DNA from: Methanobacteriota archaeon
Lineage (GTDB): Archaea; Thermoplasmatota; Thermoplasmata; RBG-16-68-12
Assembly: GCA_005878915.1 (NCBI GenBank)
Contig: VBML01000055.1
Coordinates: 1 to 34,663 of the forward strand
Reading direction: 5' to 3'
Length of the DNA stretch: 34,663 nucleotides
Part shown: positions 1 through 34,663 of the stretch, one piece after another
How positions within the stretch are numbered: position 1 is the first letter of the stretch
Layout: each line of letters begins with the position of its first letter
Made by a program: the position numbers and the translations under genes
Notes under the pieces: generated by a model
Seen by the model: the letters and a program-made list of their open reading frames with translations, nothing else
What the model was told of the DNA's origin: nothing
Databases searched by the model: none

Positions 1-141
1 CTTGAAGACGTACTCCTTCGTGGCGGTTCGGATGACGATCTCCTCGACCCCCGCGATCTCCTCCGTCTCGATGCCCATCCGCTTCATCGCCGCCTTGAGC
101 TGGCGGGGGTTCATCCGCCCGCCCGGAATTCCGGGGATCAT
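1..141 (-). CDS. nac: Nascent polypeptide-associated complex protein (archaeal NAC), N-terminal part; 3' end runs off the window
   Basis: Reverse-strand translation MIPGIPGGRMNPRQLKAAMKRMGIETEEIAGVEEIVIRTATKEYVFK matches the archaeal NAC N-terminus (GRMNPRQ..MKKMGI..EEI..VEEVII). Confidence 0.8.
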   Translation of the reverse strand, partial: MIPGIPGGRMNPRQLKAAMKRMGIETEEIAGVEEIVIRTATKEYVFK

Positions 142-243
142 CTGCCCACCGATTGCACCATGGATCGACGATTCTTTAGGTTTTGCGACAGATGTTCCGT
201 GGGGCTGTAATTCCGTTTCAAGGAGAGCGAAACCGTAGCCTCG

Positions 244-258
244 CACGTTTAAATAGCG
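244..258 (+). promoter_or_regulatory. Putative TATA box for ABCE1
   Basis: gtttaaatagc about 30 nt upstream of the ATG at 281. Confidence 0.45.
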
Positions 259-280
259 CGCCCCCAATGCGAACGTCTCC

Positions 281-3172
281 ATGCGGATTGCAGTCGTCTT
301 CAAAGACCGCTGTCAGCCCAAGCGGTGTAACCTTGAGTGCATCACCTTCTGCCCCCCGCAGCGCACTGGCACTGAGGTCATCTGGATTGACAAGGATTCT
401 GGGAAGGCCGCGATTAGCGAGGAGACGTGCATCTCCTGCGGGATTTGCCTCCCGGCGGGCGTGCCGATTTCTACGAAAGGCGGCGTGGTCCCCGTTGAAA
501 AGGTTGACGTTGGAGAGCTGGTGCTTACGCATGAAGGCCGCTATCGATCGGTCAGGAAAGTCTATCGGCGTTCTTACTCCGGTCTGATGTACAAGATCGT
601 CGCAACCGGCCAGCCCGATGCGCTCGAGGTGACCGAGGAACATCCGATTCTCGCAGTCGTTCGCCGACCCACAAAGCGCGGACGACGCCTCGAGAAGGCG
701 ATCGGTGAGCTTAGGTGGGTTCGTCCTGGGGATCTGAAGAAAGGCGACTACCTAGCCAAGCCTCGGATACGAGAGGCAAGAAGCCAGAACTGGGAGGCGC
801 CGATTCAAGTTGCGCTTTCCGGGGGTCGGTACGTCCGATGGGGCGAGCAGATCGCGTCAATTCCCGTCTCTCCTCGATTGGCGCAGCTTATCGGTTACTA
901 TCTGGCGGAGGGGTCCGCGGACGACCGCAGAGTCGTCTTCTCGTTCCACGAAAAGGAACGGGAATACCTGGATGATGTCCACGCGACTGTTTCTGAGTTC
1001 TTTGGGATCCGAGGACGCGAGTATCAGGGCAACGGGTTAGGCCGGCACATCAGGTTCGACTCATCAATTCTCGCGCGCATCATGAGGAACTTGGGCACGT
1101 CGTCCCATACGAAGCGAATTCCCTCGGTCATCATGACGGCCCCTCGGGAGGTTCGGGCCTCCGTCGTGCGCGGATTGTGGCGGGGGGACGGGTATCGCAA
1201 TCCCGAGCGTAGCTACTTCGTCCTTTCAACGACATCGCAACATCTAGCCTACCAATCTCAGGAACTCTTGGCGAGTTTGGGCATTGTGTCCGGAATAACG
1301 AGCCGAACTGCTCCCGGCAAGAAGCGGGCCTTCCACGTCACCGTCACGGCGGAATTCGTAGCTCCGATGGCGGCGCTGATGGGGTTGCGTTTTGAAGAGC
1401 AACGGAATCGAACCGCGAGCCATTTCATCATTGACGACGAGTATGTTTTCACGCCAATTCGGAGCATCGAAAGCACTCCGGTCTACGACGTGATGGTCCA
1501 CAACCTCGAGGTCGAAGAGGATCAGACCTACCTCGCGGCAGGAACCCTGGTCCATAATTGCGTGAAAAAGTGCCCATTCGACGCAATCCGGATAATCGGA
1601 TTGCCGGAGCCGTTGAAGGAGGACCTCGTCCACCAGTACAGCAAGAACGGGTTCCGGCTGTTCCGCCTCCCTGTCCCGAAAGCGGGCGAGGTCGTGGGCC
1701 TTCTCGGGCCGAACGGGATTGGGAAGACGACCCTCCTCTCGATCCTCAGCGGGGAACTGTGCCCGAACCTGGGCCACTACCGCCGCACGCGGCCGTACTG
1801 GAACGAGGTCCTCGAGAAATACAAGGGGACGGAGGCCCACGAGTACCTTGAGAAGATCGTCTCGAAGGAGATCCGCACCGCCCTGAAGCCGCAGTACGTC
1901 GACAAGCTCCCGAAGGTCGCGAAGGGGACCGTGGGCGATCTCCTGAAGAAAGTGGACGACCAGGGCCGCCTCGATGAGCTCTCGTCCCGCCTCTATCTCG
2001 ATTCTGTGCTGCATCGGGATATTGCGCACCTGAGCGGCGGGGAGCTCCAGCGCACCGCGATCGCGGCGACGATGCTGAAGGATGCGGACGTGTACTTCTT
2101 CGACGAACCCTCCTCGTACCTCGACATCTATCAACGCCTCGAGGTCGCGAAGGTCATCCAAACGCTGTCCAAGGAGAAATACGTCGTCGTCGTGGAGCAC
2201 GACCTGGCCGTCCTCGACTTCCTCGCGGACAGCGTGTACCTTCTCTATGGGTCCGAGGGCGCCTACGGCGTCGTCGCCCAACCCCGGGCCGTCCGCACCG
2301 GGATCAATGTGTACCTCGGCGGCTTCCTGAAGGAGGAGAACATCCGGTTCCGCGACCGGGAGGTCACCTTTGAATCTCGGCCGCCCCGGAAGGATTGGCG
2401 GGCGGAGACCCTTGTGACCTTCGACCGGCTCGAGAAGGCGTTCCCCGACTTCTCCCTCACCGTGGAGGGCGGGCAGCTCCGGAAGGGCGAGGTCGTCGGC
2501 GTCGTGGGTCCGAACGCGACGGGGAAGACGACGTTCGTGAAGATGCTCGCGGGGGAGGAGGCGCCGACGCGGGGTTCCCTGGCGGGGCGGTGGGCCGTCT
2601 CGTACAAGCCGCAGTACATCGAGCCGACCTTCGAGGGGACGGTCCGGGAGCTGTTCGCGGCGACCGTCGGGAATCGCGCGGAGAGCGGATGGTTCGAGAC
2701 GGAGGTCGCCCAGCCCCTCCAGATCCGCGGGATGATGGAACGGCCGGTCACCGAGCTCAGCGGCGGGGAGCTGCAGCGCGTCGCCGTGGGCCTCGCGCTC
2801 ACGCGGGAGGCGGACATCTACCTAATCGACGAGCCCTCCGCGTACCTGGACTCCAATCAACGGATGGCGGCGGCCAGGACGATCCGCCGCGTGATGGAGA
2901 ACCAGGGCCGGACCGGCCTGATCGTGGACCACGATGTGTACTTCATCGACATGGTCGCGGACTCGATCATGGTGTTCAGCGGGGAACCCGGCGTGCGCGG
3001 ACACGGGGAGGGCCCGTTCCCGATGCGGGAGGGGATGAACCGGTTCCTGCAGCTCGTCGAGGTCACGTTCCGCCGGGACGCGGACACTAACCGCCCTCGG
3101 ATCAACAAGCTCGACTCCCGCCTGGACCGCGAGCAGAAGCACGCGGGCGAGTACTACTACGCCCTCGCGTGA
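281..3172 (+). CDS. ABCE1/Rli1 ribosome-recycling ATPase (RNase L inhibitor homologue), interrupted by an in-frame intein
   Basis: 963 aa. N-terminal Fe-S domain CQPKRCNLECITFCP and CISCGI..CVKKCPFDAIRI, two ABC domains (GPNGIGKTT, LSGGELQR, FFDEPSSYLD; GPNATGKTT, LSGGELQR, LIDEPSAYLD), characteristic C-terminus. Confidence 0.97.
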   Translation: MRIAVVFKDRCQPKRCNLECITFCPPQRTGTEVIWIDKDSGKAAISEETCISCGICLPAGVPISTKGGVVPVEKVDVGELVLTHEGRYRSVRKVYRRSYSGLMYKIVATGQPDALEVTEEHPILAVVRRPTKRGRRLEKAIGELRWVRPGDLKKGDYLAKPRIREARSQNWEAPIQVALSGGRYVRWGEQIASIPVSPRLAQLIGYYLAEGSADDRRVVFSFHEKEREYLDDVHATVSEFFGIRGREYQGNGLGRHIRFDSSILARIMRNLGTSSHTKRIPSVIMTAPREVRASVVRGLWRGDGYRNPERSYFVLSTTSQHLAYQSQELLASLGIVSGITSRTAPGKKRAFHVTVTAEFVAPMAALMGLRFEEQRNRTASHFIIDDEYVFTPIRSIESTPVYDVMVHNLEVEEDQTYLAAGTLVHNCVKKCPFDAIRIIGLPEPLKEDLVHQYSKNGFRLFRLPVPKAGEVVGLLGPNGIGKTTLLSILSGELCPNLGHYRRTRPYWNEVLEKYKGTEAHEYLEKIVSKEIRTALKPQYVDKLPKVAKGTVGDLLKKVDDQGRLDELSSRLYLDSVLHRDIAHLSGGELQRTAIAATMLKDADVYFFDEPSSYLDIYQRLEVAKVIQTLSKEKYVVVVEHDLAVLDFLADSVYLLYGSEGAYGVVAQPRAVRTGINVYLGGFLKEENIRFRDREVTFESRPPRKDWRAETLVTFDRLEKAFPDFSLTVEGGQLRKGEVVGVVGPNATGKTTFVKMLAGEEAPTRGSLAGRWAVSYKPQYIEPTFEGTVRELFAATVGNRAESGWFETEVAQPLQIRGMMERPVTELSGGELQRVAVGLALTREADIYLIDEPSAYLDSNQRMAAARTIRRVMENQGRTGLIVDHDVYFIDMVADSIMVFSGEPGVRGHGEGPFPMREGMNRFLQLVEVTFRRDADTNRPRINKLDSRLDREQKHAGEYYYALA
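446..1558 (+). other. Intein (371 aa) with LAGLIDADG/DOD homing endonuclease, inside ABCE1
   Basis: Starts at Cys (CLPAGVPISTKGGVVPVEKVDVGELVLT, block A); block B ALEVTEEHPILAV; DOD blocks LAQLIGYYLAEGS, KRIPSVIM and VVRGLWRGDGY; blocks F/G VYDVMVHNLEVEEDQTYLAAGTLVHN followed by Cys+1. Excision gives CISCGI-CVKKCPFDAI, an uninterrupted ABCE1 ferredoxin motif. Confidence 0.96.
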
Positions 3173-3187
3173 CGGGTCAGGGCAGAA

Positions 3188-3577
3188 TCAGCGTATTCTC
3201 TCGACCCCGGTTACCTTGTCGAAGTCGCTGTCGAAGCTGAGGATCTCTGGGATTCCGCGGGAGCTCATGAGCCACGCGCTGTGCGCGTCCGCGACTGACA
3301 AGGTCCCGTCATGCCGAAGGAATTCCTGGAAGACCTCCGGCATTGTCCGCGCGTCGAGGTATTCGATTTCGCAGTTGTCGACGATGTATTCGTACACCGC
3401 GCGGGCGGCTCTCCCCCCCTTTCGGTGCCCCAGGACGGTGACTGCCTCGGCGACCACGAGATCGGACATGACCAGCGGCCCGGCGAGCTTCTTTCGGAGT
3501 CGTAGCGCACTGGGATGCCACCGGTCCTTCGAGTCGGCGAGCGCGATGAAGAACGACGAGTCGAGGAGGATCAGAAT
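3188..3577 (-). CDS. vapC: PIN-domain ribonuclease, VapC-like toxin; no canonical start codon at the expected N-terminus (ATT 3577 or CTG 3574)
   Basis: LILLDSSFFIALADSKDRWHPSA...LVVAEAVTVLGHRKGGRAA...TLSVADAHSAWLMSSRGIPEILSFDSDFDKVTGVERIR is a PIN domain; it follows and overlaps the AbrB-like ORF. Confidence 0.85.
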   Translation of the reverse strand: MLILLDSSFFIALADSKDRWHPSALRLRKKLAGPLVMSDLVVAEAVTVLGHRKGGRAARAVYEYIVDNCEIEYLDARTMPEVFQEFLRHDGTLSVADAHSAWLMSSRGIPEILSFDSDFDKVTGVERIR

Positions 3578-3810
3578 CCTCCCCGCTGGGCTCGTTTCTT
3601 GTCTTTGACGGCATCCCCTCCGACGGCGATGATGCCCGTGATGTCCTCGACGGTCCGCCGTTTCCGGGGTTTGACGACCGCCCGGTCGCCCTCCAGGGAC
3701 CACTCGAGGTAGTCGCCTTCGTGGACGCCCAAGGACCTCCGGACGTATTTCGGGACCACGGTGAGGTTTCCCTTGGAGACCTTCGATTTGCTTATCATTT
3801 CGGAATACAT
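3571..3810 (-). CDS. vapB: AbrB/MazE-family (SpoVT-AbrB) antitoxin, VapB-like
   Basis: 79 aa SKVSKGNLTVVPKYVRRSLGVHEGDYLEWSLEGDRAVVKPRKR is a typical swapped-hairpin AbrB domain; directly upstream of the PIN gene. Confidence 0.85.
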   Translation of the reverse strand: MYSEMISKSKVSKGNLTVVPKYVRRSLGVHEGDYLEWSLEGDRAVVKPRKRRTVEDITGIIAVGGDAVKDKKRAQRGGF

Positions 3811-3852
3811 AGTGATTCTGTATACATAAGTATTTCCCGTGAACCGGTCGCC

Positions 3853-4512
3853 TCATCGGTCCCCGAGACGACCGTCCCTGGAGGGGATCTTGGCGCCCCG
3901 TTGTCGACTTCGCCACTTTCGGTAATGAACATAGCCGATGATCGAGCCGATGAGGGCCAGGACGACATAAAGGTCCACGTTTTCCGTCGTCTCCGCGAAC
4001 ACGCTCCACCGCTCGAGAAGGTAGTAGCCCGCACCGACTAGGACCGTGTTCCACACTGCGGCGCCGACTGTGGACAGGACCACGAAGTTCCGCAGCCGCA
4101 TCCGACCGATGCCCGCAGGGAAGGAGATGATCGATCGAACGCCGGGGATCGCATGACCGACGAGAACCCCGATGTCCCCGTATTTCCGGAACCAGGCCTC
4201 TGCCCACTCGAGGTCGTCGACCCCGAGGCCAACGAATCGTCCCCACCGGGCGATGAGGGGTCGCCCGAGGCGCATCCCGATGTGATACGCGACGACGTTC
4301 CCGACGGCGGCTCCCGCGGTCCCGGCAGCGATGACGGCAAGGGGATTGAGGACGCCGAGGGCCACGAGGTAGCCTGCGAACGGCATGATGAACTCGCTCG
4401 GAATCGGTGTGATGATCCCTTCCACGACCATGAGGCCGAAAATCCCCGGGTACCCAACCGCGGCCACGAAGTTCGTGATCCACTCCGTCAGGCCGAGGAA
4501 GAGGGAGGGCAC
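3853..4512 (-). CDS. DedA/VTT-family membrane protein
   Basis: 219 aa; YPGIFGLMVVEGIITPIPSEFIMPFAGYLVALG..., GHAIPGVRSIISFPAGIGRMRLRNF, multiple TM segments. Confidence 0.9.
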   Translation of the reverse strand: MPSLFLGLTEWITNFVAAVGYPGIFGLMVVEGIITPIPSEFIMPFAGYLVALGVLNPLAVIAAGTAGAAVGNVVAYHIGMRLGRPLIARWGRFVGLGVDDLEWAEAWFRKYGDIGVLVGHAIPGVRSIISFPAGIGRMRLRNFVVLSTVGAAVWNTVLVGAGYYLLERWSVFAETTENVDLYVVLALIGSIIGYVHYRKWRSRQRGAKIPSRDGRLGDR

Positions 4513-4537
4513 GCGCGCGGAACCTGGCGCCCCCGCA

Positions 4538-5791
4538 TCAAGCTTCGGTCGGCGTTATCATCCGGCCAATCCTCTCCGTGACGAGCTCCCCCTCCTGGGC
4601 GACCAGCTCTCCGCGGACGAACGTCGCCGTGGGGAATGTCGCCTCCGCGCCCTCGAACGGGGTCCACTCGCACTTGTATCGGCATCGGCGCGCCGTCACC
4701 TTCTCGATCCGCCGCGGGTCGACGACCAGGAGGTCGGCGTCGCGCCCGACCGCGATCTCCCCCTTGTTCGCCCGCAAGAGCTTGGCGGGGTTTTCGGAGA
4801 ACATCGAGACGAACCGCTCGAGCGGGAGGATCTGGCGGCGGACATACCGGAACAGGACGGGGAACGTCGTCGCGACCCCGGGGACGCCGGCGGGCGCGTC
4901 CTCGAACCGCGCGGATTTCTCCTCCAGCGTGTGCGGGGCGTGGTCGCTCGCGAACATGTCGATTCCTCCTTCAAGGACCTCCCGCCAGAGGGCGTCGCGG
5001 GTTGCGTCCGGGCGAAGCGGGGGGTTCACCTTGCCGCGAGTTCCCAGGTTCGACGTGGTGCTCAACAGGAGGTGGTGGGGCGTGGTCTCGCATGTCGCGC
5101 CGGCGGGGCGAGACCTCGCACCCTCCGCGGTCGTGACGTGGGCGATGTGGACCCGCGCATTCCCGCGGAGGCGGGCAACCCGCTCGATCGCCGCGACCTC
5201 GGCCTCGGGTGGCCGGCTGCGGTGGTGGTCGGACAGGGACTTCGCGACCCCCGCCGCAAACCGCTCCGGATCCTCGCAGTGCGCCGCCAGAAAGCTCCCC
5301 GATTCCCCCACGGCCCGGAGGATGCCGGCGAGGTCCGCATCGGTCCCGACGGGGACCGCGTTGCCGCTCTCCGCGAGGTATACCTTGAACGCCGTGGCCC
5401 TCTTCATTTCCGGCACCCCCGCCGCGGTGGCGGGTCCTCCGTACAGGCCGAAGTCGATGTTCGCGCTTCCCGAGAGGAGGCGAATCTTCTCCCGGAGGGC
5501 CGCTCCGTCCGTCACCGGAGGTTTCGTGTTCGGCATGTCGACGACGGTCGTCACGCCGCCGATCGCCGCGCTCTCCGTGCCGGAGAGGAAGTCGTCCTTG
5601 TGCGTCAACCCCGGTTCGCGAAGGTGCACGTGCACGTCAACGCCCCCGGGGAGGATCAACGCGTCCGCGTACCGGTATACGGGATCCCCGCGCAATTGCT
5701 TTCGAATCGCGACGATCTTTCCTTCCTCGATCCCGATCGCCGCGGGTTCGATCCGACCGTGGCGGACGGCTCGTCCCTCAACGACGAGCAT
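4538..5791 (-). CDS. pyrC: Dihydroorotase
   Basis: 417 aa; [65 protein letters not shown], amidohydrolase motifs. Confidence 0.93.
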
Positions 5792-6312
5792 TCCCCGCCC
5801 CTAGGTCGCGCCGCGCGACAAACCCCCGGGGCTCGACCTCCGAGAAGATCTCCGCCTGGAACGTGTAGATCCGCGTCCCGTCCTCGAGCCACGCGTCCGG
5901 GAGGAGCCCCGCCTTCATGCACCCCTCCGAGAGGAACTCCTCGGCGGACCACTTCCACTCGGTGGCGACCTGGGGCAGGAGGAGCCCGCGGGCCGGACCC
6001 TGCGCGACGATCAGCCCTTCCTCGATCCCGATCGCCGCGGGTTCGATCCGACCGTGGCGGACGGCTCGTCCCTCAACGACGAGCATTCCCCGCCCCTAGG
6101 TCGCGCCGCGCGACAAACCCCCGGGGCTCGACCTCCGAGAAGATCTCCGCCTGGAACGTGTAGATCCGCGTCCCGTCCTCGAGCCACGCGTCCGGGAGGA
6201 GCCCCGCCTTCATGCACCCCTCCGAGAGGAACTCCTCGGCGGACCACTTCCACTCGGTGGCGACCTGGGGCAGGAGGAGCCCGCGGGCCGGACCCTGCGC
6301 GACGATCAGCCC
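5721..6312. repeat. Tandem duplication, period 295 bp, apparently 100% identical
   Basis: 5721-6017 and 6016-6312 read identically by eye; units begin ccttcctcgatcccgatcgccgcgggttcg and end ggccggaccctgcgcgacgatcagccc. Confidence 0.95.
5778..6086 (-). CDS. Chimeric ORF made by tandem duplication: 24-aa dihydroorotase N-terminus fused in frame to the AMMECR1 C-terminus
   Basis: [24 protein letters not shown] (identical to the pyrC N-terminus) + [31 protein letters not shown]...GAGNARR (identical to the AMMECR1 C-terminus). Confidence 0.6.
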
Positions 6313-6690
6313 GTCCCTGCCGATCGAGATCACCTTCGCGTACTCCTTCGGCTTCTTCACCGTGAGAAGCTCGGGGTGGGTGAGGAGGGACACTTCGACG
6401 ACGACGCGGGCCACCTCGTCCTCCTGGAGCGGCGGGAACCTCGGATCCTCGCAGGCTCCTTCTGCCGCCTTCACGAGCGCCTTCACCAAGGGGAAGAACG
6501 GCGAGGGATATCCGATGCACCCTCGGAGGTGTGACTCGGGGTGCGTGTTCAGCGTGACGAACGCTCCCGCCTTCTCGTTGAACCGCTCCGGTACCCCCAA
6601 GGTCGGGAATTCACGGCCGCGGACGTGGCTCTCAATCGCCTCCCGGGCAATCCGGACCGCTAGGCGGCCCTCCTCGTCCGAGTACGCCAT
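6073..6690 (-). CDS. AMMECR1 domain protein
   Basis: [23 protein letters not shown]...[47 protein letters not shown]...[12 protein letters not shown] matches the AMMECR1 LRGCIG signature. Confidence 0.92.
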
Positions 6691-6813
6691 CGCTGCCCCA
6701 ACCCGCGGGACTTTCTTAAACGTTCCCGGCTCGTAACCGCGCGCGAGAACAGGAAGCGATCCAGAGCGCAAACGTATTTATCGCGTGGGACCGTTTTCCA
6801 TACCGGCGATGGG

Positions 6814-7344
6814 ATGAGAGCGCGGGTGCCCGTCCTGGAGATTATGTCACGGACCCCCATCACGGTCTCGCCGGAGGACACGGTGGATCGCGCGGCGGCG
6901 ACTATGCGGACTCGGGACATCGGGAGCCTCATCGTCATCGAGGGCGGAGTTCCTTCCGGTATTGTGACGGAGCGGGACATCGTCACGAAGGTCGCCGCGC
7001 CGAACCTCCGCCCGAACACGGTGCGCGTGCGGGACATCATGAGCGCACCGGTCGTGTCGATTCAATCGAGTGAGGAGGTCGCCGAGGCCGCCCGCGTGAT
7101 GTCCGAGCGCAAGATCCGGAGGCTCGCAGTCGTCGACGACGGAAAGCTCGTCGGCGTGATCACGGAAAACGACATCATCCGGATCTGGCCGCACTTGATC
7201 GAGGTCACTCGGGAGTACGCGCGTCTCGGGCTCGACGAGGAGGTCCGGGGGATCGAGGGGCACTGCGATGTGTGCGGGGTGTACTCCACGAGCCTCGTCC
7301 TCGACAAGAAGCTCCTCGTGTGCCCGGACTGTCACGCGGGTTGA
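6814..7344 (+). CDS. Tandem CBS-domain protein with C-terminal CxxC...CxxC zinc-ribbon-like tail
   Basis: EIMSRTPITVSPEDTVDRAAATMRTRDIGSLIVIEGG...VTERDIV..., DIMSAPVVSIQSSEEVAEAARVMSERKIRRLAVVDDGKLVGVITENDII; tail CDVCGVYSTSLVLDKKLLVCPDC. Confidence 0.92.
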   Translation: MRARVPVLEIMSRTPITVSPEDTVDRAAATMRTRDIGSLIVIEGGVPSGIVTERDIVTKVAAPNLRPNTVRVRDIMSAPVVSIQSSEEVAEAARVMSERKIRRLAVVDDGKLVGVITENDIIRIWPHLIEVTREYARLGLDEEVRGIEGHCDVCGVYSTSLVLDKKLLVCPDCHAG

Positions 7345-7403
7345 CATCCGCGCCGAAAATTATCCAGATACTTTTATAATCTCCTCCCTAGGTGCGGAGT
7401 CGG

Positions 7404-7808
7404 ATGGTCCGGTACGTACGAGTTTCTCAGAATGAGTTCGCTTCCGTCCGGAAACTGTACGAAAGCGTGATGTCGTACGCGTGCCACGGGCTGTTCTTTC
7501 GGGAGGGCGTCGCCCTCGCGGACGAGATCGTCCACGAGATCGAGGCGGGGGAGGACCTGCTCTCCACGGCCCGGAAGATTCTGATCTCCCGGGGTTGGGT
7601 TGAGGACATCATGTTCACGGAGACCGGCGCGCGGGTCCGGGGCTCCATCGAGGCCTCCCCCGGCGCCCAGATCCAGACGTGCCACCGCCTTCGCGGGATT
7701 CTGTCCCGGCTTGTGGAGCTCTCGGCAAGGCGGCGTTTACGGTTCTCGGAGGTCGAGTGTATGAGCGCGGGTGCGAGTGAATGTGTCTTTGCGAAGGAGG
7801 AAAGCTGA
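7404..7808 (+). CDS. V4R (4-vinyl reductase-like) domain protein
   Basis: SYACHGLFFREGVALADEI...TCHRLRGILSRLVELSARRRLRFSEVECMSAGASECVFAKEES fits the V4R C-terminal signature (E-x2-C-x-A-G-x3-C-x-F). Confidence 0.7.
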   Translation: MVRYVRVSQNEFASVRKLYESVMSYACHGLFFREGVALADEIVHEIEAGEDLLSTARKILISRGWVEDIMFTETGARVRGSIEASPGAQIQTCHRLRGILSRLVELSARRRLRFSEVECMSAGASECVFAKEES

Positions 7809-7809
7809 T

Positions 7810-8163
7810 ATGTCGATGGAGAAGATGCTTCGGCAGCTCCGGGAAACATGCGGGTCGACGGCCTCCGCAGTCGTGAGCCGGGATGGGCTCGTGATCGCGG
7901 AAGACATGCTGGAGGGCGTATCCCGCGAGACGTTCGCGATCATGTGCGCGACGATCCTTGGGGCCGGGATGACGGCCGCGACGGAGCTCCGAGTCTCGCC
8001 GCCGAACCACATCGTGCTCGCGACGAAGGAGACCCGAATCCACATCTTCGAGGCGGGTCCCCGCGCGCTCGTCGTGCTCGTCGCACCCCCGAAGCATGAC
8101 GAAGCGGAGATACGAGTCGCGCTGAAGCCCGTCATCGAGGAAATCCGGAAGGACATCGGGTAG
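7810..8163 (+). CDS. Roadblock/LC7 domain protein
   Basis: MSMEKMLRQLRETCGSTASAVVSRDGLVIAEDMLEG...ILGAGMTAATEL...HIVLATKETRIHIFEAGPRALVVLVAPP is a typical archaeal roadblock/LC7 fold. Confidence 0.88.
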   Translation: MSMEKMLRQLRETCGSTASAVVSRDGLVIAEDMLEGVSRETFAIMCATILGAGMTAATELRVSPPNHIVLATKETRIHIFEAGPRALVVLVAPPKHDEAEIRVALKPVIEEIRKDIG

Positions 8164-8261
8164 CCCCGTGCCACACCCTGGCAAACCAGTAAATAGCACA
8201 CAAAAGGTCTACCAAACGACGTAAATATGACGGGGCCTCTCACGGCGCCGAGGGACAGCGA

Positions 8262-9251
8262 ATGAGGGCCCTACGGCTAGCCCTTCTCGGCATTCTCGCG
8301 CTCGCTCTCTTAGCAGTCGCGCTCCCCGCCATCTCTCGTGCGACAGACCCGCCGGGCATGGACGGAGGGATGGACCCGCAACTCGTGCTCCTGGCGGACA
8401 TCCGGTCCGACTTCAATGTCATGGAATCGGGCTCGGCCCTCCCGATGCGCGTGGTCGTCGTGGACCAGCACGGGGTTCCCGTTCCGGGGGCCCTGGTCGA
8501 TATTTCGGCCGCCGGAGCGTCGGCAGCGCCATCCTCCGGGGTGACGGACGCGGATGGCGTCTTCCGGTTCCGGCTGACGGCGGGTCCTGCTTCGAGTCCT
8601 CTGCGGACGACGGTGATTGCGATCGCCACCATCCCGGGCGCGGCGACGGGATCGGACAGTTTCGCCCTCACAATTGCCCCGAAGCCGGTCCCCTTGCAGA
8701 TCCTCCCGCAGCACGAGGCCGTCTCTGTTGGGCTGGGGGCCCTCCTCGCGGCCGTGTTCTTGAGCACAGAGTTCGGCCGGTATGGCGTCTTCAAGGTCCT
8801 CGTCTTCCCGTTGTACTCCCGTCTGAAGAAGGAGGAGGTCCTCGATCACTTCGTCCGGGGCCAGATCTACGGGTACATCGTGTCCCACCCGGGGCAACAC
8901 TACAATTCAATGCGTCAGGATCTGAGGGTGACGAACGGCACGCTGGCCCATCACCTGCGGACCCTGGAGATGATGGGGTTCATCAAGTCCTACCGGGACG
9001 GGGTCTTCAAGCGGTTCTACCCCGTGGAGGTGTCGATCCCGCAGGAGAGCGGCGTCAAGCTGAGCGACCTCCAGATGAGGATGCTCGATCTCGTCCGGAG
9101 CGGCTCGGGGCCGACGCAGATGGAGATCGCGGAGCGGCTGAGCGTGACCCAGCAGACGGTCTCATACAACCTCCGGACGTTGAGCCGCGAAGGCGCGGTC
9201 CGGATGGAGAAGGACGGCCGGAACACCCGGTACTACCCGCTCGCCGCGTGA
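8262..9251 (+). CDS. Membrane-anchored winged-helix regulator: signal/TM, extracellular Ig-like domain, TM, two cytoplasmic wHTH domains
   Basis: N-terminal hydrophobic segment; VVVVDQHGVPVPGALVDISAAGAS...GVTDADGVFRFRLTAG (Ig/CarboxypepD_reg-like); TM AVSVGLGALLAAVFLSTEF; wHTH GYIVSHPGQHYNSMRQDLRVTNGTLAHHLRTLEMMGFIKSYRDGVFKRFYP and PTQMEIAERLSVTQQTVSYNLRTLSREGAVRMEKDGRNTRYYPL. Confidence 0.82.
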   Translation: MRALRLALLGILALALLAVALPAISRATDPPGMDGGMDPQLVLLADIRSDFNVMESGSALPMRVVVVDQHGVPVPGALVDISAAGASAAPSSGVTDADGVFRFRLTAGPASSPLRTTVIAIATIPGAATGSDSFALTIAPKPVPLQILPQHEAVSVGLGALLAAVFLSTEFGRYGVFKVLVFPLYSRLKKEEVLDHFVRGQIYGYIVSHPGQHYNSMRQDLRVTNGTLAHHLRTLEMMGFIKSYRDGVFKRFYPVEVSIPQESGVKLSDLQMRMLDLVRSGSGPTQMEIAERLSVTQQTVSYNLRTLSREGAVRMEKDGRNTRYYPLAA

Positions 9252-10567
9252 CCGGGTTCGGGTCTGCCTTTATGCTCCGCGGGAGCTATCGTCGTCGAAA
9301 GGCCTCGACCGTGCGCGCCGTTCGCCCGCTAGTCCTCGCCATCGGCATCGCCTCCGCGTTCCTCGTCCTCGCGGCCGTCCCGCAGGAAGCAACGGCAACG
9401 CGCACCGTCACCTACCCGTTCATCGCGGGCTCATACGTGATCCCGATGGATGACCAGCAGCCGGACCTCCTGCACGCGTTCGGTCTCGTCCACGCCATCC
9501 TCCGGAAGGGCGTCCCTGCGTACCGCGTCCTCACGCCGCCCGCAGTCCTCCTGAAGGTCGACGCTCTCGGGCCGAAGGTCCCCTTCGACGGCGGGCCGAT
9601 TCTCGTCTGGGGCACGTACAGCACGGAGTTTTCTGAGGCCTCCGCCGCGTTCCCTGGGGTCGCGTACTTCCGGCTCGCGGAACTCGAAGTCCTGGACCAC
9701 GTCCTCCCGATTCGGAAGCCCACGGGCGTGCTCGTCATGAAGGGCGGCTTCGACTGGGGGCACACGGAGATCCTGCTCAACCAGCTCGGGATTCCGTACG
9801 AGGTTCGGCAAACCTCTGACGTCGTCGCCGATCCGAGCCTCCTGTTCAACTACGCGCTCGTCGTGGACGACTGCAATGGCTGGAGCGGTGCCTACCCCGG
9901 GGACGCCGTCGCGGACGCGTTCCGGGCCTTCGTCGCGGGAGGGGGGCACGCGAGCTTCACGGACATCGCTCTCAAGGACATGGAGGTCCTGTTCCCGGGT
10001 CACGTCTCCCTCTTCGTGAATGCGAGGGGCACGTACAACGCCACAATCCATACCTTCGGAGACGCGCCCTCCCAGTACTTTGGGCCCGACGCAATTCCCG
10101 TGTTTACCGAGATCGACGGGGTCGTGATGGGCCCTCCGATTGCCGATGGCGTGAACGTCCTTCTCGACCTCCCGAATTACCCAGCCGGCTTCCAGAGGAC
10201 CGCGTACAGGATTCTCGCCGCCTACTTCGGGTACGGAAACGGGACCGTCGAGGGGTTCGCGTACCATCCCTTCGAGCAGACGGGAGCCGGGCACACGTTC
10301 TCCTCCGTCCTCTACGGGAACACGTTTGTGTCCGCGGTGCCCTTCCTGCCGCCGGCTCCCCCGCCGGTCCCCGCGGCCCTCGGCCTCCCCACGCCCCCAC
10401 CCGCTCCACCCGTTCCTCCCCCGCCGCCCCCTCCCCCCAGTCTCCCCGTCGTGAACCTTGCGTACACGGGATATCTGTTCGCGGGCTTTGCGGGTCTCGG
10501 GGTCACCGATGCCCTGAGGAACCGCCTCCGACTCCGGGCTCGGGAGAAGATCGCTGTGAGGGTCTGA
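9248..10567 (+). CDS. Secreted/surface protein of unknown function with proline-rich stalk and C-terminal TM anchor
   Basis: Signal-like VRAVRPLVLAIGIASAFLVLAAV; globular ectodomain; PPPAPPVPPPPPPPPSLP stalk; TM YLFAGFAGLGV + basic tail. GTG start overlaps the upstream TGA; an internal start (9272) is possible. Confidence 0.72.
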   Translation: MTGFGSAFMLRGSYRRRKASTVRAVRPLVLAIGIASAFLVLAAVPQEATATRTVTYPFIAGSYVIPMDDQQPDLLHAFGLVHAILRKGVPAYRVLTPPAVLLKVDALGPKVPFDGGPILVWGTYSTEFSEASAAFPGVAYFRLAELEVLDHVLPIRKPTGVLVMKGGFDWGHTEILLNQLGIPYEVRQTSDVVADPSLLFNYALVVDDCNGWSGAYPGDAVADAFRAFVAGGGHASFTDIALKDMEVLFPGHVSLFVNARGTYNATIHTFGDAPSQYFGPDAIPVFTEIDGVVMGPPIADGVNVLLDLPNYPAGFQRTAYRILAAYFGYGNGTVEGFAYHPFEQTGAGHTFSSVLYGNTFVSAVPFLPPAPPPVPAALGLPTPPPAPPVPPPPPPPPSLPVVNLAYTGYLFAGFAGLGVTDALRNRLRLRAREKIAVRV

Positions 10568-10568
10568 T

Positions 10569-11453
10569 GTGAAGCTTGGATTCCTCGTCCTGGCGACGCT
10601 CGTCCTTCTCGGCGTCATGATATCTGCCGTCTCGCCCCCCTCACGCGCGGTGTGGCCCTCGCCGGTCTTCGAGGACAACCTTGCCGTTCAGGCGAGCCCG
10701 GTTCGGCCCACGGACCAGGACCGGGTCACAATCGTGATTCGGACCATCCCCGCGAACACGTTCATCAAAGGGGCGACGATCTACGTCACGATTACGGACC
10801 CGGACAACGTCACGCAGGGGCCGTTCCCGAACCCCATGGTGCCCGGCAGCCCGCCCACGCAGGCGACGTTCGGCATCCGCTCGTACCCGAATGGAACGGA
10901 CGTGAGCTACTACATCGTCGCCTGGGATTTCGAGAATGATGTCGTGACGAGTCACTCCTATGCGTATCGAGTGGAGGGCGCCCCCTCGTTCGGCTGGCGG
11001 CATCCCGGATTCGATGAGAACGTCGAGGTGATCCTGTACCCGCCGCTCCCACAGCCGCACGACGAGGTGACCGTTTCCATCCGGAGCCGGGAGGCGAACG
11101 TCCGCATCGCGGGGGCGAACCTCCTCATCCGGTACGTCTACCAGGCCGACCCGCCGAAGGCCGGCGGGTTCGTGATGGCGTACGAGAACGCGACGGATCT
11201 CGCCGCAACGATCCCCGGATTCCCTCCGGGGACGCAGGTGATCTACTGGGTCACCGCATGGGACAAAGACGTGGAGACGATCACGTCCCCCCTGTTCTCG
11301 TACAACCTATCGGTTGACAAGTACACGCGCCATGAGAACGTCCCGTTCCCCTCTCCAGAAGCGTACGTCGGGACGTCCATCGGCCTTGCCGTCCTCGTCC
11401 CCATCGCGGTGTACTTCGCGGACATTCGGAGAAAGCGGAGGTCGCTGAAGTGA
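10569..11453 (+). CDS. Surface protein with two Ig-like repeats and C-terminal TM anchor
   Basis: Signal LGFLVLATLVLLGVMISAV; two parallel segments (PTDQDRVTIVIRTIPANTFIKGATIYVTI... / PHDEVTVSIRSREANVRIAGANLLIRY..., each followed by YYIVAWDFEND / IYWVTAWDKDVE); C-terminal TM and RRKRRSLK. Confidence 0.75.
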   Translation: MKLGFLVLATLVLLGVMISAVSPPSRAVWPSPVFEDNLAVQASPVRPTDQDRVTIVIRTIPANTFIKGATIYVTITDPDNVTQGPFPNPMVPGSPPTQATFGIRSYPNGTDVSYYIVAWDFENDVVTSHSYAYRVEGAPSFGWRHPGFDENVEVILYPPLPQPHDEVTVSIRSREANVRIAGANLLIRYVYQADPPKAGGFVMAYENATDLAATIPGFPPGTQVIYWVTAWDKDVETITSPLFSYNLSVDKYTRHENVPFPSPEAYVGTSIGLAVLVPIAVYFADIRRKRRSLK

Positions 11454-14158
11454 CGGCCCTCGATACGACGGTCCGTCCGCGCAGGCGAGGCATCACGGAT
11501 TCGATCTCGGATCGGGTGCGGGCGCTCAAGCTCCCCACGATCCAGTCGATCTGGATTACGGAACGCTCCCGCCCCGCGCTCGTGAAGGGCGCCGCGTTCT
11601 TCGCCCTCGCGGCGACGGGGTTCGCCTGGATCCCCTTCTACCCGTGGTGGGCCGTCGTGTTCTTCGCGTTCGTCGTCGGGGCGCTCGCGCTGCGGTTCCC
11701 CTTGTTCGCGGTGATCTCCCTCGGTGTCCTTGTGTCCGCCGCGGCCGCCGCGCAGATGGTCGAGTTCGGCCTGTTCTTCCTCGTCTTTACCCTGGCGATC
11801 TCGATCGTCTCCCTCTTCGACTGGAGATTCGGGTACCTCGTCTTCGGGTCCGTGTTCCTCTCCCTCCTCGGTGTCCCGTACCTCCCCCCAATCTGCGCGG
11901 CGGTCGTGTTCACGCGGTTCCTCGCGGTGGCGTCGATGGCGGCCTCCGCGACGTTCCTCTCCTTCCTCGTGACGTGCGGGAACCTCAATGTGGCCGGCTT
12001 CTTCGTGGGGCCCCCTCACGGGCTCCCTCCGACGAGTTTCCTGGTCTTCGGGACGGCCCCGAGGCCGGACTGGACTCCGGGAGCCCTCGGGGGCGCCCTC
12101 TCCTCGATCGGGCTTGCGAACCCCGATGTGATTTCGACCCTCCTCTCGACGAATTACGGCGCCTCTCTCGTCCCATTCCTCGAGATCGTCCTCTGGTGTG
12201 GCATCGTGTTCGTCATTGCGGAGCTCATCCGTCGGAAGGACTCGTTGGAGAACTGGGTGTTCACCGCCGCGGTCGCGACAATCGCTTTGGCGGCGGGATT
12301 CACGCTCTCGAGCCTCGCCCTTCAGGTCCCGATCCCCGCCGAATCGGCGGCGCTGCTCGTGGGCGCCTTCGGGCTGATCGCCGGGACGACGGCGGCCGGC
12401 GTCCTGGGGAAGGAGGCGTTCCGGGAATACTTCCTGGGTCAGGTCGCGACGACGGTGGGCCGGCGTCTCGCCGATGTCCCCGAGGCCCGCTCGACGACGT
12501 TCTCCCTCGTCGGCGGCCTCGCGGACGTAAAGGCGGACCTGAAGGAGTCGATCGTCGTCCCGTTGAAGAGGCCCGAGGTCGCCGCCCAGTATGGCATCAC
12601 CCCGCCCCGCGGCATCCTCCTGTTCGGCCCGCCGGGGTGCGGGAAGACGCTGTTGATGTCCGCCCTGGCCGGCGAGCTGGACATCGAAATGTTCACCGTG
12701 AAGTGCTCGGACGTGATGTCGAAGTGGTACGGTGAGAGCGAGCAGAAGATCGAGCAGCTGTTCCGGACCGCCAAGGAGCGCCGCCCGGCGATCATCTTCT
12801 TCGACGACATCGACGCGATCGCGAAGTCCCGCGACCTCTACGCGGGCGATGACGTCACCCCTCGGCTCCTCGGGATGATCCTCTCCGAGATCGATGGCCT
12901 CGACAAGTCCCCGGGGATGATCATGGTCGGGACGACGAACAAGCCGGAGCTCCTCGACTCCGCCCTCCTGCGGCCGGGGCGGTTCGACAAGATCGTCTAC
13001 GTCCCGCCGCCGTCGCGCCCGGAGCGGCTCGAGATCGTGAAGGTCCACCTCGCGGGCCGCCCCGCGTCCCCCGCTCTCGACCTTGGCGAAATCGCGGAAC
13101 GAACGGAGCGCTTCTCGGGGGCGGACCTTGCGAACCTCGTGAAGGAGAGCGCGGTCCTCGCGATGAAGCGCTCCCTCTCCGTGGGCCGCCCGGTGGCGAT
13201 CTCGTCGGAAGACTTCGAGGAGGTGCTGCCGAAGATGAAGCCCAGCATCACCCTGGCGCAGGCGGAGGAGTACGAGCGCCTCCGGCTGATTTACGAGCGG
13301 AAGATGCACCGGCTCGACCGGGAGGTGGAGGCCCTTGGATGGGCGGACGTTCGCGGCTTGGAGGAGCTCAAGGCCTCGCTGAGGGCGTACATGGACCTCG
13401 TCTTCACGAAGGCGGGAGCGATGGCGGACTTCCGCGTCAAGGCCTCGAAGGGGGTCCTCCTGTTCGGCCCGCCCGGGTGCGGGAAGACGTATCTGATGCG
13501 GGCCGCCGCGAACGAACTTGGGATCCCCGTCCAGGTCATCGAGGGGCCGTCCCTCCTGTCCGCCGGCGGGGATGGCGGGGCCACGATCAAGGAGATCTTC
13601 TACATCGCGCGGGAGAACGCGCCCTCCGTCGTCCTCTTCGACGACATCGATCTGATCGCCTCCGCGAACGACCGAAGCCCGGAGTCCCGCAACCTCCTCT
13701 CCCAGTTCCTGGCGCAGGTCGATTCCATCGGCGAGCAGGGGCGGGTCCTCGTCGTCGCGACGACGAACCGGCCGCACGTCCTCGAACACGCCCTTCTCCG
13801 TCCCGGTCGGTTCGACAAGCTGTTCTTCGTCCCGCCCCCGGACCCCGAGGCACGCCTTGCCCTCGCCGAATCCGCGCTGCATGGCGTGCCCACGGTTGGA
13901 CTGGGCCGCGACGTCCTTGCTCGGCTGACCCGCGAAGCGGAGGGGTTCTCCAGCGCGGACATCATGGCAGCCGTCGATGAAGCGAAGTTCCTTGCGATCC
14001 GGGAGGGAGCGCGGGAGGTTGCGGCGGGCCACCTGGAGGCGGCGTTCGCCCGCTTCCGACCCTCCGTTACCCCGGAGTCCCTCGCTTCGTCGCGGGAGTT
14101 CATCCGGGTGCACAATGTTCGCGTCGCGATCGGAGGTCCCGAGGAGACGGAACCGTGA
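11450..14158 (+). CDS. Polytopic membrane protein with two tandem AAA+ (Cdc48/Msp1-like) ATPase domains
   Basis: About 300 aa of hydrophobic TM segments, then AAA D1 (GPPGCGKT, KWYGESE pore loop, FFDDID, RPGRFD) and AAA D2 (GPPGCGKT, LFDDID, RPGRFD). No FtsH-type HExxH protease motif. Confidence 0.93.
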   Translation: MTALDTTVRPRRRGITDSISDRVRALKLPTIQSIWITERSRPALVKGAAFFALAATGFAWIPFYPWWAVVFFAFVVGALALRFPLFAVISLGVLVSAAAAAQMVEFGLFFLVFTLAISIVSLFDWRFGYLVFGSVFLSLLGVPYLPPICAAVVFTRFLAVASMAASATFLSFLVTCGNLNVAGFFVGPPHGLPPTSFLVFGTAPRPDWTPGALGGALSSIGLANPDVISTLLSTNYGASLVPFLEIVLWCGIVFVIAELIRRKDSLENWVFTAAVATIALAAGFTLSSLALQVPIPAESAALLVGAFGLIAGTTAAGVLGKEAFREYFLGQVATTVGRRLADVPEARSTTFSLVGGLADVKADLKESIVVPLKRPEVAAQYGITPPRGILLFGPPGCGKTLLMSALAGELDIEMFTVKCSDVMSKWYGESEQKIEQLFRTAKERRPAIIFFDDIDAIAKSRDLYAGDDVTPRLLGMILSEIDGLDKSPGMIMVGTTNKPELLDSALLRPGRFDKIVYVPPPSRPERLEIVKVHLAGRPASPALDLGEIAERTERFSGADLANLVKESAVLAMKRSLSVGRPVAISSEDFEEVLPKMKPSITLAQAEEYERLRLIYERKMHRLDREVEALGWADVRGLEELKASLRAYMDLVFTKAGAMADFRVKASKGVLLFGPPGCGKTYLMRAAANELGIPVQVIEGPSLLSAGGDGGATIKEIFYIARENAPSVVLFDDIDLIASANDRSPESRNLLSQFLAQVDSIGEQGRVLVVATTNRPHVLEHALLRPGRFDKLFFVPPPDPEARLALAESALHGVPTVGLGRDVLARLTREAEGFSSADIMAAVDEAKFLAIREGAREVAAGHLEAAFARFRPSVTPESLASSREFIRVHNVRVAIGGPEETEP

Positions 14159-14451
14159 CGCCGTTCGAGGTCTTCTTGCTCGGGCTTGTTGCGACGGTGT
14201 TCGCCGTCGCCATCGTCGCCCTCCGGTTTCCCCGGGGACGCGCCGAGTGGCCGCTGGACGCCCGCCGCACGGCGTGGCTCCTCATCAGCGGGCTCACCGC
14301 CGTGGTCGTGTTCGCCCTCTCATACGCGGCGACGAGGGACGTGCGGTGGCCCGATTTCGTGACAGTGACCTTCGTCGTCGTCTCTCTATGCCTCGCCCTT
14401 CTCGTTGCGGTTTCCGTCTTCCTCCCTCAGGGCCTTCGCGCGCGACCGTGA
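14155..14451 (+). CDS. Small membrane protein (about 3 TM), translationally coupled to the AAA+ gene
   Basis: 98 aa hydrophobic ORF; GTG start overlaps the AAA+ TGA (GTGA). Confidence 0.65.
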   Translation: MTPFEVFLLGLVATVFAVAIVALRFPRGRAEWPLDARRTAWLLISGLTAVVVFALSYAATRDVRWPDFVTVTFVVVSLCLALLVAVSVFLPQGLRARP

Positions 14452-16365
14452 CCGCCAGAACACCGCGAGAAGCCCGATGGCAAGGATGACCACCGACACG
14501 CCCCAGATGGGGACGAGGTCCACCCGCCTCGGCGCGTGCTCGATGTCGAAGGCGAACAAGTACGTCGTGCCGAGGCGATTCCCCGCGAGATCCGTCGCGG
14601 AATCCTGGACCTCGACAAAATACGTTGTTCCGAACTGCGGGTCCGCGATGGCGAAGCTCACGGACCGGCCGTCGGGGGTCCATTGAAAGTCGCTAACGCG
14701 GTGATTGAGGACCAGGATGGCCGCCTCCGTTGCGGTCCGGTTCATCGGCTCCGAGAACGTGATCGTGATGCGGGAACCGAACCGAACGCCAACGGAGTCC
14801 GCCGCGGGGATCGTGTCCGTGACCTCGGGCCGGACCTGGTCGGTCTGGAGGAACGTCTCCGTATGGGTCCGGGACATATTCACGACGCGCGGGGTCTCAC
14901 GGAACGCGTACGTCGGGTGGTTCACGGCGACCTCGACGACGGGCCGGGTAAGGGTCGGCGGCCCCTGGGTCTCCTCGAGGCGGGCGAGGACCCCGTAGAT
15001 CGCGACGTTCCAGCGGCTCCACCCATCGTCGTCCGTCGTCGAGCGGCGGATTTCCGCGCCGTCCTGGAAAACCCGCACGACGGTCTCCGGGATCGGGACT
15101 GAGATCTCAGTAAGGGTCCGGACATGGAGGAAGTTCTTCACCGTGAGGGTGGAGCGCTGGTCGGTGAAGTTCACCGCGCTCATCGAGAACTCGTTGTTCA
15201 GGGACACAATCTGCGACACGCTCGAGAGGTGGAACTGGTCGCTCGAGTTTGTCAGGGTCGAGTTCATCACGGTGATCGAGCTGTTCGCCGCGAAGATGAG
15301 GGCGTCGTTGTTCCGGAGACGCGCATGCGATACGGTCACGTTAACGCAGTCGTAGCACGTAAGCAGGCCCTGTAGCGTCGCATTCCCGGTGAATCCCGAG
15401 CCGCGGCCGGAGTCGAGTTCGACCCCCTCGATCTCGAGGTCACGTTCCCCGACTCGGTAGAGGGTCTCAAGCGGAATACCGTTCACGACGTTGCCGCGGG
15501 AGAGGGGGAGGGCGCCCTTCGAGTCGTATGGGATGTCGACCCCGACCCCGTTGTTCTGGATCACGTTGTCCCGCAGGATGGGCGACGCAAACGTCATCAG
15601 TAGACCCTCTCCTCCAATGCTGGGCAGCCCGTTTCCTTCGATTGTGTTGTTCACGAGCAGCGGGTCGGCGCCGACGATCCAGACGCCCCGCCACCCGTTG
15701 CGGATCGTGTTGTTCTCGATGCGGGGCTCCCCAAGGTAGACGTAGATGCCGAAGTAGTTGTCCGTGAGCACGTTGTTCCGGACGACGGCGTCCGATTCCT
15801 GCATCACAATGCCGGTCCGCTGGTTGAACAGCTGTGTATGGATCGCGTTGTTTTCAATGAGCGGGGCCGCGTTCGGGCCGATCACCTGAATCGCGCTGCG
15901 CCCGCTCTCGAGAATCGAGTTATTCGCGATTCGAGGCGAGCACTGCCGGATGTCCAGGGTCGTTGAGCCCCACGCGAAATCGGTCCACTCGAACACAGAA
16001 CCGACGGATCCTTGGAGCCGGATGGAGGTCCAGTCGTTTCGATCGGGGAAGGCGGCGTCCGAGGTGAACGTCACCCGGAGATTGGGCTGCCCCACGGAGA
16101 TGATCGTACCGAACACGATGATGGAGTGGGCGCTCGGCGTCGTTTGGAAGCGAACGTCGGTCCCGGGTTCGATGGTTAGGGTGATCCCCACGGGAACCGT
16201 CAGGTCATCAAAGACAATGTATGGGCTGCCAGGGATCGTCCATGTCGTGTTCGCGGTCAATGTCCCGGAGACGAACGTCGGGCCCGCACGCGCGCTGTGG
16301 GTGAACACTAGGGATCCTCCGAAGACAAGGAGCACTGCGAGCCCAAGAACCGCCCCCGCGCGCAC
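14386..16365 (-). CDS. Surface right-handed beta-helix (NosD/pectate-lyase-fold-like) protein with SbsA-like Ig domain and C-terminal TM
   Basis: Repeated NN/N-ladder segments (PRIANNSILESG, APLIENNAIHTQ, AVVRNNVLTDNYFGIYVYLGEPRIENNTIRNGWRGVWIVGADPLLVNNTIEGNG); DTIPAADSVGVRFGSRITITFSEPMNRTATEAAILV...GTTYFVEVQDSATDLAGNRLG; terminal TM. Confidence 0.85.
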   Translation of the reverse strand: MRAGAVLGLAVLLVFGGSLVFTHSARAGPTFVSGTLTANTTWTIPGSPYIVFDDLTVPVGITLTIEPGTDVRFQTTPSAHSIIVFGTIISVGQPNLRVTFTSDAAFPDRNDWTSIRLQGSVGSVFEWTDFAWGSTTLDIRQCSPRIANNSILESGRSAIQVIGPNAAPLIENNAIHTQLFNQRTGIVMQESDAVVRNNVLTDNYFGIYVYLGEPRIENNTIRNGWRGVWIVGADPLLVNNTIEGNGLPSIGGEGLLMTFASPILRDNVIQNNGVGVDIPYDSKGALPLSRGNVVNGIPLETLYRVGERDLEIEGVELDSGRGSGFTGNATLQGLLTCYDCVNVTVSHARLRNNDALIFAANSSITVMNSTLTNSSDQFHLSSVSQIVSLNNEFSMSAVNFTDQRSTLTVKNFLHVRTLTEISVPIPETVVRVFQDGAEIRRSTTDDDGWSRWNVAIYGVLARLEETQGPPTLTRPVVEVAVNHPTYAFRETPRVVNMSRTHTETFLQTDQVRPEVTDTIPAADSVGVRFGSRITITFSEPMNRTATEAAILVLNHRVSDFQWTPDGRSVSFAIADPQFGTTYFVEVQDSATDLAGNRLGTTYLFAFDIEHAPRRVDLVPIWGVSVVILAIGLLAVFWRSRSRAKALREEDGNRNEKGEA

Positions 16366-16384
16366 GAGGTGCTCATAGCAGTGC

Positions 16385-16400
16385 CGCGATATTTATCGAC
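16385..16400 (-). promoter_or_regulatory. Putative TATA box for the beta-helix gene
   Basis: Reverse strand cgataaatatcgc about 25 nt upstream of the ATG at 16365. Confidence 0.45.
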
Positions 16401-16477
16401 TGTCGTACACTCCTCTGTGATTCCGTCCTCGAAGGTTCCCGCAACCTCGATTTCCGGCCGTGCGAAGGTGACCCATA

Positions 16478-16494
16478 CCCTTTTATATCCCACA
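16478..16494 (+). promoter_or_regulatory. Putative TATA box for the ABC transporter operon
   Basis: cccttttatatccc; a TSS is expected near 16510, leaving a roughly 110-nt leader. Confidence 0.45.
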
Positions 16495-16520
16495 GTCCCG
16501 CGTACAAATCTCCTTTAATA

Positions 16521-16604
16521 ATGTCAGCAAGCATCACGGCCTTGCCGGACCTCGCATGGGACATGTGGGGCCGGACGCGCCGCAATTCGTTTTTTCCGGC
16601 GTGA
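16521..16604 (+). CDS. Putative 27-aa leader peptide (uORF) upstream of the substrate-binding protein
   Basis: ATG...TGA encodes MSASITALPDLAWDMWGRTRRNSFFPA, followed by agaggaggaagaccaATG of the main ORF. Confidence 0.3.
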   Translation: MSASITALPDLAWDMWGRTRRNSFFPA

Positions 16605-16619
16605 AGAGGAGGAAGACCA

Positions 16620-19556
16620 ATGAGGAAGCCGTTACATATGGCAATCGCCTTGGCGGCCGTGGCCGTCGTGGCGCTGATGCTGGCCGTGCCGCTTTATCTG
16701 CCCACCGCCAGCGCGATTGATAGCACGCGGGCGGGAACGACGATCTACACCGTCGGCGGGCAGGACCAGATGAAGACGCGGAACTGGTTGCCCGCGGTCG
16801 CGAACGACGTGTGGACGTCGGACGTGCTCGGCCGCGTGTACGACACTGTGGGCCAGACACACCCGGTGACCGACGCCTTGGTTCCGTACATTATCAAGGG
16901 TGTCGATGACGACGGGGACGGAGGATTCCAGCGATCGGAGAAGGCGGACTTCCTGAAGGGGACCTGCCCGGTGCCGTGCGCGGATGAGGTGACGTGGCGT
17001 CGGACGGTCATCGCGTTCTATGACTTCAACGGCGTATACTTCCACGACGGAGTGCAGGCCACGATCGGGGACGTGTTGTTCAACTACGTCTTCCAATCCC
17101 TGAACCCGCGGTTCAACACGGACCTCCGGGTCCTGTGGGATGACCCGAACGCGCCCTCGTTCGCGGCAAACCGGCACATGAACATCGACCTGCTGTGGTG
17201 CGGCCCGACCCTGGAAACGCAGTGGCAGGGATTTGGGGCGGTGCCAGGGGACAACACACTCCGATGTGCCCTTAAGTTCCGACTCCAGGACGACTTCGCA
17301 CTGTTCTACCGATCGACCCTGGTGGGTCTCACCCTGTTCCCGCGGCACGAGTTCGAGGGGACGGGCGGTGGACGACACCCGGTGATGAACATCCCGAATT
17401 TCCCCCTTGGATGTGACAACGTGGACTGGGGCCGCGCAATCTATCCGGAGAACGATCCGAACTTCGGCCAGGGCGTACGGACCGACGAGACGTTGTACCG
17501 ACCATTCCAGTACCAGTGCGCGGAGGCCTGGCAGATGACGGACGCAGATGTCATCGGCACGGGTCCGTTCAAGTTCGGCACGTGGTCCTTCGGTCAGTTC
17601 GCGCAGGTCGTCAAGAACCCGCGGTTCTTCTACGGGGTGAACCCCGACAACACCGCGGTCGTGTACGACCCGGACCTACCGGTGTACATGCACCAGCCGT
17701 TCGTCGACTCGATTCTGTTCAAGGTCTACCGGACGACACAGCTCGGCGTCCTCGCGCTCCAGTCGGGGGAGATCGACTTCTACCACTGGGCGCTCCCGCC
17801 CGAGTTCGTCCCGGACCTCCTCAACGACCAGAGCATCCGGGTATGGGCGAACGCGGAGCCAGGGTTCTTCTACCTGGCGTACAACTTCCGGCGCCAGCCG
17901 TTCGGCTATACGTCGTGGCCCCCGCCTGTCGGCCAGGACCGCGACCCACTCGTCGACACGGGCCTGCCGTTCCGCCAAGCGTTTGCTCACCTGATTGACA
18001 AGGCCACGATCGTCCGTGTGCTGCTCCAAAACTATGGAGTCATCGCAGACGGTACCCTTAGCCCGTCCAACACGTTCTGGTACAACGGGACCCTCCCGAA
18101 GTACGCGTACGACCCGACGCAGGCAGGCCTCATTCTGGACAATGCGGGCATGCCCAAGACGGGCCCGGGCCCCTGCCAGACCGACGGAACGAACTGCCGC
18201 GACCTAGGCCTGCGCCTTGGGAGGAGCCAGTTTGAAATCCTGACGCCGCAGGCGGACTACGACCCAATCCGTGCTTCCGCGGGCGCGATGATTGCGGCCG
18301 CCGCGCGGTCGATCGGCGTGAACGTCGCCTCGAAGCCCACGGCGTTCGGGACCATCGTCGCCAAGACGGCGGCGGCCGACTTCGACATGTTCATCCTCGG
18401 GTGGAGGATCAGCGGAACGGACCCCGACTACCTGTTCAGCTTCTTCCACAGCTCGAACGCAGCCAGTGGCCAGAACTACCCCGGATTCTACGACTCCCAG
18501 TTCGACTCCGTGATTTCGGCGAGCCGAAAGGAGCTCGACGAGGCGAAGCGGCAGCAGCTGGTGAAGTGGGCCCAGGGGATCCTGGCCGAGCGGCTACCGT
18601 ACGACGTGCTCTACTACCGGACGAACATCGAGGCCGAGCGGCAAGACCGGTTCGCGAACTACTCGGTGTCCTCGGGATCGATCTGGAACTACTGGTCGAT
18701 CCAGAGCATCAAGCGGCCCACGAACAAGTTCATCCGGCCACTCGTCACCGCCCCGAACGCGATTGTCGAGGGCGGGACGACCGCGGTGGCGACAACGGTC
18801 CGCGACCAGGCCGGCGTTGCAGTCGTGGGAGCGAGTGTGAGGTACTCCGTGCCCGCCGGGAGCGGGACGTTTACGCCAGGAGGATCCTGCACGGGAGCCA
18901 CGTGTTCGGTCACGGGCCAAACCGGTTCGTCTGGAACGTTCACGGCAAGCTACGTGGCACCTGCGACCGTCCCAAGCGGGAACCCGAACGTGCAGATCGG
19001 CGTGACCGTAACGTCGACGGACCCTGATGTCGCCGTGGAGCAGCGGCTCGCCACCGTAACGGTCTTCGCCGCGGGTACTCAGTTCCTGTCGCTCACACCG
19101 CAGCTGAGCACGGGTGACCTCGTTCCGACGGGCGAGAGCCTCGTGTTCGGCGTCGATGTCAGGGACCAGGACGGCAACCTCGCGCCGAGTGCCACGGTGA
19201 CCCTGACGGTGAGCCCCTCGGGCCCATCGATCACGCCGCCTTCAGGAACCGCCTCCCAGCTACGGTCGGGCATCGTCTTCCAGGCACCCGCGAGCATCTC
19301 GCAGAGCCAGGCGACGTACACGGTGACCGTGACGGCGACACAGGCGGGATCCGCTCCGACGACGTCGACGATACCGTTCACGGTCGTGCAGCTAACGTCA
19401 ACGTTCCGATGCCCTGACGGCACGGTCGTGCCGGCGGGAGCGGCGTGTCCGGGAGGGCCTCTGGTCCCCGCGCTGGACGTACTGCCGATCCTCGCGACGG
19501 TCGGGGCTGCAGCGGTCGTCTACGGCATCCTGCGGAACCGCAAGAAGGGGGCATAA
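16620..19556 (+). CDS. ABC transporter family 5 (peptide/opine type) substrate-binding protein with C-terminal Ig-like domains and TM anchor
   Basis: SBP_bac_5 features (VIGTGPFKFGTWSFGQFAQVVKNPRFF, DTGLPFRQAFAHLIDKATIV, DFDMFILGWRISGTDPDYLFSFFHSS); C-terminal Big-type repeats; ALDVLPILATVGAAAVVYGILRNRKKGA anchor. Confidence 0.92.
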   Translation: MRKPLHMAIALAAVAVVALMLAVPLYLPTASAIDSTRAGTTIYTVGGQDQMKTRNWLPAVANDVWTSDVLGRVYDTVGQTHPVTDALVPYIIKGVDDDGDGGFQRSEKADFLKGTCPVPCADEVTWRRTVIAFYDFNGVYFHDGVQATIGDVLFNYVFQSLNPRFNTDLRVLWDDPNAPSFAANRHMNIDLLWCGPTLETQWQGFGAVPGDNTLRCALKFRLQDDFALFYRSTLVGLTLFPRHEFEGTGGGRHPVMNIPNFPLGCDNVDWGRAIYPENDPNFGQGVRTDETLYRPFQYQCAEAWQMTDADVIGTGPFKFGTWSFGQFAQVVKNPRFFYGVNPDNTAVVYDPDLPVYMHQPFVDSILFKVYRTTQLGVLALQSGEIDFYHWALPPEFVPDLLNDQSIRVWANAEPGFFYLAYNFRRQPFGYTSWPPPVGQDRDPLVDTGLPFRQAFAHLIDKATIVRVLLQNYGVIADGTLSPSNTFWYNGTLPKYAYDPTQAGLILDNAGMPKTGPGPCQTDGTNCRDLGLRLGRSQFEILTPQADYDPIRASAGAMIAAAARSIGVNVASKPTAFGTIVAKTAAADFDMFILGWRISGTDPDYLFSFFHSSNAASGQNYPGFYDSQFDSVISASRKELDEAKRQQLVKWAQGILAERLPYDVLYYRTNIEAERQDRFANYSVSSGSIWNYWSIQSIKRPTNKFIRPLVTAPNAIVEGGTTAVATTVRDQAGVAVVGASVRYSVPAGSGTFTPGGSCTGATCSVTGQTGSSGTFTASYVAPATVPSGNPNVQIGVTVTSTDPDVAVEQRLATVTVFAAGTQFLSLTPQLSTGDLVPTGESLVFGVDVRDQDGNLAPSATVTLTVSPSGPSITPPSGTASQLRSGIVFQAPASISQSQATYTVTVTATQAGSAPTTSTIPFTVVQLTSTFRCPDGTVVPAGAACPGGPLVPALDVLPILATVGAAAVVYGILRNRKKGA

Positions 19557-19632
19557 TCCCCCTTCCCCTTTCCTTTATTAGTCCGGTCGCGGTGTTTGGG
19601 GGTAGGCGGGCCGGATCCCGAGGCGGGGAGCG

Positions 19633-21300
19633 ATGAGGCTCAGGACGTACTTGATTCGGCGAGCGATTCACACGGTGATCACGCTTCTCGTTGTCCTCGT
19701 CCTCCTGTTCGTGATCTTCCGCCTGATGCCGGGCGACCCGACGCGCTTCTTCATCGCACCGGGGCAGCCCCCGCAGGTGCGCGAAGAGCTGTGTGTCAAC
19801 TTCGGCCTGTGCAAATGGGTGAGCGCGCCGGGGAACGGATACGAAGGGCGAATCCAAGCGGGTGAGTTCGGGGCGTACAACCTGACCGCGTTCGTGAACG
19901 ATACCGCCGGGACCCGTTGTGGTGGGAACGTTTGCAACTATTCGTTCGTGTACAACAACTACCCTAGCGAGGTCCAGCAGAGGACTCATCCTGCGGTGAA
20001 GATTCTTGACGTCACAATGTCGGCCGCCGGCGGGCCCGCGCGGCCGAGCCTGCCGGACGCGGCCCCTGGTGATCCGATCACGATCCGGGCGCGCATCATT
20101 GGGTCGACCACCCAGACGCTGCGCGTGTTGAGCCCCGGGTCCGGTTGGGCCTTTCCCCTGACTGTCGACGATGGCAGTGACAAATTCCATTGGGGTGTCG
20201 TCGCCAGCGCGTCGGTCGGGGCCGATCGCAAACACTGGGCCGTCCTGACCGCGAACGACGGCGCCGGGACGTGGGTGAACCTGACGTTCGGTTTCGCTGC
20301 CAACAGCCCGGTGCCGGGGTTCGACCTCGTTGAGGGCAAGTTCTTCGGGATCCGACCGGTGTCCCAGTTGAACGTCGCTGTCATCAGCGTGAATGTGACA
20401 TCCCGGGCTGCCGCGATTCGGGGAGTCACCCTAAATGTCGACTCGCAGCCGACGGGCGGCGGCCAGCGGGACATCCATCTCTTCCATCCGCAGCAAGCCG
20501 TTCGCCGCAGCCTCGCCGAGCAGTTCGTCCTCTACTTCATCAACATGATGTCGGGGAATTTCGGCACATCGTTCTATACGCACATCCCGGTCACCGACGA
20601 GATTGCCGTCCGGATCGGACCGACCTTGCTCCTGTTCGGATCGTCCGTGGTCATCTCCTACATCCTCGGGATCCTGCTGGGCGCGATCCTCGCTTGGCGC
20701 CGCGGCACGAAGATGGAGCTCTCGGCGATCGTCGTGAGCCTGTTCTTCTACTCCATGCCGGTCTTCTGGTTCGGGCTCGTGCTCCTGTGGGCCTTCGCGT
20801 TCACGCTCAAGGCCCTCCCGCTCCAGGGGATCGGTGGGTTCGATAACTACGGCAACCCGTACACTGGCTTCGCGTTGGTGCAGGACATCCTTTGGCATAT
20901 GACCCTCCCGCTCGCGAACCTAGTGATCCTGGGCCTCGCGGGTCACGTCCTGCTGATGCGGAACAGCATGCTCGAGGTGATGGGCGAGGACTACATCCTG
21001 ACCGCAAAGGCCAAGGGGCTCAGCGAGCGGAAGGTGATGTACCGGCACGCCGCCCGCAACGCGCTGCTGCCCGTCGTGACGGCCCTGGCGATTTCGATTG
21101 GCGGGGTGATCAGCGGCGGAGTGCTCACGGAGACGATCTTTTCGTGGCCCGGGATGGGCTTTTTCCTCGTGACCCGGACCCTGGCGCAGGACTTCCCCGC
21201 CGTGCAGGCGGCGTTCTTCATCCTCGCCGTGCTCACGATTCTCGCGAACTCCGTCGCCGATGTCCTCTATGCCTACTTGGATCCCCGCGTGAGGCTCTAG
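19633..21300 (+). CDS. DppB-type permease with large extracellular insertion after TM1
   Basis: N-term RRAIHTVITLLVVLVLLFVIFRLMPGDPTRFF; C-term SGNFGTSFYTHIPVTDEIAVRIGPTLLLFGSSVV...MRNSMLEVMGEDYILTAKAKGLSERKVMYRHAARNALLPVVTALA. About 220 aa of extra sequence between. Confidence 0.92.
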   Translation: MRLRTYLIRRAIHTVITLLVVLVLLFVIFRLMPGDPTRFFIAPGQPPQVREELCVNFGLCKWVSAPGNGYEGRIQAGEFGAYNLTAFVNDTAGTRCGGNVCNYSFVYNNYPSEVQQRTHPAVKILDVTMSAAGGPARPSLPDAAPGDPITIRARIIGSTTQTLRVLSPGSGWAFPLTVDDGSDKFHWGVVASASVGADRKHWAVLTANDGAGTWVNLTFGFAANSPVPGFDLVEGKFFGIRPVSQLNVAVISVNVTSRAAAIRGVTLNVDSQPTGGGQRDIHLFHPQQAVRRSLAEQFVLYFINMMSGNFGTSFYTHIPVTDEIAVRIGPTLLLFGSSVVISYILGILLGAILAWRRGTKMELSAIVVSLFFYSMPVFWFGLVLLWAFAFTLKALPLQGIGGFDNYGNPYTGFALVQDILWHMTLPLANLVILGLAGHVLLMRNSMLEVMGEDYILTAKAKGLSERKVMYRHAARNALLPVVTALAISIGGVISGGVLTETIFSWPGMGFFLVTRTLAQDFPAVQAAFFILAVLTILANSVADVLYAYLDPRVRL

Positions 21301-23676
21301 ATGTTCTCGAAGCGGGGAATCCGGGACAGGTACGACAGCTGGAAGAAGCTGTTCCTCCAGAACTGGACATTGTTCAAGGCGAGCCGGATCGGCCTCGTAG
21401 GCCTCGCGATCATGATTGCGTTCCTCATCGTCGCGGCCGCCGTCCCCTACCTGGGCCTCCGGGACCCGCTGTACTGGATCGCCCCGGAATCCGACACGAT
21501 TGCGGTCACGCAATGGTGGCGGCAGGAGGTGATCCCCAGCAACGTACTGTTCGGCGTCAACGGAAGCGTCGATCACGCGGTCGCGTTTCGCACCTTGGTG
21601 TATCAGTCCGGCGAACATCGCGTGGATCGCATCTATGTCGCAGAGAACACCCGAATCTTCGCCCTCGAGACCGATTTCGCAACCCTGAAGTGGAATTGCC
21701 CGGGCGGAGGCTTCCAGGCAAACGATACGATCTCCGTGGACCCCGTCGTGTTGAACTACGGGGACTTTCGGAGCACGGCCCAGACCCATACCTACGATTT
21801 CCACCTGATGTTTGGGGACCGGAGCGGCAATGTTTACGCGATGCAGGATAATGACGACACTGGGTGCCCGGTTCCTCTGAGGGTGACCCTTGGATCGCCG
21901 ATCACGGGACTTGCGGCCCTGACTGTCGACGATCTGTCTGGGCTGACCGACCGGGACGCGTTCGTCGTCGGGACGGCGGATGGACACCTATACGCGTTCA
22001 CGGTCAATCGGACCTCCGGTCCGTTCTACGAAGAGCTATGGAACACGACCCTGAGCCCAGGGTCCCCTGTGCATCTCGCGGGCTCCGTCGTCAGAACGAA
22101 TGAGGGTGTACCCACCTCCTCCCCCGCCTTTTTCTATTCCGCCGTGACCTCATCCCGCTTGGGGGAGACCGTTTTCGCCGGCACCGGCGATGGATGGGTG
22201 TGGTCCGTGTGGATGTCGAACGGTACCGTTCGCTGGTCGAAGCTACTGGGAACCGGCGCCCCGTGGTCGAGCGCACCGATCGTGCAGCCGGCGTCGGAGA
22301 TCACTCCCGTGAAGCCCACGCTCGTGTACGCGACGACGAAGGACGCTCCCCTCCCTGTCGGAACCAACGCGACGAAGGTGTATGTCCTCGACGCGGAGAC
22401 GGGACGCCCGCTGGCGAGTTGGCAGCAAGTCGTTCCAGCGGGGGACGGCGGCCTCCCGATCGTCTACCGCGGGGCGATCGACACCGGTGTCCCGAACACG
22501 CCCGCGGTCTTTGGGTCGAGCATCTACGTGACGACGAGCACCGGCTGGTTGTACAGCGTCAATCGGGATCCCGTGCGAGGGACCGGTGGCGTCATCGTCC
22601 AAGATGCCGGGACGGTCGCTTGGGCGTTTCGAGATGTCACGTTCCGCCAGGACGCGAAGCACACGACATACTTCCGCGCCCAACCGTATTTCTTCAACAA
22701 CCTTCAGCTTCTCGTCGCCCCGGGGAGCTACAACAATGGCACGGCGGGCGAGTCGGACGATCTCGGGATCGTCTACGTGTTCAATGGAGCCACGGGATCC
22801 CTCGTGTGGAAGCGGACCTTTCAATTCGCGATCCTGGGGATGGCGCCTGCTTGGCCCGACAAGCAGCACGATCTGCCCTCTGTGTTCTTCGGCACGGTTC
22901 GGGGGGACATCTACTCCTACAGCATCTCGGGCCGCGTGATCGCTCCGCTCCCCCCGAGCTGGGTCCGGTCCAGGCCGTGTCCTGCCGGGGAGAGATGCGA
23001 GTACTACATCCTCGGCACGGACGCCCGTGGGCGGGACATCTTCAGCCAGCTCCTCTGGGGGAGCCGCATCGCCCTCCTCGTGGGGTTCGCCTCCGCGTTC
23101 TTCACAATTTCCATCGGGGTGATCATCGGACTCGTCGCGGGCTATCTCGGGGGTCGGGTCGAAAACATCCTGATGCGGTTCACGGACGTCATCCTCGTGA
23201 TCCCCGGACTCCCGCTCGTGATCATCCTCGCCGCGGTCCTCGGCGCCGGCGTTGGAAACATCATCCTCGTCATTTCCATTGTGGGATGGCCCGGCGTCGC
23301 CCGTGTGATCCGGGCGGAAGTGCTCTCCCTGAAGGAGCGCCCGTTCATCGACTCCGCGAAGGTGACGGGGGCGAGCAACGTGCGGATCATGTTCCGCCAC
23401 ATCGCGCCGAACGTCGCGCCCCTCGCGTTCCTGTACATGACGTTCGCCGTCAGCGGCGCGATCCTGACGGAGGCGGCCCTGAGCTTCATCGGGCTCGGGG
23501 ACGTGAACACGATCAGTTGGGGACTGATGTTGCAGGACGTCTCGCAGTCGAAGGCGTTGCAGGCGTGGTGGTGGCTATTGCCTCCGGGGCTCGCGATCAC
23601 CCTGATCTCCCTCGCCTTCTTCCTCGTCGGGCGGGCGTTCGATGAAATCGTGAACCCGAGGCTGAGAAAACGGTAG
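21301..23676 (+). CDS. DppC-type permease with an inserted PQQ/WD-like beta-propeller domain
   Basis: TM1 SRIGLVGLAIMIAFLIVAAAV; C-terminal YILGTDARGRDIFSQLLWGSRIALLVGFASAFFTISIGVIIGLVAGYLGG...ILTEAALSFIGLG. Between them repeated propeller blades (DRIYVAENTRIFALETDFATLKW, FVVGTADGHLYAFTVNRTSG, VFAGTGDGWVWSVWMSNGTVRWSK, KVYVLDAETGRPLASW, SIYVTTSTGWLYSVNRDP, IVYVFNGATGSLVWKR, VFFGTVRGDIYSYSISG). Confidence 0.93.
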   Translation: MFSKRGIRDRYDSWKKLFLQNWTLFKASRIGLVGLAIMIAFLIVAAAVPYLGLRDPLYWIAPESDTIAVTQWWRQEVIPSNVLFGVNGSVDHAVAFRTLVYQSGEHRVDRIYVAENTRIFALETDFATLKWNCPGGGFQANDTISVDPVVLNYGDFRSTAQTHTYDFHLMFGDRSGNVYAMQDNDDTGCPVPLRVTLGSPITGLAALTVDDLSGLTDRDAFVVGTADGHLYAFTVNRTSGPFYEELWNTTLSPGSPVHLAGSVVRTNEGVPTSSPAFFYSAVTSSRLGETVFAGTGDGWVWSVWMSNGTVRWSKLLGTGAPWSSAPIVQPASEITPVKPTLVYATTKDAPLPVGTNATKVYVLDAETGRPLASWQQVVPAGDGGLPIVYRGAIDTGVPNTPAVFGSSIYVTTSTGWLYSVNRDPVRGTGGVIVQDAGTVAWAFRDVTFRQDAKHTTYFRAQPYFFNNLQLLVAPGSYNNGTAGESDDLGIVYVFNGATGSLVWKRTFQFAILGMAPAWPDKQHDLPSVFFGTVRGDIYSYSISGRVIAPLPPSWVRSRPCPAGERCEYYILGTDARGRDIFSQLLWGSRIALLVGFASAFFTISIGVIIGLVAGYLGGRVENILMRFTDVILVIPGLPLVIILAAVLGAGVGNIILVISIVGWPGVARVIRAEVLSLKERPFIDSAKVTGASNVRIMFRHIAPNVAPLAFLYMTFAVSGAILTEAALSFIGLGDVNTISWGLMLQDVSQSKALQAWWWLLPPGLAITLISLAFFLVGRAFDEIVNPRLRKR

Positions 23677-23705
23677 TCGCTGGCGATGGCGGGCCGCTGC
23701 TCGAG

Positions 23706-25031
23706 GTGAAGGACCTCCGAGTCTACTTCCGGATCATGAAGGGCACCGTGAAGGCGGTCGACGGCGTCTCGTTCCAGCTGAAGCGCGGGGAGACGATGGG
23801 ACTCGTCGGGGAGAGCGGGTGCGGGAAGACGACGACCGCGTACGCGATCACCCGGCTCCTCCCGAACAACGGGGAGATTGTCGGCGGGGAGATCCGATTC
23901 AACAACGCCCTCGTCGGGCGCGCCCATGTCGCCACGGAGGTGAACGAGGCGCTGAAGCGGACGACATGGTTCGAGGAGGTCCAGGCGATCCTCGGGAGCC
24001 AGGAGGCGGAGATCGCCGAGCGCCAGAAGGCCCTGATGGAGGCGGAGGCCCGCGTGGCGGCCGCCCCGGAGGAGGCCCGCGGTCCCCTGATCGCCGCCGT
24101 CGATCCGATCCGCGCGCAGGTGGCGGCGCGCCTGCACGAGGCCGAGCTCATCCAGACGCTCCGCGCGGTGGGGGCGGCCCCGCCGTCGGACGAGCTGAAG
24201 GCCGCCCTTCAGGCGGTCGTCGACGACGACTTGAAAGGGTTCACCGCCGCCCGCCGAAGGCGGCGGATGGACCGGGAGATCGAGACGGAGATCAACACGA
24301 TCCGGTGGTCCCAGGTCTCGATGATCTTCCAGAGCGCGATGAACGCGTTCAACCCCGTGTACCGGGTCGGGGACCAGATCGCGGAGGCCCTCCTGACGCA
24401 TTTCCCGGACATGACGAAGGAGCAGGCCCGCGACCGCGTGCTGCAGCTGTTCAGCCGCGTCGGGATCGACCAGAGCCGCGTCGACGGGTACCCGCACGAG
24501 TTCAGCGGGGGGATGCGGCAGCGGTCGATGATCGCGATGGCCCTCGCGTGCAACCCCCAGCTCCTGATTGCGGACGAGCCGACGACGGCCCTCGACGTGA
24601 TCATGCAGGACCGGATCCTCGCGGAGATCCGCGACCTGCAGCGGGAGCTGAACATCTCGATGATCATCATCACGCACGACATCTCCGTCGTCGCGGAGGT
24701 CGCCGAGAAGATCGGGATCATGTACGGCGGGAAGCTCTTCGAGTACGGGAACATCATGGAGGTGTTCGACCGGCCCGCGAACCCGTACACCCTCGGGCTC
24801 ATGTCCGCGTTCCCCAGCATCAAGGGGAACCGGAAGCGCCTCCGGGCGATCCCCGGGAGCCCGCCGGACCTCAGCGACCCGCCGCCGGGCTGCCGCTTCC
24901 ATCCGCGGTGTCGGTTCGCGCAGGAGATCTGCCGCGAGAAGGACCCGCCGATGGTCGAGGTCGCCTCCGGCCACTGGTCCCTGTGCCACTTCGCGAAGGA
25001 GATCTACGAGGGCACGCTGAGGGAGAGCTGA
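23706..25031 (+). CDS. DppD-type ABC ATPase with helical insertion between Walker A and Q-loop
   Basis: GESGCGKTTTAYAITRLLP, FSGGMRQRSMIAMALACNPQLLIADEPTTALDV, C-terminal oligopeptide-ATPase CRFHPRCRFAQEIC. About 130 aa extra (NEALKRTTWFEEVQAILGSQEAEIAERQKALMEAEARVAAA...). Start could lie slightly upstream (CTG 23697). Confidence 0.93.
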   Translation: MKDLRVYFRIMKGTVKAVDGVSFQLKRGETMGLVGESGCGKTTTAYAITRLLPNNGEIVGGEIRFNNALVGRAHVATEVNEALKRTTWFEEVQAILGSQEAEIAERQKALMEAEARVAAAPEEARGPLIAAVDPIRAQVAARLHEAELIQTLRAVGAAPPSDELKAALQAVVDDDLKGFTAARRRRRMDREIETEINTIRWSQVSMIFQSAMNAFNPVYRVGDQIAEALLTHFPDMTKEQARDRVLQLFSRVGIDQSRVDGYPHEFSGGMRQRSMIAMALACNPQLLIADEPTTALDVIMQDRILAEIRDLQRELNISMIIITHDISVVAEVAEKIGIMYGGKLFEYGNIMEVFDRPANPYTLGLMSAFPSIKGNRKRLRAIPGSPPDLSDPPPGCRFHPRCRFAQEICREKDPPMVEVASGHWSLCHFAKEIYEGTLRES

Positions 25032-25032
25032 C

Positions 25033-26226
25033 ATGGCCGTCGCGGAGAGCCTGGCGCCGGAGCAGGCGAAGGGGGACGTCGTCTACAGCGTCGAGAACCT
25101 CGTCAAGCTGTTCCCGATCAAGGCGGGGTTCCTGGGATCCCTGTTCAGCCCGGAGCAGTACGTGCACGCCGTCGACGGCGTGAGCTTCGACATCCGGGAG
25201 GGGGAGATCCTCGGGGTCGTCGGGGAGAGCGGGTGCGGGAAGACGACGACGGGCCGGCTCCTCGTCCGCCTGGAGACCCCGACGTCCGGCCACATGTTCT
25301 TCCGCGGGGTGGACATCGCGACCCTGAGGGGCAACGAGCTCCGGGAGTTCCGGCGGAAGGTCCAGATGATCTTCCAGGACCCGTACGAGTCCCTGAACCC
25401 GCGGTTCACCGTGTTCGCGACGGTGTCCGAGCCGCTCCTCGTCCACGGGGTCGGGGAGACGTACGACGAGCGGGAGGAGATGGTCTCCCGCGCCCTCGAG
25501 AGCGCGGAGCTGAAGCCCGCGGAGGAGTACATGTACCGCTTCCCGCACGAGCTCAGCGGGGGGCAGCGGCAGCGCGTCGCGATCGCGCGGGCGCTCGTGC
25601 TGCGCCCGGAGTTCGTCGTCGCGGACGAGCCCGTGTCGATGCTGGACGTGTCGATCCGAGCGGGGATCATGAACCTCATGCTGAACCTCCGTCAGGAGTA
25701 CGAGATCCCGTTCATGTTCATCTCCCACGACGTCTCCGTGACGCGGTACATGTCCCACCGGATCGCGGTGATGTACCTCGGGGTCATTGTCGAGCTCGCG
25801 AGCGCGGAGGAGGTGATCAAGAACCCGATGCACCCGTACACGGAGGCGCTCCTGAGCGCGGTGCCGGTGCCGGACCCGAAGGCGAAGCACGGCCGGGTCG
25901 AGATCAAGGGAGAGCTCCCGAGCCCGATCAACGTCCCGAGCGGGTGCACGTTCCACCCGCGGTGCCTCTACCGGCGGGACATCTGCAAGGAGGTGAAGCC
26001 GGTCCTCCGGGAGATCGTCCCGGGGCACTGGGTTCACTGCCACTTCGCGGGGGAGATCAAGACCCGGAAGCCGGACGACATCCCGATCGAGGAGGGGACG
26101 TGCGACGTGTGCCACGAGTACGTGACCGCCGCGATGCCGTCGAGGGTCTGCAACTGCCCGCGGATCTATCACGCGGAGCACGCGGCGCAGCTCGGCTCGT
26201 GTCCGATCTGCAAGAAACGGTTTTGA
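25033..26226 (+). CDS. DppF-type ABC ATPase with C-terminal RING/PHD-like zinc domain
   Basis: GESGCGKTTTGRLLVRLE, LSGGQRQRVAIARALVLRPEFVVADEPVSMLDVS, CTFHPRCLYRRDIC; C-terminal CDVCHEYVTAAMPSRVCNCPRIYHAEHAAQLGSCPICKKRF. Confidence 0.94.
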   Translation: MAVAESLAPEQAKGDVVYSVENLVKLFPIKAGFLGSLFSPEQYVHAVDGVSFDIREGEILGVVGESGCGKTTTGRLLVRLETPTSGHMFFRGVDIATLRGNELREFRRKVQMIFQDPYESLNPRFTVFATVSEPLLVHGVGETYDEREEMVSRALESAELKPAEEYMYRFPHELSGGQRQRVAIARALVLRPEFVVADEPVSMLDVSIRAGIMNLMLNLRQEYEIPFMFISHDVSVTRYMSHRIAVMYLGVIVELASAEEVIKNPMHPYTEALLSAVPVPDPKAKHGRVEIKGELPSPINVPSGCTFHPRCLYRRDICKEVKPVLREIVPGHWVHCHFAGEIKTRKPDDIPIEEGTCDVCHEYVTAAMPSRVCNCPRIYHAEHAAQLGSCPICKKRF

Positions 26227-26239
26227 GGAAGGGAGAGGC

Positions 26240-26791
26240 CTGAACCGTCTCGCGGCGCTCATCGCCATCGGGTTCGTCGGCCTCGCCCTCGTGTCCGCGG
26301 GGATCTTCGCGGCCGCCACCGTGCGGTTCATCGACCACTCGCAGACCCAGCTCCTGTTGTCGCCGGGGAGCCTCCACAACGGCACCTTCACGCGCACCCC
26401 GGCCGGCTGGTCGATTTCCCTCGTCTGGCGGTTCGTGAACCCGGGACGCCTCCAGATCACCGTCGCGATGCTCCAGGTCCAGTTCGTGGTCGACAATCGG
26501 TCCAATGCAACCGCGTGGAACGACGTAGACAAGATCGCGAGCGAATACACCGGCCCCCTCTCCTTCAACCTGGGACGGAACGCGGGGGTTGTCGTCGGAC
26601 CCGGCGCGACGACGGACCAGGAGTGGGGATTCGCCGTCACCAATGCAACGGAGGCTGCGAAGATTGCTCCGGACCCCTCCGACGGGAAGTTCTATGTTGG
26701 GATCCTCGGAGGCGGCCGGATCGAGTACTATGTCTCGGACGTGAACGAGTTCTACTTGCACGGCGTGCCGTCGTCTTACGGGGCGGTGTGA
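26240..26791 (+). CDS. Small membrane-anchored protein of unknown function; likely non-canonical (CTG) start
   Basis: (L)NRLAALIAIGFVGLALVSAGIFAAATVRFIDHSQTQLLLSPG... The first canonical start (GTG 26291) would truncate the N-terminal hydrophobic segment. Confidence 0.6.
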   Translation: MNRLAALIAIGFVGLALVSAGIFAAATVRFIDHSQTQLLLSPGSLHNGTFTRTPAGWSISLVWRFVNPGRLQITVAMLQVQFVVDNRSNATAWNDVDKIASEYTGPLSFNLGRNAGVVVGPGATTDQEWGFAVTNATEAAKIAPDPSDGKFYVGILGGGRIEYYVSDVNEFYLHGVPSSYGAV

Positions 26792-26795
26792 CGCG

Positions 26796-27311
26796 ATGTT
26801 CTCCACGGCGAAGGTCCTGAAGGCTACGAAATTCGTGACGTGGTCCGTGCTCGGGGGGGTCATCGTGGCGGGGTTCTTCGTCGCGGCCTTCTTCCCGAAC
26901 TACAGCGTGGTTCGTTTCGGGGACCCGGGTACCGTGATCCTGTTCCTACCGCTGTTCACGGCGTTCATCCTTGGAGTCCTCCTGGTGGACTTCGAGCTCG
27001 TCCACGCCGGTCTGGCCGCCCTGCTCGCCACCGGGACCGCGGTTGGCCTGATCGTGGGGTTCATGTACGCGCCCTCCCTCGCCGGGGTCGCCGCGGGTCC
27101 GCCGCCGTATCAGGGCTCGTTCTCGGCCGTCATCCTGTTCCCGTTGATTCTCATGGGGACCGTCGTGGGCCGAGCGATTGGAGAACGGATCGTGCCTCCG
27201 GAAGGGTCTCGGATGCGTCAGGAGGCCCTCGAGGCGGAGACCCGCGAGTGGCACGAACGGCTCACGAAGATGGAGAAGTCCGCGCCCCCGCAACGGGAGA
27301 AGGGCCGCTAG
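26796..27311 (+). CDS. Multi-pass membrane protein of unknown function with charged C-terminal tail
   Basis: 171 aa; several hydrophobic segments, C-terminal EALEAETREWHERLTKMEKS. Confidence 0.7.
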   Translation: MFSTAKVLKATKFVTWSVLGGVIVAGFFVAAFFPNYSVVRFGDPGTVILFLPLFTAFILGVLLVDFELVHAGLAALLATGTAVGLIVGFMYAPSLAGVAAGPPPYQGSFSAVILFPLILMGTVVGRAIGERIVPPEGSRMRQEALEAETREWHERLTKMEKSAPPQREKGR

Positions 27312-27385
27312 TGGGCCGGGACGGATTCGAACCGTCGACCCCGATCTTGTAAGGATCGGATCATAGGCCACTAGACCACCGGCCC
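27312..27385 (-). tRNA. tRNA-Val (anticodon TAC)
   Basis: Reverse strand GGGCCGGTGGTCTAGTGGCCTATGATCCGATCCTTACAAGATCGGGGTCGACGGTTCGAATCCGTCCCGGCCCA: 7-bp acceptor stem, anticodon stem CGATC/GATCG with loop CTTACAA, T-arm GACGG-TTCGAAT-CCGTC. Confidence 0.95.
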
Positions 27386-27424
27386 GCGGCCCGCAAGCGG
27401 GTGGGTCCGCTTAAACTGCGCGGG

Positions 27425-28198
27425 CTACTGGCGGTAGTCCTCCCGACGGAACCCCGCGTCGACGCGGATCTCCCGAAGCTTCCCGAGGTGCGTGCCGTCG
27501 AGGAGGTGGATGTCCGCGTCGTCCGTCCGCAGGAGCGCGGGGTCGAAGAGCGGGCCGAGGAAGTTCACGCGAAGGTCGTTCACGGGCACGCCCCCGCACA
27601 GCTCGTTCAGCGCCGGCACGACGACCGCCTCCCTCGGGAGCTTGGCGTACCGTTTGTGGCGGCGTCGGAAGGGGATCCGCATCCAGCAGGGCTGGATCGT
27701 TCGCGAGCCCATCACGTCCCGAAAGGCGACCGCCGGATGGTTGTGGCCCATGACGAGGGCCTTCGCGGCCATCACCTTCCGATATGGCCAGGCGTGCCCG
27801 TGGCAGAACCCCACATCCCCGAGGACGAAGCCCGGGGAGGCGCGGAACTTCACCGCGCGGGGGACGACGTGACGGAGGAGCCCGTCGTGGTTGCCCTGGG
27901 CCACGTAAATCGCGTCGAACGTCCCCAAGAGGCGTTGGAAGAAGAGGAACACGTCCCGCCGCTCCCGGCTCGCCATCTTGGGGACGAAATGTTTCACATC
28001 ACCGAGGACGACGAGGGTCGTGGCGCGGTACTGAGCCGCGAGCGCCTCCACCTCCTTCGCCATGCGGTCCGCCTGCGGTGGGATGTGCACACCCGCCTCC
28101 GTGAGTTCCTCCTCGATTCCGATGTGGAGGTCCGCTACGGCGAGGATCGTCCCGTCGATCAGGAGGGCCGCGTGGTCCGGGATGGGACGGAGGTCCAT
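27425..28198 (-). CDS. Archaeal metallophosphoesterase (calcineurin-like, COG1407 type)
   Basis: AVADLHIGIE, VVLGDVKHF, VAQGNHDG, FCHGHAWP, LVMGHNHPAV motifs. Confidence 0.9.
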   Translation of the reverse strand: MDLRPIPDHAALLIDGTILAVADLHIGIEEELTEAGVHIPPQADRMAKEVEALAAQYRATTLVVLGDVKHFVPKMASRERRDVFLFFQRLLGTFDAIYVAQGNHDGLLRHVVPRAVKFRASPGFVLGDVGFCHGHAWPYRKVMAAKALVMGHNHPAVAFRDVMGSRTIQPCWMRIPFRRRHKRYAKLPREAVVVPALNELCGGVPVNDLRVNFLGPLFDPALLRTDDADIHLLDGTHLGKLREIRVDAGFRREDYRQ

Positions 28199-28344
28199 TG
28201 CCAGCGTCAACACGGAATCACGGCATGAAGCCTTGGCGCGTGGGCCCAGGATCGTGGGGCGTGAGAGTACTTTCACTGTCCCCACAGCTAAGTTGTCGGA
28301 GTAGTCCCAGGGACCCCCTCCGCTCGGGTTCACGTCTTCGAGTG

Positions 28345-28364
28345 TTCTCCGGATATTTCGAGAA
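28345..28364. repeat. 20-bp dyad repeat copy 1
   Basis: TTCTCCGGATATTTCGAGAA, upstream of the 28392 ORF. Confidence 0.75.
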
Positions 28365-28391
28365 AGGGCGAGCTCGTTGGCACAGCGGTCT

Positions 28392-28688
28392 ATGATGGGT
28401 CTTGTGCGAGAGGGCAAGTCGAAGATCCAGGGTCCGTGCTTCCTCGTCACTTGGGACATCGACAGTGAAGACCGGAGGGCCGTGGGTCGAGCTCAGTACT
28501 TCCTCTTCGGTCGAACCTACCAGAAGAACGGGAAGCGGTACTCGTACCGAGGATTCGTATGGAGAGACGGGGTCCGGTATGTCGCGCAATCCGCAGTGCT
28601 CGTAGCTCCTGGTCGGCTCATGGAAATCGTCCGGTTCCTCGCGTCGAACGGAATTGATCATGAGGCTGAGTCACTCCTTCGACCCTGA
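28392..28688 (+). CDS. Orphan small protein of unknown function; possible Cas2/VapD-like alpha/beta fold (weak)
   Basis: 98 aa from ATG; PCFLVTWDIDSEDRRAVGRAQYFLFGRTYQKNGKRYSYRGFVWRDGVRYVAQSAVLVAPGRLMEIVRFLASNGIDHEAE looks like a compact alpha/beta domain. Confidence 0.55.
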   Translation: MMGLVREGKSKIQGPCFLVTWDIDSEDRRAVGRAQYFLFGRTYQKNGKRYSYRGFVWRDGVRYVAQSAVLVAPGRLMEIVRFLASNGIDHEAESLLRP

Positions 28689-28700
28689 AGTCCGTCGGGA

Positions 28701-28720
28701 TTCTCGCAACGTTCGGAGAA
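28701..28720. repeat. 20-bp dyad repeat copy 2
   Basis: TTCTCGCAACGTTCGGAGAA. Confidence 0.8.
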
Positions 28721-28741
28721 CAACTGAGGGTGGCTTCCGCG

Positions 28742-28761
28742 TTCTCGCAATCTTGAGAGAA
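28742..28761. repeat. 20-bp dyad repeat copy 3
   Basis: TTCTCGCAATCTTGAGAGAA. Confidence 0.8.
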
Positions 28762-28836
28762 AGTTCTCTTCATAGGCTAGAGGAACGTCTGCAGAAGTGG
28801 CCGCGACCGTAGAAGGAACGGATCGACTGGCGGGTT

Positions 28837-28856
28837 TTCTCGCAATCTTCAGAGAA
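28837..28856. repeat. 20-bp dyad repeat copy 4
   Basis: TTCTCGCAATCTTCAGAGAA. Confidence 0.8.
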
Positions 28857-28894
28857 AGGGGGTTGTCTCCGACAGGCGCCGAGGAATCGGGTGC

Positions 28895-28914
28895 GTCTCG
28901 CATTGTTGCGAGAA
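28895..28914. repeat. 20-bp dyad repeat copy 5
   Basis: GTCTCGCATTGTTGCGAGAA. Confidence 0.75.
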
Positions 28915-28942
28915 AGTTTCTACGCGGCGTGCTCGATTCACG

Positions 28943-30385
28943 TCACGGGACGAAGTCTTTCAGGACTCGCGGAATCTTCTCGATGAGGTCCGTAGTCATC
29001 ATGCCGTACGACCTCTCCTCGAACGCTAGGTTCCCCGCGTAACCGTTGGCGAACGCCGCCATCCGCGCCGCAATGAACGGGGCGACTCGCTTTGAGAGCA
29101 GCCCGCCGCAAATCCCCGCAAGGGCGTCCCCCGTGCCCCCGACGGTCATCGCGACGTTGTGGACTTTGTTCTTCCGAAAGGACGCGCCGTCCGTGATCAC
29201 GTCCGGCGAGCCCTTCAGGAGGACCGTGAATCCGATTTTCTTCGCGAACGCCTTCACCGGCTCGACGATCGCTGGGAGATCCGGAGGCAGGGTCGTCCCC
29301 GAGAGGACCTCGAACTCCCTGTGGTGCGGGGTGACTATTCCGCGCTTCCCCGCGAGGCAGGAAAGGTCCTCGCCCGCCGCCGTGAGCGCGTCCGCGTCGA
29401 GGACCACCGGTAGGTTCAGGGACCTCACGAGGATACGGATCGCGTCCTTCGTCGGGTCCGAGGCCCCAAGGCCGGGACCGATCACAACCGCGTCCATTCC
29501 GGAAGCGATCTCGAGGATCGTGCCCACGTCCGTCTTCAGGAACCTCGCCCCGGGCAGTGGGTGGACGATGAGGTTCGGGGAGTAGCCCGCGACGGGCTCG
29601 AACGCGATCGACGGGGTCGCCACATGGACAGCGTCCACGCCAATCCGGTACGCCGCAAGGCCGACGAACGCGGGCGCACCGGTGAAGGGCCCGCCGCCGA
29701 CGACGAGGAGGCGCCCGTTCTGCCCCTTGTGGGAGTCCGGCCTCGGCACCGGATAGTACAGGAACTCCCCGGGGCCGACGAACTCCATCACCTCCCGCGG
29801 GAATCCGATGTCGACGACGCGCACGCGCCCCGCCGTCGCTTCCGTCATTCCCTCCTTCGCGTCGATGAGCGCGGCGGTGACCGTCGCCCGCACCGTGGGG
29901 GTCGCGTCGAACCCGCTCGGCACGTCCACGCTCAGGATCGGCTTCCCGCTCTTGTTCATCTCCCGGATCAGGGTCGCGTACGGCTCGCGGATCTCCCCGT
30001 GCACGCCGATTCCCAGGAGCGCATCGACGATGAGGTCCGCGTCCCGGAACGCCCTCTCGCTATCGGTGGGCCCGTCGACGACGTCGACCCCGGGCCCCAG
30101 CTTCTCGAGGTTCGCGCGCGCCTCCGGGGTCGCGACCCCCCTTGCGCCCTTCGCGAGGAGCACGCTGACGCGGGCCTCGCCCTTCAGGTGGCGCGCGGCG
30201 ACGAGCCCGTCCCCGCCGTTGTTCCCCGTGCCGCACGCGACGACGACGCGCTTCCCCGCGATCGAGAACTCGGACCGCGCGACCTCCGCGATCCCGCGCC
30301 CGGCGGCCTCCATGAGACCAAGGATCGAGACGCCGAAGTATTCCGCGTTGCGGTCCATCACCCGCTGCTCCGCGGCCGTGAGCAC
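28943..30385 (-). CDS. nnr: Bifunctional NAD(P)H-hydrate epimerase / ADP-dependent NAD(P)H-hydrate dehydratase
   Basis: 480 aa; GTGNNGGDGLVAARHL, VDVPSGFDATP, HKGQNGRLLVVGGGPFTGAP, VIGPGLG, GTGDALAGICGGLL. Confidence 0.93.
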   Translation of the reverse strand: MLTAAEQRVMDRNAEYFGVSILGLMEAAGRGIAEVARSEFSIAGKRVVVACGTGNNGGDGLVAARHLKGEARVSVLLAKGARGVATPEARANLEKLGPGVDVVDGPTDSERAFRDADLIVDALLGIGVHGEIREPYATLIREMNKSGKPILSVDVPSGFDATPTVRATVTAALIDAKEGMTEATAGRVRVVDIGFPREVMEFVGPGEFLYYPVPRPDSHKGQNGRLLVVGGGPFTGAPAFVGLAAYRIGVDAVHVATPSIAFEPVAGYSPNLIVHPLPGARFLKTDVGTILEIASGMDAVVIGPGLGASDPTKDAIRILVRSLNLPVVLDADALTAAGEDLSCLAGKRGIVTPHHREFEVLSGTTLPPDLPAIVEPVKAFAKKIGFTVLLKGSPDVITDGASFRKNKVHNVAMTVGGTGDALAGICGGLLSKRVAPFIAARMAAFANGYAGNLAFEERSYGMMTTDLIEKIPRVLKDFVP

Positions 30386-30462
30386 GCGCCCGCATCCGAT
30401 GGCCTCCCTTCAAGGTTTGCGGGGCGGCGGGTTGATATCGCGGGACCGAATCCCGCCCTCCC

Positions 30463-31536
30463 GTGGCGGAGTCGACGAAGCGCGTCCTCTCCCGCCGTGT
30501 CCTCCCGTTCTTTCTCCTCGTCCCCGTGAGCGCCGTCGTGTGGGCCGTGAGCTCGAACCCGTTGGCGGTCTTCCTTTCCGCGGGGATCGCGATCGTGCCG
30601 CTCGCGTACGTGATGGGCCTCGCGACGGAGGAGCTCGGCAAGCGCGCGGGCCCCGGCCTCGGCGGTCTGCTGAACGCGACGTTCGGGAACGCGACGGAGC
30701 TGATCATCGCCCTCGTCGCTCTCTCCGGCGGGCTCGTCGACGTCGTCAAGGCGTCGATCACGGGCTCGATCATCGGGAACATCCTCCTCGTCCTCGGCGT
30801 GAGCATGCTCGCCGGCGGCGTCCGCCATCCGAGGCAGTCGTTCAACCGGGCCGCCGCGGGCCTCCAGGTGACGATGCTCACGCTCGCCGTCATCGCCCTC
30901 GTGATGCTGGAGCTGTACAACCTGTTCGTCCCGGCGCCCGCGCCGACCGTGGAGAGGATGAGCATCCTGATTGCCGCAATTCTTCTCGTCGCGTACATCG
31001 CGGGCCTCGTGTTCTCCTTCCACACGCACCGCGACGTGTTCAATCCGGTCAGCGCGGAGGAGGACCCGCCGCGCTGGAGCGTGCGGTTCGCACTCGGGAT
31101 CCTCCTCGGGGCGACGGCCCTCGTCGGGGTGGAGAGCGAGATCCTCGTCGGCGCCCTTGGCGGCGCGATGGCGACCGCGGGGCTCAGCGCCCTGTTTGCG
31201 GGCGTCGTCGTTGTCGCGATCATCGGAAATGCGGCGGAGCACGGCGCGTCCGTGATGATGGCCTGGCGGAACAAGATGGACCTCAGCGTCGGGATCTGCA
31301 CGAGCTCGAGCACACAGATCGCCCTGTTCGTCGCCCCCCTCCTCGTCTTCGCGTCCCTGTTCCTCGGCCCCACGAGGCTGACCCTGGGGTTCGAGCCGTT
31401 CGAGCTCGTCTCCATCGCGCTCTCCGTGGCCGTCCTCTCCCTCATCGCCTCGGACGGGGAGAGCAACTGGTACGAGGGCGCCCTCCTCGTCATGGTGTAC
31501 CTGATCGTCGCGATCGGGTTTTACTTCCACCCGTGA
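30463..31536 (+). CDS. Calcium/proton (CaCA, CAX-type) antiporter
   Basis: GLLNATFGNATELIIALVAL and VVVVAIIGNAAEHGASVMMAWRNKMDLSVGICTSSSTQIALFVAPLL are the two CAX alpha repeats. Confidence 0.94.
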   Translation: MAESTKRVLSRRVLPFFLLVPVSAVVWAVSSNPLAVFLSAGIAIVPLAYVMGLATEELGKRAGPGLGGLLNATFGNATELIIALVALSGGLVDVVKASITGSIIGNILLVLGVSMLAGGVRHPRQSFNRAAAGLQVTMLTLAVIALVMLELYNLFVPAPAPTVERMSILIAAILLVAYIAGLVFSFHTHRDVFNPVSAEEDPPRWSVRFALGILLGATALVGVESEILVGALGGAMATAGLSALFAGVVVVAIIGNAAEHGASVMMAWRNKMDLSVGICTSSSTQIALFVAPLLVFASLFLGPTRLTLGFEPFELVSIALSVAVLSLIASDGESNWYEGALLVMVYLIVAIGFYFHP

Positions 31537-31545
31537 GGCGGGGCC

Positions 31546-32805
31546 ATGGCGACGCGCACGTGGACGTATGGGCTGACGGCGAACATCGTCGTCCTCGGGG
31601 TCGTGAGCCTCCTCACGGACGTCAGCAGCGAGATGATCCTCCCGATTCTGCCGTTCTTCCTGATCTCTGTCCTGTCCGCGAACGCGTTCATCGTCGGGCT
31701 CGTCGAAGGGCTCGCGGACTCCGTCGTGGCGTTCATGAAGGTCGTCTCCGGGCGGTGGTCCGACGTGGCGGGGAGCCGGCGGGGATTCGTCGCCGCGGGC
31801 TACGGCCTGTCGACCGCGATGAAGGTCCTCTTCCCGTTCGCGCAGGTGTGGACCCAGTTCCTCGGGATGCGGATCGCCGAGCGGATGGGGAAGGGCGTCC
31901 GCGACGCGCCGAGGGACGCCCTCCTCACGGAATCGACGCCCGCGGAGACCCGCGGGAAGGCGTTCGGATTCCACCGGGCGATGGACACCACAGGGGCCGT
32001 CGTCGGACCGATTCTCGCCCTCGTCCTCCTCGCGATTCTCCTCCCCTCCATGGCCGAGGGGTCCGCGTACCGTCTCATCATCCTGATCGCGGCGGTGCCC
32101 GCAGCCATCTCGTTTGCGGTCGTGTTCCTCGTGCGCGAGCCGACGCGCGCGCCGAGCCGGACCCCTCGATTCCGCGCGAGCCTGCGGAGCATCCCGCGCC
32201 CTCTCGTCGCCTTCATCGCGATCGCGAGCGTCTTCTCGTTCGCGGATTTCTCCTTCGCCTTCCTCCTGCTCCGCGTTGCGGACGTCGGATGGAGCACGTT
32301 CCTCGCGATCGTGCTGTACATCCTGTTCAACATCGTCTACGCCGTGCACGCGTTCCCCGCGGGGATCCTCTCCGACCACGTCGGCCGCCGGCCGGTGATC
32401 CTCGTCGGGTATGGGTTCTTCATCGCGATGGCCGTCCTCATCGCGGGGCTCCCCTCCAAGGTGGCGGGCGTCCCTCCCGCCGCGCCGACCCTCGCGGTCC
32501 TCGCCGTCGGGTTCGTCCTGTACGGCCTGAGCTACGGGATGGCCGAGGGCACGCAGCGGGCCCTCGTCGCGGACCTCGCGCCCGCGGAGTCGAAGGCGAC
32601 CGTCCTTGGGGCGTACCACACGAGCGTCGGGTTCGTGAAGCTCGCCTCAGGGATCGTCGCGGGAGGCCTGTGGTTCTTCATCGCGCCCTCGGCGACGTTC
32701 GTGTTCGGCGCGATCACTGCCTCCGTCGCGGCGGTGATGCTCCTCCTGTGGCGTCCTCCGGCTACGTCCTCAGCGTCCGGCCAAGGACCCGCTCGACCCG
32801 CCTGA
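31546..32805 (+). CDS. MFS transporter
   Basis: 419 aa polytopic; LLTDVSSEMILPILPFFL, GKGVRDAPRDALLTEST, DHVGRRPVILVGY. Confidence 0.92.
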   Translation: MATRTWTYGLTANIVVLGVVSLLTDVSSEMILPILPFFLISVLSANAFIVGLVEGLADSVVAFMKVVSGRWSDVAGSRRGFVAAGYGLSTAMKVLFPFAQVWTQFLGMRIAERMGKGVRDAPRDALLTESTPAETRGKAFGFHRAMDTTGAVVGPILALVLLAILLPSMAEGSAYRLIILIAAVPAAISFAVVFLVREPTRAPSRTPRFRASLRSIPRPLVAFIAIASVFSFADFSFAFLLLRVADVGWSTFLAIVLYILFNIVYAVHAFPAGILSDHVGRRPVILVGYGFFIAMAVLIAGLPSKVAGVPPAAPTLAVLAVGFVLYGLSYGMAEGTQRALVADLAPAESKATVLGAYHTSVGFVKLASGIVAGGLWFFIAPSATFVFGAITASVAAVMLLLWRPPATSSASGQGPARPA

Positions 32806-33067
32806 CCTTCGCCTCCAGCTGCCCGCGCGCTCCCTTGCGGTCGTCGATCTTGATGATTGTCGAGACCCGCTCGCTGTCCCTCGCGACGGCCTTGTGGCAC
32901 TTCGCGATCAGGGAGAGGACCTCGTCGAACGATCCCTCGACGACCGTGCCCATGGCGTTCATGCGATAGTCGAGCCCGCTCGCGTCCACGATCTTGAGGC
33001 ACCGGGCGACGTACTTCGAGACGCTCGTCCCCTTCCCGATGGGCGTGATGCTGAACTCCGCGAGCAT
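32762..33067 (-). CDS. MTH1187/YkoF-family thiamine-binding protein (UPF0045)
   Basis: MLAEFSITPIGKGTSVSKYVARCLKIVDASGLDYRMNAMGTVVEGSFDEVLSLIAKCHKAV. Confidence 0.92.
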   Translation of the reverse strand: MLAEFSITPIGKGTSVSKYVARCLKIVDASGLDYRMNAMGTVVEGSFDEVLSLIAKCHKAVARDSERVSTIIKIDDRKGARGQLEAKVRRVERVLGRTLRT

Positions 33068-33107
33068 GCCCCGGGATGGGCCCGGCGGGCTCATTAGGGT
33101 TGGCGCG

Positions 33108-33851
33108 GTGCCCGGTCCCGTGGCGGTGGACTACTCCCGTCTCGCCTCGACGTACGACCGCGTCCGGTCCTCCCCGCGGGAGGTGCAGGAATTCTGGCTC
33201 CCCGCATTGACGCGGCTGGCGGACGTCCCCGAGGGGTCCCTCGTCCTCGACGTCGGATGCGGGACCGGCCGCATCTCGGTGCCCCTCTCGGAGCGGCATC
33301 GCGTCGTCGGGGTCGACGCCTCTCGCGAGATGCTCGACGTCGCCCGCTCGAAAGGGAGCCCAGCTCGGTTTCTTCTCGGAGACGCGGCCCGCCTCCCCTT
33401 CCCCGGCGGGCGATTTAGCGTGGCCCTGGCGGTATTGGTGCTCCACCTCCTCCCGGACTTCCGCTCCGCCGTGGGCGAGATGAGCCGGGTGGCCGCGCGG
33501 GCCATCGTCGCGACGGTCGACATCCGCCGGCGGGAGACGCACGCGATCGACAAGGCGTTTCCGTCCCTCCAGGGAATCGACGCATCGCGGTTCCCGCGAA
33601 TCCCCGCCATCGAACAGGCGTTCCGGGCGGCGGGTTGTCGGAGCGTGGAGCGGCACGATGCAACCCGTCGCGTCGAAGCATCGACGGAGGAATTCCTCGA
33701 CCGCGTGCGGGGGAAGTACCTCTCAACCCTCTCCCTCCTCCCGCCCGGAGAGTTCGAGCGGGGGCTCGCGTGGCTCGAGGAGGAACTCCCGCGGCGGGGC
33801 CCTCGATACACGTATTCACACACGGTCACGTTCGTAGTCGCTTCAACATGA
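33108..33851 (+). CDS. Class I SAM-dependent methyltransferase
   Basis: VDYSRLASTYDRVR...VLDVGCGTGRISVPLSERHRVVGVDASREMLDVARSKG...LPFPGGRFSVALAVLVLHLL. Confidence 0.92.
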   Translation: MPGPVAVDYSRLASTYDRVRSSPREVQEFWLPALTRLADVPEGSLVLDVGCGTGRISVPLSERHRVVGVDASREMLDVARSKGSPARFLLGDAARLPFPGGRFSVALAVLVLHLLPDFRSAVGEMSRVAARAIVATVDIRRRETHAIDKAFPSLQGIDASRFPRIPAIEQAFRAAGCRSVERHDATRRVEASTEEFLDRVRGKYLSTLSLLPPGEFERGLAWLEEELPRRGPRYTYSHTVTFVVAST

Positions 33852-34335
33852 ATTCAATGGTCGGCGTGCAACGCCGGCAGAAGGAGCGGGTCTTCCGGTC
33901 AACAGCGTCCACCGAGTTCGAGAACGACATCACGCACTCGCGGTTCGGGCAGTTGTCCGCGCCGAGGGTGTGGCCGAGCTCGTGGATCGCCTCCTTCGCG
34001 ATTCTCTCCCGAGTCTTTCCGAGGTCCGGGCTCTCGAGATGGGCGATCGACATCACCGCAGGCCCGCTGTAGATGCGCCCGACCCCGAAGACGAAGTTGT
34101 ACGTGCCCGTGTACAGGTCCCCCGCCGTGACGCCGAGGACGCGGTCTCCCGCATCGGAGGCGAGGGACTCGAGGATGGGTTCCGCGCGATACTGCTTGCG
34201 TTTCTCATCGAACCAGTCAGAGTTCAGATCCTTGGATTCCAGGAGTGTCGCGTCGCCCAGGTCCTTCAGGTCTTCGACGAGGTCCTCGAGGACATCCCAC
34301 GGCACGTCGCCGAGGGGCCGGATCGAGATCCTCAC
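33826..34335 (-). CDS. amzA: Archaemetzincin (zinc metalloprotease)
   Basis: AIHELGHTLGADNCPNRECVMSFSNSVDAVDRKTRSFCRRC matches the archaemetzincin HExxHxxGx3CxnCxMxFSNS...CxxC signature. Confidence 0.95.
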   Translation of the reverse strand: MRISIRPLGDVPWDVLEDLVEDLKDLGDATLLESKDLNSDWFDEKRKQYRAEPILESLASDAGDRVLGVTAGDLYTGTYNFVFGVGRIYSGPAVMSIAHLESPDLGKTRERIAKEAIHELGHTLGADNCPNRECVMSFSNSVDAVDRKTRSFCRRCTPTIEFMLKRLRT

Positions 34336-34663
34336 CCCTTCACGACCCCGAGGGGGACCATGCGGGCGACGATCTTCGTGAGGCCGGCGCCCTCCGCGAC
34401 GCGGACGACGTGCTCCACGTCCTTGTACGCGCCGGGGGCCTCCTCGACGATCCCCGCCTTCGAGGCCGCGTGGAGATAGATCCCTTTGTCGCTGAGGGCC
34501 TTCACGACTTCATTCGGGCGGAACATGCGTTCCGCGGCCTTGCGGGACATCTGGCGGCCCGCTCCGTGGCACGAGGAGCCGAAGGACCGCTCCATCGCGG
34601 TCGGGAGGCCGACGAGGACGAACGAGCACGTGCCCATGTCCCCGGGGATCAGGACGGGCTGGC
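34332..34663 (-). CDS. rtcB: RtcB RNA ligase, C-terminal part (5' end outside window)
   Basis: QPVLIPGDMGTCSFVLVG...SFGSSCHGAGRQMSRKAAERMF...YKDVEHVVRVAEGAGLTKIVARMVPLGVVKG. Confidence 0.93.
   Translation of the reverse strand, partial: QPVLIPGDMGTCSFVLVGLPTAMERSFGSSCHGAGRQMSRKAAERMFRPNEVVKALSDKGIYLHAASKAGIVEEAPGAYKDVEHVVRVAEGAGLTKIVARMVPLGVVKG

Follow-up and report, generated by a model that had tools for sequence, protein, structure and literature searches.

The question raised by this locus was what a protein that joins a multi-pass membrane region to two AAA domains does in an archaeal cell, and whether it works alone. The window, by which we mean the whole stretch of 34,663 nucleotides that was analysed, carries its gene within a run of plus-strand genes whose products and parts, as predicted, are as follows.

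8262 to 9251, plus strand: membrane-tethered regulator, the first gene of the run, overlapping the gene that starts at 9248 by 4 nt
9248 to 10567, plus strand: single-pass surface partner with a signal segment, an ectodomain, a Pro-rich linker, a C-terminal TM anchor and a basic tail (...REKIAVRV)
10430 to 10564, plus strand: C-terminal anchor-plus-tail module, common to the window partner and the vWA partner of other classes
10569 to 11453, plus strand: ectodomain protein with a signal segment, two tandem repeats of about 100 aa and a C-terminal TM
11450 to 14158, plus strand: membrane-embedded AAA protein of 902 aa, with a core of about 10 TM helices followed by D1 and D2
11561 to 12532, plus strand: transmembrane core that defines the family (profile A1; match at E 1.6e-139)
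12614 to 13006, plus strand: AAA domain D1 (Pfam), pore loop SKWYGESE (residues 424-431), Walker B FFDDID
13454 to 13834, plus strand: AAA domain D2 (Pfam), pore loop non-aromatic; degenerate or absent in many relatives
14155 to 14451, plus strand: small 3-TM protein of 98 aa with a (K/R)(Y/F)PRGRxxWP motif, a conserved downstream neighbour

The AAA reading frame is intact, begins at a GTG start codon and shares 4 nt with the gene on either side (GTGA at 11450-11453 and at 14155-14158). Comparison with the genes of two sister species gave codon differences of 126/68/284 and 130/95/306 at positions 1/2/3, a pattern which indicated that the gene is under purifying selection in the plus frame. 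Because selection acts in this frame, the long antisense ORF at 11243-14113 (minus strand) was discounted as a by-product of the G+C-rich sequence.

Pfam analysis of the protein identified two AAA domains, in two stretches that scored 242.5 bits (cut-off 21.2), and also assigned two AAA lid domains, which confirmed the arrangement given in the preliminary description, namely two Cdc48-type AAA domains following a multi-pass membrane region. The aromatic pore loop that had been noted in D1 (KWYGESE) proved to be a family trait, as SKWYGESE was present in 39 of the 41 members and SRWYGESE in the other two. Likewise, D2 of the window protein has LLSAGGDGGATIKEIF at the pore-loop place, and no aromatic residue was found there in any member inspected, in keeping with what had been observed in the single sequence. 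The HExxH motif was found in none of the 41 members, so the earlier exclusion of FtsH on this ground held for the family, and the C-terminal HbYX motif of proteasome docking was found in 0 of 39 closed C-termini.

The region preceding the AAA domains had been described as about 300 aa of multi-pass membrane sequence. Its multi-pass nature was upheld, and its length was revised to nearer 340 aa, with the membrane part spanning about residues 45-316. Family-averaged hydropathy and charge suggest about ten TM helices with both termini cytoplasmic, and would leave a loop outside the cytoplasm at about residues 181-236; this topology agrees with the positions of R82, R126 and R261-K263. The core had no counterpart in the PDB at E<=10, and its Pfam matches were stray ones (E>=0.14). 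AlphaFold models, for which the alignment comprised four sequences, reached mean pLDDT values of 46 and 40 and were too poor for use. The earlier view of an AAA protein integral to the membrane, with a pore loop of the unfoldase type in D1, was supported.

With the core profile, relatives were recovered from 59 of the 400 genomes examined in the same archaeal class, which represent 16 of 105 genera. Among 389 genomes sampled across the phylum, 30 had a relative, and 13 of these 30 belong to other classes; no plasmid-borne relatives of the core were found. None of the NCBIfam models among the matches listed reached its cut-off for the window protein. The CDC48 model scored 433.5 bits against a cut-off of 802.65, with only the AAA parts aligning, the FtsH model scored 367.9 bits against 600, and the PAN models were also below cut-off. 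Together with the lack of a Pfam or PDB match to the core, these scores left standing the statement that no named family takes the protein. PADLOC matches to IetA and TRIP13 were set aside, as they are explained by shared AAA domains and do not point to a defence system.

A phylogeny of each AAA domain, as had been proposed, was obtained with Cdc48 D1 and D2, PAN and FtsH as references. In this maximum-likelihood tree all family D1 domains formed one clade and all family D2 domains another (100/99 for each), and both clades fell outside those of the sampled Cdc48 D1, Cdc48 D2, PAN and FtsH domains. Beyond these references, Msp1, Vps4 and Bcs1 were set apart by architecture only. The window protein, with about ten TM helices and two AAA domains, does not have the Msp1/ATAD1 architecture of one N-terminal TM and one AAA. 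No Bcs1 model was among the best 25 of 34 Pfam matches, and the ten or so TM helices speak against Bcs1. A search of the open-access literature found no paper describing the membrane-core AAA family. Judged by these comparisons, the protein belongs to a family of its own, so far unnamed.

The two AAA domains differ markedly in conservation. Across the same 23 loci the mean pairwise identity was 64.5% for D1 and 45.7% for D2. The Walker motifs of D2 are kept in families f15 and f26, while key residues are lost in f17 (GPPGCGKK with LIEHID), f12 (GPKGCQK with VISDIE) and f20 (ISDID), and D2 is absent altogether in loci L094-L099. D1 keeps all motor motifs and is never degenerate or absent in relatives. 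Since D2 is the less conserved of the two and is degraded or missing in many relatives, D1 is assigned as the conserved motor and D2 as dispensable, an assignment that is read from sequence conservation. At one further locus (L093:7932-9026, minus strand) D2 lies in a reading frame apart from that of D1, which may represent a frameshift, an assembly error or a true split gene.

Comparison of the gene neighbourhoods of 41 loci revealed a conserved set across genera and classes. In other lineages the ectodomain is fused to the N-terminus of the AAA protein, and in the window it is encoded by the separate gene directly upstream, whose repeats are beta-sandwich-like by their sequence pattern. A profile made from the fused ectodomains, with the window genus left out, matched this protein at E 6.4e-48 and also recovered the separate upstream gene in the other unfused loci. 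Every locus with enough flank had the ectodomain either fused to the AAA gene or directly upstream of it. Among the 400 genomes, 59 carried the core and 61 the ectodomain, and the two occurred together in 56 (Fisher p 1.4e-58, a value that ignores the relatedness of the genomes). Searches of PDB with the ectodomain profile and with the partner-head profile gave no meaningful match for either. The gene order indicates that both genes adjoining the AAA gene specify parts of the same system, with the AAA protein as the predicted motor of a conserved operon.

The regulator has a signal segment, a carboxypeptidase-regulatory/Ig-like ectodomain, a TM and two winged HTHs, and among the gene neighbourhoods no genus but that of the window showed it. 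About ten loci from other lineages have, as the first product of the operon, a protein some 2000 aa long that carries vWA and Ig repeats and is missing from the window lineage. The gene upstream of the f17 partner (L090:6095-7258, L076:5993-7048 and L089:5854-6852) resembled a type I signal peptidase by eye, but this identity had no Pfam support and was not retained. Two genomes have two copies of the AAA gene each (L083 and L103 in G080; L084 and L113 in G093). In both, one copy has a fused ectodomain, and the other has N-terminal cytoplasmic zinc ribbons and is accompanied by two separate ectodomain proteins.

Elsewhere in the window we observed an ABCE1/Rli1 gene (281-3172, plus strand) that is interrupted within the iron-sulfur motif (CISCGIC / CVKKCPF) by an intein some 370 aa long (Hint, LAGLIDADG); the ABCE1/Rli1 protein of the sister species in L075 has 603 aa and no intein. 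An oligopeptide ABC transporter operon (16620-26226, plus strand) encodes solute-binding proteins and permeases of unusual length (978, 555 and 791 aa).

Pfam has no family for the surface partner encoded in the window; its head is a domain without a Pfam match, and the head of the corresponding protein in other classes is a vWA domain. Alignment of the two partner families by hhalign gave a probability of 98.2% (E 3.6e-14) over the last 36 residues only. When a profile of this anchor-plus-tail module, made from four vWA partners, was run against 4129 ORF ends, it singled out the partners of the window type, and a search in the opposite direction concurred. The module was present in 11 of 14 genomes, as a single copy in each and always at the AAA locus; the three genomes that had no match (f20 and f39) have diverged tails. 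In f15 and f26 a tandem pair of partners, each of them related to the ectodomain, carries EEKRITL-like tails. Ten genomes of these families have two copies each of such a tail, both in the operon, and none was found in a genome without the AAA gene; a third, weak match in one genome did not include the tail. In f15 it is the ectodomain, rather than the vWA-type partner, from which the partners derive, so that tails from different lineages may not be equivalent.

As whole-genome searches placed the tail at the AAA locus alone, we rejected its being a general tail degron. Its uniqueness to the locus suggests a dedicated partner, not a pool of clients. Nor was a free-standing general extractase supported, since the operon conserved around the AAA gene also encodes an ectodomain, a tailed surface partner and a small membrane protein.

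Based on these observations, we favor, with a little more than even confidence, a role for the AAA protein as the motor subunit of a dedicated complex that sits in the membrane, remodels proteins and engages surface partners. The protein would form a hexamer, as assumed from its AAA class, with a membrane ring above D1, and the basic cytoplasmic C-terminal tail of the surface partner would dock on the AAA ring or enter the D1 pore. ATP hydrolysis would then pull on the tail, so that the surface complex was assembled, switched, disassembled or turned over, and D2 would serve as a scaffold or regulatory ring. The outward heads are exchangeable (vWA, a domain without a Pfam match, or tandem beta-sandwich-like proteins), and as they change while the anchor and tail stay, one machine adapted to different surface ligands is suggested. 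The tail could also be a mere topogenic anchor or subunit contact and not a pore substrate. More tentatively, we speculate that the locus specifies an energised surface machine, in which a membrane AAA unfoldase would grip the dedicated C-terminal tails of exchangeable heads and perform mechanical work, driven by cytoplasmic ATP, on structures outside the cell, such as switching adhesion or assembling or dismantling surface complexes.

Three other explanations were considered against the dedicated remodelling complex. The protein could drive a system for secretion or surface assembly, by which large extracellular proteins would be exported or erected, with the giant vWA and multi-Ig surface protein beside the operon in about ten loci as a possible cargo and the ten-helix core as a possible conduit; the parts list also resembles that of a published prediction that is discussed below. 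However, the giant protein is missing from the window lineage, all partners have signal segments of their own, which makes export by Sec likely, and there was no sign of a channel; we regard this explanation as unlikely. Alternatively, the protein might extract membrane proteins generally, for quality control, in the manner of Msp1/ATAD1 or of membrane-recruited Cdc48, with the ectodomain as a mere sensor. The aromatic KWYGESE pore loop and the membrane anchoring would be expected of such an enzyme, VAT and p97 are its nearest solved sequences among the matches listed, and a PAN-like proteasome ATPase is encoded in archaeal genomes of the group, including its own. Set against this are a patchy spread that would be unusual for general quality control, the strict operon linkage to surface proteins, a partner tail that is confined to this locus in each genome and the lack of HbYX ends. 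As the tail module is unique to the locus, a dedicated machine fits better, and we consider general extraction distinctly unlikely.

The ectodomain and vWA heads, together with a regulator whose gene overlaps that of the partner and which has its own ectodomain, could instead indicate an energised surface sensor, in which a ligand outside alters AAA activity inside and a signal passes, for example, to the membrane-tethered HTH regulator. The limitation of the regulator to the window genus and the usually mechanical, rather than purely signalling, work of AAA unfoldases render this very improbable.

The dedicated remodelling complex that we favor has partial counterparts among known AAA systems. 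Its motor resembles VAT, Cdc48 and p97 in having two classical Cdc48-type AAA domains; among the solved matches listed, D1 was nearest to VAT D2 and p97 D2, and D2 was nearest to Afg2/Cdc48 D2. In contrast to these proteins, it has a ten-helix membrane core in place of the Cdc48 N-domain, its D1 and D2 form clades of their own, and the pore-loop roles are inverted relative to p97, with the aromatic residue in D1 and not in D2. FtsH is likewise a membrane-anchored classical AAA, but the family members have more TM helices and no HExxH protease, and FtsH grouped with PAN in the tree, away from them. Msp1/ATAD1 shares a membrane anchor and a KWYGES-type pore loop, whereas in Msp1 a single TM is joined to a single AAA domain, and Msp1 is not known to have operon partners.

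Among published proposals, the closest is a system predicted in archaea, for secretion or remodelling, in which arCOG01314 (DUF4350), vWA and Ig-like proteins are combined with a MoxR ATPase (Makarova et al. 2015, PMC5898192). The likeness consists in an AAA motor gene that is linked to those of small membrane proteins and, in relatives, of vWA and Ig-like proteins, and in a single-pass partner with a signal peptide and a C-terminal TM. However, the motor here is a classical membrane-embedded AAA (PF00004-type) and not MoxR, and the window partner is vWA-like only in its anchor and tail. Membership of the partner in DUF4350/arCOG01314 was rejected, as hhalign gave a probability of 0.1% against three DUF4350 proteins and there was no Pfam match; PF14258 had no match in its own genome. 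In the same genomes MoxR genes lie on contigs other than those of the AAA operon, in some cases close to DUF4350 matches, and the two systems therefore coexist.

The familiar classical AAA unfoldases are motors of the cytosol or of membrane proteases, and few energised systems are understood in archaeal surface biology. Within this one family, the retention, degradation or loss of D2 across lineages constitutes a natural experiment, and the tail module and the D1 pore form a concrete, testable pairing. A motor with a ten-helix core that is tied to swappable extracellular heads would link Cdc48-type machinery to the surface biology of archaea.

Follow-up and report, generated by a model that had tools for sequence, protein, structure and literature searches.

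The operon and the domain carried by its DppC

The DNA analysed here (hereafter the window) is a single contig of 34,663 nucleotides from a metagenome-assembled genome (2.1 Mb, 83% complete, 239 contigs), in which stretch five tightly packed genes follow one another in the order SBP–DppB–DppC–DppD–DppF (Table 1). To judge from its gene products, this operon is a type I ABC peptide importer of the Dpp/Opp family in the Thermoplasmata, the import of peptides being what family membership would predict. The DppC reading frame is uninterrupted, its ATG following immediately upon the dppB stop, and its C-terminal part matches Pfam BPD_transp_1 over residues 606–790 (E 2.4e-28; 99.6 bits at a cut-off of 26.4). 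Where a DppC should have six transmembrane helices, hydropathy shows five clear peaks; in the transmembrane domain (TMD) the AF2 model is all-helical at a pLDDT below 50, and Foldseek matches it to the DppC fold. The Pfam family OppC_N did not match the DppC of the window, and scored above the cut-off in the relatives L011, L013, L078, L079, and others.

Elsewhere in the window, an ABCE1/RLI-like protein is split by an intein (281–3172; Hint, LAGLIDADG, and intein-splicing matches); a frame at 8262–9251 joins an extracellular-like Big_1/CarboxypepD_reg-like part to the DNA-binding domains HTH_HVO_0163 and a MarR-like HTH; a 902-aa protein (11450–14158) combines, as read from the sequence, an N-terminal multi-TM region with two AAA ATPase modules; and the complementary strand encodes a surface protein with NosD-like and Big_5 parts (14386–16365).

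Table 1. Positions of the operon genes and of their domains in the window, and of the sister-clade DppCs in their own loci.
Feature	Residues	Nucleotides	Strand	Evidence
SBP (SBP_bac_5), 978 aa		16620..19556	+	Pfam SBP_bac_5 8e-40
SBP Ig-like stalk, C-terminal	~710-935			Pfam weak Filamin/Big_1
SBP C-terminal TM anchor	949-967			Hydropathy
DppB-like permease, 555 aa, with ~225-aa insert		19633..21300	+	Pfam BPD_transp_1 2.3e-39; BPD_transp_1_N at 5-61
DppB extra extracellular domain, weakly Fn3/Ig-like	~62-285	19816..20487	+	Fn3_arc E 0.017; alignment with ordinary DppB
DppC-like permease with embedded propeller, 791 aa		21301..23676	+	
TM1 of DppC	30-48	21388..21444	+	Hydropathy peak 2.89; K/R: 4 before, 1 after
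Eight-bladed PQQ/BamB-type beta-propeller	~90-552	21568..22956	+	AF2, Foldseek, hhalign self-repeats, profile against PDB
Propeller blades	95-131, 149-196, 201-250, 271-315, 327-370, 402-444, 463-507, 517-546			AF2 strands
Other nested repeat site, blade 3	~211-213	21931-21939		tblastn break points, G025, G029
Kelch nesting site, loop c-d of blade 3	~234-243	22000..22029	+	tblastn break points, G023, G027, G036 and others
GTDxxGRD segment of DppC, preceding TM2	572-579	23014..23037	+	Columns invariant or near-invariant
BPD_transp_1 transmembrane part of DppC, coupling-helix motif (VTGAS)		23038..23673	+	Pfam; DppC 8z1v 6.4e-46; Foldseek 8z1z_B 40% identity
DppD-like ATPase		23706..25031	+	Pfam ABC_tran and oligo_HPY
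DppF-like ATPase with C-terminal Cys/His zinc-finger-like tail		25033..26226	+	Pfam ABC_tran and oligo_HPY
Sister-clade DppCs		L074:2516-4831, L075:1516-3846, L076:1331-3799, L077:1770-4142, L078:1929-4397, L081:1441-3783, L082:1870-4209	-, -, +, -, +, +, -	

Between TM1 and the GTDxxGRD segment, the DppC carries some 480 aa of extra sequence. As a single sequence this insert scored 20.5 bits with Pfam PQQ_2, below the cut-off of 27.6, which threshold was passed by the relatives L008, L011, L013, L079, L080, and L084 (up to 70.9 bits). A DppC profile, built from a family alignment of 12 rows, recovered from the PDB the designed Cake propellers (9e-39), 3hxj (5e-11), and BamB (about 1e-8), together with DppC itself. 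When that profile was compared with itself in hhalign, matches appeared at shifts near 58, 115, 178, 234, 297, and 362 residues (E 1.4e-13, 2e-11, 3e-9, and onward), which are multiples of about 59 aa and thus define a unit of that length and a total of eight blades; the same test applied to the TMD as a control gave no off-diagonal repeats. The AF2 model, with pLDDT values mostly of 75–93 over the propeller, presents the strand pattern a, b, c, d eight times, as four-stranded blades, and BamB occupied nearly all of the top 20 Foldseek matches to the PDB (E 5.8e-13 to 4e-11; target-normalised TM 0.64–0.75), a search that also recovered the E. coli DppC. In the TMD the pLDDT fell below 50 because the 12 sequences were few and nearly identical there, so that the model does not predict the geometry of the propeller with respect to the membrane. 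These results confirm that the DppC carries an eight-bladed PQQ/BamB-type propeller in its TM1–TM2 loop.

A preliminary description of this DNA, made from the letters alone, had placed an insert with six to eight propeller-like repeats at 21530–22985, within the DppC, after TM1 and before the GTDxxGRD segment, and outside the cell. Those coordinates proved accurate, the repeat strings that it quoted are all present in the DppC, the location within the chain was borne out by the profile, AF2, and Foldseek, which last two returned a propeller fold, and the extracellular side agrees with the topology of DppC; of its range of blade numbers, the self-comparison and the model retain only eight.

The same description had suggested that the propeller might bind cofactors. 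Its likeness, in both sequence and fold, to the PQQ propeller superfamily might point to an enzyme, dependent on PQQ or otherwise, whose activity is coupled to transport; but the conserved positions are structural only, no member contains a vicinal Cys pair (three members have no Cys whatever), and PqqC remained below the cut-off in 26 related genomes—a result to be read with the reservation that 14 control genomes were also without a match, so that the search had no positive control. For these reasons, and with the best fold matches being BamB-type propellers, which lack a cofactor, we consider an enzymatic function very improbable.

Relatives, history, and nested domains

With a profile of TM1 plus the propeller at E <= 1e-20, matches were obtained in 37 of the 300 genomes of the class, belonging to 18 of its 91 genera, so that the search for further permeases with PQQ-like insertions, suggested in the preliminary description, returned the same architecture. 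Full-length homologs of the DppC occur within the genus (69% and 66% identity), the family, the order, and the class, the named relatives of the locus all being assemblies of Thermoplasmata, Thermoplasmatota, Methanomassiliicoccales, Proteinoplasmatales, or "Euryarchaeota", several of them from a single soil set (EA_ numbers). The arrangement of the operon is identical at every relative locus with enough flanking sequence, and the SBPs upstream in L023 and L032 are 74% and 71% identical to that of the window.

The dN/dS values were 0.11–0.37 for the propeller versus 0.04–0.11 for the TMD, by which measure the propeller-bearing DppC is under purifying selection. Since the window is a contig from an incomplete and fragmented assembly, an artefact of assembly or annotation, or a chance fusion in that one genome, might be invoked; but the recurrence of the architecture in many independent metagenome-assembled genomes, the purifying selection, and the presence of the sister-clade form described below in a genome assembled as one contig (L078; 1,486,778 bp) lead us to discount that explanation almost entirely.

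As controls we took 18 further Dpp loci, located in related genomes or in that of the window itself. Where measurable, the ordinary DppC loop in these loci comprised 22–40 aa, and the ordinary DppB 305–382 aa. The sole exception was the other DppC of the window's genome (L085:2148-3788, minus strand), whose TM1–GTD loop has an intermediate length of 178 aa, and whose neighbours are a DppB of the ordinary kind and an SBP frame of 909 aa. In a tree of 44 rows calculated from the permease part only, one branch (support 95/87) separated the ordinary DppCs from those with a large loop, which topology fits a single gain of the loop. Among the PQQ-type members there arises a clade (L074–L078, L081, and L082; support 100/99) whose DppCs have, at the same TM1–TM2 site, a different domain of some 480–540 aa, in which we found no Pfam, PQQ, self-repeat, or PDB similarity; the SBPs of this sister clade, where seen, measure 1541–1781 aa.

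At least twice independently, in two later lineages, a second repeat domain has been nested into blade 3 of the propeller. In the first type the guest is a Kelch propeller (Pfam Kelch 4.6e-41), seen in L037 (9001–12204), L038, L040, and L030, in which proteins a propeller thus lies within a propeller within a DppC. The model of the L037 protein (1068 aa; AF2 m9bbc7293db51) had a mean pLDDT of 73.8 and a pTM of 0.71, and its best fold matches were mostly WD proteins with tandem propellers, plus the Cake propellers and DppC. In the second type, seen in L029 (8962–12477) and L033 (2977–6480), the guest is a different, propeller-like repeat with units of about 49 aa and the pattern YASLALD...PxIAYYD...LKYA, for which no sequence relative was found in Pfam or the PDB. 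In L029, moreover, DppB and DppC are contained in a single open frame of 1718 aa. According to the modelled blades, both guests would emerge from loops (a-b and c-d) on one propeller face, opposite the entry and exit of the chain; because of that opposition the nesting face is, on geometric grounds, probably the membrane-distal one.

Relation to known importers and propellers

With the DppBCDF and OppBCDF importers (E. coli DppC, 8z1v; M. tuberculosis DppC, 8wd9, and OppC, 8j5q) the present operon shares the BPD_transp_1 TMD, the GTDxxGRD segment, the coupling helix, an SBP_bac_5 partner, and oligo_HPY ATPases with four C-terminal Cys. It differs from those systems in the DppC TM1–TM2 loop, of about 480–890 aa and folded as a propeller; in the approximately 225 extra aa of the DppB after the scoop; and in the SBP, anchored through a stalk and a C-terminal TM. 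Two haloarchaeal DppCs that we considered have 325 aa each. BamB and the PQQ-like eight-bladed propellers (3hxj and the Cake designs) have the blade motif, the number of blades, and the fold in common with the insert; but the latter, with an identity as low as 12–15%, is embedded between TM1 and TM2 of an ABC permease and does not belong to an outer-membrane complex as a lipoprotein. The P2 domain of MalF in the maltose importer is likewise a large extracytoplasmic domain within a type I importer TMD, one able to contact the SBP; yet it comprises residues 91–271, about 180 aa, as opposed to the roughly 480 aa of the DppC insert, is not a propeller, and belongs to another TMD loop and to another importer family.

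In the open-access literature that we searched (subscription papers and preprints lying outside it) we met with no account of an ABC-importer permease containing a propeller, and among 72,556 plasmids none of the 3319 permease matches covered 80% of the query, most bacterial chromosomes being outside that search. The propeller-bearing architecture therefore appears not to have been described, and is at the same time widespread, as an inheritance of many species within one class of uncultured archaea; accordingly, of the two properties that the preliminary description had named, taken together, as refuting its claim, wide occurrence was found, within the Thermoplasmata, and prior documentation was not. 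In the usual picture of type I ABC importers, an SBP that is soluble or tethered by a lipid hands its substrate to membrane subunits that are rather bare; a conserved lineage with a 50-kDa propeller borne by the permease, and with enlarged partners, points to another arrangement of peptide uptake outside the cell in protein-feeding archaea. These proteins also offer a testable system for asking how a transporter chain can accept large domains, and such domains one another, and still remain intact. In annotation pipelines the label "ABC permease" alone hides such a domain architecture.

Partner subunits and possible roles of the propeller

We infer that the propeller is extracellular, on the outer face of the membrane, from the topology of DppC (PMC12136057), the charge bias around TM1, and the enrichment in N-glycosylation sequons, of which the inserts contain 76 versus 38 expected—a twofold excess—and the TMD none. 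Those sequons might also indicate a structural foot or spacer, by which the transporter would be fixed or kept at a distance in the cell envelope of the archaeon (S-layer or glycocalyx), with which idea the Ig/Fn3-like expansions of the partner subunits and the secreted beta-propeller proteins reported in Thermoplasmatales (PMC10354927) would be consistent; within this group of genomes, however, there are ordinary Dpp importers that lack a propeller, and no S-layer-binding motif was found, so that we regard an envelope anchor as decidedly unlikely.

In E. coli, DppA caps DppB and DppC, and the scoop motif in the TM1–TM2 region of DppB enters the DppA cleft (PMC12136057). Within the genus, TM1 plus the scoop of DppB are 93–95% identical, for which reason the ordinary docking of the SBP is probably kept. 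Directly after that conserved scoop, where an ordinary DppB runs FGL|DxP without interruption, most of the propeller-bearing members have a DppB insert of about 225–300 extra residues, which is 54–64% identical within the genus. The insert is not obligatory, since in L079 and L080 a propeller-bearing DppC stands beside an ordinary DppB of about 330 aa; an obligate co-expansion of DppB and DppC, which we had entertained, was consequently rejected. The SBP is enlarged throughout, measuring 876–995 aa beside a propeller-bearing DppC as against 558–862 aa in the ordinary operons, and the large SBPs carry Ig-like domains and a C-terminal TM; with a single gain in the tree, however, this association of SBP size with the DppC loop counts statistically as one event.

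Among the gating, glycan binding, and docking that had been put forward for the propeller, the docking or scaffolding of the SBP has the best circumstantial support. Our best guess, a tentative one and the weakest step of the argument, is that the propeller, located beside the binding-protein dock on the outer face, might serve, without any catalysis of its own, as a scaffold or as a collar for docking. Such a collar would act together with the SBP in its enlarged form and, in the majority of lineages, with the insert of DppB; it would hold the SBP, stalked and anchored in the membrane, above the pore, and might help to enclose the outward-facing cavity. On its membrane-distal face the propeller could bear optional modules for further binding, among them the nested Kelch and other repeats. 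The way in which SBP size follows the large DppC loop argues for this proposal, as does the precedent of the periplasmic MalF-P2 domain, which contacts MalE (PMC3150292). The presence of the propeller in members without the DppB insert, in contrast, argues against it, as does the rate at which the propeller evolves: its within-genus identity is 53–57%, compared to 94–96% for the TMD, 78–80% for the SBP lobes, and 63–67% for the SBP stalk, a faster divergence than that of the lobes and the TMD, which would be unexpected for one tight shared interface.

Because the propeller outpaces the SBP lobes, outward recognition is a serious rival to the collar, and possible, if on the unlikely side. Under that alternative the propeller would be a receptor whose partner is not the SBP but might be a longer polypeptide, a secreted protease, a polymer or glycan at a surface, or another cell; in this way it would bring substrate to the importer, and the nested repeats would diversify its binding. 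Its standing as the fastest-evolving part of the operon, with a dN/dS of 0.23–0.37 as opposed to 0.07–0.11 for the TMD, points in this direction. So does the nesting, on two independent occasions, of unrelated repeat domains on a single face, and so do the sequence-related PQQ-like propellers that occur outside any transporter chain, whether in Ser/Thr kinases of Streptomyces or as haloarchaeal proteins in their own right. The propeller has, on the other hand, no conserved ligand-like cluster and is joined to the permease on the side of the SBP dock, and no conserved neighbouring gene for a protease or other partner was identified. A further proposal, which we consider rather improbable, would make the propeller an active part of transport, namely a receptor or gate on the outside, coupled to the TMDs, by which substrates are selected or delivered, in which event these operons would form a distinct importer subclass, expandable by the nesting of a second propeller.

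The ATPase subunits have additions of their own. In the DppD of the window, a charged insert of about 95–120 aa, probably helical, lies between the Walker A motif and the Q-loop (23919–24275), and is absent from L035, L039, L041, and L043. The Cys/His zinc-finger (RING-like) tail of the DppF (26098–26223) is absent from other relatives and is kept in L023, L032, L030, L037, L038, L040, and L028, in which last locus it gives weak matches to Prok-RING_1 and zf-RING_2.
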